A DNA stretch of 64,000 nucleotides from K189A clade bacterium (GTDB lineage Bacteria; Pseudomonadota; Gammaproteobacteria; Pseudomonadales; Azotimanducaceae): the NCBI GenBank assembly GCA_902528515.1, contig CABZTD010000003.1, positions 1-64,000 on the forward strand, written 5' to 3'. The notes under the pieces were generated by a model. That model saw nothing but the letters and a program-made list of their open reading frames with translations, did no database searches and was not told the DNA's origin. Below, piece by piece: positions 1-64,000 of this stretch (position 1 is the stretch's first letter; the number at the start of each line of letters is the position of its first letter). The translations under genes and the position numbers were made by a program.

Positions 1-461
1 TTGGCCAACAGGTGAGCGTCGCGAGGGGTACGGAACTGGCCAATCGCATGGTCGATGCTTACGGCAACGGCGACTTTCCATCGCCGCTGCATCTGATGCA
101 TCAAGAGATCGGCGAGCTGGGTATGCCGGGTAATCGTGGTCGTGCTATTGCGACCATGTCAGGCTGGGTTGCGGAGCAGGCCCTCACCTTGCCGGAGGGC
201 GAAGACACCGAATCCTTCGTGCAGCAAATCGCCAGTATCAAGGGCATTGGACCTTGGACGCAGAACTATATGCGCCTGCGCATCGTGAAGGATGCCGATG
301 CATTCCCGCACAACGATTGGGTTGTTTTGAAGCAGTTGCAAACCACACCGGCGCAAGCGCTAAAACATTCTGAGAGCTGGCGTCCTTGGCGGGCTTATGC
401 CCTCATGCATATTTGGCGTTTGGCAGGCCTTGAAAGGGAGCGCAAGAAAAATCTGGACTAA
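1..461 (+). CDS. alkA: DNA-3-methyladenine glycosylase II (AlkA), C-terminal part, cut by window edge
   Basis: This is the 3' part of a base-excision repair glycosylase that removes alkylated purines. The frame is open to base 3, so the gene begins outside the window. The visible protein starts GQQVSVARG, which matches the GQ-VSV segment before the helix-hairpin-helix domain of AlkA. It then shows the hairpin IKGIGPWTQNY and the segment AFPHNDWVV, whose Asp (codon at 316-318) corresponds to the catalytic Asp of E. coli AlkA. The ending SWRPWRAYALMHIW is also typical of AlkA. The GTG at 12 is therefore not the true start. It lies 36 bp upstream of ogt on the same strand, so the two genes form a small alkylation-repair unit. 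Whether an Ada-like domain is fused upstream cannot be seen. Confidence 0.88.
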   Translation, partial: GQQVSVARGTELANRMVDAYGNGDFPSPLHLMHQEIGELGMPGNRGRAIATMSGWVAEQALTLPEGEDTESFVQQIASIKGIGPWTQNYMRLRIVKDADAFPHNDWVVLKQLQTTPAQALKHSESWRPWRAYALMHIWRLAGLERERKKNLD

Positions 462-465
462 TCAA

Positions 466-486
466 TAAGTTGGTACTTACTTTTTT
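466..486 (+). terminator. Short hairpin followed by a T run after alkA
   Basis: Arms TAAGT (466-470) and ACTTA (475-479) flank a TGGT loop and are followed by C and six T (481-486). The stem is only 5 bp, so this is a weak terminator candidate. It repeats the AATAAGT half-site seen in the palindrome after ogt, so it could instead be an operator in front of ogt. Confidence 0.3.
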
Positions 487-497
487 AGGATGCAAGC

Positions 498-995
498 ATG
501 GGTACATACTATACCTACATCGAAAGCCCCATTGGTCGGCTGATGTTAACCGCCAACGAACGTGCTTTGACCGGGCTGTATTTTTCTACCGGCGATAAAG
601 CCAGAAAAGAGCCGGACCCCGCCTGGCAGGCCAGTGAGGCTAGATTCGAGCAGGCACGAAACGAGCTGAAGGAGTACTTTGCCGGTCAACGTCGTTGCTT
701 CGAGGCTGCCCTAGAACCCAGAGCAACACCTTTTCAGAACAGGGTGCTAGCGGCTTTGAATCAAATTCCATTTGGTCAGGTGCGCTCATACAAGCAAATT
801 GCAGAAAAAATCGGTTCTCCAAAGGCCGTTCGGGCAGTTGGTAATGCTAACGGCAATAACCCTATCGCAATATTTATTCCCTGCCATCGCGTTGTCGGGA
901 GCAATGGTGCGCTTACGGGTTTCGGCGGCGGTCTTGATGCCAAGCGCTATCTTCTAAGCCTTGAGCAAACCCAGAAAAGCATTTCGGGGACCTAA
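498..995 (+). CDS. ogt: Methylated-DNA--protein-cysteine S-methyltransferase
   Basis: This 165-residue suicide enzyme transfers the alkyl group from O6-alkylguanine (and O4-alkylthymine) in DNA to its own cysteine. The active-site motif PCHRV is present with Cys129. It is preceded by the DNA-binding helix VRSYKQIAEKIGSPKAVRAV, which carries the Arg finger, and by the conserved NP.AI.IPCHR context. It is followed by LTGFGGGLDAKRYLL, also typical of the family. Length is normal for a stand-alone Ogt. The ATG at 498 lies 36 bp after alkA, so the genes probably work together against alkylation damage. A palindrome overlaps its stop codon. Confidence 0.93.
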   Translation: MGTYYTYIESPIGRLMLTANERALTGLYFSTGDKARKEPDPAWQASEARFEQARNELKEYFAGQRRCFEAALEPRATPFQNRVLAALNQIPFGQVRSYKQIAEKIGSPKAVRAVGNANGNNPIAIFIPCHRVVGSNGALTGFGGGLDAKRYLLSLEQTQKSISGT

Positions 996-1019
996 TAAGT
1001 AACTATAAAGTTACTTATT
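994..1019. promoter_or_regulatory. 11-bp palindrome overlapping the ogt stop, upstream of the TetR gene
   Basis: AATAAGTAACT (994-1004), a 4-base ATAA loop and AGTTACTTATT (1009-1019) form a perfect inverted repeat. It is AT-rich and ends in only three T, so an operator for the TetR-family gene that starts at 1105 is as likely as a terminator. The half-site AATAAGT also occurs before ogt at 464-470. The role is inferred only. Confidence 0.4.
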
Positions 1020-1104
1020 TGTCGGTATTTCGCTCTTACCTCAGCCCCTTGCGTGACTTTGCCGCCATAGTTGAATCTAAGGTATCTAAATGGTTACATA
1101 GGAT

Positions 1105-1656
1105 ATGCGTGATCCGGAGCAAACCAAGGACCGTTTGATCGAGGTAGCATCGAAGATGATGGCAGATCACGGCTTCGCGGGGCTTCGGGTGGATCGAGTC
1201 GCTTCGCTAGCAAAGGTCAATAAACGCATGATTTACCATTATTTTGGAGATAAGGAAGGTCTCGCAGCCAAAGTGTTAGAGCAGCAACTATTGGCCATTA
1301 CGCCGGTATTAAGTGATAGTGAAATAAGCGTCATGCGATATTTTTTTGATCAGCCTGGCACGGACGCCTACTTGTCTGCATCCGGCAAAGTGGGACCTGC
1401 TGCACAGGGTTCGTTTCGGTCCGAGCAGCGGGCAGCAGTCATACTGATACGCGGCTTGTTGGATCGATGGTATTTGTTTGGCGCCTTGGAGGATTTACCG
1501 ATCCAGGCCCTGCTTGCACGCTTGAATTCTCTGGCCCTAGGTCAGCCAACAATTCCCTCACAACCGCAAGCGAATGCTGCATCCACGTCGCAGGTACAGC
1601 TCAAGAAGCGGATTTTCCTGCGCCCTACGGTGAAACCCGTACATTCGCCATCTTAG
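1105..1656 (+). CDS. TetR/AcrR family transcriptional regulator
   Basis: This is a 183-residue DNA-binding regulator. The N-terminal helix-turn-helix is clear (residues about 9-55): TKDRLIEVASKMMADHGF, then RVDRVASLAKVNKRMIYHYFGDKEGL, which fits the TetR consensus including the YHYF..KE.L recognition end. The C-terminal ligand-binding half is divergent and does not reveal a ligand. The last 35 residues are low in hydrophobics and probably disordered. It follows ogt by 109 bp, with a palindrome at 994-1019 that could be its own operator. The start has only a weak AGGA sequence just before it. The 166 bp between it and greB show no recognisable gene. Confidence 0.8.
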   Translation: MRDPEQTKDRLIEVASKMMADHGFAGLRVDRVASLAKVNKRMIYHYFGDKEGLAAKVLEQQLLAITPVLSDSEISVMRYFFDQPGTDAYLSASGKVGPAAQGSFRSEQRAAVILIRGLLDRWYLFGALEDLPIQALLARLNSLALGQPTIPSQPQANAASTSQVQLKKRIFLRPTVKPVHSPS

Positions 1657-1822
1657 GTTCTACATCGCCTATCGCGGTCTGGGCGGCATGGGCCGTGGTT
1701 CGCCCGAGTGGCGTCCTTTCTCTTTGGATCTGTTGGCTCCTCTCGGTCTCTGCTGGCCCCCTTGTGGTGGCTGAGGTTGGGGAAGCTGCCGACAACTCGC
1801 AAAACCGCCCGATCACGGACGC

Positions 1823-2386
1823 TTAAAGTGGATCGTAGCGAACTCCGTAAATGCGATAGCGCCGAGGCTGAGCTGTCTGTTCAAAGCTCAATATCTTGGT
1901 GCTGGTATTTGATTGCACTAGAGAGATTTCGTCGCCTTCAGACTTGCCGATTAGCACTCTAGCCATAGGGGAATCGATGCTGATGTAGGCCGAATCAAAG
2001 TCGATTTCATCTGGGCCAACGACACGATAGGTGAGAAGGAACTCGGAGATTTCTCCAGCCGACTCAGCATCAAGGACTTCCAAGGTGACCCATGCCCCAA
2101 AATAAACCTTGGTTTCGTCGGCGGGCAAACGACTAACCACCTGTATTATGCGAATACGTTTATCGAGATAACGAATGCGCCGGTCGATCTCTGCTAGTTG
2201 TCGCTTGCCATAAATGTAGTCAGCATTTTCGGATCGATCTCCCAGAGCAGCGGCAGCGGCCACTCTAGCGGTGATTTCCGGGCGTTTTTCTTTCCAAAGA
2301 AAATTCAGTTCTTTCTGCAGGCGCGCAAAACCCGATGCGGTAATCACCGCGGTTTTTTCCGGCTCCGGTGGTCGATATCGGCCCAT
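1823..2386 (-). CDS. greB: Transcription elongation factor GreB
   Basis: GreB binds the RNA polymerase secondary channel and stimulates cleavage of backtracked RNA. The N-terminal coiled coil carries ELNFLWKEKRPEITARV and GDRSENADYIYGKRQL; the acidic tip pair needed for cleavage is within DRSENAD. The C-terminal FKBP-like domain includes VGPDEID and DYISIDSPMAR-type sequence (here AYISIDSPMARVLIGK). At 187 residues it is longer than E. coli GreB (158): there is an N-terminal extension of about 10 residues, and extra residues in the middle (DAESAGEISEFLL) and near the end. It is monocistronic and converges on the TetR gene. Confidence 0.93.
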   Translation of the reverse strand: MGRYRPPEPEKTAVITASGFARLQKELNFLWKEKRPEITARVAAAAALGDRSENADYIYGKRQLAEIDRRIRYLDKRIRIIQVVSRLPADETKVYFGAWVTLEVLDAESAGEISEFLLTYRVVGPDEIDFDSAYISIDSPMARVLIGKSEGDEISLVQSNTSTKILSFEQTAQPRRYRIYGVRYDPL

Positions 2387-2484
2387 GGTAAGAGACTACC
2401 CCAAGAGCAGAATGCGACCCAAGGATTAGCGGGTGTATCACCGTCACCCCTTGTCTACAATCGGGTCGGTGAAGGGGAGGAGCA

Positions 2485-3342
2485 TTGGAGGCGAGGTTGA
2501 TAGCGTCAATTGATCAAATACAGGTTCATAGGGCGGCAGGTGCTCTGGGCGGCTTTGTTTCTGGCGTATCTCTCGCTGACGTGGCATCCAGCGATGCCCA
2601 CTATCGCCGGGTACGGGATTTGCTGGTGCAGCAAGAGGTGCTGTTTTTTCGCGATCAGGAAAAAACCCCCGCCGTATTCGCTGCTTTCGCAAAGGCCTTT
2701 GGCGACGTCCTAGGGCATCCGGCCTATGCCACGGTCAAAGACGCGCCAGATGTGCAGATTCTCGAGAGCACCCCGGAAAACCCCTCCAAAATTGAGGTTT
2801 GGCATTCCGACATGACCTTTATGCAGTGCCCGCCAAGTTTCACCTTGCTGCAGGGTCAGATCATTCCAGAGGCGGGCGGCGATACCCTGTGGGCCAGCGC
2901 GACTGCTGCTTATGACGCGCTATCGCCTGAAATGCGAGACTTCTTGACCCCGCTCAAAGCGGTGAACGATTTTCGTCACGGTTTTCGACAAAGTTTGGCT
3001 GAACCGGGTGGTGCCGAGCGATTGGCGCCCGCGATTGCAGAGAATCCGCCCGTCGAACATCCGCTGGTGCGTACCCATCCTGAATCTGGTCGGAAGGCCA
3101 TTTATGCCAACGCGTTGTTCACGACCCAGATCGTTGGACTACCGAGCAATGAAAGCGATGCGTTGCTGGCCTTTCTTTATCAGCATGTTGTCGCTGTCGA
3201 GCATACCGTGCGCCTATCTTGGCAGCCCGGTACCGTCGCGATTTGGGATAACCGGTCAACCCAACACAAACCGGTGAACGATTTTTTTCCTCAGCATCGA
3301 TTGATGCACCGAGTCACATTGACCGGCGACCAGCCGGCATAG
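2485..3342 (+). CDS. TauD/TfdA family Fe(II)/2-oxoglutarate-dependent dioxygenase
   Basis: This cytoplasmic oxygenase couples 2-oxoglutarate decarboxylation to substrate hydroxylation. The family includes taurine and alkylsulfate dioxygenases; the substrate is not determinable here. The iron-binding facial triad is visible as H107-x-D109 in WHSDMTF and H261 in WDNRSTQH. R272 or R276 near the end (QHRLMHRV) would bind 2-oxoglutarate. Length (285 residues) is normal. The TTG at 2485 is preceded by GGGGAGG at 2474-2480; a second TTG at 2497 is possible. The 12-bp spacing to the next gene suggests co-transcription with the small secreted protein downstream. Confidence 0.87.
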   Translation: MEARLIASIDQIQVHRAAGALGGFVSGVSLADVASSDAHYRRVRDLLVQQEVLFFRDQEKTPAVFAAFAKAFGDVLGHPAYATVKDAPDVQILESTPENPSKIEVWHSDMTFMQCPPSFTLLQGQIIPEAGGDTLWASATAAYDALSPEMRDFLTPLKAVNDFRHGFRQSLAEPGGAERLAPAIAENPPVEHPLVRTHPESGRKAIYANALFTTQIVGLPSNESDALLAFLYQHVVAVEHTVRLSWQPGTVAIWDNRSTQHKPVNDFFPQHRLMHRVTLTGDQPA

Positions 3343-3354
3343 CAGGAGACCGTT

Positions 3355-3852
3355 ATGCGAACTTCTTTGGTAGCGACGATCGTCGCACTTGGGCTATTCC
3401 TTCAGGCAATTGCGGCACTCGCTGAGCCTCCGGTCGAGACACTGCTCGATGCGAGCGCTCCTGCGGACGTGCGTCAGGCGGAAGCGGAAGCCCTTAGGGT
3501 CATGGATGACTTCATGCGCACGTTCAACAAACGAGACACCCTAGCCTTCGCGGATACCCTGACCTATCCCCACGTGCGCATCGCCAGTGGCGGTGTTACG
3601 GTTTTTGAGGATCGCCAGAGCTTTATTGACGACATGGACTTTGAAGCCTTTGCGAAGCGATTTAATTGGTCCCATAGCCAATGGGACAGCATTAGAACGG
3701 TTCAGGCAGACACTGAAAAAGTGCACTTCGCTGTGCAGTTCACTCGCTTCAATCCACAGGGTGAGGCCTACATATCATTCGACTCCCTATACATTTTGCA
3801 GCGCACTGATGCTGGCTGGGGCATACGCGCGCGGTCTAGTTTCGCGCCCTGA
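3355..3852 (+). CDS. Secreted NTF2/SnoaL-like protein of unknown function
   Basis: A Sec signal peptide is evident: RTSLVATIVALGLFLQAIAALA, with probable cleavage after ALA near residue 23. The mature part (about 140 residues) has the pattern of the NTF2/SnoaL alpha+beta cone: an amphipathic helix (EAEALRVMDDFMRTFNKRD), then PHVRIASGGVTVFEDRQSFI and a final beta stretch. Such domains serve as binding pockets or enzymes, and no catalytic residue can be assigned. It begins 12 bp after the dioxygenase with AGGAGA as ribosome site, so it is probably in the same operon. Confidence 0.65.
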   Translation: MRTSLVATIVALGLFLQAIAALAEPPVETLLDASAPADVRQAEAEALRVMDDFMRTFNKRDTLAFADTLTYPHVRIASGGVTVFEDRQSFIDDMDFEAFAKRFNWSHSQWDSIRTVQADTEKVHFAVQFTRFNPQGEAYISFDSLYILQRTDAGWGIRARSSFAP

Positions 3853-3865
3853 TAGCGGGCATTCG

Positions 3866-4303
3866 ATGACGGTATTGGCCAGCGTTGACGACTATTTGCC
3901 CGAGGCAGGTGCCCTGGATAAGGCCTTGCTGCCGCTTGGCTTCGTGCTGGCCTTCTGTGCACAACACGGTCTGCTTAGCCAAACCTTCCTGCAGCATCGA
4001 GGCGAGCAGTTATCATCGGTGCGCTTGCAAGAGGGCCCGGTAACCGCGCTTTTCGCGGTGCATGGCGGCACGCTTTACGCATCCGACTTCAGTCCTCAGG
4101 GTCTTCAATTTTTGCAGCGCTACTTGCCTAGGTTGTCCCGAGACTTTGCCGAACTTTTTGGCGAGGACTGTTACGGCATCGAGGACGACTGGGCAAATTA
4201 TCAACGACTGGCCAACGTGATGATTCGGCATTTGCTCGGCCAACCTCGGCACCCTAGCTTATGGAGCAATATTAAGACCAAGTTGGGTCGCTTATGGCGA
4301 TAG
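3866..4303 (+). CDS. Uncharacterised 145-residue protein, DUF7832-like
   Basis: The open frame extends upstream through the previous gene, but the start chosen is the ATG at 3866, just after that gene's stop. The pattern LGFVLAFCAQHGLLS, then DFAELFGEDCYGIEDDWANYQRLANVM, resembles small cytoplasmic proteins of the DUF7832 type. That resemblance is from memory of the pattern and is weak. No signal peptide, membrane segment or metal-binding motif is seen. Its last 10 bases overlap the start of the acetyltransferase gene, so the two are translationally coupled. Confidence 0.55.
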   Translation: MTVLASVDDYLPEAGALDKALLPLGFVLAFCAQHGLLSQTFLQHRGEQLSSVRLQEGPVTALFAVHGGTLYASDFSPQGLQFLQRYLPRLSRDFAELFGEDCYGIEDDWANYQRLANVMIRHLLGQPRHPSLWSNIKTKLGRLWR

Positions 4304-4689
4304 ACCTGCGTGATTTTGAGGTATTTCGCGGCGACCCGGCAGCTCTGCCGGGATCAATGGCGACTAGGCTCGCAACGATAGCTCCAGTCCCTGAAGTGCT
4401 GCGGGTGGCAAAGCTAGGCGAGCGAATTATTGGTTGCTATGCCATGCACGAGCCCAAGTCGATTGATAAGCAAGTCGCGCGAACCTTCTCTCTTGCCATG
4501 GTAATGGTCGAGCAAAATTGCCAAGGCAACGGGGTGGGGCGTTGGCTGATAGGGCATGCTATTGGCGTGGCAGAAAGCAAGGGCGGGAGACATTTAGAAG
4601 CCCGGCTTTCCGGCCCAGCCGACTTCTTCAGTGGATTGGGTTTTCACGCTACCGACGATGGCTTTATATTCGACATGTATCCCGAATAG
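4294..4689 (+). CDS. GNAT family N-acetyltransferase
   Basis: This 131-residue protein would transfer an acyl group from acetyl-CoA to an amine; the substrate is unknown. The acetyl-CoA-binding motif A is visible as QNCQGNGVGRWLIGHAI (Q-x-x-G-x-G). It is followed by an AESKG helix and HLEARLSGPADFFSGLGFHA, the usual motif B region in which F..LGF ends the fold. It is short but complete for a minimal GNAT domain. It overlaps the upstream uncharacterised gene by 10 bp and is convergent with the isomerase gene. Confidence 0.8.
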   Translation: MAIDLRDFEVFRGDPAALPGSMATRLATIAPVPEVLRVAKLGERIIGCYAMHEPKSIDKQVARTFSLAMVMVEQNCQGNGVGRWLIGHAIGVAESKGGRHLEARLSGPADFFSGLGFHATDDGFIFDMYPE

Positions 4690-4711
4690 TCTACCAGCGT
4701 TGCTGTAGCGT

Positions 4712-5311
4712 CTATCTGGGCTCGTTATGGGCCCGCGCAGCGCGCCCAAGATAACCACCGTGGTGGCGCAGACCGTAGTCTTCTCGGGTAACACCTTTTT
4801 GTTCCAACAAGGCGAGTGCCAGCGCATCGCTGATGGCCAGCATCACCGCCATGGACGCGCTTGGGGTTAAACCCAGGGGACAAGGTTCGGAAATGGTACC
4901 CATGTCCAGAATGAGGTCGGAGTGCTCGCGCAGCTGGGAATCTAGGTGTGATGTAACTCCGATGATTTTGTCTACGCCTAAGTGACGCGACATTTCCAAT
5001 ATTTCCAATACCTCTCGGCTCTTGCCGCTGGTGGAAAATGCGATCATTACGTCCTTGTTGCCTACCAGTCCAAGGTCACCGTGGGCTGCTTCGGCGGGAT
5101 GAATGAAATCGGCGGGAGTCGCGGTAGAACATAGGGTCGCTGCAAACTTCTTCGCAATATGACCCGCCTTACCAATCCCCGTCGTGAGTATCTTGCCCTG
5201 GCAGTATTGCATGATCACGACAGCGCTGACGAAATCGTCGTTTACTACGACTGCATCAATGGCCTCGGCTTCCGCCTTAAGCACCGATTGCAAACGTTCT
5301 TTTATATTCAA
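4712..5311 (-). CDS. SIS-domain arabinose-5-phosphate isomerase lacking CBS domains
   Basis: The protein is a single SIS domain of 199 residues of the KdsD/GutQ/KpsF type, which interconvert ribulose 5-phosphate and arabinose 5-phosphate for Kdo synthesis. By spacing to E. coli KdsD, all four catalytic residues are kept: K48 (GIGKAGH), H77 (AEAAHGDLG), E100 and H183 (HHGGYLGR). The tandem CBS domains that normally follow (total about 325 residues) are absent, and the gene ends cleanly after the SIS domain. Stand-alone SIS isomerases of this sort are known. It may act in lipid A core synthesis or be a paralogue; the housekeeping kdsD is not in the window. Confidence 0.8.
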   Translation of the reverse strand: MNIKERLQSVLKAEAEAIDAVVVNDDFVSAVVIMQYCQGKILTTGIGKAGHIAKKFAATLCSTATPADFIHPAEAAHGDLGLVGNKDVMIAFSTSGKSREVLEILEMSRHLGVDKIIGVTSHLDSQLREHSDLILDMGTISEPCPLGLTPSASMAVMLAISDALALALLEQKGVTREDYGLRHHGGYLGRAARAHNEPR

Positions 5312-5438
5312 AATATTGCCTACCGCGTTCCTGAAAAGTGGCGGAGTTTATCGCAACCAGTGGTTTTTTATCGAATAAGGGACGAAGGCCTGCGAAGGGT
5401 GTCTTCGGTTTTATTGACGAGGGTATCTGATTTGATTT

Positions 5439-6458
5439 TTACCAATGCTCAGTCCCGGTAAATGTGGTGTCCGGGTCGCCAATTATGGACAGTGTGCTGT
5501 TTCGATAATCATCGCGAATGTCATAGCGTACGTTTGGTTCGATGGCGAAACCTTAAAACCCCCGGTCGCATTACAATTTGCTCTCGGCGCGGTCTCTAGC
5601 GGTAGCCATCGTACACAGTGTCGGAAGCGCTAAAACCCCTACCCACATCTTGGAACCTTTTGATCTGAGCGATGGCCTAAAAGACTTGTAAAGTCCTGAA
5701 TTTCCTCCACCTGCGGTTCAATGACGACCCAAGTCTCCATCGCCTCGCCGAAGTTACCCGCCTTAATTTAATGTTAGAGGAGTTGTTGCTGCAGCTCTTG
5801 GATTTTCTCGGCCGTAAACACCTTGAAACCTTTTAAATATCGCAAAGCTCGATCGAGGCTCCGCTTGATCCTGACGCGGTCAACCAAACGCCCGGCGTAT
5901 GCGGATTAACAACAACCAAAAAAAACATCCTCATACAGGTAGGTAATGCCTAAATCGGCTAGCGTAGCTAAGGTTTGGTTGATCTGTTCTGTTGTTGCAC
6001 TGACTTGTTTCCTAAAAAGTCGAAATGTACCTTTATTTACCGCAGAGGAGTGCATGGGTTCGCCATTGAAGTGAGAGGTCATGTACTTGTATCGACGAGC
6101 GGCTGTTTTCGCAGCATCAACAAAGGATCGATCGCCGGCATAGGTGGTAGCTTCAATTTCGTAGGTGTTGCCTTCTGGGTCGACCATGTAATTCAACACG
6201 ACTTAACCCTCCTTGCCTTGTCGCGATGCGCTTACGAGATATCTTGGATTGCTCTTTATTTGCGGTACTGCGGGTAGATAGCGGCCAATCGCAATCACAT
6301 TTGCATCGGCATGTTTTTGAGATGGTTGCGATAGTTGTGATGAGGGCGCCTCTGTGATTTCAGCGAATCGCTCCCGTAGCAGAGTTGGCATGAGAAGTCG
6401 CTATCAGGATAGTGCTCAACAGCCATAGCTCACAGCTCTTGCACGTATTGAGCAGCAT
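5439..6458 (-). pseudogene. Decayed TonB-domain (energy transducer-like) periplasmic protein
   Basis: Read on the minus strand, the region carries pieces of one protein of about 340 codons. A signal-peptide-like start (MLLNTCKSCELWLLSTILIA) begins at 6458. A frameshift near 6390 leads to the TonB C-terminal domain: PQIKSNPRYLVSASRQGKEG, a TAA at 6203-6205 where family members have Trp, then VVLNYMVDPEGNTYEIEA. A second TAA lies at 5906-5908, and the same frame goes on with AYAGRLVDRVRIKRSLDRAL and, after more stops at 5774-5776 and 5768-5770, AGNFGEAMETWVVIEPQVEE, as in TPR-like tails. A further shift yields a C-terminal piece SIIGDPDTTFTG ending at 5439. At least four stops and two shifts make it non-functional. 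The C-terminal third is the least certain part. Confidence 0.7.
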
Positions 6459-6540
6459 CTAGGCGACCTTAGAAGCTTGTATAGCAAAACTTAAATTGCC
6501 GTTGAGCAGGGCGGACGACGTGTTCGATAAGCGAACGAAT
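6433..6540 (-). mobile_element. Possible IS5-family transposase C-terminal remnant
   Basis: On the minus strand the frame reads IRSLIEHVVRPAQRQFKFCY, then TSF, a stop, and GRLDAAQYVQEL. This resembles the conserved C-terminal segment of IS5-type DDE transposases (R..VEH.FR..KRQFG..K.R..GL..N.AQ), where the Glu is the last acidic active-site residue. Only about 36 codons are recognisable, with internal stops, and I see no terminal repeats. It abuts and slightly overlaps the 5' end of the dead TonB-domain gene, as if an insertion once sat there. Bases 6541-6675 show nothing identifiable. Confidence 0.35.
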
Positions 6541-6675
6541 AATCTAGATGAGGGGTGTCGCCGAGGTCTTCGCACCCTTACCCTTAATGCGTTAAGTCCG
6601 ATGAACACGTTTCCCGACTATTCGCGCAAAATCTGATGATGTCGTCGACCCGAGGCTTGATGCATCATATTTGGC

Positions 6676-8643
6676 ATGACGAATCTCACTGAGCATACAC
6701 TGCACTGCATGCCTTGGCCTGAACAGGTCAGTTTGCCAGCGGGTCGAGCGACGCCCGTTGCACGACACGGTTTAGCGACTGTTATCCAGGTCGTTGGCGA
6801 TCCAACCGGGAGACTGACGCCTCTTGCGCAGCAGATGCTTGGCTCATTTGCCGTGGGCATTTTGGACATCACTGTGGCTACCCAGGATCCTGAGCAAACC
6901 CCATTTCTGCAAATGGATGAGTCCTATCGTTTGAGGGTGACCGCGAAGGGTGTAGAGCTGTCGTCTCCTGGGTATTGGGGAGCGCTTCACGGCATCGCCA
7001 CCCTTGCTCAGCTGGCGCTGCACAATCAGCTGTACCCTGGTCTGCTTATTCAGGATAAGCCCCGCTTTGCCTGGCGCGGTTTGCTTCTCGATGTTGCCAG
7101 GCATTTCTTTCCGGTTGCCGCGCTGAAGTCTGTGATTGATGGCCTGGCGGCGTTGAAAATGAACGTGCTGCATCTGCACCTGTCCGATGATCAGGGCTTT
7201 CGCTTTCCAAGCGCGGCCTTTCCCAATCTTGCCAGCGACGATCACTACACAGCCAAGGAACTGCGTGAGCTTGTTACCTACGCCGCGGATCGCGCTGTGC
7301 GTATCGTGCCGGAACTCGACATGCCCGGTCATGTGACCTCATGGTTGGTCTCGCATCCTGAGTGGGGAACCAAAAAAACTGAAGCGAGTCGCCGCTTCGG
7401 GGTGCACAAGGCATGTCTCAACCCCCTGGACGAGGCTGTCTACCAGGCGATTGAAGTCCTGTTGGGCGAGGTCGCTGGAATCTTCCCCGACGAATACCTG
7501 CATGTTGGGGGGGATGAGGTGAATCCGAGTTGGTGGCAGAGCGATTCGGCGATTGCGTCCTATCTTGAGCAAGAACAGCTCAGCACACACGATCTGCAGA
7601 ACCAGTTTTTGATTCGGGTTTGCTCGATGGTGACGAAGCTCGGCAGAAAAGCCATAGGCTGGGATGAGGTACTTCATCCGCAAATGCCTGATTGTGTCGT
7701 ACAGAATTGGCGTGGAGCTACGTCAAGAGATCGCGCCCTCGCGCTGCCTCGCCCGGTACTTGTGTCCGGTCCATACTATTTGGATCTGCACTATCCCGCG
7801 GATGTGCACTACGGTTTCGATCCTGAGGCCGAACAAAGCCAATGGCTTGCTCAAGAGGACGCCCTGCAGCAAGACCCGCGCCTTTCCCATGTGGCCGATG
7901 GCATGGAATGGACCAAGCATTGGCGCAAGGATCGCGTTGACTACCAAGGAGAGGTCAAGGTGTTGGGCGGTGAGGCCTGCCTGTGGGCCGAGTTGGTCAA
8001 TCCAGACGTCCTCAGCACAAGGTTGTACAGTCGCCTACCCGCGGTAGCAGAGCGGCTTTGGTCTCCAGCCTCGTGCACGGACTCTGCAAGCATGTATAGA
8101 CGACTGCAGTGCTGCTGGCGCTCACTTCCCGCAGATCCCGAGGCGGTTGCCCGCAAAAAATTACTGGCCATGGGTTTTACCGAAGCCCAGCTCGGGGCGC
8201 TATGCTTACTAGAACCGGTGAAATGGTACGGACGTTTGCTGGGCGAAGAGGCATTGCAGGCACGTCTAGCAGGAACAGAAATGCCCAAGGCCCGACCCTA
8301 CCATGCGGACACACTCCTTAATCGGGTAGTGGACTTTCTGCCGCCTGAAAGTATGCCCGCTCGTCAGCTGGCCGAGCTTTCGTTGCTGGAGGCAGCCAAC
8401 CAAGTCAAAGGACACCTAGTGCCCTGGGGTCAGGATTTGTTCAATGCAGGCGATGAACTGCGACCCGTGCTCTTATGCTTATCGAAGGGGGCTGACTTAC
8501 TGTTCGCTTTCAGTGCGGGTGAGTTGTCGGCAGAGCAAGCGCTGCGGCAGATGCAGGCTCTGGCTAAGCCCCAGGGCGAGTACATGGCTGCGCCCTTAAT
8601 CAGTTGGTATGCGGCCCTTACGGAACTAACCACTGCTAACTGA
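6676..8643 (+). CDS. Family 20 glycoside hydrolase (beta-N-acetylhexosaminidase)
   Basis: It removes terminal beta-linked GlcNAc or GalNAc by substrate-assisted catalysis. An N-terminal GH20b-like domain (about residues 15-125) precedes the TIM barrel, which begins at FAWRGLLLDVARHFF and continues LKMNVLHLHLSDDQGFRF. The catalytic Asp-Glu pair is D280-E281 in HVGGDEV. Further substrate-pocket sequence is seen at WDEVL, NWRG and GGEACLWAE. At 655 residues it has a C-terminal extension of about 130 residues. No signal peptide is visible, suggesting cytoplasmic action on imported chito-oligosaccharides or peptidoglycan fragments. Its stop overlaps the start of the kinase gene (TGATG), so the two are coupled. 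Confidence 0.92.
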   Translation: MTNLTEHTLHCMPWPEQVSLPAGRATPVARHGLATVIQVVGDPTGRLTPLAQQMLGSFAVGILDITVATQDPEQTPFLQMDESYRLRVTAKGVELSSPGYWGALHGIATLAQLALHNQLYPGLLIQDKPRFAWRGLLLDVARHFFPVAALKSVIDGLAALKMNVLHLHLSDDQGFRFPSAAFPNLASDDHYTAKELRELVTYAADRAVRIVPELDMPGHVTSWLVSHPEWGTKKTEASRRFGVHKACLNPLDEAVYQAIEVLLGEVAGIFPDEYLHVGGDEVNPSWWQSDSAIASYLEQEQLSTHDLQNQFLIRVCSMVTKLGRKAIGWDEVLHPQMPDCVVQNWRGATSRDRALALPRPVLVSGPYYLDLHYPADVHYGFDPEAEQSQWLAQEDALQQDPRLSHVADGMEWTKHWRKDRVDYQGEVKVLGGEACLWAELVNPDVLSTRLYSRLPAVAERLWSPASCTDSASMYRRLQCCWRSLPADPEAVARKKLLAMGFTEAQLGALCLLEPVKWYGRLLGEEALQARLAGTEMPKARPYHADTLLNRVVDFLPPESMPARQLAELSLLEAANQVKGHLVPWGQDLFNAGDELRPVLLCLSKGADLLFAFSAGELSAEQALRQMQALAKPQGEYMAAPLISWYAALTELTTAN

Positions 8644-9707
8644 TGGAACTGGCAAGCGAAGACAAGGCTCATGCACAGCGCGCCGCTCTTGCCTGGTTCG
8701 AGGAAGTCGCGCTTGAACCCTTGGGTAATGGCCATATTCACCAGACCTATTTGCTCCACAGCGATAGCAATCCTCAAGAGCGCTTTGTGCTGCAGAAAAT
8801 CAATGGTCAAGTTTATGGCGACATCCCCGCATTAATGAGCCAAACCCTAGGGGTGCTCAAGGCCTTGTCTGGAAACACCTATTACTGCGCCAACTATCGC
8901 GTGCCCGAACTGGTTTCAACGCGCGAGGGGGATTCGTTCTGTATCATTGCCGATCAAGGTGAGAATCACGCATGGCGTCTTTGGCGCTTTGTTGAAAATT
9001 CCATGACCTGCGATCCACCAACCAATCGGCAGCAAATTCGCGCAGCGGCTAGGGCCTTTGGAGGCTATCAGAGCGCGATAGCCGCCCTTAATCCTAAGGA
9101 TCTGGTCGAGACGATCCCGGGTTTTCTCAACATGACCCACTACCTTCGTGCCTTTGACATGGCCGTCGCGCAAAGTAAGGCATCTGAAACTCAGGTCGCG
9201 AGTCCTTGGATTGCACTGGTCCAAAGAAATCGTCAGTGGCCTAAGAGGTTGTTGGAGTCGAACGCGGTGATTCACGGTGACTGCAAAATCAACAACCTAC
9301 TGTTTGATCGGCTGGGCGCAAGCGTGCTGTCGGTGATCGATTTGGACAACAACATGGTCGGTCATTGGGCCTGGGACTTTGGCGATCTGTTTCGGTCGGT
9401 TGCTTTCAGTCGAGGTGGTTTCGATGAGCACGACTATCAGGCTTGCCTTGACGGCTTTTTGCAGGGGCGTGGGGAAAAGTTTAGTGAAGTCAACTCGCTA
9501 GTCGAGAATCTGGTCGAGGCTCCAGGATTTCTCGCCTTTATGCTTGGACTGCGTTTTCTTACAGATCACCTCAGTGGCGACCGGTACTTCAAGGTTTCCA
9601 ACCACGGCACTAACCTGCAGCGCGCAATCGAACAATTTGGACTCTTCGCGCAGTTTCAGTCAAATCAAGAAATCATGCGCGCCGGTGCGGAAAAACTGCT
9701 GGGGTAG
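8643..9707 (+). CDS. Aminoglycoside-phosphotransferase-fold kinase, N-acetylhexosamine 1-kinase (NahK)-like
   Basis: This 354-residue kinase has the APH/choline-kinase fold. Family hallmarks are GNGHIHQTYLL (glycine loop region), FVLQKINGQVY, the catalytic segment VIHGDCKINNLLFD, and the metal-binding IDLDNNMVGHWAWDFGDL. The order of motifs and the PGFLN...YLRAFD insert fit the NahK group, which phosphorylates GlcNAc or GalNAc at C1. Direct coupling to a beta-hexosaminidase supports an amino-sugar substrate: the glycosidase would release the sugar and the kinase would trap it as a phosphate. The exact sugar and carbon are inferred. The catalytic Asp, Lys and Asn are all present. Confidence 0.78.
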   Translation: MELASEDKAHAQRAALAWFEEVALEPLGNGHIHQTYLLHSDSNPQERFVLQKINGQVYGDIPALMSQTLGVLKALSGNTYYCANYRVPELVSTREGDSFCIIADQGENHAWRLWRFVENSMTCDPPTNRQQIRAAARAFGGYQSAIAALNPKDLVETIPGFLNMTHYLRAFDMAVAQSKASETQVASPWIALVQRNRQWPKRLLESNAVIHGDCKINNLLFDRLGASVLSVIDLDNNMVGHWAWDFGDLFRSVAFSRGGFDEHDYQACLDGFLQGRGEKFSEVNSLVENLVEAPGFLAFMLGLRFLTDHLSGDRYFKVSNHGTNLQRAIEQFGLFAQFQSNQEIMRAGAEKLLG

Positions 9708-9732
9708 CGCATTGCCTTTTGGCTTCAGCTCG

Positions 9733-10002
9733 CTAGGTAACGAAGCTTAAGACCAGGCTTACCACGCCGGACATGGACAGCACGAAGATAGCGGTGAGCA
9801 CCACCCCAACAATGATGAAATGGCTGGCCTTACCCCGAGCAAAGTCGCGTTCGCGCTTTTCCTTGGATTGCACGCCAATCATTGCCGAGATGGCGCTGCC
9901 GAACAGTTGGCGCAATGTCAGGGGCTGTTCGTTATCAACCTCTTGCGATGGCGCTACGTCTCCCGTGTCGTTAGCCGGTCTGTCTTGCGTAGTGTCTGAC
10001 AA
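9733..10002 (-). CDS. Small inner-membrane protein, DUF2970 family
   Basis: This 89-residue protein has an acidic N-terminal tail, an amphipathic segment TLRQLFGSAISAMIGVQSKE, the signature RERDFARGKASHFI, and one C-terminal membrane helix (IIVGVVLTAIFVLSMSGVVSLVL). This layout is characteristic of DUF2970, widespread in gamma- and betaproteobacteria and of unknown function. It is monocistronic and lies convergent to the kinase gene, 25 bp away. Confidence 0.8.
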   Translation of the reverse strand: MSDTTQDRPANDTGDVAPSQEVDNEQPLTLRQLFGSAISAMIGVQSKEKRERDFARGKASHFIIVGVVLTAIFVLSMSGVVSLVLSFVT

Positions 10003-10072
10003 GTCCTATCAAGATAAACTATAAGTGTTGAGAGCATTATAGTTCATTGGAGGACCAGACGCTGGAATTGAT

Positions 10073-10450
10073 GTGAATATTGAGTATGTCATCACGGCCG
10101 TCCGTTGGTTTTTTACGCCTTTGATGTGCACGCTCGTCTTAGGCCTAATGGCGTCCTGCGCCCTGCAGCAGCCAGACAATCAAACTCTTCAATTAGTGGA
10201 AGGTAGTGCGCCCGTCTATCCCGCTGATTTAAGGGTAAAGGGCGTCGGGGGCAAGGTGACCGTGCAATATGATGTCACACCTCAAGGACAGGTCGTCAAT
10301 GCGCAAGTCGTTGCGAGCGAACCACCGGGATTGTTCGATGCAGCCGCATTGGAGGCTGTGGGCAGTTGGCGTTTCAGGCCGCGAGTGCGCGATGGACAGA
10401 TCGAGTCAGTAGTCGGGCTTATCAGTTCGCTGGAGTTTCGCGCTCTTTGA
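10073..10450 (+). CDS. TonB C-terminal-domain lipoprotein
   Basis: The 125-residue protein starts at GTG 10073. It has a hydrophobic N-terminus with a lipobox-like ending LGLMASC, so it is probably anchored by Cys. The remainder is a single TonB C-terminal domain: PVYPADLRVKGVGGKVTVQY, then V.PQGQVVNAQVV and FDAAALEAVGSWRFRPRV. It lacks the Pro-rich periplasmic linker and ExbB/D-interacting helix of a full TonB, so it is more likely a periplasmic TonB-domain protein than an energy transducer. A second, decayed TonB-domain gene lies at 5439-6458. Confidence 0.8.
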   Translation: MNIEYVITAVRWFFTPLMCTLVLGLMASCALQQPDNQTLQLVEGSAPVYPADLRVKGVGGKVTVQYDVTPQGQVVNAQVVASEPPGLFDAAALEAVGSWRFRPRVRDGQIESVVGLISSLEFRAL

Positions 10451-10476
10451 TTGACGCCAAGCATAGCGAGGAGGAA

Positions 10477-10617
10477 ATGATGCGAGTAACCAACTCCACA
10501 CTAGATTAAGTCATATTGGCGCTTGCGGTCTTGGTAATGGCCACGGCCTTTGCGATGGCGCTCGGTCTCACAAGTGCAGACCTTTTGGCCGACCCAATCG
10601 GTTACATGTTGCGTTGA
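10477..10617 (+). pseudogene. Possible broken small membrane-protein gene
   Basis: A strong ribosome site GAGGAGG (10468-10474) precedes ATGATG, and the frame reads MMRVTNSTLD, then TAA at 10507-10509. It continues VILALAVLVMATAFAMALGL, a membrane helix, to a TGA at 10615-10617. Past that stop, another frame encodes further Trp-rich hydrophobic sequence (TTDSSWALGMVALSV and on), as if a 2-helix protein had suffered one nonsense mutation and one frameshift. No family is recognised. A ten-residue peptide with no function is the alternative. Confidence 0.35.
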
Positions 10618-10681
10618 CCACTGATTCGTCATGGGCATTGGGCATGGTTGCATTGAGCGTGCAGCCGGCTGCTTGGGTTGC

Positions 10682-11149
10682 TCACCGATTTAGGCGCACA
10701 GCATATTCGCCTGAGAATTCTCCTGCCGGGTTGCCGTCTGCCAATAACACATGACAGGTTAGGGGGAAGCGACCCTTGCCGTTAGCTCGAAGCTTCTCCA
10801 TTTCAGCAAGGTGGTCGCCAAAGCTGCATCGTACTCGGATGTCCTGGGCTACGGGTTTGGCATAGTTGATCTGACCGCTGGCAATCACGATGGATGCATC
10901 TAACGTGTTGAGTGCGAGCTGCAAATGCATCATTCCCCACCCCGTCAACGCCTGGATGGCATACAAACTGCCCGCGAAGGCGGTGCCGTGGACGTTTACG
11001 TTAGGTGCGAGGGAGGCCTCGGTCGTCAGCGCTAGGCCGTTAAAATCTGCGATTCGCATTTGCATCGCCTGAGATAGAGGTATTTGCTTATACCAGATCG
11101 CTTGCAGTTGCTCGCAAAGGGCTTTGGTGTCGGCGTCCATATCGTTCAT
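10682..11149 (-). CDS. YiiD C-terminal-type thioesterase (hotdog fold)
   Basis: The 155-residue protein matches the putative thioesterase domain found at the C-terminus of YiiD. Landmarks are MRIADFNGLALTTEASLAPN (first strand), VHGTAFAGSLYAIQALTGWG (the hotdog helix entry) and IVIASGQINYAKPVAQDIRV (long beta region). It probably hydrolyses an acyl-CoA or acyl-carrier thioester. The GNAT half of YiiD is absent. It is divergent from the 98-residue gene that follows, with 35 bp between starts. Confidence 0.78.
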   Translation of the reverse strand: MNDMDADTKALCEQLQAIWYKQIPLSQAMQMRIADFNGLALTTEASLAPNVNVHGTAFAGSLYAIQALTGWGMMHLQLALNTLDASIVIASGQINYAKPVAQDIRVRCSFGDHLAEMEKLRANGKGRFPLTCHVLLADGNPAGEFSGEYAVRLNR

Positions 11150-11184
11150 GATGAGAGCTATCCGCGTGCTGGCAGGGGGTTTGC

Positions 11185-11481
11185 TTGATCAGTGTGAATC
11201 TGGTGGCAATCAATGTCTATCAAGTTGTTTTGGAAGGCAGTGAGGAGACCTTTCATCGTGTGACCCTCGACCCTGAGTTCCATCAAACTCTGTGTGCAGG
11301 GACCAACACGCAGGAGTGGGTGTTGATACAAGCATTCAAGTTTTTGCTTGAACACGAGGCGCGTAGCGCCATTGCAGAGCAGTTTGATTTAGCAGAGCTG
11401 CCCCAACGTTATCCTGGCTTTGTTTGCGAAATGCAGGACAGGCTTGGCTACACTCAGCTGAGGAAAGAGCGGGGTTGGTAA
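11185..11481 (+). CDS. Uncharacterised 98-residue protein
   Basis: I do not recognise the family. The sequence is soluble, with an N-terminal beta pattern (NLVAINVYQVVLEGSEETFHRVTL), the segment QEWVLIQAFKFLLEHEARSAI, which looks like an alpha helix, and a basic tail. It could be a small conserved cytoplasmic protein. The start is uncertain: TTG 11185 follows GGCAGGGGG, and GTG 11194 is an in-frame alternative. It lies in a short divergent gap and is followed 71 bp later by an unrelated peptidase gene. Confidence 0.5.
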   Translation: MISVNLVAINVYQVVLEGSEETFHRVTLDPEFHQTLCAGTNTQEWVLIQAFKFLLEHEARSAIAEQFDLAELPQRYPGFVCEMQDRLGYTQLRKERGW

Positions 11482-11552
11482 GTAATAAAATGTAACGCTC
11501 CCTCCGAGAGACTGAATTTCAGTAGACTTAAAGATTCCGTTTGGAGATTGCA

Positions 11553-12857
11553 ATGCAAGCATTAACCTTATTTTTGGGCTTATCGCTATCAGCTAGCGCG
11601 CTGTCCACAGCCGCTGACACACTGAACGAAACCATTGCCGACGAAGTGGCGGCCGTCACCGATCGGGTAGTGGCTTGGCGGCGAGACATTCATGCCAACC
11701 CCGAGCTGTCCAATCGCGAATTTCGTACCTCTGAGCTTGTCGCTGAGCATCTGCGAGATCTTGGTATCGAGGTACAAACGGGCGTTGCTCATACCGGTGT
11801 GGTTGGGCTGTTAAAAGGCGACAAGCCTGGGCCAGTGATCGCCCTGCGCGCGGATATGGATGCCCTGCCAGTCACAGAAAAAACTGGTCTGCCCTACGCG
11901 TCCAAGGTGCGCGGGGAATACCAAGGTCGGGAGGTTGGTGTCATGCATGCCTGTGGTCATGACAACCACGTGGCCATTTTAATGGGGGTGGCAGAGGTGC
12001 TGGCAGCCGTTCGCGAAGAACTACCCGGCACGGTGAAGTTTTTATTTCAGCCCGCCGAAGAAGGCCCGCCCAAAGGTGAGAATGGTGGTGCGAAAATGAT
12101 GATCGAAGAGGGGGCGCTGCAAAACCCGCAAGTTGATGCCGTGGTAGGCCTGCATATTTCGCAAAGCGACGTGGTTGGCCGGGCCAGCTTCCGATCACTG
12201 GGCATGATGGCAAGCGCACAGCGATTTGATGTAGAGATTACCGGCAGTCAAACTCACGGCGCTCGGCCGTGGGCTGGGGTGGATCCCATCGTGACCGGTG
12301 CTCAAATTGTTAATGCCCTGCAGACTATCGCCAGCCGCCAGGTCGACATCACCCAGCACCCGGTAGTTGTCACCGTAGGTCAATTTGAAGCCGGTGTGCG
12401 GAACAATATCGTGCCAGAAACCGCTCGCTTGAGTGGCACCATTCGCACCTTCGACCCTAACGTAAGAGCGCAGGTACATGAAAAACTTGAGCGGATCGTG
12501 ACCCAAGTTGCACAGTCTCAGGGGGCTACCGCAACGATCGAGATTGATCCTGGTGTGCCGGTCACTTACAACCACGCTGAGCTAACGAGTCAGCTGCAGC
12601 CGACGTTGGAAGCCATATACGGCAGTGAAAACGTGTCCCAGCCCCCTCCAATTACTGGCGCTGAAGACTTCTCCTTTTTTCAGGAACAGGTGCCTGGCTT
12701 CTTCTTCTTTATCGGCGGTCGGCCGAGTGATGTGCCAGCGAAAATGGCAATTCCCAACCACTCACCCTTCTTTTACGTTGACGAAGGTGCGCTACCGCTC
12801 GGAGTGCATGCTATGTCGCGTTTAGCAATGGACTATCTCAGAGCTGGCGCTCAATAG
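11553..12857 (+). CDS. Periplasmic M20 family amidohydrolase (hippurate hydrolase-like)
   Basis: It is a zinc amidase of the M20D group (hippurate, indole-acetyl-amino-acid and N-acyl amino acid hydrolases). A signal peptide precedes TAADTL, giving periplasmic action. Metal and catalytic sequences are visible: ALRADMDALPV, then HACGHDNHVA (ligands), FQPAEEGPPKGENGG (catalytic Glu and metal Glu), LHISQ, the dimerisation domain QTHGARPWAGVDPI, and GAEDFSFF near the end. The ATG at 11553 follows a GGAG site at 11543-11546, which decides against the upstream in-frame TTG. Substrate is unknown. The gene is convergent with the MBL-fold gene. Confidence 0.9.
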   Translation: MQALTLFLGLSLSASALSTAADTLNETIADEVAAVTDRVVAWRRDIHANPELSNREFRTSELVAEHLRDLGIEVQTGVAHTGVVGLLKGDKPGPVIALRADMDALPVTEKTGLPYASKVRGEYQGREVGVMHACGHDNHVAILMGVAEVLAAVREELPGTVKFLFQPAEEGPPKGENGGAKMMIEEGALQNPQVDAVVGLHISQSDVVGRASFRSLGMMASAQRFDVEITGSQTHGARPWAGVDPIVTGAQIVNALQTIASRQVDITQHPVVVTVGQFEAGVRNNIVPETARLSGTIRTFDPNVRAQVHEKLERIVTQVAQSQGATATIEIDPGVPVTYNHAELTSQLQPTLEAIYGSENVSQPPPITGAEDFSFFQEQVPGFFFFIGGRPSDVPAKMAIPNHSPFFYVDEGALPLGVHAMSRLAMDYLRAGAQ

Positions 12858-12887
12858 GCGCCAGTGAAGTCCTAGCGCTGGGCTTAA

Positions 12888-13814
12888 CTAGAGCCCCCAG
12901 CATTCTCCATCGTTGGCGAACAAAATCGTGCCATCGTAGTTCTCTTCGATGGCGTTGCGGCTCAGGCTTTCGCGCCCGCGGGTGCGCACACTTCTGTGTC
13001 CGAGGATCATCATTCGCGCGTCGGCCTGGTCCGCAACTCGACCCAGCTGTGAGGGTCGGGCGTACAGATCTCGCAGAACACCGCGAGAATTTTCTGGTAT
13101 CGCGTGGCTAACGACTAAGACGTCAGCATCCTTGGCAAAGGTCGCGACGAGATTCTTAGAATTGTTAAAGCTACCGGTTATGACAATGCTCTGACCGGCG
13201 ATTTCAATGCGCCAAGCCAGTGCTGGTATGTCGCCATGATGTACGGGGATCGCAGTCATCTTTACATGCTCGGTCTGATAGCGCGCCCAGCGCTTCGAGC
13301 CGCTGGCTGGCACATCAATGCTGCGCACGCGATAGCCTAGGCTTGACCGAGGTTTGAAAGCGTCCGCCAAGTGGGGATAGGCCCCCTCCGGTCCAAAGAG
13401 TCGCTCGATGAGTTCGCGGGTTGCGGGATTGATGCCGCCATCACCCGTGGGACCCATGATGGTAAGGCGCTGTTCCCGTGTGTCACTTTGTGCAGCGCCA
13501 ATATAGGCCGGCAAATCAGCGCTGTGGTCAGGTCGCAGCTGGGTGAAGGCGATGGCTTCAATGGTGTCGAAACTGGCTCCGGATTTTTCGAAGCCGATCT
13601 GCGAGCCTGCGCCCATGTCGACTAATACCCGTGCGACGTCATCGTGCCAGATCAAATAGCTGGGTGAGGCCTGGCCGTCGTTCAGTTCACCGCTACCGGC
13701 TCCGAGAATTTCGATCCAAACGCCTTGGTCTCCGCAGTGGTTACTGCTGGCGAAGGCGTTTCCTGTCAGGCTGAGGCTCGAACAAATAATGAGGAAGGTG
13801 CGATAGAGGTTCAT
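12888..13814 (-). CDS. Exported metallo-beta-lactamase-fold protein with altered metal site
   Basis: A signal peptide (TFLIICSSLSLTGNAFA) precedes a beta-lactamase-fold domain of the ribonuclease Z/arylsulfatase-like type: IEILGAGSGELND, SYLIWHDDVARVLVDMGAG, and AFTQLRPDHSADLP. The signature T-H-x-H-x-D-H is changed to TQLRPDH (residues 91-97), losing the first two His while keeping Asp96 and His97. The later metal ligands are also unusual: VITGSFNNS replaces the typical GD strand end, and the C-terminal ILGHRS keeps one His. It may bind a single metal or none, and may therefore be a non-canonical hydrolase or binding protein. Confidence 0.78.
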   Translation of the reverse strand: MNLYRTFLIICSSLSLTGNAFASSNHCGDQGVWIEILGAGSGELNDGQASPSYLIWHDDVARVLVDMGAGSQIGFEKSGASFDTIEAIAFTQLRPDHSADLPAYIGAAQSDTREQRLTIMGPTGDGGINPATRELIERLFGPEGAYPHLADAFKPRSSLGYRVRSIDVPASGSKRWARYQTEHVKMTAIPVHHGDIPALAWRIEIAGQSIVITGSFNNSKNLVATFAKDADVLVVSHAIPENSRGVLRDLYARPSQLGRVADQADARMMILGHRSVRTRGRESLSRNAIEENYDGTILFANDGECWGL

Positions 13815-13874
13815 ATCGATAACTCTTAAACGTCGGTTATGAGCAAGAGGTGCTTGCCGACACCATTCGGTGTT

Positions 13875-15824
13875 TCACAGAGATTCAACTTCCGCCACAA
13901 GATGCGTAAATTCCGCCTCGTCGGGCATGCGCCAATCCCCTCTTGGAGAAAGGCTAACGCTTCCCACCTTAGGCCCCGGCGGCAGTGTAGTGCGCTTAAA
14001 CTGTTGGGTCATGAACCGCCTGAAGAACTGTGCTAGCCAGTGTTGTATTTCCTCGCCCGAGTATTGGTCTTGGAAGCTAAGGCAGGCCAAGGCGAAAATT
14101 TTGGTCGGCGACGCACCAAATCGAAGCCAATGGAACAAAAAGAAATCGTGTAGCTCGTACGGTCCCATAAGGTCTTCGGTGCGTTGGCTGATCTCGCTGT
14201 TTTTTGGTGGAATTAATTCAGGACTAATGGGCGTGTCTAATACCGCCTGTAGTACAGCGGAAAGGTCTGTCTGAGCTCTGTGTTGCGCGTACCAACGCAC
14301 CAAGTAGGCCATCAGCGTCTTTGGCACACTGGCGTTGACGTTGTAGTTGGCCATTTGATCCGCGTTAAAAGTCGCCCAGCCAAGAGCCAATTCACTAAGA
14401 TCGCCGGTGCCCACAACGATGCCACCGACCTGATTAGCATGGTTGAACAAGATTTGTGTGCGCTCACGGGCTTGGGCGTTTTCAAAGACAATATCGTGCT
14501 CGCCAGCATGAGAAAGATCCGTCAGATGTTGCGCCACTGCGGCCTCAATCGAAATCTCCTGCAGCGATACTCCAGTGGTTTGGGCTAATCGATGCGCATT
14601 GGTCAGCGTGCCGGAGGTTGTGCCAGGCCCGGGCAGCGTGAGCGCATAGAGATTCTCAGCAGGCAGTTCGAGTTTGCCTAGAGCATCCTTGGCAACAAGA
14701 AATGCCAGCGTTGAGTCCAGTCCTCCAGACAGGCCAATGACCAGGCGCTCGGTCTTCGCCGCCAACATCCGTCTCGCCAGCCCTGTGGCCTGTATTTGCA
14801 ATATTTCCTGTGCTCGTGCGGAAAATTCGTTTTCATCCTCGGGCACAAAGGGTTGTTTGGAGTACTGCCGGTGCAGGTTGGTCAGTGCTGGCAATTTAGT
14901 GTCGGCTTGCACAATGCGATAAGCCCGGGGGCGGGGCATCTGAGCAAAAGTTGTGTTTTGCGCGCGGTCATGCTGTAGCCGCTGCAGATCTACATCGCCG
15001 ATGACCGCTTGGGGCGACAATTCAAAACGTTTACTTTGAGCCAGAAGTTGTCCCGCTTCAGCGATTAAACAGTGTCCGCCAAAGACCACATCCTTCGTGG
15101 ACTCCATGACCCCGGCACCGGCGTACACATAGGCACAAAAACTCTTCGCACTGGTCATACGCACTAAATCTTCGCGGTAGTCGGCTTTGCTGACGAGTTC
15201 ATTGCTGGCGGAGAGATTGCAGACAATGTTTGAACCCGCCAGGGCAGCATTCGTGCCTGGGTTGACTGGGGCCCACAAGTCTTCGCAGATTTCGGCGCTC
15301 ACTAAGGCGTCGCCCAGTCGAAACAGCTGATCAACGCGTATGTGAAAGGTGCCGAGAGCATCGTGTACCTCGGTTTCGTTAACGCTGGCGCCTGATGCGA
15401 ACCAACGCTGTTCATAGTATTCGCTGTAATTTGGCAAAAAAGTCTTGGGTATCATCCCAAGTACGCGGTGATTGCCAATGGCCACTGCGCAGTTGATCAA
15501 ACGACCGTCGCATAAGCGCCAAGGTGCTCCGACGATGAGCAGCGGTATGTCACAGGCACACAGATGCTGGAGCGCGCTCTGGGTATCGGCCATTAGGGCC
15601 TCAGAAAAAAACAGGTCTTCGGCGGAATAACCAGTCAGGCAAAGTTCAGGAAAAACGGCGAGGGTCACGCCCTCTGCCGACAAATTATTGGCTTGTTCCA
15701 GTATGGATTTGGCATTGGCGATAGCATCACCGATCACCAGCGAAGGCGCTGCGGCAGCCACACGAAGGTAACCTAACGAGGTGTAGTTTGCTGGCTTGCG
15801 TTGAATTGGCGGACTCGCGTTCAT
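13875..15824 (-). CDS. nadE: Glutamine-dependent NAD+ synthetase
   Basis: It makes NAD+ from deamido-NAD+, ATP and glutamine. The N-terminal nitrilase-type glutaminase has the triad E60 (FPELCLTGY), K127 (IPKTFLPNY) and C180 (AEICEDLW). The C-terminal synthetase has the ATP P-loop SGGLDST (366-372), VVGTGDLSELALGW and FNADQMANYNVNASVPKTL. At 649 residues it is the long type that channels ammonia between domains. It starts 141 bp from the divergent acyl-CoA dehydrogenase gene and shows no operon partner. Confidence 0.95.
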   Translation of the reverse strand: MNASPPIQRKPANYTSLGYLRVAAAAPSLVIGDAIANAKSILEQANNLSAEGVTLAVFPELCLTGYSAEDLFFSEALMADTQSALQHLCACDIPLLIVGAPWRLCDGRLINCAVAIGNHRVLGMIPKTFLPNYSEYYEQRWFASGASVNETEVHDALGTFHIRVDQLFRLGDALVSAEICEDLWAPVNPGTNAALAGSNIVCNLSASNELVSKADYREDLVRMTSAKSFCAYVYAGAGVMESTKDVVFGGHCLIAEAGQLLAQSKRFELSPQAVIGDVDLQRLQHDRAQNTTFAQMPRPRAYRIVQADTKLPALTNLHRQYSKQPFVPEDENEFSARAQEILQIQATGLARRMLAAKTERLVIGLSGGLDSTLAFLVAKDALGKLELPAENLYALTLPGPGTTSGTLTNAHRLAQTTGVSLQEISIEAAVAQHLTDLSHAGEHDIVFENAQARERTQILFNHANQVGGIVVGTGDLSELALGWATFNADQMANYNVNASVPKTLMAYLVRWYAQHRAQTDLSAVLQAVLDTPISPELIPPKNSEISQRTEDLMGPYELHDFFLFHWLRFGASPTKIFALACLSFQDQYSGEEIQHWLAQFFRRFMTQQFKRTTLPPGPKVGSVSLSPRGDWRMPDEAEFTHLVAEVESL

Positions 15825-15965
15825 GGAGCGAGTCTAGCCTAAAAGCACGGATGGCATGACCTCCATCTTTGTTATCTATGTCTAATATCCCCATGCACAC
15901 CGGCATCGAAGAAAGACTAAAACCTCTGTTATATTTTAGTCGGAGACAGGCCCAGGAGGGGGATC

Positions 15966-17084
15966 ATGAACTTTGAGTTTTCTGAAGAGCAGGAGTTGCT
16001 GCGCGAGCAAGCCCGCGGTTTTTTGACAGAGCACTGTCCGCCGACGGCAGTGCGCGCGGTGCTAGAGGGCGACGCAGACCACGATGATGTGCTTTGGAAA
16101 AAAATCGTTGAAATGGGTTGGACGGCCACGGTCATTCCTGAGGAATTTGGCGGGCTTGGCCTGTCTTATCTTGAATTGGTTGTGATCGCTGAAGAGCTAG
16201 GCCGATCAGTCGCGCCAGTACCCTTCAGCTCATCGGTCTATCTCGCCACTGAGGCGCTCATGGCCTGCGGTTCGCAAGCGCAAAAAGAGAAGTGGCTACC
16301 GTTGCTCGCCGCAGGCGAGGCCATCGGAACGTTCGCTCTTGCTGAAGGCAACGGCCGACCCAGTTTGAAAAGCCTGAAGACGCAAATGGGCGAAGCTGGG
16401 CTTAGTGGTCGCAAACTGCCCGTGGCGGACGGTCGTCGAGCAGATTTTGCCATCGTCGTAGGTGCATCTGACGCGGGCGATGGTGCCAGCTGGTATCTGG
16501 TAGAGCTGGATCAAGACGGTGTGAGCCGCGAGTCGGTGCGTACCCTAGATTTTTCTCGTGGCCACGCGGTGATGGAATTCAACGATGCCCGGGCCGAATT
16601 GCTCGGTGGTGAGGGCGCTGGTTGGGGGGCAACTGAGCGCCTGCTGGATCGCGCTGCCGTGCTTTTTGCCTGGGAGCAAGTTGGTTTGGCGGACGCCGCG
16701 ATGATTCAAGCAAGGGACTATGCCATGGGCCGTTACGCTTTCGGTCGTGCCATCGCTTCCTATCAGGCCATCAAGCACAAGCTTGCCAACATGTATGTGA
16801 AAAATACGCTGGCTCGCAGCAATTGTTACTACGGCGCTTGGGCGTTGAACACTGACAGTGCCGAGCTACCCCTTGCGGCAGCTACTGCACGAGTCGGCGC
16901 AATCAAGGCAGCAGTTTTCGCTGCAGAGGAAAACGTACAAACCCACGGCGGCATGGGATTTACCTGGGAATTCGACTGTCAGTTCTATTATCGGCGCGCC
17001 AAGTTGCTCGGAGTAAACGTCGGCAGCGAGGGTTATTGGCAGGACCGTTTGATTACTGCTTACGAGCAAAATAACGCAGCCTAG
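15966..17084 (+). CDS. Acyl-CoA dehydrogenase family protein (divergent subunit)
   Basis: This 372-residue flavoprotein-fold subunit has the N-terminal helical domain (FSEEQELLREQARGFL), a central beta region and the C-terminal helices with YAFGRAIASYQAIKHKLANM and VQTHGGMGFTWEFDCQFYYRR. The central FAD-contacting region that usually reads EP.AGSD is degraded to AEGNGRPS. It sits directly before a second acyl-CoA dehydrogenase gene on the same strand (36 bp). Such pairs often form mixed alpha2beta2 enzymes, as in actinobacterial steroid side-chain oxidation. That assembly is inferred. A TATATT box at about 15931 may belong to its promoter. Confidence 0.87.
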   Translation: MNFEFSEEQELLREQARGFLTEHCPPTAVRAVLEGDADHDDVLWKKIVEMGWTATVIPEEFGGLGLSYLELVVIAEELGRSVAPVPFSSSVYLATEALMACGSQAQKEKWLPLLAAGEAIGTFALAEGNGRPSLKSLKTQMGEAGLSGRKLPVADGRRADFAIVVGASDAGDGASWYLVELDQDGVSRESVRTLDFSRGHAVMEFNDARAELLGGEGAGWGATERLLDRAAVLFAWEQVGLADAAMIQARDYAMGRYAFGRAIASYQAIKHKLANMYVKNTLARSNCYYGAWALNTDSAELPLAAATARVGAIKAAVFAAEENVQTHGGMGFTWEFDCQFYYRRAKLLGVNVGSEGYWQDRLITAYEQNNAA

Positions 17085-17120
17085 CTGAGTCTCGCAGCAA
17101 AAAATCTTTGAGGAACAAAT

Positions 17121-18332
17121 ATGGATTTTAACGACACACAAGAAGAGGCGGCGTTTCGTGCTGAAGCGGCAGCCTGGCTAAAGGCCAACGTACCCACAGC
17201 AGACGAGCTAGAGGGCCTTGATGATATCGCCGCGTCCAAGCTCTGGCAGAAGCGAAAGTATGATGCTGGTTGGGCCTGCATCCGCTGGGAGAAAAAATAC
17301 GGCGGCCGCGAGGCTACGGCCATCGAACAGGTGATCTGGAACCAAGAAGAAGCCAAGTTCAACACACCCGGCGGCGTTTTTGTCATTGGTCAGGGTATGG
17401 CGGCTCCGACGCTGATGGCCTGGGGGAAGCCAGAGCACCACGAGCGTTTTTTGCCCAAGTTGGCGAGTGGTGAAGAGATTTGGTGCCAGCTTTTTTCAGA
17501 GCCAGCGGGTGGCTCTGACTTGGCAGCCTTGCGCACCAAGGCCGAGCGCGATGGCGATGACTGGGTAATCAACGGGCAGAAGATCTGGACGTCTGGTGCG
17601 CATTACTCTGACTACGGGATCTTGGTCGTACGAACAGATCCAAATGTCGCCAAGCACAAAGGCTTGAGCTATTTCTTTCTCGATATGAAGTCGCCGGGTG
17701 TAGAGATTAAGCCCATTAAGCAGCTGACCGGTGGCGCTAATTTCAACGAGGTTTATTTTACTGACGTGCGCATTCCTGACAGTCAGCGGCTGGGTGAGGT
17801 CGGGCAAGGCTGGCAGGTGGCATTAACTACGCTCATGAACGAGCGCGCGGCGATCGGCGGCGGTGGCGCAGGCGTCAATGTAGACGTGGCTTATCGTATT
17901 GCCAGCGAGGTGATGATTGATGATAAGCCTGCGATCGAAGACAGTGCGGTTCGCGCGAAGCTGGCTGACTGGTATGTGCAGGAGTCCGGTTTGCGCTTCA
18001 CTGGCTACCGATCTATGACTGCAATGTCGCGGGGTGAGATTCCAGGTCCCGAAAACTCTATCGGCAAATTGGTAGGTGCACCCAAGACTCAAGAGATGGC
18101 GTCCTTTTGCATGGACTTGCTCGAGATGAGCGGCGCGATTTGGGACGAAAATCTGTCGAAGGAAGAGGGCCTGCTGCAGCTAACCTATATGGGTGCCCCG
18201 GGCGGGCGTATCGCCGGTGGAACCGATGAAATTATGGCGAACATTATTGCCGAGCGAGTCTTGGGTATGCCTCAAGAGCCGCGCATGGATAAGGGTATGT
18301 CCTTCAACGAGGTGCCTACCGGCAGCAACTAG
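17121..18332 (+). CDS. Acyl-CoA dehydrogenase
   Basis: It catalyses alpha,beta-desaturation of an acyl-CoA with FAD. The 403-residue protein shows CQLFSEPAGGSDLAALRTKA and WVINGQKIWTSGAHYSDYGI (FAD and substrate contacts), LTGGANFNEVYFTDVRIP, and the C-terminal GGTDEIMANIIAERVLGMP. These are the full canonical motifs, in contrast to its upstream partner gene. The pair is followed by a strong terminator at 18362-18396, so the two genes form one transcription unit. Substrate chain or ring type cannot be read from the sequence. Confidence 0.92.
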   Translation: MDFNDTQEEAAFRAEAAAWLKANVPTADELEGLDDIAASKLWQKRKYDAGWACIRWEKKYGGREATAIEQVIWNQEEAKFNTPGGVFVIGQGMAAPTLMAWGKPEHHERFLPKLASGEEIWCQLFSEPAGGSDLAALRTKAERDGDDWVINGQKIWTSGAHYSDYGILVVRTDPNVAKHKGLSYFFLDMKSPGVEIKPIKQLTGGANFNEVYFTDVRIPDSQRLGEVGQGWQVALTTLMNERAAIGGGGAGVNVDVAYRIASEVMIDDKPAIEDSAVRAKLADWYVQESGLRFTGYRSMTAMSRGEIPGPENSIGKLVGAPKTQEMASFCMDLLEMSGAIWDENLSKEEGLLQLTYMGAPGGRIAGGTDEIMANIIAERVLGMPQEPRMDKGMSFNEVPTGSN

Positions 18333-18361
18333 CTTGACCTAACTTCCTGGGGAGAGGGAGT

Positions 18362-18396
18362 AAAGCGCGTTTGTGTGAGCAAACGCGCTTTTTTTT
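18362..18396 (+). terminator. Rho-independent terminator after the acyl-CoA dehydrogenase pair
   Basis: Perfect 12-bp arms AAAGCGCGTTTG (18362-18373) and CAAACGCGCTTT (18380-18391) enclose a TGTGAG loop and run into eight T in total. The stem is also A-flanked on the other strand, so it could serve the convergent MOSC gene as well. Confidence 0.9.
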
Positions 18397-18408
18397 GGCC
18401 GAAACGGC

Positions 18409-19281
18409 TCAGTCCAGCCAACGAATCGAATCGCCGATAGCGATGACGCCCGGCTGCTCGATGCTTAGATAAACGCCAAGATTGCCGCTGTTCTCCTTTA
18501 CCAAGTGACGCATGATCTTTGGGTCCTTGGGTAGGTCGCTAAAGCCGTGGGTTGTCATGACGCAGCGTGGGCATTCGACTTCTACTTTGATGATTGCCGT
18601 ACCAACTTCGCCTCGTCGCCCAACCCAATTATTTTCCGGGAAACCGGATTCCTCTGTTTCCACCAAAATGTTGGGCCGAAAACGGCGAACGTCAAATTGA
18701 GATTCGCTGCCTTGCTCAAGCATGATTTGCTCGAAGTGTCGCAAGCTTGCCTGACTCATCAGCAATATGGGGAAAGCATCAAAGTAAGTGCCCGGGGACG
18801 ATTCGTAGATGAAGAGTTCTTCCGGAAAAACACTGAGGTCTGGTAACGGCTCGTCGGCGGCTCGAGCGAAGACTTCGCGAAAATAGGCCTCCGGGTCCAC
18901 TCCGTCATCCAGTGGTGGCCGCTGATAGTGCTCGAGCTGATCTGCGGGTAGCAAGGGCCATAGGCTGACCGGTGCATCTACTTCTGCACTCAGGATCTCG
19001 TTCACTTTCGGATCCGATGACGAAACGCTGCGGCCATCATTAAGGGTAATTTGCACTTGTGGAGAAACGACCTGCTCTGTGGGTTCGTTTATGAAGCGGG
19101 CACTCATATCTAGCAGCTGTGGGAAACGCTTGCCGCCCTTTATACCGCCGCGCTCCTCGTCTTTGAGCGTCCATGCGCGGTCTCCGGGAATGCCCTTGGC
19201 GGTAAGAGTACTTTTTTCTAGCGGATGGCCACCCATACTTTTGACGGGATAGCGAAATAGGTGGGTAATGGTGGCGGGCAT
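18409..19281 (-). CDS. MOSC-domain molybdenum-cofactor sulfurase-like protein
   Basis: It has the N-terminal MOSC beta-barrel domain (ITHLFRYPVKSMGGHPLEKSTL, GIPGDRAWTL) and the C-terminal MOSC domain with the conserved Cys in VECPRCVMTTHGF. Relatives (YcbX, mARC) act in molybdenum-enzyme reduction of N-hydroxylated compounds or carry sulfur. The ATG at 19281 is chosen because GAGAGG lies just before it; ATG 19293 is in frame. It is the last gene of a tight four-gene minus-strand run (SDR, membrane protein, HAD, MOSC). Confidence 0.87.
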   Translation of the reverse strand: MPATITHLFRYPVKSMGGHPLEKSTLTAKGIPGDRAWTLKDEERGGIKGGKRFPQLLDMSARFINEPTEQVVSPQVQITLNDGRSVSSSDPKVNEILSAEVDAPVSLWPLLPADQLEHYQRPPLDDGVDPEAYFREVFARAADEPLPDLSVFPEELFIYESSPGTYFDAFPILLMSQASLRHFEQIMLEQGSESQFDVRRFRPNILVETEESGFPENNWVGRRGEVGTAIIKVEVECPRCVMTTHGFSDLPKDPKIMRHLVKENSGNLGVYLSIEQPGVIAIGDSIRWLD

Positions 19282-19300
19282 GAGACCTCTCATTCGGCTG

Positions 19301-19957
19301 TCAGGTCAGGAGACTAACAAGTCCTCTGTAATCTGCTAGCACTTCGGTAGCCCCAGCATCGGCAAGAGCATGGGTGTCATTGCTGCCAGTAAGCACACCA
19401 ACGCAGCGCATACCAAGTGCCTGGCCTGCCTGCATGTCAAGCACGCCGTCGCCGACCATGACGGATAACGCAGCCTCTGCACCGAGGGCATCAAGGTTAT
19501 CTTGCAGGTGCCTTGGGTCGGGTTTGAGGTGTACTACGTCGTCCCGGGCATGCAGACAGTCAACGTACTCGTCCATATCCGGGAACATGGTGAGCACGGC
19601 TGCGCGGCAGTTGCGGGTCACGATGCCGAGGCGATAGCCCCCGTCTCGAAGCTGGTTTAGTACCTGTCGGACCGCTGTAAATGGAGCAGTACTGCTGGCG
19701 GCCTGCATTTCAATATCGTTGATCCGCTGGTGGCTCGCCGCAGCGTAGGCCTCAGCAGAACTTGCTAGCTCATTATCTTGGTTGCTAAGCCAAGCTTGGG
19801 ACGCTTCGATGATTTCAACAATGTATAAGCCGTCGTAGACGCTATCGGGCACCCCGGCTGCTCCCGCCATGGCCGCTATTTGTCGTCGCATATCCCTGAG
19901 GTCAAGGTTGGGGACGAGAGTGCCGTCGAAATCGAAGAGCACGGCTGGGTTAGTCAT
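19301..19957 (-). CDS. HAD-superfamily hydrolase (subfamily IA phosphatase)
   Basis: This 218-residue phosphatase has motif I FDFDGTLVP (nucleophile and acid Asp), motif II IVTRN, motif III Lys in HLKPDPRHL, and motif IV MVGDGVLDMQAG. A helical cap lies between motifs I and II, as in phosphoglycolate-phosphatase relatives. Substrate is unknown. Its start overlaps the end of the small membrane protein gene by 4 bp (ATGA), so translation is coupled. A separate, more typical Gph lies at 52671-53342. Confidence 0.85.
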   Translation of the reverse strand: MTNPAVLFDFDGTLVPNLDLRDMRRQIAAMAGAAGVPDSVYDGLYIVEIIEASQAWLSNQDNELASSAEAYAAASHQRINDIEMQAASSTAPFTAVRQVLNQLRDGGYRLGIVTRNCRAAVLTMFPDMDEYVDCLHARDDVVHLKPDPRHLQDNLDALGAEAALSVMVGDGVLDMQAGQALGMRCVGVLTGSNDTHALADAGATEVLADYRGLVSLLT

Positions 19958-20322
19958 TCCTTAGGCTCGCGTTGCCGATTTGCCCAGCGCTCCTCGTGAG
20001 TATCTTTTATGCGCTGGCGAAAGCGCTGCATCAGTACCCAAGCAATGTAGAAGCCGCAGATGGTCGACAACACTGGGTAGGCGACAGCGGGAACCCAGAA
20101 GGTGGCGCCCAGTTCCATATGCAAAAAGGCCAGGGTTGCTGCGGTAATCGCTACCGCCATCAGCGATAGCGTCATTAGGTAGGCACCAACTGCCAGCAAT
20201 AGGGGTAGCCAAAGTTGGTTCACGGCATCGTCAATGTTGAGGTCGATAACAAATAACACCGCCAAAATGATGACGACACCGGCCAAGCGAAGCGATAACT
20301 TGTTGAGGGGCGTTTTATCCAT
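19954..20322 (-). CDS. Small multi-helix inner-membrane protein
   Basis: The 122-residue protein has about three or four hydrophobic segments: AGVVIILAVLFVIDL, WLPLLLAVGAYLMTLSLMAVAITAATLAFL, and FWVPAVAYPVLSTICGFYIAWVLM. It ends in a basic, hydrophilic tail. No family is recognised. It overlaps the SDR gene by one base and the HAD gene by four, which ties it to that operon. Confidence 0.65.
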   Translation of the reverse strand: MDKTPLNKLSLRLAGVVIILAVLFVIDLNIDDAVNQLWLPLLLAVGAYLMTLSLMAVAITAATLAFLHMELGATFWVPAVAYPVLSTICGFYIAWVLMQRFRQRIKDTHEERWANRQREPKE

Positions 20323-21098
20323 CAGTCCACAATCCCCAGCTGACCGCCATCAATGCGTATGTTTTGACCGTGAATAGCATCTGCCAGCGGGCTGCATAGA
20401 AAGGCGACCAACCCTGCGACTTCTTCTCGTCGACTAATGCGTCGAATGGGAATGTCTTTAGCAACATGAGGTTCGACTTCTGCCCAGGTGTCGCCCCACC
20501 CGCGCTTGGCGGCTAATTGCATATAGCTGTGTTCAACTTCTGGGGTATGGATCATGCCCGGCGACACGAGATTGACCCGAATGTTGCTTCCGGCAACCTC
20601 CTTGGCTAAGCCAATGGTCATGTTGGCCAGCGCCCCCTTTGCGGCATAATAGCCTGGCATCCTTGCATTGGGGCTGGTGGAACCTATGGTGCCGAGGTTG
20701 ATAATCCTAGCCCAGGGAGCGGTGATCAGTTTCGGCATCATCCCAGCAATCAGGCGTTGTGCTGACAGGACGTTTTTTTGATAGGCGAGGATCCAGTCGT
20801 CCTCGTCTTGGCTTTGCCACGTGCCTGAGTCCGCCGCGCCGAAGTTGTTGATGAGGATCGACACATCAAATACATCGCATTGTCCCAGCAATTGATCACA
20901 ACCTTCCCCACTGACGATATCGCCCCACACGGGTGTCCCCGCTCCGAGCTGTTCAGTGGAAGCCTCGGCCTGAGATTGTGTCATGCCGTGTACGAGTACA
21001 CTGGCGCCCTCTTGCAACAGGGTTTTGGCGATAATTTGACCGGTGCCGCGATGGCTGCCTGTTACCAAGGCAACCTTGTTTGTCAGCGCGAAATCCAT
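20322..21098 (-). CDS. Short-chain dehydrogenase/reductase
   Basis: This 258-residue NAD(P)-dependent oxidoreductase has the cofactor glycine motif TGSHRGTG near the N-terminus, NNFGAA in place of the usual NNAG, a serine-containing segment NLGTIGSTSPN, and the catalytic YYAAK. The C-terminal LVSPGMIHTP and GQNIRIDGGQLG are typical. Substrate is not known. It is the first gene of a closely packed minus-strand operon with a membrane protein, a HAD phosphatase and a MOSC protein. Confidence 0.88.
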   Translation of the reverse strand: MDFALTNKVALVTGSHRGTGQIIAKTLLQEGASVLVHGMTQSQAEASTEQLGAGTPVWGDIVSGEGCDQLLGQCDVFDVSILINNFGAADSGTWQSQDEDDWILAYQKNVLSAQRLIAGMMPKLITAPWARIINLGTIGSTSPNARMPGYYAAKGALANMTIGLAKEVAGSNIRVNLVSPGMIHTPEVEHSYMQLAAKRGWGDTWAEVEPHVAKDIPIRRISRREEVAGLVAFLCSPLADAIHGQNIRIDGGQLGIVD

Positions 21099-21216
21099 GG
21101 GAATGTGTCCACAAAAATTAGGCTCACCCTAGCAGATGCGTGCCTTTCGAAGAACGTGATTTGAGTTTCTGTTTCGTTTTGGCGCGGGGTTAGTATGAGT
21201 GTGGCAGACTAACGCG

Positions 21217-21990
21217 ATGCCCGAACTCTCCCTCATCCTAATCCTGCTCGTGCTGCTGTTCGGCAGCTACGTGCAGGCTGTGGCAGGGTTTGCGCTGGCT
21301 ATGATTGCCGTCGCAGTGATTGGCGGGTTTAGGCTCCTCGACATACCGACTCTGGCGGCAGTTGTCAGTTTTCTCAGCATGCTAAATTCAGCGCTATCGC
21401 TGCGGGGTCATGTTCATGAAATTCATCGCCCCATCTTTTTTTGGTTGGGGCTTGGTATCGTGCCCGGGTTGCTGCTGGGCTACTCGCTGCTGCTGTACCT
21501 GAATGCGAGTCACTTATGGCTGCTCGAACTTTGTCTCGGTGTTTTTATCGCGGCGGGCGGTCTTTCGATGAGCGTGCGTCCCCGTAGTTGGAGGCGTGTA
21601 TCACGAGGGCCTTTTACTTGGTCGATTGGACTGGTGGGCGGTGCGCTTGGCGGGCTGTTCTCGGCAAGCGGCCCCTTGCTGGGATGGTTTGCTTACTGCC
21701 AGCCTCTGTCGGTGGCGATTATTCGAGCTACTTTGCTGGGTTACTTCTTTTTGACCACATCTGCACGCACGGTGATTGTCTTTTTTGAAGGCAGTCTTGC
21801 TAACTCAGTAATATTATATGCGGCCCTGGGTGCTCCCGCAGTTGTCTTGGGGGCTTGGTTAGGGCGGCGATTTCCGCCACTGGTCAATGAAGAGGCCCTT
21901 AAACGCGGGGTATTTGTCGGGCTTTTGTTGATGGGTATTTGGATCTGCGCGACTGCGCTGACCACGGGTCTTGGGCTTAATTTTTTATGA
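21217..21990 (+). CDS. TauE/SafE family membrane permease
   Basis: This 257-residue inner-membrane protein has about eight hydrophobic helices, beginning ELSLILILLVLLFGSYVQAVAGFALAM. That is the SafE pattern in which helix 1 ends in Q...GFG/A. A second GGALGGLFSASGPLLGWF half-repeat is visible, as expected for the internally duplicated fold. Family members export sulfite, sulfoacetate or other organic anions. ATG 21217 is preferred to GTG 21199 because the hydrophobic segment begins just after it. No transported substrate can be read from neighbours. Confidence 0.85.
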   Translation: MPELSLILILLVLLFGSYVQAVAGFALAMIAVAVIGGFRLLDIPTLAAVVSFLSMLNSALSLRGHVHEIHRPIFFWLGLGIVPGLLLGYSLLLYLNASHLWLLELCLGVFIAAGGLSMSVRPRSWRRVSRGPFTWSIGLVGGALGGLFSASGPLLGWFAYCQPLSVAIIRATLLGYFFLTTSARTVIVFFEGSLANSVILYAALGAPAVVLGAWLGRRFPPLVNEEALKRGVFVGLLLMGIWICATALTTGLGLNFL

Positions 21991-22023
21991 GCACTAGAGG
22001 CGGTGTCTTGTTAGGAAAAAAAC

Positions 22024-23151
22024 ATGTCTGAGTTCGATGCGATCCGTCCCTACTACGATCACGAGGTGTCGGATGTTCTGAGCCGCATTGTCGCATCGAG
22101 GGAATTAGCCCAGGCCGCCAATCAGCTGATTATGCCGAATTGGCTGGGCCGGGGTAGCCTAGGGATCTGGCTGACCCGCACAGCACTGCGCCTCAAAACG
22201 CGAAAACTAAGGTCAGTACGCGATTGCCAAAATATGGTGGCGAGCCTATTTGAAACCGTCATTAATCGCACCATTGATCGACTGTCGGTAAGTGGACTGG
22301 AGCATCTGAGTCCGAATCAACACTACCTGTTTGTCTCCAATCACCGCGACATTTTGATGGATTCGAGCCTGCTCAATTATCTGCTTTACGAGGCCGGCCA
22401 CGACACCTGTAGGATGGCCGTTGGCGACAATCTGCTAAACAACACTCTGGTTGCGGATTTGATGCGCCTCAACAAGAGTTTTGTGGTGGAGCGCAGTGCT
22501 GCTGGAGCGCGCGCGCAGTACCGTGCGCTTACTCGAACCAGTCGCTACATGCAGTACTCCCTGCAGCAAGGCATATCCGTTTGGATCGCCCAGCGGCAGG
22601 GCCGGGCAAAAAACGGCTTTGATCGAACAGACCCGGCGCTGCTCAAAATGCTGTTGCTGGCCTACCGAGATAAGGGTGCATCACAAAGTCCGCTGGCGCG
22701 CTTGCTAGCGCTCACGCCTGTAGTGCCAGTTTCCGTTTCCTATGAACTGGATCCCTGCGCGGTGAGCAAGGCACATGAGCTCGCGGTCATTGACCAGCGC
22801 GGCGAGTACGTTAAAGCCCCGGACGAAGATTTGAACAGCATGGTGCAAGGCTTAATGGGCCCGAAAGGTCGGGTGCGTCTAGCATTCGGCGCGCCGATTA
22901 CCGCCGCTAGCAGTCTTGAAGACCTAACCGATCAACTTGATCAGGCGATTGTCGCCAACACGCGCATTTACGCCACGCATCGGTACGCAAGAGCAGTTGG
23001 GGAAGGCCTAGATACGCAAGACTTACTCAATAATCCCAAGGTGAAGGTGCTGGCGGGTGAGTTAGAATCGATGAGCGCCGCAGAGCGCCCCTACTTACTG
23101 CAGCAGTATGCAAATATTTGGCGTAATAGACAGGAATTGGGTCTTGGCTAG
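22024..23151 (+). CDS. PlsC-like glycerolipid acyltransferase
   Basis: The 375-residue protein carries the acyltransferase block NHRDILMDSSLL (catalytic His and Asp), then KSFVVERSAAGARAQYRAL, a substrate-pocket block with Arg, and WIAQRQGRAKNGFDRTDPALL, which corresponds to the EG.RS/T motif in altered form. VPVSVSYE follows as in the 1-acylglycerol-3-phosphate acyltransferase superfamily. It has an N-terminal extension of about 80 residues. It probably acylates a lysolipid at the inner membrane. It follows the TauE/SafE gene by 33 bp with an AGGA site. Confidence 0.82.
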   Translation: MSEFDAIRPYYDHEVSDVLSRIVASRELAQAANQLIMPNWLGRGSLGIWLTRTALRLKTRKLRSVRDCQNMVASLFETVINRTIDRLSVSGLEHLSPNQHYLFVSNHRDILMDSSLLNYLLYEAGHDTCRMAVGDNLLNNTLVADLMRLNKSFVVERSAAGARAQYRALTRTSRYMQYSLQQGISVWIAQRQGRAKNGFDRTDPALLKMLLLAYRDKGASQSPLARLLALTPVVPVSVSYELDPCAVSKAHELAVIDQRGEYVKAPDEDLNSMVQGLMGPKGRVRLAFGAPITAASSLEDLTDQLDQAIVANTRIYATHRYARAVGEGLDTQDLLNNPKVKVLAGELESMSAAERPYLLQQYANIWRNRQELGLG

Positions 23152-23220
23152 CGCAGTCGCAAGCGCCCGACGTGACTGCCAAGGCGCTGCTCGGCCGTAG
23201 GATCAACGGCCCCCAAGAGC

Positions 23221-24771
23221 TTAGGCAGACCGAGCCTGTGTCGCTTGTGCTGCTAAGCTTGCACTGCGCATCTTGCCATCGTAAATGAACTCTGAGCCAT
23301 CTAGATCGGTGGCAGGTATCTCGTCTTTTTCGCGCCAATAATCTTGATTGTGACGCCATTCAGGTTTGGCACCGCGTTGCGGCATTTTGTCGATATCTCG
23401 GGTGAGATAGCTTGGGTTGAAGTTGTCTTCTTCGATCCACGGCAAAATTTCCATGTCAGCATCTTCATCCCGCAAGGCGACTTCTACGCGCCTCGCGCCA
23501 ATGGCGTCCATATGGTTTAGCAGGCCACAGACAAAGTCACCCATGAGATCTACACGGAGCGTCCAGCTTGCCCGAAAGTAACCGAACACCCATGCCATAT
23601 TGGGTACGCCGGTAAACATCATGCCGCGATAATTTACCGTATCGTGCCAATCTACGGTCTTACCATCGACCTGAAAGGGGATGTTGCCCATAACGGATAA
23701 ATAGAAACCCGTGCAGACACAGACGATGTCGGCCTCGATCTCTTCACCGTTAGCGGTGCGGACGCCGCTTTCGGTAAAGGTATCAATCGTGTCGGTAACC
23801 ACGGTGACTTTGCCAGCCCCAGCGGCTTGAAAGAGATCGCCATCCGGGCAAAAGGCAAGACGCTGTTGCCATGGTCGATAGCGTGGCGTGAAGTGAGGGT
23901 CAAACTCGAAGTCGTCACCCGCATACTGCCTCATTAGGGCTTTGAGCTCCTCAAACACTGCATCGGGCTCTTCTTTGCAGCGCTCAGTGAGTACATCTTG
24001 ATCGTAGAGTATTTGAGCCCGAACCACGCGATGAATGGTCGGCTCGTCGATACCGATCTCGCGCAGGCGGTCTGCTAACTCGTTTCGGTTTTCGCTGCAG
24101 AAAAAATAGGTGGGAGATCGCTGTAGCATCGTGACGTGCTCGGCCTTCTTCGCAAATTCGGGAATCACCGTTGCGGCGGTGGCACCGGAGCCAATCACCA
24201 GTACTTTTTTGCCGGTGTAGTCTGTATTCGGATTCCACAGTTGGGCGTGAGTCAAAAGACCGTTGAATTTGTCCATACCCGGCCACTGCGGAATGTGCGG
24301 ATTTTCGTGGTCATAGTAGCCTTGGCACATCCACAAGAAATTGCAGGTAAATGTGAGGCTAGCGCCATCAGCTTTTCGGGTCGCTGTTACGGTCCAACGA
24401 TTATCCTCGGTCGACCAACTGCAGTTGGTAATGCGGTGGCCGTAGCGAATATGCTGATCGATATTGTTCTCTTCGATCACCTCACCCATATATTCGAGGA
24501 TCGCCTCGGCACTGGCGATGGGCGTATCCGTCCACGGCTTGAAGCGATAGCCGAAAGTATAGAGATCTGAATCTGAGCGTATTCCTGGATACTTGTGGGT
24601 TTCCCAGGTGCCGCCAAAGGTATCCTTCATTTCTAAAATGCAGTAACTCTTGTTAGGGCTTTGTTCCTGCAAATGATAGGCCTCGCCAATGCCGGAGATG
24701 CCTGCTCCCACGATCAGTACGTCAAAGTCGGTCGTGTCCTGTGAAACTCGGTTAGTGTTGCTAGTCGTCAC
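23221..24771 (-). CDS. Flavin-dependent Baeyer-Villiger monooxygenase, EthA-like
   Basis: This 516-residue FAD/NADPH enzyme oxidises ketones to esters or S-oxidises thioethers. The FAD Rossmann motif is VGAGISGIGEAYHL. It then shows KYPGIRSDSDLYTFGYRFKPW, the EthA hallmark, the NADPH motif VIGSGATAATVIPEF and LQRSPTYFF. Later blocks PRYRPWQQRL, DGDLFQAAGAGKVTVVTDTI and VPNMAWVFGYFRASWTL also follow Mycobacterium EthA closely along its length. No TetR-type ethR partner is adjacent. Likely substrates are ketones or terpenoids, which is inference. Confidence 0.9.
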   Translation of the reverse strand: MTTSNTNRVSQDTTDFDVLIVGAGISGIGEAYHLQEQSPNKSYCILEMKDTFGGTWETHKYPGIRSDSDLYTFGYRFKPWTDTPIASAEAILEYMGEVIEENNIDQHIRYGHRITNCSWSTEDNRWTVTATRKADGASLTFTCNFLWMCQGYYDHENPHIPQWPGMDKFNGLLTHAQLWNPNTDYTGKKVLVIGSGATAATVIPEFAKKAEHVTMLQRSPTYFFCSENRNELADRLREIGIDEPTIHRVVRAQILYDQDVLTERCKEEPDAVFEELKALMRQYAGDDFEFDPHFTPRYRPWQQRLAFCPDGDLFQAAGAGKVTVVTDTIDTFTESGVRTANGEEIEADIVCVCTGFYLSVMGNIPFQVDGKTVDWHDTVNYRGMMFTGVPNMAWVFGYFRASWTLRVDLMGDFVCGLLNHMDAIGARRVEVALRDEDADMEILPWIEEDNFNPSYLTRDIDKMPQRGAKPEWRHNQDYWREKDEIPATDLDGSEFIYDGKMRSASLAAQATQARSA

Positions 24772-24920
24772 GATGTTTGTCCCCCATGTGTCTTAGCGCC
24801 AGGCTCCCCAAAGTCGCTCGCGCTAGGACTTAGAACGTATACCGGCATAGAAAAGACCGCAATACGGTATTAATGAACTAGGCCACGAGAGACAGGGCAA
24901 TTATTGCCTGAAGACGCGCG

Positions 24921-25916
24921 CTAACCAAGGTAGGTCAGGGGTGGTTCATCCAGCACAGCCAATTGCTCGCGCAGCGCGAGCACGTGGTTTGACCAGTAGT
25001 TCACGGTATCGAAGGTGGGAAAGGCCATGGGAAAGGCGGGGTCCTGCCAACGACGTGCGATCCATGCGGCGTGATGCATGATGCGCAATGTCCTGAGTGG
25101 CTCAATAAGCACCAATGTCGATGTATCAAAATCATAAAACTCTTGATACGCATCAAGAACGAGGCTGAGCTGTAAGGAGCGATCTGCTCGCTCGCCGTTG
25201 AGCAGCATCCACAGATCCTGGATAGGCGGGCCAGTCATGCAGTCGTCAAAGTCGACGAAGTGGGGGATATCGTCTCGCCATAGGATGTTGCCCATGTGGC
25301 AGTCGCCATGAATCGACGCCATCGGCGTTTGATGCATTAAAGGAGTAATGCGCTCCATCAGCTGCTCGGTAATGGAGCGATAGGCCTCTTCCATTTCCAC
25401 CGGCAGAAAATTGTTCTTTAGAAGAAAGTCGCGGCTTTCAACACCGAGTCGTTCGGCGGTTAAGCTGACCCGGTGCTGAAAAGGTTGGCTGGCCCCGAAG
25501 GCATGCAGGCGCGCAATGGCCCGCGCCAAAACTTCGAGGTCATCCTCATTTTCCAAATTAGGAGGATGGCCACCCTGTCGGGCAAAAACCGCAAAGCGAT
25601 AACCCAGATGCTGAAAAACACTGGTGTCGTCCAGCTGGATTGGAGGCACGACGGACAACTCTGCATCAAAAAGCCCCTGGGTAAAGCGGTGCTCCTCCAG
25701 GATCGCACTATCAGACCATCGGTTAGGGCGATAAAACTTGGTAATCACAAAACTGCCGTTCTCGAGGGCAACTTGGTAGACCCGATTTTCGTAGGAATTC
25801 AGCGCTGTGAGCCCGCCAGTGGGTTCGAAGCCGACGCTTTCCATGGCGTCCAGCACGGCATCAGGTGTGAGCAAGTCATAGGGTGCTTGGCTTGGGTTTG
25901 AGTTCTCGTGCTTCAT
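24921..25916 (-). CDS. srkA: Stress response kinase A (YihE/RdoA-type Ser/Thr kinase)
   Basis: This 331-residue protein kinase has the APH-like fold. It counteracts stress-induced cell death in E. coli. Conserved sequence includes LTALNSYENRVYQV (nucleotide loop), VITKFYRPNRW (catalytic Lys), EEHRF, the catalytic IHGDCHMGNILWRDD and the metal-binding VDFDDCMTGPP. C-terminal RIMHHAAWIARRW is typical of YihE. Length matches (328 in E. coli). In enterobacteria srkA precedes dsbA; here no dsbA is adjacent. Confidence 0.9.
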   Translation of the reverse strand: MKHENSNPSQAPYDLLTPDAVLDAMESVGFEPTGGLTALNSYENRVYQVALENGSFVITKFYRPNRWSDSAILEEHRFTQGLFDAELSVVPPIQLDDTSVFQHLGYRFAVFARQGGHPPNLENEDDLEVLARAIARLHAFGASQPFQHRVSLTAERLGVESRDFLLKNNFLPVEMEEAYRSITEQLMERITPLMHQTPMASIHGDCHMGNILWRDDIPHFVDFDDCMTGPPIQDLWMLLNGERADRSLQLSLVLDAYQEFYDFDTSTLVLIEPLRTLRIMHHAAWIARRWQDPAFPMAFPTFDTVNYWSNHVLALREQLAVLDEPPLTYLG

Positions 25917-26229
25917 GACTGCACTTTAACAGCAATGCGAAGATCTCGGCGTTTTCCTTCCTGCCTGGTCGTGAAGTCGCGGCAGTGGCGGGCGAATTTA
26001 GAGAACGATCAAGACGATGGGAATCAACCGCGATGCAGTCAGCTAGGGACGCAGTTTGTCTGCCGATTTAAGGTAGGGCGCAGCAGTTTCGCGCTGATGG
26101 CTCTTTTGCATGACGTTACGCACAGCGGTTGCGGTAGATCTGCGCCGGACAAAGCCTGACAAGGCAAAAGCGTTGGTGAGCCTTGGACTGTGCAGCTACA
26201 CTTGGAGGGTCTCAAGGAGAGAGGGCACT
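25917..26229. other. Intergenic region between srkA and an acyl-CoA dehydrogenase
   Basis: This is a 313-bp divergent promoter region. I see no RNA gene or strong palindrome. An open frame runs through it from 26110 into the dehydrogenase, but the added residues do not resemble the family and the ribosome site lies much later (26214-26220). Confidence 0.5.
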
Positions 26230-27969
26230 GTGGACTACGCAGCAAGAGAACAAGAAGCGGATTTCCTGATGAATCAGGTATTCAACGTTCAGGAAAACTG
26301 GTCACGTATTGAAGCCTATCAAGAATTCTCCGAGGAACTGGTGCGTGCGGTCGTAGCCGAAGGGGGCCGACTGGCGGCCGAGGTGATGGCGCCATTGAAT
26401 GAAGTAGGTGACACTCACGGTTGTCAGCTCCAATACGGTGAGGTAACTACTCCACCGGGGTTCAAGGAGGCTTTCGCTCAGCTTACCGAGGGTGGTTGGC
26501 TCGGACTGACGGGTAATCCTAAGTTTGGCGGACAGGGCATGCCCAAAAGCCTGGCGGGTCTGATTGAGGAGATGTTCTGGGCGGCGAACAGCAGCCTGTT
26601 TCTGTACGGATCGCTTACCGTTGGCGCGTGTTTAAGCATCGACGCTCACGGTTCTGCAGAGCAGAAAAACACCTATTTAGAAAAGCTTTACAGCGGCCAG
26701 TGGACGGGAGCTATGGCTTTGACCGAATCCCACGCCGGTACCGACCTAGGCATGATGCGTACCAAGGCGGAATCGCAGGCCGACGGCTCCTACCGTATCA
26801 CCGGCACCAAGATTTTCATCACCAGCGGCGAGCACGATATGGCCGAAAATATTGTGCACCTCGCCTTGGCGCGTATCGCCGACGGCCCAAAAGGTACGAA
26901 GGGCATCTCGCTTTTCATCGTGCCGAAGTTTGTTCCTAACGACGACGGCACTCTCGGTCCGCGTAACGGTTGGAGTAGCGGCTCCCTAGAACACAAAATG
27001 GGGATTAAGGGCAGCGCGACTTCTGTAATCAACTACGATGGCGCCAAAGGATTCCTGCTGGGCGCAGAGCATCAGGGTTTAGCGGGCATGTTTACAATGA
27101 TGAACTATGAGCGTCTGAGTGTCGGTTTGCAGGGACTTGGGGCGGGTGATTTGGCCTACCAGCATTCAGCTCGATATGCGCAAGACCGCATTCAGGGCCG
27201 GTCTGTCACCGGCGCGCAAAACCTGGACAAGGAAGCCGACCCGTTGTTGGTTCATCCTGACGTGCGACGAATGTTGCTCAGTCAGCGCGCCTATATCGAA
27301 GGTTGTCGAGCATTCGCGTTCTTCGCGGGCATGCAGCTGGATGAAGCAAAGCACAACTCAGACGAGCGCGCTGATCGATTCGGGCAGCTGCTCACCCCGG
27401 TCGTGAAAGCCTTTCTCACCGACAAGGGTTTTGAGGGCGCTGTCATGGCCCAGCAGATTCTTGGCGGTCACGGCTATGTGAACGAGTGGGGGGTTGAGCA
27501 AATTGTTCGAGATGCCCGCATTGCCCAGATTTATGAGGGAACGAACGGTATTCAGGCACTGGATTTGACGGGTCGCAAAGTTGTTCGGGATGGTGGCAGA
27601 ACCCTTAAGGAACTGTTGCTGGTGCTCGCGGATTTTGAGGTGGACGCCAAGTACGAGTCAGATGTGTCTGAGGCCTTTGATCGACTGCGCAAGGTCACAG
27701 ATTCGATGATCGCCCGAAGCAATGAAGACGCGAACCTACCCGGAGCGCTTTCCACAGACTATCTCGACCTGGTCGGCATGACGCTGTGTGCCTGGGCATG
27801 GGGTGTGATGGCTCACCACGCTAAGGACGATGACTTTGGTGTCGCGAAGAAACAAACGGCGCGATTCTTTTTCGCCCGACTGCTGCCGCGCACGCTAGGC
27901 TTAGAGCAAGGGCTAACAGCAGGTTCGGATGTATTGATGGAGATGCCTGAGGCGCTCTTTAACGCCTGA
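26230..27969 (+). CDS. Long acyl-CoA dehydrogenase (DmdC/FadE5-like, about 580 residues)
   Basis: This larger class of acyl-CoA dehydrogenase includes 3-methylmercaptopropionyl-CoA dehydrogenase DmdC and broad-range FadE enzymes. Motifs: MALTESHAGTDLGMMRTKA, YRITGTKIFITSGEHDM, KMGIKGSATSVINYDGAKGFLLG, and the C-terminal QQILGGHGYVNEWGVEQIVRDARIAQIYEGTNGIQALDL. The Glu in IYEGTNG corresponds to the region of the catalytic base in many members. The GTG at 26230 is chosen because AAGGAGA ends 9 bases before it and because the family starts near YAAREQEADFLMNQVF. Substrate is not settled; other dmd genes are not in the window. Confidence 0.88.
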   Translation: MDYAAREQEADFLMNQVFNVQENWSRIEAYQEFSEELVRAVVAEGGRLAAEVMAPLNEVGDTHGCQLQYGEVTTPPGFKEAFAQLTEGGWLGLTGNPKFGGQGMPKSLAGLIEEMFWAANSSLFLYGSLTVGACLSIDAHGSAEQKNTYLEKLYSGQWTGAMALTESHAGTDLGMMRTKAESQADGSYRITGTKIFITSGEHDMAENIVHLALARIADGPKGTKGISLFIVPKFVPNDDGTLGPRNGWSSGSLEHKMGIKGSATSVINYDGAKGFLLGAEHQGLAGMFTMMNYERLSVGLQGLGAGDLAYQHSARYAQDRIQGRSVTGAQNLDKEADPLLVHPDVRRMLLSQRAYIEGCRAFAFFAGMQLDEAKHNSDERADRFGQLLTPVVKAFLTDKGFEGAVMAQQILGGHGYVNEWGVEQIVRDARIAQIYEGTNGIQALDLTGRKVVRDGGRTLKELLLVLADFEVDAKYESDVSEAFDRLRKVTDSMIARSNEDANLPGALSTDYLDLVGMTLCAWAWGVMAHHAKDDDFGVAKKQTARFFFARLLPRTLGLEQGLTAGSDVLMEMPEALFNA

Positions 27970-27993
27970 ACCGACCGGCCTCGTAAATCGGCA

Positions 27994-28773
27994 TTATGTT
28001 CTGGGGTAAACCCAAGGGTGCGAGGCAGATAGTCCTCCGTCGACGGCTACTGCCTGACCGTTAACGTAAGAAGCGCGATCGCTTAATAAAAAACAGGCCA
28101 TTTCGCCGATCTCGCTAGGTTGACCAAAACGTTTCATTGGATTGATCTGACCGATTTTGTCCTCGTTCCCACGGGCTCTTGCCCGCTCGAAGGTAGGCTT
28201 GGTCATGCCAGTTTCGATCAAACCCGGACAGATGGCATTGATTCGCACGCCACTGCCATAGGTTTGATAAGCCGTTGTTTGAACAATGCTGATGACGCCA
28301 GCCTTGCTCGCAGAATAATCAACGCCACCGGCATTGGCGCGAAGGCCTGCCACAGATGCGGTGCACAAAATGGCGCCGTGACCTTGGTTCAGGAAATGTT
28401 TGAGGCTGTGTTTTACCGCCAGAAATACGCCAATTGTGTTGACACCCAAGGTGCGCTGCCAATCCTCTACGGTAAGTTCGGTGACAGATTTACCCCCACC
28501 GGATACGCCCGCGTTGGCATATATGCCGTCGATGCTGCCATAGCTGGCGACGCAGGCTTCAATGTAGGCTTCGACCTCGGTCTCTTCAGCGACATTGGCT
28601 CTGTGGCCCTGGGCTGTGCCCCCTGATTCCATGATCCGAGCGGCGGTTGTTTCCGCGCCATCGGTTAAGTCAACGCAGAATACATTTGCGCCATAACTCG
28701 CCGCCAACAAACTGGTTGCTCTGCCTATGCCACTACCTGCACCGGTAACTAAGATATTTTTATTCTCGAGCAT
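27994..28773 (-). CDS. Short-chain dehydrogenase/reductase (3-oxoacyl reductase-like)
   Basis: This 259-residue oxidoreductase has TGAGSGIGRA for cofactor binding, Asp in FCVDLTD after strand 2 (favouring NAD+), NAGVSG, the catalytic Ser in ILCTASVAGLRA and YSASKAG. The C-terminal VNGQAVAVDGGLSA closes the fold. It lies just downstream of a remnant cyclase gene on the same strand, with AGGAAATC in front of the ATG. It is convergent with the long acyl-CoA dehydrogenase, so a lipid or hydroxyacid substrate is plausible but unproven. Confidence 0.88.
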   Translation of the reverse strand: MLENKNILVTGAGSGIGRATSLLAASYGANVFCVDLTDGAETTAARIMESGGTAQGHRANVAEETEVEAYIEACVASYGSIDGIYANAGVSGGGKSVTELTVEDWQRTLGVNTIGVFLAVKHSLKHFLNQGHGAILCTASVAGLRANAGGVDYSASKAGVISIVQTTAYQTYGSGVRINAICPGLIETGMTKPTFERARARGNEDKIGQINPMKRFGQPSEIGEMACFLLSDRASYVNGQAVAVDGGLSASHPWVYPRT

Positions 28774-28779
28774 GATTTC

Positions 28780-29028
28780 CTACCGAATTGCCACTGGGTT
28801 GATGACCGCCTGTACGGCGCCTACGGCGTAGGTTTTGCCAAGCTTGACCAATCCGGCGACGCTCTTCGTTTTATCGAGATTGAGCTCGTTTAGCGCACCA
28901 AGTGTGTCTTGCGCTCCGTTCTTTGACGGGTACCAAGGATCTTGTGGACGCTCTTGTGAGCTAACTAGGGCAAGCAGTAAAATTGCAAAGAGGCCGTGCA
29001 GGCAGCTTCGTAGCATTGGTAAAGGCAT
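28780..29028 (-). pseudogene. Internally deleted cyclase-family (PF04199-type) gene
   Basis: The 82-residue frame begins with a signal-like segment (LHGLFAILLLALVSS). It then has the start of the cyclase/kynurenine-formamidase-like family: DPWYPSKNGAQDTLGALNEL, then DKTKSVAGLVKLGKTYAVG. Full members run to 250-330 residues with HxGTHxD metal sites, none of which are here. After KTYAVG the protein jumps to AVQAVINPVAIR, which looks like the family's C-terminal end. An in-frame internal deletion of about 600-700 bp would explain this. The short product cannot be an active hydrolase. Confidence 0.65.
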
Positions 29029-29052
29029 CGATTATTCCTCCCCAGAAAACCC

Positions 29053-30468
29053 TCAGTCTACACGGTTGACCAAGGCCTCAGTTAATCGTTCATAGATCCC
29101 ACCGAAGTCGCCGTTGCTCATGATGACCCAATGTTGTCTTCGGGCCTCTGACTTCGGTTTTTCATTGACGAGTCGTTTCACCAGTTTTTCTACGTTGTCC
29201 GCGATTTGGGCGGGAATCACGCAAGCTTTGGCTAGTTCATGGAGGTCCCAATGTATTCGTTCGCCGCGAAACCAAATGACTTGGTCCGCGGGAGCACAAC
29301 AATGGGCCAGCTCATTGCGTAGTGAACCCAGAGACATGGTGTGGGTGCGCGGCTCGATGATCGCGACAATTTCGTCTTGGCTGAACTGGGTGCGTAGGCC
29401 CTGCAGCGTGGTGTGAATTGCCGTGGGGTGATGGGCGAAGTCATCGTACACCACGAGGTTATCTGATTCGTAAATCACCTCCATACGCCGCTTTACACCG
29501 CGAAATTCGCATAGAGCGTCAATCGCCTGCTTGGGTTCCACGCCAGCGTGGCGAGCCGCCGCAATAGCATTTAAGGCATTTGCCTTATTGTGCTCACCAA
29601 AGAGCGACCAATGAACTGCCCCAAGGGGCTCGTCGTTGAGGAGCACGGAAAAACTGCTGCCGTCACTTTTGTCGCCGGCAAATGACCAGCGTTCTGCTCT
29701 GTCTTGGGCATGCTGGTGTTTGCCTTTGCGCTGACCAATTCGAGCAATATCTGTCCAGCAGCCCTGCTGCAATACTTCATTTATGGCGTCGCTGTCTGAC
29801 GGAACTATCACCAAACCCGCCGCCGGTATTGTTCTCATCAGCAGATGAAACTGGTTTTGTATGGCCGTCAGATCCGGAAAGATATCTGCGTGATCGTATT
29901 CCAAGTTGTTGATCACTAGGGTACGCGGTCGGTAGTGAACAAATTTGGACCGGCGGTCAAAGTAACTTGTGTCGTACTCGTCGGCTTCTACAACGAAAAA
30001 TGGTGTCTCGCCAAGGCGAGCCGACGTTTCAAAATTCGCTGGCGCTCCGCCAATCAAGTACCCAGGCGACATGCCCGCATAGTCCAGGATCCAAGCCACC
30101 ATGCTAGCGGTCGAGGTTTTGCCGTGAGTGCCCGCCACTGCAATGACCCAGCGGTCCTGCAGCACGGTGTCGCCCAGCCACTGGGCCCCCGACGTATAGC
30201 GCAGGCCCTTGTTTAAAACGTACTCAATCGCTTCGCTGCCTCGGGGTAAATTCGCATTGCCTACAATGACCAAATCCGGTGAAGGCTCAAGCTGCTCAGG
30301 GCTAAACCCATCGTGAACAGTAATGTTGGCAGCAGCCAGTAGATCCGACATTGGCGGATAGATCTTGCCGTCACTACCGCTGACGGTATGGCCAAGGTCC
30401 TTGGCCAAAAGCGCCAAACTCCCCATCAGAGTGCCGCCGATGCCGAGGAAGTAGAGGTGTTGTTGCAT
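29053..30468 (-). CDS. mpl: UDP-N-acetylmuramate:L-Ala-gamma-D-Glu-meso-diaminopimelate ligase
   Basis: Mpl recycles murein tripeptide by joining it to UDP-MurNAc. The protein starts MQQHLYFLGIGGTLMGSLALLAKDLGH, the exact Mpl opening, so the ATG at 30468 is used rather than the open frame further upstream. The ATP loop is VAGTHGKTSTASMV. The central Mur ligase domain includes EADEYDTSYFDRRSKFVHY and NNLEYDHADIF, and the C-terminal domain FAHHPTAI and EPRTHTMSLG. Length 471 is close to E. coli (457). Together with AmgK-MurU elsewhere in the window it indicates two separate peptidoglycan-recycling routes. Confidence 0.95.
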   Translation of the reverse strand: MQQHLYFLGIGGTLMGSLALLAKDLGHTVSGSDGKIYPPMSDLLAAANITVHDGFSPEQLEPSPDLVIVGNANLPRGSEAIEYVLNKGLRYTSGAQWLGDTVLQDRWVIAVAGTHGKTSTASMVAWILDYAGMSPGYLIGGAPANFETSARLGETPFFVVEADEYDTSYFDRRSKFVHYRPRTLVINNLEYDHADIFPDLTAIQNQFHLLMRTIPAAGLVIVPSDSDAINEVLQQGCWTDIARIGQRKGKHQHAQDRAERWSFAGDKSDGSSFSVLLNDEPLGAVHWSLFGEHNKANALNAIAAARHAGVEPKQAIDALCEFRGVKRRMEVIYESDNLVVYDDFAHHPTAIHTTLQGLRTQFSQDEIVAIIEPRTHTMSLGSLRNELAHCCAPADQVIWFRGERIHWDLHELAKACVIPAQIADNVEKLVKRLVNEKPKSEARRQHWVIMSNGDFGGIYERLTEALVNRVD

Positions 30469-30508
30469 AGATCGTTTCCGGTGCAGGAACAGGGGCCCAG
30501 AGTCTAGG

Positions 30509-31012
30509 TCAGGATTGACCAGCGGCCAGCTGGCCAAGGGCGACAGTGACCATTGTCAGAAAAAACGCGAGCGCGACGGTCATCGCCATGTGCACTTCCA
30601 TAGCTTTGTGCAGGATATAGCCAAATACAAGGACGCTCCAAAATAAAATCGTTAGAGCCAAGGTCATCATAAAGTCTATGCCGAGCAGCCGCATGATCAA
30701 AATGCTCATCCCAATCACCAAATTCATCAGCAGGTCGCAGCCGAAGTAGGCGATCAGGGTCTGCGTGAGTCTTGCGGGTTTGCCCACCAAATATAGTAGT
30801 CCGAAGATCAATAGCGCTTGAGCGGCGAGATTGGTCAAAATGGTGGTGGTAACCGTGCTAGCGGGTTGGGGCCCGACGCTCACAGAGATCGTCAGACTCG
30901 ACACGATGTTGACTGCGGTCACGAGCAGCAGCAGGAAACTGCTCGCGGGCAGATGTTCAGGCCCGCTCTTGAGTTGGGCGATACGCCAAAACTGGTTCAG
31001 GATGGAAAGCAT
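30509..31012 (-). CDS. Five-helix inner-membrane protein of unknown function
   Basis: After a short amphipathic start (LNQFWRIAQLKSGPEHLPAS) there are hydrophobic helices at SFLLLLVTAVNIVSSLTI, AAQALLIFGLLYLVG, DLLMNLVIGMSILIM, MMTLALTILFWSVLVFGYIL and MTVALAFFLTMVTVALG. This resembles small YIP1-like membrane proteins, but I cannot name a family. The start is set at ATG 31012; an in-frame start at 31051 would add 13 residues. It is 40 bp upstream of mpl on the same strand. Confidence 0.6.
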   Translation of the reverse strand: MLSILNQFWRIAQLKSGPEHLPASSFLLLLVTAVNIVSSLTISVSVGPQPASTVTTTILTNLAAQALLIFGLLYLVGKPARLTQTLIAYFGCDLLMNLVIGMSILIMRLLGIDFMMTLALTILFWSVLVFGYILHKAMEVHMAMTVALAFFLTMVTVALGQLAAGQS

Positions 31013-31134
31013 GGGAATTTCTGGAATTTCGTGGGCGAAATTGTCGCACAAAAGTGCGGGATCACGGACAATTGCGAGATTCTAGACGCTGCATTTGTGT
31101 TGTCCGGGATTAAACCTGCCGCAAGGAGCTGAAC

Positions 31135-32394
31135 ATGCCAAAACGCAACGCTTTTTATGCCCAATCAGGTGGAGTCACCGCGGTGATCAACGCCTCGGCC
31201 TGCGGGGTCATTGAGACTGCAAGGGCAAACAAAGCGCAGATCGGTAAGGTGTTGGTAGGGCGCAACGGCATATTGGGGGCGCTAAATGAAGAGCTTATCG
31301 ATACGTCGAAGGAGCGTAAGGCGGATATTGCTGGGTTGCGCAGCACGCCGGGCGGGGCCTTTGGATCGTGTCGATTTAAGCTGAAATCACTGCAAGAAGA
31401 TGCGCGGGAATATCAGCGTTTGATCGAAGTCTTCAAGGCACACAATATCGGGTACTTTTTCTACAATGGCGGGGGCGACTCCCAGGACACCGCCAACAAA
31501 GTATCCCAGCTTGGCAAACAAATGGGTTACCCGCTGCAGGCCATCGGGGTCCCAAAAACTGTCGACAACGACCTCCCCTTTACTGACACATGCCCCGGCT
31601 TCGGGTCGGTAGCGAAATACGTGGCCACCTCGACCAAGGAAGCGGCACTGGATGTGGAGTCGATGTGTGAGACATCGACCAAGGTGTTTGTCCTTGAAGT
31701 CATGGGCAGACATGCCGGTTGGATTGCCGCAGCAGGTGCGCTCGCACAGGAAAAGCCCGGCGACGCTCCCCACATTATCCTGTTGCCGGAAGTGGCTTTC
31801 AATAAAAAAGCATTTCTGGCCAAGGTAAAGGAAACCGTATATAGAAAAGGCTTTTGTGTGGTCGTGGTTTCTGAGGGTGCGCGCCACGCTAACGGAAAGT
31901 TTCTGGGAGAGTCCGGGGCCGCCAAGGATGCGTTTGGCCATGCGCAGCTGGGTGGCGTGGCACCTACCATCGCAAATATGATCAAGGACGCCTTGGGCTA
32001 TAAATATCATTGGGCGGTAGCGGACTATCTTCAGCGTTCTGCGCGGCATCTTGCGTCGGCAACTGATATCGAGCAAGCCTATGCGCTAGGTAAGGCTGCG
32101 GTGGAGTTTGCTGTTGCAGGCAAGACAGCCGTGATGCCAACGATCGTTAGAACCAGCGATCATCCCTACCGCTGGAAAATCGGTGAAGCGAAGTTGTCCA
32201 AGGTAGCCAACGTTGAGCGATTTATGCCCAAGAGTTTTATTAGCAAGGATGGCTTTGGTATTACCGCTAAAGCGCGCCGCTACCTGGCCCCACTAATTTC
32301 TGGTGAAGATTATCCGACGTTTAAGAATGGCGTGCCCCAGTACGTCAGGCTCCAAAACCAGTTGGTTGCGAAGAAGTTACCCAGCGAATGGTAA
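31135..32394 (+). CDS. pfp: Pyrophosphate-dependent 6-phosphofructokinase
   Basis: It phosphorylates fructose 6-phosphate with PPi and is reversible. The 419-residue protein opens KRNAFYAQSGGVTAVINASA and contains FFYNGGGDSQDTANKVSQL and the signature VPKTVDNDLPFTD with the catalytic Asp. MGRHAGWIAAAGAL and a Lys/Arg-rich C-terminus follow. This layout matches the PPi-PFK clade known from methanotrophs such as Methylococcus, not the ATP-type PfkA, whose ATP loop reads GGDGS. The gene is convergent with hppA, a membrane pyrophosphatase, across a shared terminator, and both enzymes use PPi. Confidence 0.9.
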   Translation: MPKRNAFYAQSGGVTAVINASACGVIETARANKAQIGKVLVGRNGILGALNEELIDTSKERKADIAGLRSTPGGAFGSCRFKLKSLQEDAREYQRLIEVFKAHNIGYFFYNGGGDSQDTANKVSQLGKQMGYPLQAIGVPKTVDNDLPFTDTCPGFGSVAKYVATSTKEAALDVESMCETSTKVFVLEVMGRHAGWIAAAGALAQEKPGDAPHIILLPEVAFNKKAFLAKVKETVYRKGFCVVVVSEGARHANGKFLGESGAAKDAFGHAQLGGVAPTIANMIKDALGYKYHWAVADYLQRSARHLASATDIEQAYALGKAAVEFAVAGKTAVMPTIVRTSDHPYRWKIGEAKLSKVANVERFMPKSFISKDGFGITAKARRYLAPLISGEDYPTFKNGVPQYVRLQNQLVAKKLPSEW

Positions 32395-32510
32395 AGGTAA
32401 CCATAGATCCAAAGGCAATACAGGGTTTCGGAGCTTTGCAGCCAATCAGGGTGGGACGTTAGCTGAATAGAGATCTGGCATCGAGCCACAGCTGCGGTGC
32501 AGAGATAAAT

Positions 32511-32533
32511 AAGGGGACCAGCGTCCCCTTTTT
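32511..32533. terminator. Bidirectional terminator between pfp and hppA
   Basis: Arms AAGGGGAC (32511-32518) and GTCCCCTT (32523-32530) with a CAGC loop are followed by TTT on the plus strand. On the minus strand the stem is followed by TTATTTAT. It lies between the two convergent genes and fits both. Confidence 0.8.
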
Positions 32534-32547
32534 AGTAGTGCTGGACC

Positions 32548-34581
32548 TTAGGCCAAAACTGGCGCTATCACCAAGCTCACAATTGCCATGACGTTAATCA
32601 AGATGTTCATGGATGGGCCCGACGTATCCTTGAATGGATCACCGACGGTATCACCCACTACAGCAGCAGCATGAACCTCAGACCCCTTGCCGCCGAGATT
32701 GCCCTTCTCAACGTATTTTTTTGCGTTGTCCCAAGCACCGCCTGCGTTCGCCATGGTCAGCGCCAGCAGGACACAGCCCAGCAGTGCGCCACCCAGGGTA
32801 CCGCCAAGTGCTTCCGCGCCGAGGCCGAAACCAACGACAACAGGCACTGCCACTGCAATAATGCCAGGCATCAACATTTTCTTTAGCGCTGCCGTGGTTG
32901 CGATATCCACACACTTGGCGGTATCTGGCTCTGCGGTACCCTCCATCAGACCAGGAATTTCTCGGAACTGACGTCTGATCTCCTGAATCATTTCCATGGC
33001 TGCTTCGCCAACGGAGGTCATCGTCATGCTGGCGATCAGGAACGGAACAAGACCACCAATAAACAGGCCTATCAGAACGTTTGGATCACCAATGTGAAGC
33101 AGAAATTCGCCGTCCCGGTTTGCAGCGATGGTTTCTACGAAAGCTGCAATAATCGCTAAGGCCGCTAATGCAGCTGCGCCAATCGCAAAGCCCTTACCCA
33201 TGGCTGCCGTGGTGTTGCCGAGCTCATCTAGTGAATCGGTGATAGCACGTGTTTCTTCACCTAGGCCGCCCATCTCAGCGATACCACCGGCGTTGTCAGC
33301 GACGGGACCGTAGGCGTCTACCGCCATGGTCATACCCACGGTCGCCAATAGGCCTACTGCAGCCACGCCTACACCGTATAAACCCGCCAGCGAGGTCGAG
33401 ACGAAGATAATGGCGGAGAGGATTAGAATTGGGCCAACCACCGACTGCATGCCGACAGCCAGACCGGTGATCATGACCGTTGCTGGGCCGGTTTCACCAG
33501 ATTCTGCTATGCGCACGACCGGAGTTGAAGATGTGTAGTACTCGGTGATTAAGCCAATGCCGACGCCGCCAGCAGCTCCAAAGAGCACCGCTAGCCAGAT
33601 GTCATTTGAGACGCCAAGGTTAGCCATAATGAAATACGCGGCTCCGATGAAAAGGATTGGCGTGCCCACCATGCCGATACGCAGCGCAACGGCGGGGTTT
33701 GCATTGGAGAAACCGCGTACGATGCCGATACCGATAATCGAAGCAATCAAACCTGTTGAAGCAAGAGCTAGCGGCAAGAACATCAATGCTGCTCGAGCAT
33801 CGCCCTCATTGGCACCTGGAACCAGTGTTGCGAGAGAACCAACTGCCAGGGTTGATGCGATTGCGATGGTCGCGATCATAGAACCGCAGTAGGACTCAAA
33901 AATGTCTGAGCCCATGCCTGCGACGTCGCCAACATTGTCACCAACGTTATCGGCAATTACGCCAGGATTACGAGGGTCGTCTTCTGGAATACCCTGCTCA
34001 AGCTTGCCAACTAAGTCAGCACCAACATCAGCGCTCTTTGTGTAAATGCCCCCACCAACTCGAGAAAACAAAGCTACTACTGAAGCCCCCATGCCGAACC
34101 CATGTATGTGGTGCGCGCTCTCCGGGTCATTGCCAAAATACAAATAGACTAAGCCAAGTCCCATAAGACCCAAGGAGGCGACTGCCAGTCCCATGATCGA
34201 GCCGCCGTAAAAGGCAACGGACAATGCGGCAGCCTGGCCCTCGTTGTGAGCTGCGGTGGTAGTTCTGACGTTGGCTTGTGTTGCCGTGAACATGCCAAAC
34301 CAACCGGCACAGGCAGACGATAGTGCGCCAGCTAAAAAGGCGACCGCCGTGTGTTCACCCAAGCCTGGCGTGAAGAAGACGCCCGCAAGCAGAACCAAGG
34401 CAAAAACAGCAAGCATCGTGTACTCGCGCTTCATGAAAACCATGGCGCCTTCGTGAATTGCGTCGGCAATTTTCACCAGCTCGGCAGTGCCTGCGTCGTA
34501 TCGACGAACGATGCCGTAAATGATGACTGCGACCAAAAGGCCCGCAGCACCAATAAGCGGTGGAATGAGGGTAGAAGTCAT
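32548..34581 (-). CDS. hppA: Membrane-bound ion-translocating pyrophosphatase, K+-dependent type
   Basis: This integral membrane pump of about 16 helices (677 residues) hydrolyses PPi and exports H+ or Na+. The active-site block is [22 protein letters not shown] (D-x7-K-x-E) followed by [31 protein letters not shown]. The C-terminal acidic block includes [12 protein letters not shown] and [17 protein letters not shown]. The segment GNTTAA has Ala where K+-independent enzymes have Lys, placing it in the K+-stimulated subfamily, which includes Na+ and H+ pumps. It probably recovers energy from biosynthetic PPi and may compete with PPi-PFK for it. Confidence 0.95.
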
Positions 34582-34729
34582 TTGGATCCCCAGCAGATAA
34601 ATGAAACAAACAAAGGAAAGTTAGTCACTATGCGCTAAGGCGCTTACAGCTATAGCTACTCCCCAGAGCGCGCGTATGATACCAGTGTGACATCGACTTG
34701 CCAGCCGAAATGAGTCCCAAGCGGGAAGA

Positions 34730-35830
34730 TTAGCCTTGGGCCAACAGCGTGCGCAGGTCAATGATGGCGGCATTCGCACGGGAAATGTGTGACGCCATGA
34801 TCAAGGAGTGGTTGGCCATCATGCCGAAGCCGTCACCGTTCAAAACCATTGGGCTCCACAATGTTTCCTGAGTCGGCTCAAGCTCCCGAATGATCTGGCG
34901 CAAAGAAACTCTCGCGGCCTTTTTATCGAGTACGTCTCCGAAATCGGATTCCACAGCCTCTAGCAAGGGTAGCAGGGCCCACGTGAAACCGCGCGCTTCA
35001 TAGAAAACATTGTCGATCTCTAGCCAGGGGGTTTGTACCAGCTGCTCTGAGGGCGTCGAGGTACTTTGTGTGGCGGTTGCATCGCCGGCCAAAGAAGTGT
35101 CTAGCTGGCGTTTGCCGACGCTGGCAGATAGCCGCTGTGACAGGCTTCCAAGACGCGTTTCCATGGCCGCCAGCCAAGACTGTAAATTGTCGCTGCGAGC
35201 GTAGAATTGCGCCTGGTTAGCGGACTTGTCGGCTAACTGACTAAGATAGGCCTCGACGTATCCAATACCGGCGCGGTACTCGCCTTCGGTATCCGGCAAG
35301 AACCAGGAATTGTTGTTGAAAAAAAACTTCCCTTCGGCCTCAGCAAGGTTCGGATCCTCGGCAGATTGGCTTTGGGAGCGCGAAAAATCGTTGCGATACA
35401 CCCGAGCGGTGTCTCGCAGCAATGTCAGGGCACCCATCTCCCATGAAGGAATATTGTCCAACCAAATACCCGGAGGAAAAAGGTCGTTGGTTAAGTAGCC
35501 GCCGGGCTTTTCGAGGAGGGTTCGTGCGACGTTGATGGTAGTGGCGGTGGTCAGATAACCAGCGACCAAGGACTCACCTCGCCCAGAAGCCATGGCCTCG
35601 ACGCTTCGCACAACATCGAAACGATCTGGCTCCTGGCTCCACCACATGCCGACACCGATTGCACCGGCAAGGTACAGCCCAGCGATGCCAAGAAAACTTT
35701 TGAACATCTTGTGGTCAGCCAATAGCGAACGGCGGCTTGAAGGGGCGTCAAAACTTTTATCCAGCGGATGCGCCTCGGTCGGATCCGGGCCAATTGTGTC
35801 GTCTCTACGCTGCCAGAATTTCCAGTTCAT
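34730..35830 (-). CDS. DUF2333 family inner-membrane protein
   Basis: The 366-residue protein has a cytoplasmic N-tail, one membrane helix (KSFLGIAGLYLAGAIGVGMWW), and a periplasmic domain: VAGYLTTATTINVARTLLEKPGGYLTNDLFPPGIWLDN, then MGALTLLRDTARVYRNDFSRSQSQS, and FFFNNNSWFLPDTEGEY. These are characteristic of DUF2333, found across gammaproteobacteria and without a known function. The intergenic 255 bp upstream holds no gene I can support. Confidence 0.85.
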   Translation of the reverse strand: MNWKFWQRRDDTIGPDPTEAHPLDKSFDAPSSRRSLLADHKMFKSFLGIAGLYLAGAIGVGMWWSQEPDRFDVVRSVEAMASGRGESLVAGYLTTATTINVARTLLEKPGGYLTNDLFPPGIWLDNIPSWEMGALTLLRDTARVYRNDFSRSQSQSAEDPNLAEAEGKFFFNNNSWFLPDTEGEYRAGIGYVEAYLSQLADKSANQAQFYARSDNLQSWLAAMETRLGSLSQRLSASVGKRQLDTSLAGDATATQSTSTPSEQLVQTPWLEIDNVFYEARGFTWALLPLLEAVESDFGDVLDKKAARVSLRQIIRELEPTQETLWSPMVLNGDGFGMMANHSLIMASHISRANAAIIDLRTLLAQG

Positions 35831-36085
35831 CCATTCATCCCGTTTGAGGTCAGTGTATTGGGTTGGCTTTGATTGAGAGATAGCCTTTCTATGCGATTGC
35901 TATAGACGAAACGGTGGTAATTTCACTCCCGCTGAAAGTCAAACTCCTGTATCGCAATCCCGGCGTCGAACAAGGCGCGCTCAACATAAAGCATCGCTTT
36001 CGTTGTCCTGTCCTAAGAGAAGGAGTGGGTGCAAAAACTACGCTGGGCTTCTCGTTTCAAAGAACCTCTTGTGCTGCCTATCTTG

Positions 36086-36670
36086 CTAGTGGTTGCTGTG
36101 ATCCACGCCCTTATTCATCCATTGATCCATGGGGAGAACGTTGAACTTGGTCTCAAGACTCGCACCATTCGAGAACCTCATCGTGAGCGGCAGACTTTTG
36201 AGATCAGCTGGCAGATCGCGAATCATCAGATGGTTTCCGCCAGGCTGGAAGATGATCTGATCGTCGGGCGCTATGGTTACAGTGTCTAGCGGCCGCATGG
36301 TAGTGCCATTATTCTCTACCGACGTTGTATGCATTTGAACGGTAACTGCATCCGAGGTAATACCAACCACGGTGACGGCCTCACTGCCATGATTCATTAA
36401 GGTGAAGTAGCCGGCACTCATCGGTTGCCCGGGCGTGGGAGCATGGACACGTGCGTCGATAAGGTGCATGCCGGCCAAGGCATCCTTCAATTCAGGGCTT
36501 TGAGAATGAGATTCTTGGTCATTGCTACTGCTGAGGTTTTCAGTCGAGGCACCGTCAGCTGTCGCACCTTTGTCCGAGCCGCCGCAGCCGATGAGTGATA
36601 GCGCCATTAAAAGCGCTATAGCGAGCTGCGATAGGGATGGTCCTTTGGAGAAATCTCTAGGCGTTTTCAT
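36086..36670 (-). CDS. PCu(A)C-type periplasmic copper chaperone lipoprotein
   Basis: It binds Cu(I) in the periplasm and helps deliver it to cytochrome oxidase CuA. A lipobox LIGC ends the signal peptide (AIALLMALSLIGC). The PCuAC domain shows the copper motif spread through MSAGYFTLMNHGSE, VQMHTTSVENNGTTMRPL and GGNHLMIRDL, that is, the Met/His ligand set H-x-x-M. A Ser/Asp-rich linker joins anchor and domain, and a short His-rich end (DHSNH) may add ligands. Its start overlaps the upstream TPR lipoprotein gene by 14 bp. Confidence 0.85.
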   Translation of the reverse strand: MKTPRDFSKGPSLSQLAIALLMALSLIGCGGSDKGATADGASTENLSSSNDQESHSQSPELKDALAGMHLIDARVHAPTPGQPMSAGYFTLMNHGSEAVTVVGITSDAVTVQMHTTSVENNGTTMRPLDTVTIAPDDQIIFQPGGNHLMIRDLPADLKSLPLTMRFSNGASLETKFNVLPMDQWMNKGVDHSNH

Positions 36671-37379
36671 ACTGGCAAATTCGCTCCAATCGTTCCGGGG
36701 TTGAAATGTTAGATGAGGCCCTTGGGCGGCGATTTAAGTTGTTTTGCAAAAAGCTTGCGCGCAGCAACTGATATAGGGTTCTTGTGCGCGCATCGTTGGC
36801 TGCAAAGATGCGAAAGCGGCAAGTTTTCTGGACTCCCTGCACCAGAGCGTTAATGGTCGCACGTACATTGGTATCGGTTAACCCGCGAAGGATAACGACT
36901 TCGCGATGCGAAGTATCAATGGTTTGAATAAATTGCTCGGCTGGTGCTATCGACGGATGGGTCGGATCAATTTGGCGTCCTCGATCAAGTAGCGTTCGAG
37001 CTGTAGTGGTGTCGAAGCGGTTAGCCGCTTTCAGGGCCAGAGCGATGTAGTGCTCAATGATCTTTTCCATGCCTCTTTGCGCCTGAGCATTTTCGGGATC
37101 CAGTCTTAGTGCCTGTCGGTACAACGAGAGCGCGCTGCCATCGTTAGTGAAACCGAGTTGATTGTTGGCGAATGCATCTTCAGCATCGTATATCAGTGTT
37201 TGGACTTCACGTTTTTCGGCGCCGCTCAGCGCCCTAACCTGCCCGTCAGTGGACTGTTGTTCAATGGTCTCGCAGCCAATTGCGCTCACTAGCGCCATGA
37301 TAGCCACGAAAATTTGTTTTAGTGTGCGTGCAGCTTGCCCTGAGAATATTTGGTTGATGAGTGGTTTGTTCGAATGCAT
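36657..37379 (-). CDS. TPR-containing lipoprotein of unknown function
   Basis: The signal ends in a lipobox-like VSAIGC after KQIFVAIMALVS. The mature protein holds two TPR-like helices (YDAEDAFANNQLGFTNDGSALSLYRQALRLDPENAQAQRG and NRFDTTTARTLLDRGRQIDPTHPSI) followed by a C-terminal domain with REVVILRG and FRIFAANDARTRTLYQLL. No family is recognised. It is translationally coupled to the copper chaperone gene and divergent from dsbD. Confidence 0.7.
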   Translation of the reverse strand: MHSNKPLINQIFSGQAARTLKQIFVAIMALVSAIGCETIEQQSTDGQVRALSGAEKREVQTLIYDAEDAFANNQLGFTNDGSALSLYRQALRLDPENAQAQRGMEKIIEHYIALALKAANRFDTTTARTLLDRGRQIDPTHPSIAPAEQFIQTIDTSHREVVILRGLTDTNVRATINALVQGVQKTCRFRIFAANDARTRTLYQLLRASFLQNNLNRRPRASSNISTPERLERICQYENA

Positions 37380-37691
37380 TTTCGGCTCAGCAGATCATTT
37401 GTCAGCGCGGATCTGCTTCATGTTGGAGGCCGTGGATTAAGGTTAGTTCCATGTTGAGTGCTCAAACAAATTACGGTGTGCTGCATACTTGCAGGAGTCG
37501 TCGAAGGGCCTTATTTACAGATACCCAACAGGCCGACGTGCCGGTTAAAAGCCTATCATATCGTATGTCTATGCCGACGAGTCGAGAGGCGGTCATAACG
37601 GGAATCCATATCCATGTCTGGCTCTGATCCGTTATCATTAAAACTCCCGTATTCACTGGCTATGGCCATGGATCACGAAGGAGTAATTCGA

Positions 37692-39620
37692 TTGTTCCAC
37701 CTGACTACCGTTAAGGGTCTGACCGCAGTTGCGCAGGGTGTTGCTCGCCTCATCGCATGTTTGATGGTCGCGTGCAGTGTGCCAGCGTTTGCCCAAGGTG
37801 GCGACAGCTTGCCTGCGTCGCAAAGTACCATCTCACTGGAATCTTGGCTGACCGGGGAACCACAGTTTTTGCCCGTGGATGAAGCCTTTGTACTTTCAGT
37901 CACACTACAGCCGAATCGTGTCGTTGTTGCGCGCTGGGACATGCCTGACGGTTACTACCTTTATCGACACCAGTTCAGTGCAAGTCTGAACGCACTCGGC
38001 AGCGGCGCCGCGTTAGGAGCCATGCGCATTCCCGAGGGCAAGGCGAAGTTCGACGACTTCTTTGGCGACGTCGAGGTGTACTACGGCTCTGCTGCAGTGC
38101 AACTTCCTGTGATTGGGAGCCTGCCTGATGGAGCCGAGCTGAGTATTAGTTACCAAGGGTGCGCTGACGCTGGTCTTTGCTATCCGCCTGAAGTGCGTAA
38201 ATTCGTCGTCTCTGAAGGTGGGCTGCTGCCAGCAAACGCGCTGCTTACCGTAAATTCAGCCTCGACGTTGCCCGTCGCTCAAAAACCAGCGAACTCGGCA
38301 ATATCGGGGCAAAGCATCAGCGATGACCGCGCTATGGCCGATGTCCTGCAGGGCAGCAGCTTTTTGGTTGCCTTAGGCCTGTTTTTTATCGCGGGGATAG
38401 GGCTGGCGTTTACACCCTGCGTCTTTCCGATGGTACCTATACTGTCAACCATTATTGTTGGCGAAGGGGAGGGTCTGACCAAGTCGCGAGCGTTTACTCT
38501 GTCATTGGCCTATGTATTAGGCATGGCATTGACCTATGCGCTGGTCGGCCTATTGGTGGGGCTGTTTGGTGCCGAGCTCAACCTGCAGGCAGCCCTGCAA
38601 AGTCCAATCGTGCTCAGCGTCTTCGCAGCCGTGTTTGTGCTTTTGTCTGGGGCGATGTTTGGTTTTTACGAATTGGCACTGCCCCAGGGAATGCAGCAGT
38701 GGGTCAACGAACGTAGTGCTGCACAAAAGGGTGGCCGCCATCCGTCGGTGTTCGTCATGGGATCATTGTCAAGTCTGGTGGTGTCACCCTGCATTTCCGC
38801 ACCGCTCGCGGGTGCATTGATTTATCTTTCAAATACTGGAGACGCGGTGCTCGGCGGGTTTGCTCTTTTTGCTCTGGGCTTGGGCATGGGTGTGCCATTA
38901 ATGGTGGTAGGAGGCAGCGGCGGTCACTGGTTGCCGCGAGCCGGTGTTTGGATGGATACGGTAAAGGGTATATTCGGTTTTGGGTTGTTGGGTGTGGCGA
39001 TTTGGCTGCTCGAACGGCTCGTGCCAGGCTCCGTAGCTCTGTTTCTTTGGGCGGTTTGGTTGATCGCGGCAGGGGTGTATCTGGGTGCGTTTGAATTTGT
39101 GTCAAAAGCCTCGGGCCAGCGCTTCGCTCAAGTGATTGGGTTGACCCTAAGCGTCTGGGGTATGGCCTGCTTGATCGGCGCGAGTGCCGGAAGCGTTGAT
39201 CCACTCAAACCCATGCATCGCCTCGGCATCGTAGGGTCCTTTGAAGGAGGCCAGACTGAGGCCGTGCGCTGGGAAGCGGTAAAAACGGTCACCGATGTCA
39301 AGCAGCGGATGGCCTCATCATCTGGGCCCGTCTTACTGGATTTGTACGCAGATTGGTGTATCTCATGCAAGGTAATGGAGCGATCTGTGTTTCCTGAACC
39401 TGGCGTAGCGGAGCAACTTGCGCAGTTTACCCTGTTACGGGCGGACGTCACTGCCAATGATGCTCAAGATCAAGCCTTGTTAAAGCAGTACGGGCTGTTC
39501 GGCCCGCCCAGTTTAGTCTTTTTCGGCGAAGATGGCGCCGAATTAGCCGAATTTAGAGTTCAGGGCGAGGTTTCAGCAGAGCGTTTAAAGGTACACTTGG
39601 CACAAGTTCTGGCGCACTAA
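37692..39620 (+). CDS. dsbD: Thiol:disulfide interchange protein DsbD
   Basis: DsbD carries electrons from cytoplasmic thioredoxin across the membrane to DsbC/DsbG and cytochrome c maturation proteins. The N-terminal periplasmic domain has the redox pair in GCADAGLCYPPEVRKF. The eight-helix core begins at FFIAGIGLAFTPCVFPMVPILST and has the second Cys in LVVSPCISAPLAGALIYL. The C-terminal thioredoxin domain has DWCISCKVMERSVF. The open frame extends upstream to 37614, but AAGGAG at 37678-37683 points to TTG 37692, directly before a good signal peptide; ATG 37614, 37662 or 37668 are alternatives. It lies beside a copper-chaperone operon, consistent with cytochrome assembly. Confidence 0.93.
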   Translation: MFHLTTVKGLTAVAQGVARLIACLMVACSVPAFAQGGDSLPASQSTISLESWLTGEPQFLPVDEAFVLSVTLQPNRVVVARWDMPDGYYLYRHQFSASLNALGSGAALGAMRIPEGKAKFDDFFGDVEVYYGSAAVQLPVIGSLPDGAELSISYQGCADAGLCYPPEVRKFVVSEGGLLPANALLTVNSASTLPVAQKPANSAISGQSISDDRAMADVLQGSSFLVALGLFFIAGIGLAFTPCVFPMVPILSTIIVGEGEGLTKSRAFTLSLAYVLGMALTYALVGLLVGLFGAELNLQAALQSPIVLSVFAAVFVLLSGAMFGFYELALPQGMQQWVNERSAAQKGGRHPSVFVMGSLSSLVVSPCISAPLAGALIYLSNTGDAVLGGFALFALGLGMGVPLMVVGGSGGHWLPRAGVWMDTVKGIFGFGLLGVAIWLLERLVPGSVALFLWAVWLIAAGVYLGAFEFVSKASGQRFAQVIGLTLSVWGMACLIGASAGSVDPLKPMHRLGIVGSFEGGQTEAVRWEAVKTVTDVKQRMASSSGPVLLDLYADWCISCKVMERSVFPEPGVAEQLAQFTLLRADVTANDAQDQALLKQYGLFGPPSLVFFGEDGAELAEFRVQGEVSAERLKVHLAQVLAH

Positions 39621-39767
39621 GACAGAGTAACCTAAAAATACTAGGCATAATTCTCTGTAAGTTCGTCGAACGCGTAGTTAAAATTCAAAAAATAGGGCGG
39701 CGCTGCCGAGCGAGTACAGCAAGCCATTTCCAGAAGCGATCACCAGGTGCAACCAGGAGGCGATAAC

Positions 39768-40211
39768 ATGGCAAAACACATTCTTATGCTCAACGGCCCC
39801 AATTTGAATCTTCTAGGCACACGAGAACCCTCTGTTTATGGCAGCGAAACTTTGGCAGATGTCGAAAGCCGTCTCGTGGCCTCTGCCGATGTCATGGGTG
39901 CCCAAATCACCTGCATACAAAGCAATGCTGAACACGAGTTGGTTGATGCGGTTCACCAGGCCAAGCTATTGCAGGTTGACTTTGTGCTCATAAATCCCGG
40001 GGCCTTTACGCATACCAGTATTGCCCTGCGCGATGCCTTGCTGGGCGTGGCGATCCCGTTTATCGAGGTGCACATATCTAACGTCCATGCTCGGGAGGGG
40101 TTCCGTCATCACTCGTATTTGAGTGATGTGGCCGTCGGGGTGATCGCCGGCTTGGGCACATCGGGTTATGACTTCGCGCTGGCGTTTGCCTTGGCGCAAA
40201 TAGACGATTAG
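39768..40211 (+). CDS. aroQ: Type II 3-dehydroquinate dehydratase
   Basis: It converts 3-dehydroquinate to 3-dehydroshikimate in the shikimate pathway, and forms dodecamers in the cytoplasm. The opening [22 protein letters not shown] contains the catalytic Asn, Arg and Tyr region. [38 protein letters not shown] and [11 protein letters not shown]-like endings are present. ATG 39768 follows AGGAGG at the ideal distance, so the in-frame GTG at 39747 is not used. It heads the aroQ-accB-prmA cluster. Confidence 0.95.
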
Positions 40212-40254
40212 GGGCCAGTCTGTCTCTAAAAGAGCAAAGAAAAAGGAAGCGAAG

Positions 40255-40683
40255 ATGGATTTGCGCAAAATAAAGAAACTGATCGAGCTGGTCGAGGAGT
40301 CCGGGGTTGCTGAACTCGAGGTCAGCAGTGGTGATGAGTCCATTCGCATATCCATGACGGCGCAATCGAATGCTCAGGCTTTTGAGCCCGTACCGGTCGC
40401 AGTGCCGCTTACCGCTTCTGAGGCACGAAAATTGTCTACGCAATCGGCCATGCAGACGATGAAAGCTCCTATGGCTGGTGTTTTTTATCAGTCTCCTAGC
40501 CCTGATGCAGAGCCTTTTGTGAGCATCGGTCAAAAGGTCGATGTCGGCGATGTGCTGTGCATTATCGAGAGTATGAAAATGATGAATGAGGTGACGGCGA
40601 CTGCTTCTGGCACGATTGAGGAGGTTTTCGTCACCAACGCGGAAGCTGTTTCCACAGGCACTCCTCTGTTCGCTATTTCGTGA
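40255..40683 (+). CDS. accB: Biotin carboxyl carrier protein of acetyl-CoA carboxylase
   Basis: This 142-residue carrier holds the biotin used in the first step of fatty acid synthesis. The N-terminal part (DLRKIKKLIELVEESGVAELEV) is the AccB helix, then a Pro/Ala linker, then the biotinyl domain. The biotin-accepting Lys lies in IIESMKMMNEV, and the AccB-specific thumb is seen in MAGVFYQSPSPDAEPFV. In relatives accC follows directly; here the stop overlaps the start of prmA (GTGA) and accC is absent from this locus. Confidence 0.96.
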   Translation: MDLRKIKKLIELVEESGVAELEVSSGDESIRISMTAQSNAQAFEPVPVAVPLTASEARKLSTQSAMQTMKAPMAGVFYQSPSPDAEPFVSIGQKVDVGDVLCIIESMKMMNEVTATASGTIEEVFVTNAEAVSTGTPLFAIS

Positions 40684-41603
40684 ATTGGCTGCAGTTCAAG
40701 CTAGCTCTCGCTACCCAAGAGGCTGCAGAGTTCGAGACAGTCTTGCTAGCCTACGGAGCAGTGGCAGTGACTTATGAGAGTCACGCCGATGAGGTGGTGC
40801 TGGAACCCATGCCCGGTGAGATTCCACTCTGGCAGCACATCAATCTTGTTGCGCTGTTTGCGCTAGATACGAGCATCGCTGGATTGAATGAAGCCTTGCG
40901 CGCACTTGATCCGGATATTCATAAACGCCTTAAAGTGGCATTTGTTGCCAACGAAGACTGGCAACAACGCTTGGCCAATCACACTGTGAGGGCCGAATTC
41001 GGTGATCGGTTGCGGTTGCTGCCTAAAACCGAGGCCATCGAGGGCGCAGCAAATTCTGCTGCGTCGATAGCTACCGAGAATGGCAAAGCAGCGCTATATC
41101 TTGAGCCCGGTTTGGCCTTCGGTAGCGGTAGTCACCCAACCACGCGCATGTGTTTGGAGTGGCTTGCCCGTCATGTCGCAGCCCAACAAACTGTGCTGGA
41201 TTTTGGCTGTGGATCGGGCATTTTGGCCATTGGTGCTGCGCTGCTGGGCGCTCGCGTCATCGCTGTAGATCATGACAGTCAGGCGATTTTAGCAACTCAG
41301 GAAAACGCAGAATTCAATGGCGTCGGCAAGCACATTCAGACGCTGACGCTAGAAGAGTGGAGGCGTGACCGGAGTGCGCAGGCGCCCGAGCAGTTCGACA
41401 TTGTTGTTGCCAACATACTGGCCGCCCCCATCATCGAGTTGGCACCTACGTTTTTGCGTAGCCTTCGCCGAGGGGGCTCAGTGGTACTCGCGGGGATCCT
41501 TGATCATCAAGCGGCTGACGTTATGAAGGCCTACCCTGACATTGCATTCGGCTCCGTGGTCGCCGAAGAAGAGTGGGTCTGTTTGACCGGCACACTGGCT
41601 TGA
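40680..41603 (+). CDS. prmA: Ribosomal protein L11 methyltransferase
   Basis: PrmA trimethylates lysines and the N-terminus of ribosomal protein L11 using S-adenosylmethionine. The substrate-binding N-terminal domain begins WLQFKLALATQEAAEFETVL. The catalytic domain shows LEPGLAFGSGSHPTTRMCLEWL, VLDFGCGSGILAIGAALLGA (SAM motif I) and FDIVVANILAAPIIELAP (motif IV). Length 307 is close to E. coli PrmA (293). The GTG start overlaps the accB stop by 4 bp, so the genes are translationally coupled. Confidence 0.96.
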   Translation: MNWLQFKLALATQEAAEFETVLLAYGAVAVTYESHADEVVLEPMPGEIPLWQHINLVALFALDTSIAGLNEALRALDPDIHKRLKVAFVANEDWQQRLANHTVRAEFGDRLRLLPKTEAIEGAANSAASIATENGKAALYLEPGLAFGSGSHPTTRMCLEWLARHVAAQQTVLDFGCGSGILAIGAALLGARVIAVDHDSQAILATQENAEFNGVGKHIQTLTLEEWRRDRSAQAPEQFDIVVANILAAPIIELAPTFLRSLRRGGSVVLAGILDHQAADVMKAYPDIAFGSVVAEEEWVCLTGTLA

Positions 41604-41687
41604 TAGCGGCGCTTTGATTACCGTAGGCGACGAAGAGAATCGTCTTAACAAAATCGTTGAGACAACTTTTGACGACGGGAGGACCCG

Positions 41688-42056
41688 ATGATTGGATACG
41701 TAACAATTGGTGTGAGCGACATGGAGAAGGCCTGCGCATTTTATGACGGGCTTTTTGCTGAACTGGGGGGCAAACAGATGTTTGGCCAAGACCGCATCAA
41801 GTTTTATGGCACAGGGCCGGGACAGCCCATGGTGGCGATCTGCATTCCATATGATGAGCAGGCTCAGCATCCGGGCAACGGCAATATGCTTGCGCTTCCG
41901 GTGAAAAGAGACGATATCGCGCGTGTCTATGATAAGGCTATTAAACTTGGCGCCTCAGATGAGGGCGCGCCCGGTGAGCGACTGCCGATTTTCTATGGCG
42001 CCTACATCCGAGATCCAGACGGCAATAAAATCTGTTTTTACGAAATGACCCTTTAG
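41688..42056 (+). CDS. VOC (glyoxalase/bleomycin-resistance-like) family protein
   Basis: This 122-residue metal-enzyme-like protein folds as paired beta-alpha-beta-beta-beta modules. The opening GYVTIGVSDMEKACAFYDGLFAELGGKQM and the ending YGAYIRDPDGNKICFYEM are typical of the family, with possible metal ligands Glu in CFYEM and His-free N-module. The exact reaction is unknown. It is inserted between prmA and dusB, where related bacteria usually have no such gene. GGGAGG lies just before the ATG. Confidence 0.85.
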   Translation: MIGYVTIGVSDMEKACAFYDGLFAELGGKQMFGQDRIKFYGTGPGQPMVAICIPYDEQAQHPGNGNMLALPVKRDDIARVYDKAIKLGASDEGAPGERLPIFYGAYIRDPDGNKICFYEMTL

Positions 42057-42203
42057 ATTAGCCCGTGACGGGCCCCTCGATGTGGGTGGCCTGCTTGTTA
42101 TCGGGGATTTGCTACAGATTTGTTGCGTGAGAGTCTATGATTGTGGAACCCGGAACGCGGGCACAATCTTCTGCTTTTCAAAGCCTTAACCGTTGCTATC
42201 ACG

Positions 42204-43223
42204 ATGTCTGTAGCTGAATTCTTAAATCGCCCTCTGCCTATTGCCTATGGGCAGCAAACCCTGCGCAACCGTATCGCGCTAGCGCCCATGGCTGGGATGA
42301 CGGATGTGCCCTTTCGCAGGCTGGCATGGCGATTTGGGGCGGGACACATGGTCAGCGAGATGGTGACATCAAAGCCAGAACTTTGGGACACGGGAAAGAG
42401 TCGTGCCCGCCGTGTGTTGATTAGCGAAGTTCGACCACAGGCGGTGCAAATTGCCGGCCATGACCCAGGCACTATGGCGGAGTCAGCGCGTCGTTTAACG
42501 GGCGAAGGTGTCGAGTGGGTAGATCTCAACTTTGGTTGTCCAGCTAAGAAGGTGTGCCGCAAGGCAGCTGGCTCCGCGCTGCTGGCTAACATAGATCAGA
42601 TTTCACGCATCGTTTCAGCAGTGGTGTCCGCCGTAGATGTACCCGTCTCCATCAAGACGCGCACAGGCCTAAGCCTCGAAGACAGTTCAGGCACTGAGGC
42701 TGCCATTGCCGCCCAAGAGGCTGGCGCACAACTTGTGGTGATGCATGGACGCAGTCGCGCCTGTCGATTCAAAGGGCATGCGTGTCCCGATCGGGTTCGC
42801 GAAGCTCGTCGTTTGCTGCGAGTGCCCTTGTTAGTGAATGGCGACATTGTCGACGATGTATCGGCGGAGCAGGCGCTTAAAAGTAGCGGGGCTGATGGGA
42901 TTATGCTAGGTCGGGGCGCCATGGGACAGCCCTGGATCTTCGCGGAATTCCTCGGGCTAGAGATGCCAACCAGTGCAGAGCGCTTTGATTTAATTTGTGA
43001 ACATCTGGATGCCATGCACTCTTTTTACGGTGAAGGTGCCGGCGTTCGGATCGCGAGAAAGCACATTCAGGCGTACTTGCAGCGATGGGGTATGCCTGAG
43101 TGGACTGATAACTTCATGGGCCTCACTAGTGCTCAGCAACAGCATGCTTGGCTACTGGCCCGGCGCGAACAAATGTTGCTACATGCCGCGATAAACACCT
43201 CCCAGAGCAAGGCCGCGGCCTAA
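42204..43223 (+). CDS. dusB: tRNA-dihydrouridine synthase B
   Basis: It reduces uridine at position 17 of tRNA with FMN and NADPH. The TIM barrel opens RIALAPMAGMTDVPFRRLAWRFGA and holds WVDLNFGCPAKKVCRKAAGSALL with the catalytic Cys. It continues VSIKTRTGL, VMHGRSR, NGDIVD and GIMLGRGAMGQPW, all FMN-binding. ATG 42204 gives the normal N-terminus; an open frame reaches back to 42141 with unrelated residues. In many gammaproteobacteria dusB is followed by fis; here the next gene is purH, 44 bp on. Confidence 0.95.
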   Translation: MSVAEFLNRPLPIAYGQQTLRNRIALAPMAGMTDVPFRRLAWRFGAGHMVSEMVTSKPELWDTGKSRARRVLISEVRPQAVQIAGHDPGTMAESARRLTGEGVEWVDLNFGCPAKKVCRKAAGSALLANIDQISRIVSAVVSAVDVPVSIKTRTGLSLEDSSGTEAAIAAQEAGAQLVVMHGRSRACRFKGHACPDRVREARRLLRVPLLVNGDIVDDVSAEQALKSSGADGIMLGRGAMGQPWIFAEFLGLEMPTSAERFDLICEHLDAMHSFYGEGAGVRIARKHIQAYLQRWGMPEWTDNFMGLTSAQQQHAWLLARREQMLLHAAINTSQSKAAA

Positions 43224-43267
43224 AACAGTTTGATAGATTCGGCATTTGCCGCGAAGCAGGAGCATAA

Positions 43268-44812
43268 ATGTCTTTGCAAATTCGTCGAGCGTTGATCAGC
43301 GTTTCGGACAAGACGGGTATCGTTGAATTTGGTCAAGCCCTAGCTGATGCTGGGGTGGAGCTATTGTCCACTGGAGATACCTTTAAGACCTTGAAGGATG
43401 CTAGGGTCGCTGTAAAGGAAGTAGCCGGACATACGGGCTTTCCAGAAATGATGGGCGGTCGAGTTAAGACCTTGCACCCCAAAATTCATGGCGGGATTCT
43501 CGGTCGGCGCGGTACCGATGACGCGGTAATGGACGCCAATGATATCCCGCCCATCGACCTCATTGTGGTAAATCTTTATCCCTTCGCTGAAACAATTGCC
43601 CGAGACGACTGTACGGACGCGATGGCGATCGAGAACATCGACATCGGCGGCCCTGCCATGGTGCGCTCAGGCGCGAAGAACCATGCTGATGTGCTAACGG
43701 TGACAAGCCCTCAAGACTATGCCCAGGTGATGGCAGCAATGCATGCAACTCAGATAGATCTTGAAATGCGCCGCGCTTTTGCGATCAAGGCGTTTCGCCA
43801 TACCGCCCAATATGATGCAACGGTTGCGGGCTATCTAGGCGCGCAAGAGCCGTTGCCCGACTCACTCACGCTGACTTACAGAAAGACCGCCGACATGAGG
43901 TATGGAGAAAATCCCCATCAAGCTGCCGCCTTTTATCGCGAGGTGGGCAAGCCGGTGCCGGGCACCATTGCCAATTATCAGCAGCTACAAGGCAAGGCGC
44001 TGTCCTATAACAATATTGCAGACACTGATGCCGCGTTGGAATGCGTGAAAGTCTTCGACGCGCCAGCCTGCGTGATCGTTAAGCACGCCAATCCCTGCGG
44101 CGTTGGTCTTGGAGCAGATCTTGCCGAGGCCTACGACAAGGCATTTGCCACGGACCCGACCTCAGCCTTTGGCGGCATCATCGCCTTCAATCTCCCTTTG
44201 TCTGGTCACCTGCTCGACAGCATTTTGACCAAACAATTTGTTGAAGTGGTGATTGCCCCAAGTGTGGATTCTGCTGCTGTTGAGGTGGCAAAGCAGAAAA
44301 AAAATGTACGCTTGCTGGTTTGCGGTGAACTAAATGCTGCTCCCAGAGGTCGCGAAATTAAACGCGTTGGCGGTGGCATATTGGTTCAGGATGCGGACGA
44401 GACATGTCTGGACGAAGAAGCTTTACAGATAGTTAGCAAGCATCAACCCAGCGATGCTCAAATGCAGGATTTACTCTTTGCTTGGAAGGTCGCATGGTTC
44501 ACCAAATCAAATGCGATTGTTTATGCACGTAATTTGCAGACAGTCGGTGTTGGTGCTGGGCAAATGAGTCGAGTGGTCAGCGCGAAGGTTGCGGGACTCA
44601 AAGCAGCAGAAGAGGGCCTGGTGGTTCACGGGGCAGTGATGGCGTCGGATGCCTTCTTTCCATTTCGAGATGGCATTGACGCCGCTGCCGAAGCCGGCAT
44701 CGCCGCCGTGATTCAACCTGGTGGGTCTGTGCGCGATCAAGAAGTTATTGATGCTGCAAACGAGCACGGTCTTGCCATGGCGTTCACCGGCGTAAGACAC
44801 TTCAGACACTGA
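43268..44812 (+). CDS. purH: Bifunctional phosphoribosylaminoimidazolecarboxamide formyltransferase/IMP cyclohydrolase
   Basis: It carries out the last two steps of IMP synthesis. The N-terminal IMP cyclohydrolase (MGS-like) domain has [37 protein letters not shown] and [16 protein letters not shown]. The C-terminal AICAR transformylase domain has [25 protein letters not shown] with the catalytic Lys-His, and [10 protein letters not shown]-type sequence. Length 514 fits (529 in E. coli). AGGAG precedes the ATG. It forms an operon with purD. Confidence 0.97.
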
Positions 44813-44843
44813 TGTTGCCAAGCGAGACGAGGCATTTAACACT

Positions 44844-46139
44844 ATGAAAGTACTAGTCGTTGGATCTGGCGGGCGCGAACACGCACTGGCTTGGAAGCTG
44901 AAACAAAGTGCAGACGTCGACGAAGTAATAGTGGCACCGGGTAATGCAGGAACTCATCAAGAGCCTGGTGTCAGAAACGTCGAAATCGCAGCCACCGATA
45001 CCGCGGGCCTCATCACGCTGTGCCAGCGCGAGAACATTGAATTCACGGTCGTCGGCCCAGAGGTGCCCTTGGTCGCTGGTATCGTTGACGCATTTGTCGA
45101 AGTCAATTTGGCTTGTTTTGGTCCAACGGCGAATGCTGCTCGCCTAGAAGGCTCCAAAGCTTTCAGCAAAGACTTTATGCAACGCTATGCAATTCCCACA
45201 GCAGCCCATCAAACGTTCACCGATGCTCCTGCGGCGAAGGTTTATGTTCAATCACAGGGTGTACCCATCGTGATAAAGGCAGACGGCCTGGCGGCTGGTA
45301 AGGGTGTCATCGTTGCGCAGACAGAAAAGGAGGCGGCTAACGCTATCGACGACATGCTTAGTGGTAATGGCTTTGGCGAGGCTGGTCATCGGGTGGTGGT
45401 TGAGGAGTTCTTGCCCGGCGAAGAGGCGAGTTTTATTTGTTTGTGCGATGGCACCAAGGCCATTCCTTTTGCTTCGTCGCAAGATCATAAGGCGCGGGAT
45501 GACGGAGATCGCGGCCCGAATACGGGTGGTATGGGTGCCTATTCGCCAGCTCCGGTAGTGACCCAGCAGATACATGACCGTGCGATGGAAGAAGTGATTT
45601 TGCCAACATTGAAAGGCATGCAGGAAGAAGGCTCACCCTATCGCGGTTTTTTGTACGCGGGGTTAATGGTCAGCCCATACGGCGAGATTAGAGTGGTGGA
45701 GTTTAACTGCCGGTTTGGCGATCCAGAGGCCCAGCCAATCATGATGCGTCTACGCGGTGATTTGCTGCCCGCATTGCAGCAAGCTGCCGCGGGATCTTTG
45801 CAAACAGATAGTTTGGCTTTCGATCCACGCACAGCTTTGGGTGTTGTTATGGCGGCGGGGGGTTATCCAAGCAGTTATGAAACTGGGGATCCCATCACGG
45901 GTTTAGACAAAAATCTCGAAGATACGAAAGTGTTTCATGCTGGTACCCGTAAAGAAAACGACGCCGTGATAACCTCTGGAGGACGTGTTCTGTGTGTGGT
46001 AGGCCTCGGCGATACCGCGGCCATGGCGCAGTTTCGTGCATATGAGCGTATCGAATCCATCGGTTGGCGGGGTCGCTATTTTCGCAAGGATATTGGTTAT
46101 CGGGCAGTGACCAGAGAGAACGAGGCGTCTCATGGGTAG
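44844..46139 (+). CDS. purD: Phosphoribosylamine--glycine ligase
   Basis: The second step of de novo purine synthesis joins phosphoribosylamine and glycine with ATP. The ATP-grasp enzyme has N-terminal KVLVVGSGGREHALAWKL, then IEFTVVGPEVPLVAGI, ADGLAAGKGVIVA, the metal-binding EFNCRFGDPEAQPIM and C-terminal VMAAGGYPSSYE. Length 431 matches the family. It ends 8 bp inside the start of coq7. Confidence 0.97.
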   Translation: MKVLVVGSGGREHALAWKLKQSADVDEVIVAPGNAGTHQEPGVRNVEIAATDTAGLITLCQRENIEFTVVGPEVPLVAGIVDAFVEVNLACFGPTANAARLEGSKAFSKDFMQRYAIPTAAHQTFTDAPAAKVYVQSQGVPIVIKADGLAAGKGVIVAQTEKEAANAIDDMLSGNGFGEAGHRVVVEEFLPGEEASFICLCDGTKAIPFASSQDHKARDDGDRGPNTGGMGAYSPAPVVTQQIHDRAMEEVILPTLKGMQEEGSPYRGFLYAGLMVSPYGEIRVVEFNCRFGDPEAQPIMMRLRGDLLPALQQAAAGSLQTDSLAFDPRTALGVVMAAGGYPSSYETGDPITGLDKNLEDTKVFHAGTRKENDAVITSGGRVLCVVGLGDTAAMAQFRAYERIESIGWRGRYFRKDIGYRAVTRENEASHG

Positions 46140-46791
46140 CTCAAGGACACGTCATTATCGCGCAAGCCATGGGGTCGATGAATGGATCACTGGCTTTGAC
46201 CGAGGTTTGCGAACCTTGACCGGCATACATCAGGCGGCTCGGCCCAACCCTGCAAAGGATGTGGCAGAAGCAGATTTGACGGCACAAGAACGTTCCCACG
46301 TTGCAGGCCTGATGAGGGTCAACCATACCGGTGAAGTTTGCGCCCAGGCGCTCTATGAAGGACAGGCGCTGGTGGCGTCGGATACAAACGCCAAGGCGTC
46401 CCTAATGTCCGCGGCGGCTGAAGAGCAGGACCACCTGGTTTGGTGCCGATCTCGTCTTCGTGAACTGGATGCCAGGCCGAGTCTGCTCGATCCGGTGTTT
46501 TTCGGACTCTCCTTTGCCATGGGTGCCGCAGCAGGTCTTATGGGGGACCGAGTAAGTTTAGGTTTCGTCGAAGCGACCGAAGATCAGGTGGTGCAGCATC
46601 TCGACGAGCATTTGCAGACCCTGCCGCAGCACGACGAGAAAAGTCGCAAGGTTTTAGAAGCCATGCGCGCTGACGAGAGTCGTCACGGCGCCCAGGCCCT
46701 GGTAGACGGAGGACAGGAATTTCCCAAGCCGGTCAAGCGTGTCATGGGTGGATTGGCTAAAGTGATGACAAAAACCGCATACCACTTTTAG
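46132..46791 (+). CDS. coq7: Demethoxyubiquinone hydroxylase
   Basis: Coq7 hydroxylates 2-polyprenyl-3-methyl-6-methoxybenzoquinone in ubiquinone synthesis, with a di-iron site at the membrane. Two ligand motifs are visible: RVNHTGEVCAQALYEG (Glu) with EEQDHLVW (ExxH), and EATEDQVVQHLDEHL with ADESRHG. GLSFAMGAAAGLMGDRVSLGF is the membrane-associated part between them. Length 219 matches Pseudomonas Coq7. It overlaps purD by 8 bp. Confidence 0.95.
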   Translation: MGSSRTRHYRASHGVDEWITGFDRGLRTLTGIHQAARPNPAKDVAEADLTAQERSHVAGLMRVNHTGEVCAQALYEGQALVASDTNAKASLMSAAAEEQDHLVWCRSRLRELDARPSLLDPVFFGLSFAMGAAAGLMGDRVSLGFVEATEDQVVQHLDEHLQTLPQHDEKSRKVLEAMRADESRHGAQALVDGGQEFPKPVKRVMGGLAKVMTKTAYHF

Positions 46792-46858
46792 CAGACTGCC
46801 GGGTCTGGCCCCTGAGTCAGAGTCAGAACCATAACCAAAGACAGACTCCGAGTTCTGT

Positions 46859-47281
46859 CTAGGCGGATTCCTGTAGCTCAAAGGAATGCGAAATAACCAC
46901 GCCAGCCTTGTCCAACATAATAGACGCTGAACAGTACTTCTGAGCAGATAACTCGATCGCTCGCTGCACCCTTGCTGGGTCGAGGGCATTGCCCGTGATG
47001 TGAAAATGAATGTCGATCGCCTCAAAGACGGCGGGAACAGTATCTGCGCGCTCGGCGTGTATCGAAATCGACAAGCCTTCCACCTGTTGCCTGCCTTTAC
47101 GCAAGATATCGACAACATCAAAGGCCGTGCAGCCGCCCAAGCCCATCAACATTAGTTCCATGGGACGACTCCCGCGATCTTGCCCGCCTTGCTCTGGCGG
47201 ACCATCCATGGCAACTGTATGTCCGCTTTTGTTGTTAGCAACAAAGTGCACATTGTCCTGCCAATCTACCTTGACCTGCAT
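46859..47281 (-). CDS. OsmC/YhfA family protein
   Basis: This 140-residue thiol peroxidase-fold protein has GGSRP-like start GSRPMELMLMGLGGCTAFDVVDIL with the first redox Cys and ELSAQKYCSASIML with the second, as in OsmC/Ohr. The DRGSRPMELML context matches the YhfA subgroup, which neighbours crp in E. coli and Pseudomonas. It may reduce organic hydroperoxides, but YhfA's activity is not established. Here too it lies next to crp, although crp is dead. Confidence 0.88.
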   Translation of the reverse strand: MQVKVDWQDNVHFVANNKSGHTVAMDGPPEQGGQDRGSRPMELMLMGLGGCTAFDVVDILRKGRQQVEGLSISIHAERADTVPAVFEAIDIHFHITGNALDPARVQRAIELSAQKYCSASIMLDKAGVVISHSFELQESA

Positions 47282-47350
47282 AGGGCTTCCTCTTCGTCGT
47301 TGAGGTAAAGACTGCTGAAATTCAGTCGTGCTGACAACTGATGGTGATTT

Positions 47351-47409
47351 CTCCTAGGCAATTCCCTACCAACTACGCTCCTAGGCGATTCCCTAGGAGC
47401 GTAGTTGGT
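47351..47409. repeat. Perfect 18-bp inverted repeat with overlapping direct repeat
   Basis: ACCAACTACGCTCCTAGG (47368-47385), a CGATTC loop and CCTAGGAGCGTAGTTGGT (47392-47409) form a perfect hairpin without a T run. It overlaps an imperfect direct repeat: CTCCTAGGCAATTCCCTA (47351-47368) and CTCCTAGGCGATTCCCTA (47378-47395) differ at one base. CCTAGG occurs three times. It lies upstream of the broken crp. It could be a REP-like element, an IS end or an old operator. Confidence 0.8.
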
Positions 47410-47655
47410 TGGAATTTTACTACCGTTTGCCGTCTCTCAGGCGCCATTTCGGAGTTAAGGAATAGCATTGAGAAAGCATAAAAAGTGACTGGTTCAATTT
47501 GTTAGTGGCTACCTGATTTGTTTGCAGCCTAGGGCAGCGATTTCTGCAGAACGCGAGATAGAGCAAGCACGATAAATCGAAAACAAGCCTGGCCGACAAC
47601 AAGATAAGCCAAAAGGTAAATCACCCACGCTGCAGATCGTTAGAGGAGAGACTCG

Positions 47656-47784
47656 ATGAAGGCGACAGAACACAACGGATATCACAGGTCAGCATTGCAC
47701 AATCAAAATGCCACTGTTCACCAAGATTCGCTTGCTTCACAGATAGATTCGCCATCCACGATGGAGGGGTTGTCGGAAAAATAA
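47656..47784 (+). CDS. Possible 42-residue ORF preceding the crp pseudogene
   Basis: TAGAGGAGAG lies 5 bases before the ATG at 47656, and the frame runs 42 codons of polar sequence to a TAA at 47782. It resembles nothing I know. The same frame continues after the stop (SLNPEECRAGIEALPPVSLK) towards the region where Crp homology begins, so it may be the 5' remnant of the dead regulator gene. The stretch 47410-47655 shows nothing else. Confidence 0.25.
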   Translation: MKATEHNGYHRSALHNQNATVHQDSLASQIDSPSTMEGLSEK

Positions 47785-47884
47785 TCCACTGCATCAGAGC
47801 CAAGCCTTAACCCTGAGGAGTGTCGGGCAGGTATCGAAGCGTTACCTCCCGTTTCGCTGAAGTGCTTGGTGGCAGTTAGTAAGA

Positions 47885-48498
47885 TGGACTAAGGTTGGTT
47901 TGCTGGTTGCGCTGTTGCAAGAGGCGAGTGTTTGCACATTCAAACAAAAAGAGGTCGTGCTTGAGCCCGGAGAGAACGATGATCGAAAACTTATGGTAGT
48001 CGATGGCATCGTGATGCTGCACACCTACAAGGAAAATGGTCGGCAGATCATCACCGATCACCTGGGTCGTAGATATTTTTTCGGCGAAACGGTTTTGACC
48101 GATCCTTAGGGTTCGGATTTTTGGGCCAACTCGCAAGGAGGCTGTGTAACGACTCCCATTTCGAGAGAGCGATTTATGGAAGTGGGTATGACGCATCTCG
48201 CACTGCTGCATGCTCTGACGAGTCACCTTATCCAACGCATTCATTGGTAGGTCATATGGCCTGCGATTTGGCGTTTTTGGACGTTAGCGGTCGTGTTGCT
48301 AACGCTTTGCAGCTGCTGGCCAAGGGACCTTATGCGATCTCTCACCTAGGTGGCATACAGATTCGCTACACCCGCTAAAAAATTGGCTTGATTGTGGGTT
48401 GGTCTAGAGAAATGGCGGGTCCTGCAATCAAGGTGCTTGCGCATCATGGCGTTATAGAAGTGAATGGCAAGAATACTTTGGTTCGCGGTACTCGCTAG
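47885..48498 (+). pseudogene. crp: Decayed cAMP receptor protein gene (crp/vfr)
   Basis: Homology to Crp/Vfr runs the length of the region but in two frames. The cyclic-nucleotide domain is in one: EVVLEPGENDDRKLMVVDGI, then ITDHLGRRYFFGETVLTD, a TAG at 48107-48109, and SRERFMEVGMTHLALLHALT. A frameshift near 48245-48252 leads to MACDLAFLDVSGRVANALQL (Crp: KVGDLAFLDV.GR.A). A TAA at 48376-48378 stands where Crp has Gln in TRQEIG. The helix-turn-helix end follows as KIGLIVGWSREMAGPAIKVL and finishes NGKNTLVRGTR, as in Crp's GTR terminus. With two stops and a frameshift the gene cannot make a normal regulator. Its place between trpC and osmC is the normal one for vfr. Confidence 0.88.
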
Positions 48499-48526
48499 CG
48501 GTTGAATACACAACTTAAATCTTTCG

Positions 48527-49327
48527 TTAGCGCAGATCAAATAACGCTGCAAGTGCGGCTCCCGGGCTGGGTTGCCGCATCAGCGCCTCTCCTACTAAGA
48601 AGCAGTAGACCCCTCGTTCGAGCATGAGCTCGATGTCTTGCCTAGTGCTAATACCACTCTCCGTAACCACTGTCGTATGCCTTGGTATGTCGCAGAGAAG
48701 TTCAAGGGTAGTGTTCAGCGACGTCTCAAAGGTCTTTAGATTACGATTGTTGATGCCAATCAGATTTGGGTCGAGATTTAGTGCAGCCTCCAGCTCTGCG
48801 CGATCATGAACCTCGATTAAGATGTCGAGACCTAAATCTTTGGCCGTTCCATGCAGCGAGGCTAGTTCAGAATTAGAGAGCGCGCTGGCAATGAGCAGAA
48901 TGCAATCGGCGTTCATTAGTCGCGCCTCGTAAATCTGGTATGAATCGATGGTGAAGTCTTTACGGATAATTGGCAGATCCACCGCAGCACGTACCTCGCG
49001 CAGGTACGCGTCTTTTCCTTGAAAGTACTCTTCGTCGGTCAGGACCGATAAACAGCTAGCACCATTAGCAGCATAGTCCTGGGCAATAGCCATAGGGTCG
49101 AAATCTGCGCGAATCACGCCCTTACTCGGTGACGCCTTTTTGATTTCCGCGATCACGCCAGGTTGCCTAAGTTCAGCTTGGCGGTGTAAAGCGGCAACAA
49201 AACCTCGTGGTGCTGGGAGAGAGGCATTTGCGAGTTCTGTTTCAAGGTCGGTTTGGCTGCGCTCAGCCTTGCGTTCAATGAGTTCGCCCCTCTTGGTCGC
49301 GATGATTCTCTCAAGGATAGTGCTCAC
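48527..49327 (-). CDS. trpC: Indole-3-glycerol-phosphate synthase
   Basis: This TIM-barrel enzyme makes indole-3-glycerol phosphate in tryptophan synthesis. It has [20 protein letters not shown] (catalytic Lys and Ser), [50 protein letters not shown] and [12 protein letters not shown]. Length 266 matches the monofunctional form. Its start overlaps the trpD stop by 4 bp. Confidence 0.97.
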
Positions 49328-50358
49328 GATGATTCGGCCATCAGTGAGGTGATGCGTACCAGTTCAGCTAGGCGCTCCTTGGCTTGACCACTGGAGATAG
49401 CGTCTTGTGCCATGACTACACCGTTTTTTAGGGAATTGGCGATGCCACCGACATAAATGGCTGCGCCAGCGTTTAGGGCTACGATATCCGCGGCAGCACT
49501 GGTGTCGTCGGTGAGAGATTGTTTTACCAAGGCTAGGCTGGATTCAGCAGAATCCGCGACGATACCGGCAAGATCAGCTGGGGTTCTCGGGTCCAGACCA
49601 AGCTGAGCCGGCTCAATGTCGTACTCGGTAATAACGCCGTCCTCGAGCTCGACCACATGGGTGGGCACATCCACGCGAAATTCATCTAGCCCGTCACTGT
49701 GAACTACCATGGCATGTTCGGATCCCAGGAGTTTGAGCACCTCAGCTACCTTGCGCTGCCAGTCTCTGGAAAACACCCCAATGACCTGGCGTTTTGCCCC
49801 GGCGGGATTCGTCATCGGGCCAAGCACATTCATGAGGGTGCGAATGCCGATTTCCTGTCGAATCGGTCCCGCAAAGCGCATGGCCGAGTGGTAGGCCTGA
49901 GCAAATATAAAGCCGACACCAATCTCGTCGATGCAGGTGGCAACCTGTTTCGGCGTCAAGGAGAGCGAAACTCCAGCAGCTTCCAGGACATCGGCGCTGC
50001 CGCTGAAACTGGTCATCTTTCGATTGCCGTGCTTGGCAACCTTGGCACCGGCGCTTGCCGCAACGAAGGCCGCTGCGGTTGAAATGTTAAAAAGTTTGCT
50101 GCCACTGCCGCCGGTACCGCAGGTGTCGACCAAAGTCTCACTTGCTGCGGGTACCTTTGTCGACAGCGCGCGCATGGTAAGGGCCGCACCAGCGATCTCC
50201 TCGGCGGTTTCGCCCTTTACGCGAAGCGCGGCAAGGAGCGCACCGATCTGCCCCGGCGTCGCCTCGCCGGACATAATTTGCAGAAAAGCGGCTGCCGCAT
50301 CATCTTGGCTAAGATCGTTGCCTTCGACGATTTGAGCGAGTGCCTGCGGTATGTTCAT
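49324..50358 (-). CDS. trpD: Anthranilate phosphoribosyltransferase
   Basis: It joins anthranilate to PRPP. The fold's PRPP-binding glycine loop is [17 protein letters not shown], then [26 protein letters not shown], the anthranilate site [40 protein letters not shown], and HSDGLDE. Length 344 is normal. It is 9 bp after trpG and overlaps trpC, forming trpE-G-D-C on the minus strand. Confidence 0.97.
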
Positions 50359-50367
50359 AGGTTGTTC

Positions 50368-50943
50368 CTATCGCTGCAAAAAATTATTCAACAATTGATG
50401 GCCATGCTCGGTGAGTATTGATTCTGGATGAAACTGCACCCCCTCGACATCGAGCTCACGATGACGCAGACCCATGATTGCGTCTATCTCACCGTTTTCT
50501 TCTGTCCATGCCGTGACCTCCAAACAGTCGGGCATGGTTTCAGGAGCGACGACCAGAGAATGATAGCGCGTTGCCTCGAAGGGATTCGCGAGTTCGGCAA
50601 ATACGCCGCTACCGTTATGATGAATCATGGAGGTTTTGCCGTGCATCACGGCCTTGGCTCGAACGATGTCACCGCCAAAGCTCTGGCCGATGCTTTGATG
50701 TCCAAGGCAAATGCCTAGCAGCGGAATTTTGCCGGCAAAGTAGGCCACTGTGTCTAACGAAACTCCTGCCTCATTGGGGGTGCAGGGCCCAGGCGAGATG
50801 ACGATTTTTTGCGGCGCCATGGCTTCGATGTCGGCTATGGTTATTTCATCGTTGCGTCTAACCGCTACCTCGGCGCCCAGTTCCAGCAGGTACTGCACAA
50901 CGTTAAAGGTAAATGAGTCATAGTTGTCGATCATTAATATCAT
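50368..50943 (-). CDS. trpG: Anthranilate synthase component II (glutamine amidotransferase)
   Basis: This class I amidotransferase supplies ammonia to TrpE, and may also serve PabB. The start [23 protein letters not shown] is typical. The nucleophile Cys is in [17 protein letters not shown] and the His-Glu pair in VQFHPESI. Length 191 is the stand-alone form. ATGA overlap with trpE indicates coupling. Confidence 0.96.
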
Positions 50944-52430
50944 TGGTTACCTCCGACTTTCCCAAGCTCGGGGTGAACCATGCGGTTCTCGGCCATGGCT
51001 GCTGCGCGAAAGATTGCTCGACCTTTGTTTAGGCTTTCTTTCCACTCCAGTCTGGGCACCGAGTCATGGACGATGCCGCCCCCCGCTTGGATATAAAGAT
51101 AGCCGTCCTTAATTACCGCCGTGCGAATGGCGATGGCAGTATCCATGTTGCCATTCCATGCCAGATATCCTACGGCGCCGCCGTAAATACCGCGTTTAAC
51201 CGGCTCTAGCTCGTCGATAATTTCCATGGCTCGAACCTTGGGCGCGCCGGACAAGGTGCCAACGGGCAGCGTGGCACGTAGCACGTCCATGCAGGAATTG
51301 TTGGGCTGGAGTTTGCCCTCTACTGTGGAGGATAAATGCATGACATGGGAGTAACGTTCGATGGCGAAGCGTTCAATCACCTCAACGGAACCGGCCTGAG
51401 ACACTCGCCCCACATCGTTGCGACCGAGATCAATCAGCATCAGATGCTCGGCGATTTCTTTCGGATCTGCTCTCAGCTCTTCCTCGAGAGCAAGATCTTC
51501 CTCCTCGCTGTGACCGCGACGACGGGTGCCCGCTAGCGGTCGATTGGTGATCACCCCGTCCTCGACTCGAGCCAGAATTTCTGGCGAAGAACTGACAATC
51601 TGAAAGTCGCCGAGATCCATAAAGTACATGTAGGGCGACGGATTGAGGCTGCGCAAAGCGCGGTACATATTGATCGATGGTGCCTGAAATGGAATGTGCA
51701 TACGCTGGGCCAGTACGACCTGCATGACGTCACCCGCTCGCGTGTATTCCTTAATGCTCTCTACCGCTTCCTGAAAAGCCTCTTCACCAAATTCAGAAAG
51801 GAAGTCGCTTTCGCGTAGGGTTTGATTTGCATTGCCATGTTCTAGGCCGGTCACAGGCTGTGCTAAGGCGGCCTCGCGCTCTTGCAGTCGGCAATGCATT
51901 TGGTCTTGTGCGCTCACGTCGTCGGCATCGATCAAACTGATCATCTTCATGCGACCCTCAAGGTTATCGAAGACGACAACCTCCTCACTTACCATGAGCA
52001 CTATGTCGGGTGTATCTAAACGGTCGTCAGCAATACTGGGCTGCAGGCGTTTTTCAACATAGCGCACGGTGTCGTAGCCAAAGTAACCCACCAAGCCACC
52101 AAAGAAGCGTGGTAGTTCGTCAAGGTTTGCAACGTCGAAACGCGCCTGAAAGGCTTCAATAAAGGACAGCGGATCGTCGGTCTCAACCTCTTCGACGATC
52201 TCGTCGTCGGTGAGCACTTGAACGCGACGGTCATTGACCTTGAGGACGGTCCGAGCGGGTAGTCCAATGATGGAGTACCGACCCCACTTTTCACCGCCTT
52301 GGGCCGACTCCAACAAATAGCTGTAGGGGCCTCGTGCGAGTTTCAGATAAACCGAAAGGGGTGTGTCGAGATCTGCAAGAGCCTCGTGAATGACGGGAAC
52401 ACGTCGATAGATAGGATTTGAATTTGTCAT
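50940..52430 (-). CDS. trpE: Anthranilate synthase component I
   Basis: TrpE forms anthranilate from chorismate. The feedback site is [18 protein letters not shown], with LLES binding tryptophan. The chorismate domain includes [73 protein letters not shown] and [12 protein letters not shown]. The ATG at 52430 is used because the open frame beyond it (to 52574) is unlike the family. I see no Trp-rich leader or attenuator in the 240 bp before it. It follows rpe-gph, as in Pseudomonas. Confidence 0.97.
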
Positions 52431-52670
52431 GTGCCATTCCGCAGAAAGAAAATGAGGGGTTACCGGAGGCTTCTTTTTGGCACCATCACGGCAAGATGGG
52501 CATTGAAACTCACACGCATTTAGCGTCGCCAGAAACCCCGCCAGCGTCTCTCGTTTCTGTTCAGGTTCACACAAGACATAGCGTTAAATCTGCCTGCAAA
52601 TTCACGCAGAGGCTAACACGAGATTTCGTTGAAGTGGAGCATTCGTGGCGGTGCGTAAACCCAATGTCCG

Positions 52671-53342
52671 TCAGCCAGCCGACAGTATTTCTCGCATGTG
52701 ATCAAAGACGAATTCCGGCTCTAAGGACTGCACATCAATGCCATGGTTATAGCCACTGCGAAAACAAGCCACATCTACTTTGGCTGCCTTGGCCGCACCC
52801 ACATCGGCACTGGAATCGCCGATCATTAGGGCCTGCTCCGCAGTCACATTCAGCTCTTTGAGACACAGCAGTACGGGGTCTGCAGCGGGCTTGGGTTGTG
52901 GTGCAGTATCGCCGCTGATCACCGACTCGAAGTAGCCGTCTAGAGACAGAGCTGCCAGCAGAGGTAAAGTAAAACGCTCCGGTTTGTTGGTCACCACGGC
53001 TAGCTTCGCACCTGCGTCATGCAGCGCGTCTAAGGTATCGATGACGCTTTCATACGGAGTGCTCGAGTCTGCGACATGGGCTTCGTAGTAGCTTAGGAAC
53101 CGTTCAAATAGTGCATCTGTTTCAGGTTCTGTGAGCCGTAGCTGGTGATGTTGTACTGCCTGAGTGATCGAATACCGCGCACCAAAGCCAATCCACTGTC
53201 TCGCCTGATCGACGGTCACGCCAGGGAATCCTGCCTCAAGCAGACTGATATTCAGCGCTCGACCGAGATCCGGAGCGGTATCTACCAGAGTGCCGTCAAG
53301 ATCGAAAAGGTAGGCATCGTAACGGCGCAGCATGCTGTTCAT
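52671..53342 (-). CDS. gph: Phosphoglycolate phosphatase
   Basis: It hydrolyses 2-phosphoglycolate arising from oxidative DNA repair. The HAD motifs are [23 protein letters not shown], a Lys in PQPKPAADP, and [16 protein letters not shown]. Length 223 and the position between rpe and trpE match Pseudomonas gph. It overlaps rpe by 4 bp (ATGA). Confidence 0.94.
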
Positions 53343-54016
53343 GTATGGGCAATTTCTTCGCGCATGGCGCTTATCGTGGCTGCATAGTTGTCTGCGCCGA
53401 ATATCGCAGTACCCGCTACAAAAGCATCTGCCCCTGCCGCGGCAGCTGCGCCGATGTTGTCGATTTTAACACCGCCATCAATTTGCAGTCGAATATCTCG
53501 ACTACAGGCGTCGATAAGGCCGCGCGCCTGGCGCAGCTTTTCAAGGCTTGAGGGGATAAAGGCTTGACCCCCAAAACCAGGGTTGACCGACATGATTAAC
53601 ACCAGATCGATCATCTCGATGACCGGCTCTAATGCTTCGAGGGGGGTCGCTGGGTTGAAAACTAATCCAGCCTTGGCACCTCCGTCGTGAATCATAGAGA
53701 GAGTTCGATGCAGGTGCTCAGTCGATTCAGGGTGGACGGTTATATAGTCTGCGCCGGCAAGAAGGAATTCCTTTACTAACCGGTCAACGGGTTTCACCAT
53801 CAGGTGAACATCGACACACGCATCAATACCAGCTTTGCGCAATGCGCTGAGCACCAGCGGCCCGACGGAAAGATTGGGCACATAGTGATTATCCATCACA
53901 TCAAAGTGAATCGTATCGGCGCCGGCGGCCAGCACGTTGGAGACTTCATCGCCTAAGCGGGCAAAGTCTGCAGCCAATATGGATGGGCATATCCAAGGGG
54001 GTGTGGGAGGTGTCAT
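53339..54016 (-). CDS. rpe: Ribulose-phosphate 3-epimerase
   Basis: This pentose-phosphate enzyme interconverts ribulose and xylulose 5-phosphate in a TIM barrel. Motifs are [37 protein letters not shown] (metal Asp and His), [23 protein letters not shown] and IQVDGG-like [16 protein letters not shown] 54016 is preferred over the in-frame TTG at 54040 because it gives the usual short N-terminus. Confidence 0.95.
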
Positions 54017-54093
54017 GGCAACTGTTATGACCGAAAACAACTATGTTAACCGAGCTGAATGCAGATGCATGAGTTTTCTTAACGGGCGACGAT

Positions 54094-54759
54094 CTAGCTA
54101 AAGAAATTAACCCCCTTAATGCTCTGATAGTCATCAGGTGTGCCAATATCGGTCCACTGCCCCGTATACACTTGAGCGCCGACTTTATTTTGGGCCACAG
54201 CGTCAAAGAACAGATCGCGCACTGAAAATGGTCCGCTGGGTGAATCATTAAACAGATCCCGATGAATTAGGCCGATGCCCGCATATACGTAATCGCCGCC
54301 TCGCGCGGCAATCCGGCCTTCGGCGAAGGTGAAATCGCCGGTATCTCTGCTAGAAGGTTTTGGCACTAGCACTAAGTGGGCGAGGTCGCCGTGCTTAAGG
54401 GTCGTTGGTAGGTGGGAAAAGTCAAAGTCCGAGAAAATGTCGCCATTACAAAGCCAAAACATGGGTTGCTGAAGCAGCGGTAGTGCCTTCTTGATACCGC
54501 CGCCCGTTTCTAACAGTTCGTTTTCGCGGCTAAAACGAACCGACAGCCGCACACTTTTGTAACGAGTAAGTGCGTGCTCAATTTGCTCACCAAGGTGGTG
54601 AATATTGACGATTACCTCATTCACTCCTGCCTGCTCGAGTTGATCGAGCAGGCGAAAGATCAGCGGTCTGCCCCGTACCGGTAGCAGGGGCTTGGGGGTC
54701 TTGTTCGTAAGCGGCGCAAGACGTGAGCCTTTGCCAGCGGCGAGAACCATGGCCTTCAT
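54094..54759 (-). CDS. murU: N-acetylmuramate alpha-1-phosphate uridylyltransferase
   Basis: MurU makes UDP-MurNAc from MurNAc 1-phosphate in the peptidoglycan salvage route that bypasses MurA, and hence fosfomycin. The nucleotidyltransferase opening is MKAMVLAAGKGSRLAPLTNKTPKPLLPV, with ELLETGGGIKKAL, CNGDIFSDFD and WTDIGTPDDYQSI. Length 221 matches Pseudomonas MurU. It overlaps amgK by 4 bp. Confidence 0.93.
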   Translation of the reverse strand: MKAMVLAAGKGSRLAPLTNKTPKPLLPVRGRPLIFRLLDQLEQAGVNEVIVNIHHLGEQIEHALTRYKSVRLSVRFSRENELLETGGGIKKALPLLQQPMFWLCNGDIFSDFDFSHLPTTLKHGDLAHLVLVPKPSSRDTGDFTFAEGRIAARGGDYVYAGIGLIHRDLFNDSPSGPFSVRDLFFDAVAQNKVGAQVYTGQWTDIGTPDDYQSIKGVNFFS

Positions 54760-55805
54760 GAAGCATTATTTCCAATTAGAAGCGAATTGGTGGCGGCCTG
54801 CTCCGCCCACTCACCCAGCAAGGGCGATAGCATTTGAGTCGCGTCATGAGCTGCAGTCAGCGCTGACGTTCGTGCAAGCACTGAAGGGATATAGTGCAGG
54901 TGGCTGGATTTGCCGTCGCGCAAATGCAATCGAGCAAAAATGCCGACGGCTTTGATATGGCGCTGGATGGCGCAAGCATCGTGCCACCAGCTAACCTTTT
55001 CTTGTGCCTCCCCGGCAAGCACTTCACTCCTTGACGCGAATCGGTGCAGGGCTGTCGCTATCACTGCGTCGTCGTGCACCGCATAACAATCTTCAAGCAG
55101 AGAGGCGGCGTCATAGAGCGCTGGGCCGATAAGCGCATCCTGAAAGTCCACCATGCCAATGCGTGGGCTATCTGGATCGCCCGAAAGCAACAAGTTGCGG
55201 CAATGGTAGTCTCGGTGAACGCAAACTTGAGGTTGCTCCAGCATGGCGTCAACCAGGGTCGAGCGAGCCGCTGCCAGAGTTGTATGGTCATTAGCGGACA
55301 GCGGTAGGGACATTAGGCTTCTCGCAAACCACTCAGCGCAGAGGTCAAACTCCATGATTAGCCGATCTTCTGTGTAGGGGGGTATCTGAGGGTCAGCAAG
55401 CTTCTGCAAAGGTTTAAGCGCATCTAGTGCAAGATTGAGAATGTCCGTGAGCGCGGTATGGTCGGCGCCAAACCTCAAATAAGCATCGGATAAATGGACA
55501 GAGCCCAAATCTTCCATGAGGAAAAAGCCGTTGACTTGATCGGCGGCCAAAACTTTCGGTGTGCCGAGGCCGTGAAATAGTTCTGCCAAGGCGGCAAATT
55601 GCTCGTTGTTTTCTAGGGATGGTGGGCTCGACATGGCGACCCATGATCGCTCCGACAGCGCATCTTGTAGGCGGTAGAACTCGCGATGGCTGGCCTCGAC
55701 CCGCAGAGGATGAGCCAGGATTTGGCAGGGAGCCGAGAACAAAGTCTGCAGCTGCTGCGAACACCAGTGACTGAGTAATTGAGCTGTTGTGTTAAGTGCC
55801 GGCAC
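54756..55805 (-). CDS. amgK: N-acetylmuramate/N-acetylglucosamine anomeric kinase
   Basis: AmgK phosphorylates MurNAc and GlcNAc at C1, feeding MurU. The APH-type kinase shows EASHREFYRLQ, FFLMEDLGSVHLSDAY, the catalytic VCVHRDYHCRNLLLSG and the metal-binding MVDFQDALIGPALYDAASLL. Length 349 and the divergent position to lptD are as in Pseudomonas. The 43 bp between amgK and lptD must hold both promoters. Confidence 0.93.
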   Translation of the reverse strand: MPALNTTAQLLSHWCSQQLQTLFSAPCQILAHPLRVEASHREFYRLQDALSERSWVAMSSPPSLENNEQFAALAELFHGLGTPKVLAADQVNGFFLMEDLGSVHLSDAYLRFGADHTALTDILNLALDALKPLQKLADPQIPPYTEDRLIMEFDLCAEWFARSLMSLPLSANDHTTLAAARSTLVDAMLEQPQVCVHRDYHCRNLLLSGDPDSPRIGMVDFQDALIGPALYDAASLLEDCYAVHDDAVIATALHRFASRSEVLAGEAQEKVSWWHDACAIQRHIKAVGIFARLHLRDGKSSHLHYIPSVLARTSALTAAHDATQMLSPLLGEWAEQAATNSLLIGNNAS

Positions 55806-55848
55806 GAATTGATTATATCCAAAGAGCCAATTCTTTTATCATGCCGCG

Positions 55849-58347
55849 ATGAACTCATTCTTATGCCGTTTAAAGCGGTCCGTAATGCTCGCACTAGTGC
55901 TGTTCAGTGGACACGCTTTGACAGAAGAGGGTTTAACCGGCTCTGCAGAAATCGAATCTGCTGCATCGGCTGCGAGCGATTCAGCCACGGACCTAGCGCG
56001 ACGCTTTTATCGTCACACTCTGGTGCCAAGCGCTGAGAATTTCGGCCAGTGTTTGGGGGGCTACGCGGTGCCAGCCCACTTGCAGCCTCCCGGTCATGGA
56101 TCCGCTGAGACACAAGATGCCCCTCGTGATCGCCTGATTACCGCTGAGCTTGACCGCCTAACAGGTGAGCGCGATGGACAGATTCAGCTGCAGGGCAACG
56201 TGCTAATTCGCGAGGGTCAGCGGTTGCTGCAGGCGCAAAGCGCTCAGCTCGAACAAGATGGTAGCGAAATTCGCTTCCCTCAAGGCCTGTTAATAACCCA
56301 GCCCAATCTGGTGGTTGCAGGTGAGCAGGCCAAGATCGGGCTGCAGAAAGAGACCATGCAGCTCAACAAAGTGCAGTGGTTGTTGCTGAAGCAACAGCTA
56401 CGCGGCTCGGCGGCTTCTCTGACTCAGAGCGATTCCGGTCAGCTGGTGCTAAATAAGGCAGAGCTAACTCGTTGTCTGCCAGGTAACCAAGGCTGGTTCC
56501 TTGGCGTTGAGCGGTTGGAGATTAACGAGGATAAAGGATATGCCCAGGCCAGGGGCGCGGTGCTTAAAGTTAAGTCGATCCCCGTCGCCTATTTGCCGCG
56601 CCTGCGGGTCTCCATGGACGGCAGCCTCGCCAGCGGTTGGCAAGTACCGACCGGAGGCCTGAGTAGTCAGGATGGACTCGAGGTTTCATTTCCTTACTAC
56701 TGGAGCATTGACGAAACCCTCAGCGCGACCGTCGCGCCTCGCTGGATCAGCCGTCGCGGTCTTGGTGTCGACGGCCAGTTGAACTATGCCGATCAATTTC
56801 AGGTAGCTGAAGTAAGCGGGTCTTTTTTGTCCTCGGATGATTTATACAATGGTTACTTCGATCGAGATACGTATAAGGCCCTGGGCGGCGATCGTGTTGC
56901 AGGTTCGTTTGAGACTGCAGATCGCTGGTTGTTGGCGCTGCAGCAGGCCGGGAAGATTGGTCCGCTGAGCACGCGCATCGATTTTGCACGCAGTAGCGAC
57001 AGGGACTTTTTTCGCGACCTCGACTCCTTTGTGGGCTTAGCCAGCCCGACAGCATTACAGCAGTTCGCTGAGGTCGCCTACTTGACCGATCACCTAGATT
57101 TGCGTCTGCAAACGGTGGGCTTTCAGCGTTTGGACGAGTTGAACATCTCGGACTATAAAGTAAGCCCAGCGCTGCGGTTGGACTATCGCAGCAATCCTCT
57201 TGAACCAGGTTTCGGATGGGGGCTAAGGGCACAAGTCGTCGAGTTTGGCCAGCGCTTGGGGCGTTTGTCCAACGAGCACCGCATTAATCCCGATGTCGAG
57301 GGCCGCCGAACTCATCTGGAGCCCTCTATCGCCTTCCGTCGGGATTCTCAGGCTGGCTACTGGGCGCTTAGGGGCGGTTACAAATATACCCAGTACAATC
57401 TCGACGAACCGGTGCGGAGCGGGATTTTAGGCCGAACTGGCCTAGAGCGAGAGGCCGATCGGGGCGTCGAATTCTTCAGCCTCGACGCTGGCTTGTTCTT
57501 CGAGCGCGACCTCGAATTAGGTAATCGTCAGTGGACTCAAACCCTGGAACCCCGCCTTTTTTATCTGTATCAGGGCTACGAGAATCAAGATGCCCTACCT
57601 GTATTTGACAGCGTCCCGCGCAGCATGGCGTTTGATGCTCTATTTGCTGACAACCGATATGTGGGTTTGGATCGCATCGGAGACGCAGACCTAATGACCC
57701 TGGCCGCGACAAGTCGTCTGCTTGATAGTAGCGGACGCGAGCGCGCCGCGATGGGCCTAGCTTACTTACAGCATCTGTCGAGTCCGCGTATTCGGTTGCT
57801 TGGGCGAGCAGATATTAGCGCGGGGGATCTTGTCGCAGCGGAACAAACCGTTGAGCTTTCGCCCAGAGTACAGTTGCGTGGTTGGCAGCTTTGGCACAAA
57901 GACCGAGGCAAGTGGGAAGAGCTACGTGGCTCGGTACACCTGCGCGGATCCGGGCGGAGAGTTTATAATCTTGGCTTTAACCAGCGCGACTGGCTGAACA
58001 TTAAGCAAGTCGAGCTCTCAACTTATGCGCCGCTGAGCCAGCATCTGGCAGTCACGGCTCGTTGGCACTACGATTTAGAGAGTGAGCGTAGCCTTGAAGC
58101 ATTTATCGGTTTGGAATACGACGATTGCTGCATCAAGCTTAGACTTATCGCTCGGCAGTATTTGGAGAATCCAAGCTATCGGGACTTTGGCATTCCACAG
58201 GCGCTCTTGCCGACCAATGAATTGCGTACTGATCGAGGGTTGCTCCTAGAGGTTGAGTTAAAAGGGCTTGCGGGTATTGGCAGTAAGGTAGAGACCTTGT
58301 TGCGCCGCGGCATCTACGGTTACGGTGCACCCAGAGACCGACGTTAG
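55849..58347 (+). CDS. lptD: LPS-assembly protein LptD
   Basis: This outer-membrane beta-barrel inserts LPS with LptE. A signal peptide (SVMLALVLFSGHALT) precedes a periplasmic OstA jellyroll: ITAELDRLTGERDGQIQLQGNVLI, then SAQLEQDGSEIRFPQGLL. Disulfide Cys residues are visible at GQCLGG and TRCLPGNQGW in the N-domain and a CC pair near the end (YDDCCIKLRL), as in E. coli. The barrel starts around VSFPYYWSIDETLSAT. Length 832 is in the family range. It heads lptD-surA-pdxA-rsmA-apaG-apaH. Confidence 0.95.
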   Translation: MNSFLCRLKRSVMLALVLFSGHALTEEGLTGSAEIESAASAASDSATDLARRFYRHTLVPSAENFGQCLGGYAVPAHLQPPGHGSAETQDAPRDRLITAELDRLTGERDGQIQLQGNVLIREGQRLLQAQSAQLEQDGSEIRFPQGLLITQPNLVVAGEQAKIGLQKETMQLNKVQWLLLKQQLRGSAASLTQSDSGQLVLNKAELTRCLPGNQGWFLGVERLEINEDKGYAQARGAVLKVKSIPVAYLPRLRVSMDGSLASGWQVPTGGLSSQDGLEVSFPYYWSIDETLSATVAPRWISRRGLGVDGQLNYADQFQVAEVSGSFLSSDDLYNGYFDRDTYKALGGDRVAGSFETADRWLLALQQAGKIGPLSTRIDFARSSDRDFFRDLDSFVGLASPTALQQFAEVAYLTDHLDLRLQTVGFQRLDELNISDYKVSPALRLDYRSNPLEPGFGWGLRAQVVEFGQRLGRLSNEHRINPDVEGRRTHLEPSIAFRRDSQAGYWALRGGYKYTQYNLDEPVRSGILGRTGLEREADRGVEFFSLDAGLFFERDLELGNRQWTQTLEPRLFYLYQGYENQDALPVFDSVPRSMAFDALFADNRYVGLDRIGDADLMTLAATSRLLDSSGRERAAMGLAYLQHLSSPRIRLLGRADISAGDLVAAEQTVELSPRVQLRGWQLWHKDRGKWEELRGSVHLRGSGRRVYNLGFNQRDWLNIKQVELSTYAPLSQHLAVTARWHYDLESERSLEAFIGLEYDDCCIKLRLIARQYLENPSYRDFGIPQALLPTNELRTDRGLLLEVELKGLAGIGSKVETLLRRGIYGYGAPRDRR

Positions 58348-58408
58348 TATTGATTGGCGGGCACAGACGAAGATTCACCTGCAAATACAGACACATCAGG
58401 AAAAGGAA

Positions 58409-59746
58409 ATGATGCAAAGGCTGAAATTCATCACGGCATACCTTGCTGCCCCCAGCGCTCGACTGCGTAACTTCGGCACAGTGGCGCTGCTCTCGATGCT
58501 GTCATTCAACCTTAACGCAGACTACCAGCGGCTCGAAGCCATTGTCGCGGTTGTAGATGACGACGTAGTGCTCGCCAGTGAGTTGATAGCGCGGCTTGAA
58601 ACCGTGCGTCGCTCCATGCGCGAGAACAATGTGCAGTTGCCTCCTGGCGATGTGTTGGTCAATCAGATCATGGAGCGCTTGATCATCGAGAACATTCAGC
58701 TGCAGGAAGCTGAGAAGCGAGGGGTGACCGTAGACGACGAGACCCTTGCCCGAGCTGTTAACAGTTTTGCGAGCAACAACGGTATGACGTTGGAGGAGTT
58801 CCGCCAGAATCTGGCGGCAGACGGCACGAACTACCGCGAGTTTCGTGAGGAAATTCGGTCGGAGCTAATCATTACGCGGTTGCAACGCGCTATGATCAAC
58901 CGACGCATTTCAATCACCGAGCAAGACGTCCAGGCTTTGCTGAATTCGCCCTTCTATCAGCAGATGTTTTCAGATGAGTATCGCGTTGGGCACATTATGC
59001 GAACCTTGGACGAAGACGCCTCAGAAGCCGATGCGAAAGCTGCCCTGGCAGAGGCAAGGGGGTTCGTTCAAGAACTGCGCGATGGTGCAGACTTTGCACA
59101 AATGGCAATTGCTAATTCGTCTGCAAGTACGGCGCTGGAGGGGGGTGATCTTGGCTGGCGTCGCGCCGGTGAACTACCGACACTATTCTCAGATGCCGTG
59201 CTTGATATGACGGTTGGTGATATTGAGGGTCCTATCGCAACAGGTGCGACTATCCACATCATCAAGCTGCTAGATCAGCGTGGAGCCGGCACGGAGCGCA
59301 TGGCCCAAACCAACGTGAGTCACATACTCATTCGACCCTCGGAAATCGTGACGACGGAGCAGGCAAGGGTTCAGGCTCAGTCCATCTATGATCGCATTCA
59401 AGCAGGCGAAGATTTTGCTGCGTTGGCAAGAGAGTATTCCGAAGATCCCGCCAGCGCGCTCAACGGAGGGGAACTGGGGTGGTCGACTCCAGACCAATTC
59501 GTGCCACAGTTTGCCGAGGCAATGGTAGCAGCAGATATAGGTGTGGTCAGTGCACCCTTTGAGAGCGAATTCGGTTGGCATCTGCTTCTTGTTGATGACC
59601 GGCGTGAACAAGATATGAGCGATGAAGCTCGGCGTAACATGGCAATGGATTTGCTTTTTCGACGCCGATTTGAAGAAGAGCGTCAGGAGTGGCTCAAAGA
59701 AATTCGCGATGAAGCGTTCGTAGAACTGCGCCTAAACGAGAGTTAA
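58409..59746 (+). CDS. surA: Periplasmic chaperone and peptidyl-prolyl isomerase SurA
   Basis: SurA delivers outer-membrane proteins, including LptD, to the Bam machine. A signal segment (FGTVALLSMLSFNLNA) precedes the N-domain (QRLEAIVAVVDDDVVLASEL). Two parvulin domains follow, one at YRVGHIMRTLDEDAS to ALEGGDLGWRRAGELP and one at VSHILIRPSEIVTTEQA to NGGELGWSTPDQFVPQF. The ATG at 58409 follows AGGAAAAGGA; the open frame before it overlaps lptD and is not SurA-like. It is 61 bp downstream of lptD. Confidence 0.95.
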   Translation: MMQRLKFITAYLAAPSARLRNFGTVALLSMLSFNLNADYQRLEAIVAVVDDDVVLASELIARLETVRRSMRENNVQLPPGDVLVNQIMERLIIENIQLQEAEKRGVTVDDETLARAVNSFASNNGMTLEEFRQNLAADGTNYREFREEIRSELIITRLQRAMINRRISITEQDVQALLNSPFYQQMFSDEYRVGHIMRTLDEDASEADAKAALAEARGFVQELRDGADFAQMAIANSSASTALEGGDLGWRRAGELPTLFSDAVLDMTVGDIEGPIATGATIHIIKLLDQRGAGTERMAQTNVSHILIRPSEIVTTEQARVQAQSIYDRIQAGEDFAALAREYSEDPASALNGGELGWSTPDQFVPQFAEAMVAADIGVVSAPFESEFGWHLLLVDDRREQDMSDEARRNMAMDLLFRRRFEEERQEWLKEIRDEAFVELRLNES

Positions 59747-59748
59747 CG

Positions 59749-60723
59749 ATGATCGCCATAACGCCCGGTGAGCCTGCCGGGATTGGCCCGGACTTGGTCA
59801 TCCAGGCGGTTCAGCAAGATAGACCAGCTTGCAAGATCGTCGTCGCCGACGCCAACATGCTGCAGCAGCGTGCCGCGGTGCTCGGGTTGCCTCTCGATAT
59901 TAATGAGCGTTTAGATGCGCCAAGCAGGCAAGCGGGTCATCTTACTGTTCTGCATATCCCGCTTGCCGAGAAAGTCGTTCCGGGCAGTTTGAACGTCGCC
60001 AATGCCAGCGGCACCCTTCAAGCCCTGGATCGAGCCATTCAAGGCTGCATGAGTGGCGAGTTTGTGGCTCTGGTAACCGGCCCCATGCAAAAGTCCGTCA
60101 TGATGCAAGCAGGCTACGATTTTACTGGCCACACAGAGCATCTTGCCAAGCAGGCGAAGGTTGAGGATGTGGTAATGATGCTGGCAAGCGATGTCATGCG
60201 TGTCGCCTTGGCGACCACTCATTTGCCGCTGCAGGCCGTTTCAGCGCATCTGACCGAGGTTCTGCTGGAGCGCCGTTTGCGTATTCTGCATAAGGCTCTG
60301 CAGTCTCAGTTTGGTTTGCGGGATCCGCGGATACTGGTTTGCGGTCTTAACCCTCATGCGGGTGAATCGGGCCGAATGGGGCGTGAAGAGATCGATGTTA
60401 TCGAGCCGGTGTGCGAGCGCCTGCGGGCATCGGGTATGACGATCCAGGGGCCGCTTCCAGCAGATACGCTGTTTACGTCAAAGTTTCTGAAATCTGCAGA
60501 TGCCGTCATGGCGATGTTTCACGATCAAGGCCTGCCCGTGCTGAAATATTCGGGATTTGGCCGTGCGGTGAACGTTACGCTGGGTTTACCCTTTGTTCGC
60601 ACATCTGTGGACCATGGCACGGCCCTGGATCTGGCGGGCAGAGGCGACGCCGATTCAGGCTCCTTTGCCGCCGCCATGGCTACTGCGGCGGACTTAGTCA
60701 TGGGAAGCCATGCAACCGCGTAA
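59749..60723 (+). CDS. pdxA: 4-hydroxythreonine-4-phosphate dehydrogenase
   Basis: PdxA acts in pyridoxal 5'-phosphate synthesis. Motifs are AITPGEPAGIGPDLV, LVTGPMQKSVM, DFTGHTEHLAKQA (metal His), AHLTEVL, VCGLNPHAGESGRMGREE, AMFHDQGLPVLKY and FVRTSVDHGTALDLAG. Length 324 is normal. It starts 2 bp after surA and overlaps rsmA by 14 bp. Confidence 0.96.
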   Translation: MIAITPGEPAGIGPDLVIQAVQQDRPACKIVVADANMLQQRAAVLGLPLDINERLDAPSRQAGHLTVLHIPLAEKVVPGSLNVANASGTLQALDRAIQGCMSGEFVALVTGPMQKSVMMQAGYDFTGHTEHLAKQAKVEDVVMMLASDVMRVALATTHLPLQAVSAHLTEVLLERRLRILHKALQSQFGLRDPRILVCGLNPHAGESGRMGREEIDVIEPVCERLRASGMTIQGPLPADTLFTSKFLKSADAVMAMFHDQGLPVLKYSGFGRAVNVTLGLPFVRTSVDHGTALDLAGRGDADSGSFAAAMATAADLVMGSHATA

Positions 60724-61495
60724 ACGATTTGGGCAGCATTTTTTAAAGGATGCTTCTATCCTACGGCGTATTGCCGACGCCGTTGCAATCCAGCCAAAAC
60801 AAAATGTCTTTGAAATTGGACCGGGTCAAGGGGCGCTTACACAGTACTTACATCAACCGTCGCTAGCCCGCTACCTCGCGGTGGAAATTGATCGTGATTT
60901 GGCGCCGTTGTTGCCCGGTAAATTCCCGGGAATAGAGGTGCTGCAACAAGATGTTCTGCGAGCAGATCTAACATCCGCGTTAGCGTTGGGAGCAGCGACC
61001 CAGCCTTGGCGTATAGTGGGTAACCTTCCCTACAATATTTCCTCGCCTTTAATCGTCCGGCTGCTGGACTATGTGCTGGCGCACCCAGGGAGCATTCAAG
61101 ATATGCATTTCATGGTGCAGAAAGAAATGGCTGAACGGCTTAGCGCCCAGCCGGGGAGCAAGGCTTGGGGTCGGCTGAGCGTGATGACCCAAATAACCGT
61201 CGACGTTGAATATTTATTCGATGTGCCCCCGCAGAGTTTTGACCCGCCGCCAAAGGTTGATTCCTCCATGATCCGGTTAACACCCATAGCCCATGACGAC
61301 CTGCCCGTGCCGCGCAAAAGTTTGGATAAAGTATTGCGGCTCGCCTTTGCGGGTCGCCGAAAACGCATGTCTAATGCGTTAAAAACACTGCAGCTGAATT
61401 GGTCGCGTCTGGCTGTTGATCCAGGAAAACGAGCAGACGATGTGACCATTGATGAGTTTTTAGCCATTGCCGAGCAGTCTCAAGCAAAGCAGTGA
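60710..61495 (+). CDS. rsmA: 16S rRNA (adenine1518/1519-N6)-dimethyltransferase
   Basis: RsmA (KsgA) dimethylates two adenines near the 3' end of 16S rRNA late in 30S assembly. Motifs are KRFGQHFLKDASILRRI, FEIGPGQGALTQYL (SAM), VEIDRDLAPLL, VGNLPYNISSPLIV (catalytic NLPY), QKEMAERLSAQPGSKAWGRLSV and FAGRRKRMSNAL. Length 261 matches. It overlaps pdxA by 14 bp and apaG by 4 bp. Confidence 0.96.
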   Translation: MQPRKRFGQHFLKDASILRRIADAVAIQPKQNVFEIGPGQGALTQYLHQPSLARYLAVEIDRDLAPLLPGKFPGIEVLQQDVLRADLTSALALGAATQPWRIVGNLPYNISSPLIVRLLDYVLAHPGSIQDMHFMVQKEMAERLSAQPGSKAWGRLSVMTQITVDVEYLFDVPPQSFDPPPKVDSSMIRLTPIAHDDLPVPRKSLDKVLRLAFAGRRKRMSNALKTLQLNWSRLAVDPGKRADDVTIDEFLAIAEQSQAKQ

Positions 61496-61917
61496 GCGAC
61501 CCATACCAAGGGCGACCGGGGAGTTGCGTATTGACCGAACAAAATTTGCAGCAAACGATCGAGGTGTCGGTGCAAGTGCACTATCTAGACAGCGAATCCT
61601 CAAGTGAGGAAGAGCGATATGCCTTCGCGTACACCATTACCATAAGCAATCGTGGTGCGGTGCCTAGTCAGCTGTTGAATCGACACTGGATCATTACCGA
61701 TGGTCGTGGTGAGGTTCAGGAAGTTGCCGGACCCGGTGTTGTAGGCCAGCAACCACGGCTGAGTTCAGGCGAACAGTTCACGTACACCAGCGGGGCAGTG
61801 CTAAAGACGCCGGTGGGCACCATGGAAGGGAGTTATCAGTTTTGCATCGATAGCGGCGAGCTTTTCGATGTACCCATACCCGTATTTTCCTTGTGCGTTC
61901 CCAACATGGTGCATTAA
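61492..61917 (+). CDS. apaG: ApaG protein (Co2+/Mg2+ efflux-associated)
   Basis: This small beta-sandwich of the DUF525 family has an uncertain role, often tied to divalent-cation efflux. It shows VSVQVHYLDSESSSEEERYAFAYTITISN, LLNRHWIITDGRG, EVAGPGVVGQQPRLSSGEQFTYTSGA and TPVGTMEGSYQF. The GTG at 61492 overlaps the rsmA stop; TTG 61531 is an in-frame alternative nearer the usual N-terminus. It is 4 bp from apaH. Confidence 0.94.
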   Translation: MSDPYQGRPGSCVLTEQNLQQTIEVSVQVHYLDSESSSEEERYAFAYTITISNRGAVPSQLLNRHWIITDGRGEVQEVAGPGVVGQQPRLSSGEQFTYTSGAVLKTPVGTMEGSYQFCIDSGELFDVPIPVFSLCVPNMVH

Positions 61918-61921
61918 ACCG

Positions 61922-62758
61922 ATGGCGGTTTACGCATTAGGCGATATCCAAGGTTGCTGGCGAGAGCTCAAGGCCCTTATGAAGAAGCTCAACTTCAAAG
62001 ATAGTGACGAGCTGTGGCTAGCGGGCGATCTAGTTAACCGTGGCCCAGATTCGCTCAAAGTTCTGCGCAAACTGCGTGATATGGATCAACAGGTTCGGAT
62101 CGTGTTGGGCAATCATGATCTGCATTTTTTGGCCATCGTGTTTGGTGGTCATAGAGCTGGAGCGAAGGATACGTTCGCAGAGCTGCTAGGCGCTTGCGAT
62201 GTAGAGGATCTCGCCCATTGGCTGCGCAGACAAAAATTACTCCATCGGGATCACGGTCACCTAATGACCCATGCCGGTCTACCAGGCTGCTGGAGTGTCC
62301 CCCAAGCACAGGAATTAGCGCGAGAGGTGGAATCGGTCATCGGGCAGTCGGATGAGGTGGCAGCCACGGCAGAAATTTCTTATCGCAGGTTCTTCGCCGA
62401 TATGTACGGCAATAAACCTGCTGTCTGGCGTAAAGATCTGCGGGGCATGGATCGACTGCGCTGTATCGTCAATTACCTGACTCGCATGCGTCTATTAAAT
62501 AGTGCTGGCGCCATGGACTTTGCACAAAAGGGTGCGCTGCAAGATGCTCCCGCAGGTTTGAGGCCTTGGTTTGACGACCAGCGCATTGAGGCGTTCGAGG
62601 AAACTCTATTGTTTGGGCATTGGGCATCACTAGAGGGTGAGACCGGTACGGAAAAATGTATCGCGTTAGACACTGGATGCGTATGGGGAAGAGAGCTCAC
62701 GGCCTATGCACTGGAACAGCAGTGCAAAATTACCCAAGCCGCGCTACCCAGGTCGTGA
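61922..62758 (+). CDS. apaH: Bis(5'-nucleosyl)-tetraphosphatase (symmetrical)
   Basis: ApaH splits Ap4A to two ADP and removes Np4 RNA caps. Metallophosphatase motifs are [38 protein letters not shown], and THAGLPGCW, with GHWASLEG near the end. The ATG at 61922 follows the apaG stop by 4 bp; the open frame before it overlaps apaG. Length 278 is typical. Confidence 0.96.
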
Positions 62759-62762
62759 AATT

Positions 62763-63905
62763 TTGAGCGAGAAACTGGACATCTATCTTGTTGGCGGTGC
62801 GGTCCGCGATGCCCTGATCGCGAGTAAGCGGCCAGCTACAGGTCAAGGAGCCTCGGCAACCACGAGTGATCGCGATTGGGTGGTCGTGGGATCGACGCCC
62901 CAGCAGATGTTGGATCTTGGATACACTCCAGTCGGCAAGGACTTTCCCGTGTTTTTGCACCCCCACAGCAAGGAGGAGTATGCACTCGCTCGAACAGAGC
63001 AAAAGCACGGTTCTGGCCACAAAGGATTCAGCATCGATGCCAATTCATCGGTAACGCTATATGAAGATCTGGGTCGGCGGGATCTCACCATTAATGCCAT
63101 TGCCCAGGATGCGAGGGGGAATCTAATTGATCCTCACCGAGGCCAGGCTGATATTGCCGCAGGGCTCCTTAGGCATGTGTCCCCGGCGTTCACAGAGGAC
63201 CCGCTGCGAGTGTTTCGGGTGGCGCGCTTTGCGGCGCAGCTGCCCGGATTCTCGGTCGCCGACGACACCCAGGCCCTGCTGAAACATATGTGCCGGAACG
63301 GCGAACTTGATACCTTGTCAGCCGAGCGTGTCTGGCAAGAATTCGTTAAGGCGTTAGCGGCGCCGAGCCCTGTGAGATTTTTCGAAGTGCTTGAGGCCTG
63401 CGAAGGTCTTTCTTATTGGTTGCCAGAGTGCGCAGGTATCGCGGCAAAAACTCTGGCAACAGGTCACCCAGATCCTGCAGCCCGCTTCGCCCTGCTACCA
63501 ATACCCGCGTTAGGCCTAGCCAATATCGTGGCACGCCTGCGAGGCCAAAATCGTTACGCTGCATTGGCGGCGGATCGGCACGCGTACTTGGCGATGCTCG
63601 AGCAGTGGCCCCATATTGATCCCTCTGCCGTTTATCGAATGCTTGAAAAGTTAAGAGCGACTCACGCTGATGATCGATTGCTTCAGATTGTTGATTTGAT
63701 TGAATCCACCGCGGTGCGAGGGCGCCTCACGGAGGAACTGCCTAAACTCTTGGCGCAACTTAGACAAATTAGCCTACCGGCCAAAGAAGCAGATCAGCTC
63801 CGGGGAGCGGCCTACGGCGAGGCACTGTCAGGATTGAAGCAAGACCACATCACCCAGTACCTCTTGCAGAAACAGGGAGAATCTCAGGCCGAGTTCGAGC
63901 GATAA
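62763..63905 (+). CDS. cca: CCA-adding tRNA nucleotidyltransferase without HD domain
   Basis: It adds or repairs the 3'-CCA of tRNA. The head domain begins [15 protein letters not shown], with [15 protein letters not shown] (catalytic D-x-D), [14 protein letters not shown] and [15 protein letters not shown]. The neck helices include [41 protein letters not shown]-terminal HD-domain residues (an H..HD set) are not seen, so the phosphohydrolase activity of E. coli Cca is likely absent. The start is set at TTG 62763 with AGGT before it; ATG 62706 in apaH is an alternative. It is convergent with folB. Confidence 0.92.
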
Positions 63906-64000
63906 ATCTCGACGCCAACCGCGGTGGCGGCCGCTACGGCCTGGGGCTTCTCTACCCTAACGTAAACACCTGCAACGTGGGGCCTTGCCAAACAAAGCGC
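63884..64000 (-). CDS. folB: Dihydroneopterin aldolase FolB, C-terminal end, cut by window edge
   Basis: On the minus strand the last 38 codons are open to base 64000 and read [19 protein letters not shown], then [19 protein letters not shown] and a stop at 63884-63886. The pattern V.V..KP.AV..A..VGV.I is the C-terminus of FolB, whose enzyme makes 6-hydroxymethyl-dihydropterin for folate. It overlaps the cca end by 22 bp in convergent orientation. Only the end of the gene is visible. Confidence 0.7.

What the first reader, a model, noticed from the sequence alone, without database searches (positions are those of the whole stretch)
47885..48498. Global regulator crp/vfr is a pseudogene at its conserved locus
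Seen directly: the whole length of Crp, from the cyclic-AMP domain to the helix-turn-helix and final GTR, can be read, but with a TAG at 48107, a frameshift near 48250 and a TAA at 48376. Family knowledge: vfr lies between trpC and the osmC-type gene in Pseudomonas, exactly as here. Inference: the lineage has lost cAMP-Crp control, or uses a second copy elsewhere. Loss of such a hub is rare in free-living gammaproteobacteria.
Basis: partly seen in the sequence, partly recalled or inferred. Interest (0 to 1): 0.75.

Follow-up and report, generated by a model that had tools for sequence, protein, structure and literature searches.

The report
Dead Crp gene, already cAMP-blind
A marine bacterium has lost the classic regulator Crp at its usual place, and its close relatives suggest that the protein had already stopped sensing its signal molecule, cyclic AMP, before the gene died.

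Summary
The crp remnant runs 47656-48498 (not from 47885) with four in-frame stops (47782, 47890, 48107, 48376) and two frame breaks (near 47893 and 48243); none of these six is in the eight aligned relatives, and the 17 neighbouring genes compared are open. Sequencing error is unlikely: changes on this lineage spread over the three codon positions in crp (18/21/24) but not in trpC (15/4/33) or trpD (12/3/32). The interpretation needs correcting. In 14 of 30 same-genus genomes with a crp, this one included, cAMP-contact residues (E. coli R82, S83 and, where readable, S128) are replaced, while R180/E181/R185 of the DNA-reading helix stay in every intact copy of the genus. Five pairs of pocket-less copies show strong purifying selection (dN/dS about 0.035-0.10). 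So cAMP control probably ended before the gene died. Loss is not unique: G016 has a second decayed copy, G012 lacks the recognition helix, and G014 has trpC next to osmC with no crp. Ligand-free action of pocket-less Crps is inferred, untested.

The parts
47656..48498 (+). crp (vfr) pseudogene, whole remnant: N-terminal extension, cyclic-nucleotide domain, helix-turn-helix, terminal GTR-stop
   Evidence: 65-78% identity to the intact Crp of G007 in three pieces
   Evidence: 47644-47904 matches residues 1-86 of the G007 Crp, 2 stops
47782..47784 (+). in-frame stop TAA
47890..47892 (+). in-frame stop TAA
47893..47900 (+). frame break: four extra bases relative to eight aligned relatives
48107..48109 (+). 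in-frame stop TAG in the cyclic-nucleotide domain
48110..48130 (+). remnant of the loop that in E. coli Crp carries R82/S83; reads GSDFWAN, no arginine: the pocket-less form shared with the intact sisters
48240..48255 (+). frame break: one base fewer than in eight aligned relatives
48376..48378 (+). in-frame stop TAA just before the helix-turn-helix
48379..48450 (+). decayed helix-turn-helix: reads VGWSREMAGPAIK, the cysteine and the second arginine of the genus motif changed
48527..49327 (-). trpC, intact neighbour
46859..47281 (-). osmC-like gene, intact neighbour
46132..46791 (+). coq7-like gene, intact neighbour

Best explanation
The window carries a real, old pseudogene of crp/vfr in a marine gammaproteobacterium of the OM182/K189A group. 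Shown: six lesions, codon-neutral decay on this lineage, intact and selected copies in its sisters, and loss of cAMP-contact residues in the sisters and in the readable part of the remnant. Inferred: in an ancestor Crp stopped responding to cAMP and became a ligand-free DNA binder (or took another ligand) with the same operator preference; its job shrank; in this lineage Crp was no longer needed and the gene decayed. A class III cyclase that may still make cAMP in this genome would then act through other proteins.
For: Four in-frame stops and two frame breaks, none in eight aligned relatives, against 17 of 17 open neighbours among the genes I took as shared with G007. Codon-position tally on the G000 lineage (outgroup G024): crp domain 18/21/24, trpC 15/4/33, trpD 12/3/32; position 2 against 3, crp versus trpC+trpD, Fisher p 1e-5. 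Sister copies G007/G042 intact with dN/dS about 0.035; four other pocket-less pairs 0.04-0.10 (NG86). Pocket residues replaced in 14 of 30 crp-bearing genomes of the genus and kept in 16 of 30, while R180/E181/R185 stay in all intact copies of the genus. Three pocket-less Crps score 196-212 bits on NCBIfam NF008732 (cAMP-activated CRP, cut-off 266); two pocket-bearing ones from the genus score 277 and 343 (four of these five were given as matched stretches, not whole frames). Class I adenylate cyclase in 2 of 40 genomes of the genus. TrpC+TrpD tree: G000 with G007+G042 at 100%.
Against: No binding or expression data. Pocket state does not track cyclase content: class III hits occur in 13 of 14 pocket-less and 11 of 16 pocket-bearing genomes, and pocket-bearing G002, G003, G018, G022 and G038 show no cyclase of class I or III. 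Exact TGTGA-N6-TCACA sites are few everywhere (1 in G000, 0-8 elsewhere), so no regulon decay could be shown. The species tree puts the pocket-bearing G002 group beside pocket-less G040 (support 43; nearby nodes 20-79), so one or several pocket losses cannot be told apart, though the Crp tree joins the two pocket-less groups at 100%. T127 is kept in G039, and residues 127-128 of the remnant fall at a frame break. Crp of G000 against sister Crp was not significant with outgroup G024 (p 0.15), and was with G001 (p 0.003). The nearest relative, G020 (93.4% DNA identity over 4 kb), ends inside osmC, so the lesions could not be seen in a second genome.
Confidence: 0.75

Rival explanations
1. The lesions are sequencing or assembly errors and the gene is intact.
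For: The genome is a MAG in 89 contigs, 75% complete; reads are not available.
Against: Six lesions in 843 bases against none in 17 neighbouring genes; substitutions between the lesions also show little codon constraint, which errors would not cause; helix-turn-helix residues fixed in the intact copies are changed.
Confidence: 0.04
2. Loss of this gene is what ended cAMP-Crp control: the protein was a normal cAMP receptor until it decayed.
For: crp is at the ancestral locus; cyaA (class I) was not found.
Against: Its intact relatives inside and outside its own small clade lack R82, S83, T127 and S128 equivalents, and the readable part of the remnant (GSDFWAN) has no arginine either.
Confidence: 0.12
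3. An intact Crp replaces it elsewhere in the quarter of the genome that is missing.
For: Completeness is only 75%; one cNMP-binding protein runs off a contig end (C16).
Against: 0 of 30 Crp-bearing genomes of the genus hold a second strong Crp match; the C16 protein has its cNMP domain after about 148 residues of other sequence and tblastn with E. coli Crp (E 1e-3) did not match it.
Confidence: 0.08
4. The gene still works through stop read-through and programmed frame changes, or as a shorter product.
For: Two open pieces of 69 and 85 codons remain.
Against: Little codon constraint; helix-turn-helix residues lost; none of eight aligned relatives shares a lesion.
Confidence: 0.02

Closest known systems
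Crp of Escherichia coli and Vfr of Pseudomonas aeruginosa (cAMP-activated Crp; solved structures matched)
   Same: Locus neighbours as in Pseudomonas flexibilis; the intact sisters align over the cyclic-nucleotide and helix-turn-helix domains (about 40-45% identity to E. coli); same DNA-reading residues R180, E181, R185.
   Different: Phosphate arginine and other cAMP contacts replaced; N-terminal extension of about 80 residues (pocket-bearing relatives such as G002 have long frames too); in the window the gene is dead.
Clp of Xanthomonas (binds DNA without ligand, released by c-di-GMP; PMC12937710, passages read)
   Same: A Crp-type regulator that does not need cAMP.
   Different: The paper states that Clp keeps an Arg98-Gly87 motif like the cAMP-binding one; the OM182/K189A proteins have no arginine at that place.
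Non-allosteric FNR/CRP regulators such as SdrP and DdrI (PMC12937710, conclusions section read)
   Same: Proposed there to have come from ligand-binding forms by partial filling of the cavity with buried salt bridges; the new charged residues here (83 to D or K, 128 to D or E in most) could fit that idea.
   Different: Those regulators are remote; here pocket-bearing and pocket-less forms occur at one locus within one genus.

Membership tests
Crp/Vfr (cAMP-activated global regulator), the window gene | Orthology by sequence and by locus (trpC - crp - osmC) | tested here: met
Crp/Vfr, the window gene | Open reading frame | tested here: not met
   4 in-frame stops, 2 frame breaks
Crp/Vfr, intact sister (G007) | cNMP_binding plus Crp helix-turn-helix domains | tested here: met
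   PF00027, PF13545, PF00325 all over cut-off in G007
Crp/Vfr, intact sisters | cAMP contacts R82, S83, T127, S128 (matching contacts in PMC10127613, passages read) | tested here: not met
   G71/E72 are kept in the intact copies and T127 is kept in G039
NCBIfam NF008732 cAMP-activated CRP (equivalog) | Score at or over 266 bits | tested here: not met
   G007 204 (whole frame), G040 196 and G017 212 (matched stretches); pocket-bearing G018 277 and G003 343 (stretches) pass
Crp/Vfr, intact sisters | Recognition helix R180, E181, R185 | tested here: met
   kept in every intact copy of the genus; one outgroup, G034, has K185
Crp/Vfr, intact sisters | cAMP needed for DNA binding | not testable with these tools
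   needs a binding assay
Pseudogene | Loss of codon constraint on its own lineage | tested here: met
   one of five comparisons not significant (p 0.15)

The most novel reading that the evidence does not exclude
Within one genus, at one unmoved locus, Crp passes from a cAMP receptor, to a selected ligand-free regulator with the same DNA-reading helix, to repeated death of the gene. This would be a natural series for the proposal that non-allosteric FNR/CRP regulators come from allosteric ones by filling the ligand cavity with charged residues.
Probability: 0.45. Interest if true: 0.65.

Novelty: new variant of a known kind. Interest (0 to 1): 0.48.

Why it matters
Crp is the textbook allosteric activator. 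A genus that holds cAMP-pocket Crps, pocket-less but strongly conserved Crps and dead crp genes at the same locus gives a way to test how a global regulator loses its signal and then its job, with ordinary protein assays on proteins about 40-64% identical to E. coli Crp.

Tried and rejected
Autoregulation: eight of the 16 pocket-bearing genomes have a perfect TGTGA-N6-TCACA 454-490 bases upstream of the crp match, and 0 of the 14 pocket-less ones does (G016 had only 390 bases to scan). In the four of these eight that I checked, the palindrome lies inside the osmC coding sequence, so protein constraint may explain it and I make no claim from it.

Regulon decay: exact palindrome counts are too low everywhere to test. 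The tool's control was the reversed pattern (0-3 per genome).

cyaA loss as the cause: class I cyclase was found in only 2 of 40 genomes, so it is missing from most pocket-bearing ones too and does not explain which Crps lost the pocket.

More deaths among pocket-less Crps: 3 clearly broken of 14 (G000, G016, G012) against 0 of 16 pocket-bearing; suggestive only, no test was run. G044 has one stop in its N-terminal extension and a 228-aa frame left; I did not count it as dead.

The crp gene of the nearest relative, G020: its contig ends inside osmC, and neither crp nor trpC was found in that genome.

No structure was predicted: the fold is not in doubt and a monomer model would not show ligand need.

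Literature: among the titles listed by the searches none is on Crp in OM182/K189A (some searches listed only part of their matches). Read: PMC10127613 (passages) and PMC12937710 (passages and the conclusions section). This is not proof that nothing is in print.

Full report
What is there. Window 47656-48498 holds the whole length of a crp gene in pieces. Reading from there: TAA at 47782, TAA at 47890, four extra bases near 47893-47900 (frame changes), TAG at 48107, one base fewer near 48243 (frame returns), TAA at 48376, and the normal end at 48496-48498. None of the six lesions is in any of the eight aligned relatives. A search with the intact Crp of the relative G007 found the three pieces at 65%, 75% and 78% identity, E 2e-28, 1e-55 and 8e-34. 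Neighbours are coq7, an osmC-like gene, trpC, trpD, trpG and trpE (named from homology, not from a curated record). In 28 of 28 named loci that hold trpC, a Crp and the osmC-like gene, Crp lies between the two, in Pseudomonas flexibilis and Microbulbifer as well.

Where it comes from. The genome is a MAG of 2.13 Mb in 89 contigs, 75% complete. Named relatives by TrpE are OM182 bacterium MED-G155 (91%), MED810 (87%) and HS5SWF_bin.10 (86%), then others, a K189A-clade MAG among them (78%). On a TrpC+TrpD tree (31 genomes of the genus, three outgroups) G000 groups with G007+G042 at 100%. G020 is nearer still (PurD 95%; 93.4% DNA over 4 kb) but its contig ends inside osmC, and neither crp nor trpC was found in it.

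Is it error? I took 17 neighbouring genes shared with G007 over window 42171-61450, choosing the main frame where frames overlap; each lies in one open frame. Changes unique to the G000 lineage by codon position (outgroup G024) are 18/21/24 in the Crp domain, 15/4/33 in trpC, 12/3/32 in trpD, and in the shorter controls 2/2/5 in osmC and 6/2/10 in coq7; the two sisters together have 5/5/13 in crp. With G001 as outgroup crp gives 21/22/22 against 2/3/14 in the sisters; requiring both outgroups, 16/20/8 against 2/3/7. Fisher tests: position 2 against 3, crp versus trpC+trpD, p 1e-5; positions 1+2 against 3, crp versus trpC p 0.009, versus trpD p 0.002, versus sister crp p 0.15 (outgroup G024) and 0.003 (outgroup G001). 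Position-2 change in crp (21 of 200) is close to position-3 change (24 of 199), so the gene has probably decayed for most of the branch since the split from G007/G042 (inference). This is a real, fairly old pseudogene.

Did it end cAMP control? Probably not. In E. coli Crp, cAMP is held by G71, E72, R82, S83 and T127, with S128 of the other subunit (numbering recalled; matching contacts in Clr, and CAP T127/S128, are in passages of PMC10127613). Of 40 genomes of the genus, 30 hold a Crp (a 31st, G023, gives only a weak match in a 798-aa frame). In 16 the pocket reads GE-RS-TT. In 14 it does not. G007, G042, G001, G044, G045, G024, G012 and G040 have S, A, T or L at 82, D at 83, A at 127 and D or N at 128. 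G017, G021, G005, G039 and G016 have Y or H at 82, K at 83, S (T in G039) at 127 and D (E in G039) at 128. The readable part of the G000 remnant (GSDFWAN) belongs to the first kind; its 127-128 region falls at a frame break. In the first kind tblastn leaves a gap at 82-83 while MAFFT and HMMER align S or A and D there; either way the loop holds no arginine. R180, E181 and R185 are kept in every intact copy of the genus. Every other Crp listed among the named loci, all outside these pocket-less groups, has GE, R82, S or T83, T127 and T or S128.

Are the pocket-less Crps alive? Yes where intact. NG86 dN/dS values: G007/G042 0.019/0.55, G001/G044 0.024/0.47, G001/G045 0.078/1.00, G017/G005 0.086/0.90, G017/G021 0.079/1.86 (dS high in the last three). 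Pocket-bearing pairs: G002/G004 0.007/0.32, G002/G018 0.011/0.53, G019/G050 0.022/0.88 (YN00 gives the same picture). Three pocket-less proteins fall under the NCBIfam cut-off for cAMP-activated CRP (204, 196, 212 against 266); two pocket-bearing ones pass (277, 343) (all but G007 given as matched stretches).

Other losses. G016 (K189A group): two in-frame stops, G71E72 reads GG, and a flat codon tally 18/13/14 against 7/1/6 in G017, 6/2/11 in its own trpC and 8/1/16 in its own trpD; its contig begins inside the gene. G012: a 53-base gap removes the recognition helix and shifts the frame; the rest is still constrained (13/9/29), so the gap is recent or an assembly fault. G014 (94% complete): the trpC and osmC matches end 43 bases apart with no crp. 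G043 and G023 have neither osmC nor crp beside trpC. Seven more genomes have neither trpC nor crp (G011, G013, G015, G020, G041, G051, G052); six of the seven are 82% complete or less. Among the named loci, L090, L105, L108, L109 and L133 have trpC and osmC but no Crp match at E 1e-2 with three Crp queries.

cAMP supply. Class I cyclase: 2 of 40 genomes, G008 and G019. Class III: 27 of 40, G000 included; 13 of the 14 pocket-less and 11 of the 16 pocket-bearing. G000's class III cyclase (361 aa) lies beside genes for SpoIIE-type, SiaC and DUF6272 proteins, so cAMP may still be made and used by something else (inference). Pocket-bearing G002, G003, G018, G022 and G038 show neither class, which is unexplained.

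How many times was the pocket lost? Unclear. The Crp tree joins the two pocket-less groups at 100% (G000 and G016 not in it), but the TrpC+TrpD tree puts the pocket-bearing G002 group beside pocket-less G040 with support 43, and nearby nodes are weak. The different replacement residues would also fit two losses.

Verdict. A genuine crp pseudogene with more lesions than reported. The wider point is that the regulator had very likely gone cAMP-blind before it died here, and that this genus holds the stages side by side. Ligand-free action of the intact pocket-less proteins is inference, and a binding assay would decide it.

Noticed in passing
G000:C27, L203:1652-6100: A SpoIIE-type phosphatase, a SiaC-family protein, a DUF6272 protein and, on the other strand, a 361-aa class III cyclase lie together; this resembles the Sia system of Pseudomonas (recalled), with a class III cyclase as the possible output. 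PF00211 hits in 354-371-aa frames occur in other genomes of the genus too.
   Followed up: partly
G001:C44, G005:C150, G011:C98, G016:C13, G017:C62, G020:C113, G021:C80, G024:C136 (L033-L040): A conserved small protein (195-222 aa frames) with a cNMP-binding domain, ending in GENFNS; what follows the domain looked unlike a Crp helix-turn-helix by eye (not tested). The PF00027 search of G000 gave no such hit; G000 was not searched with this protein itself. A possible cAMP effector other than Crp.
   Followed up: partly
G000:C16:40098-40724 (L043:6099-6725): A protein with a cNMP-binding domain after about 148 residues of other sequence, cut by the contig end; the only other PF00027 hit in the genome.
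   Followed up: partly
window 47368-47409: A perfect 18-bp inverted repeat with a 6-base loop between osmC and crp (RNA fold -41.9 kcal/mol, z -9.6); no other copy in the held genome.
   Followed up: partly
L185, L186, L188, L190 (osmC coding sequence): A perfect TGTGA-N6-TCACA inside osmC in these four; a palindrome at like distance upstream of crp occurs in eight pocket-bearing genomes.
   Followed up: partly
G011, G013, G015, G020, G041, G051, G052: Neither trpC nor crp found; G011 is 91% complete. Possible joint loss of the region in part of the genus, or missing contigs.
   Followed up: no
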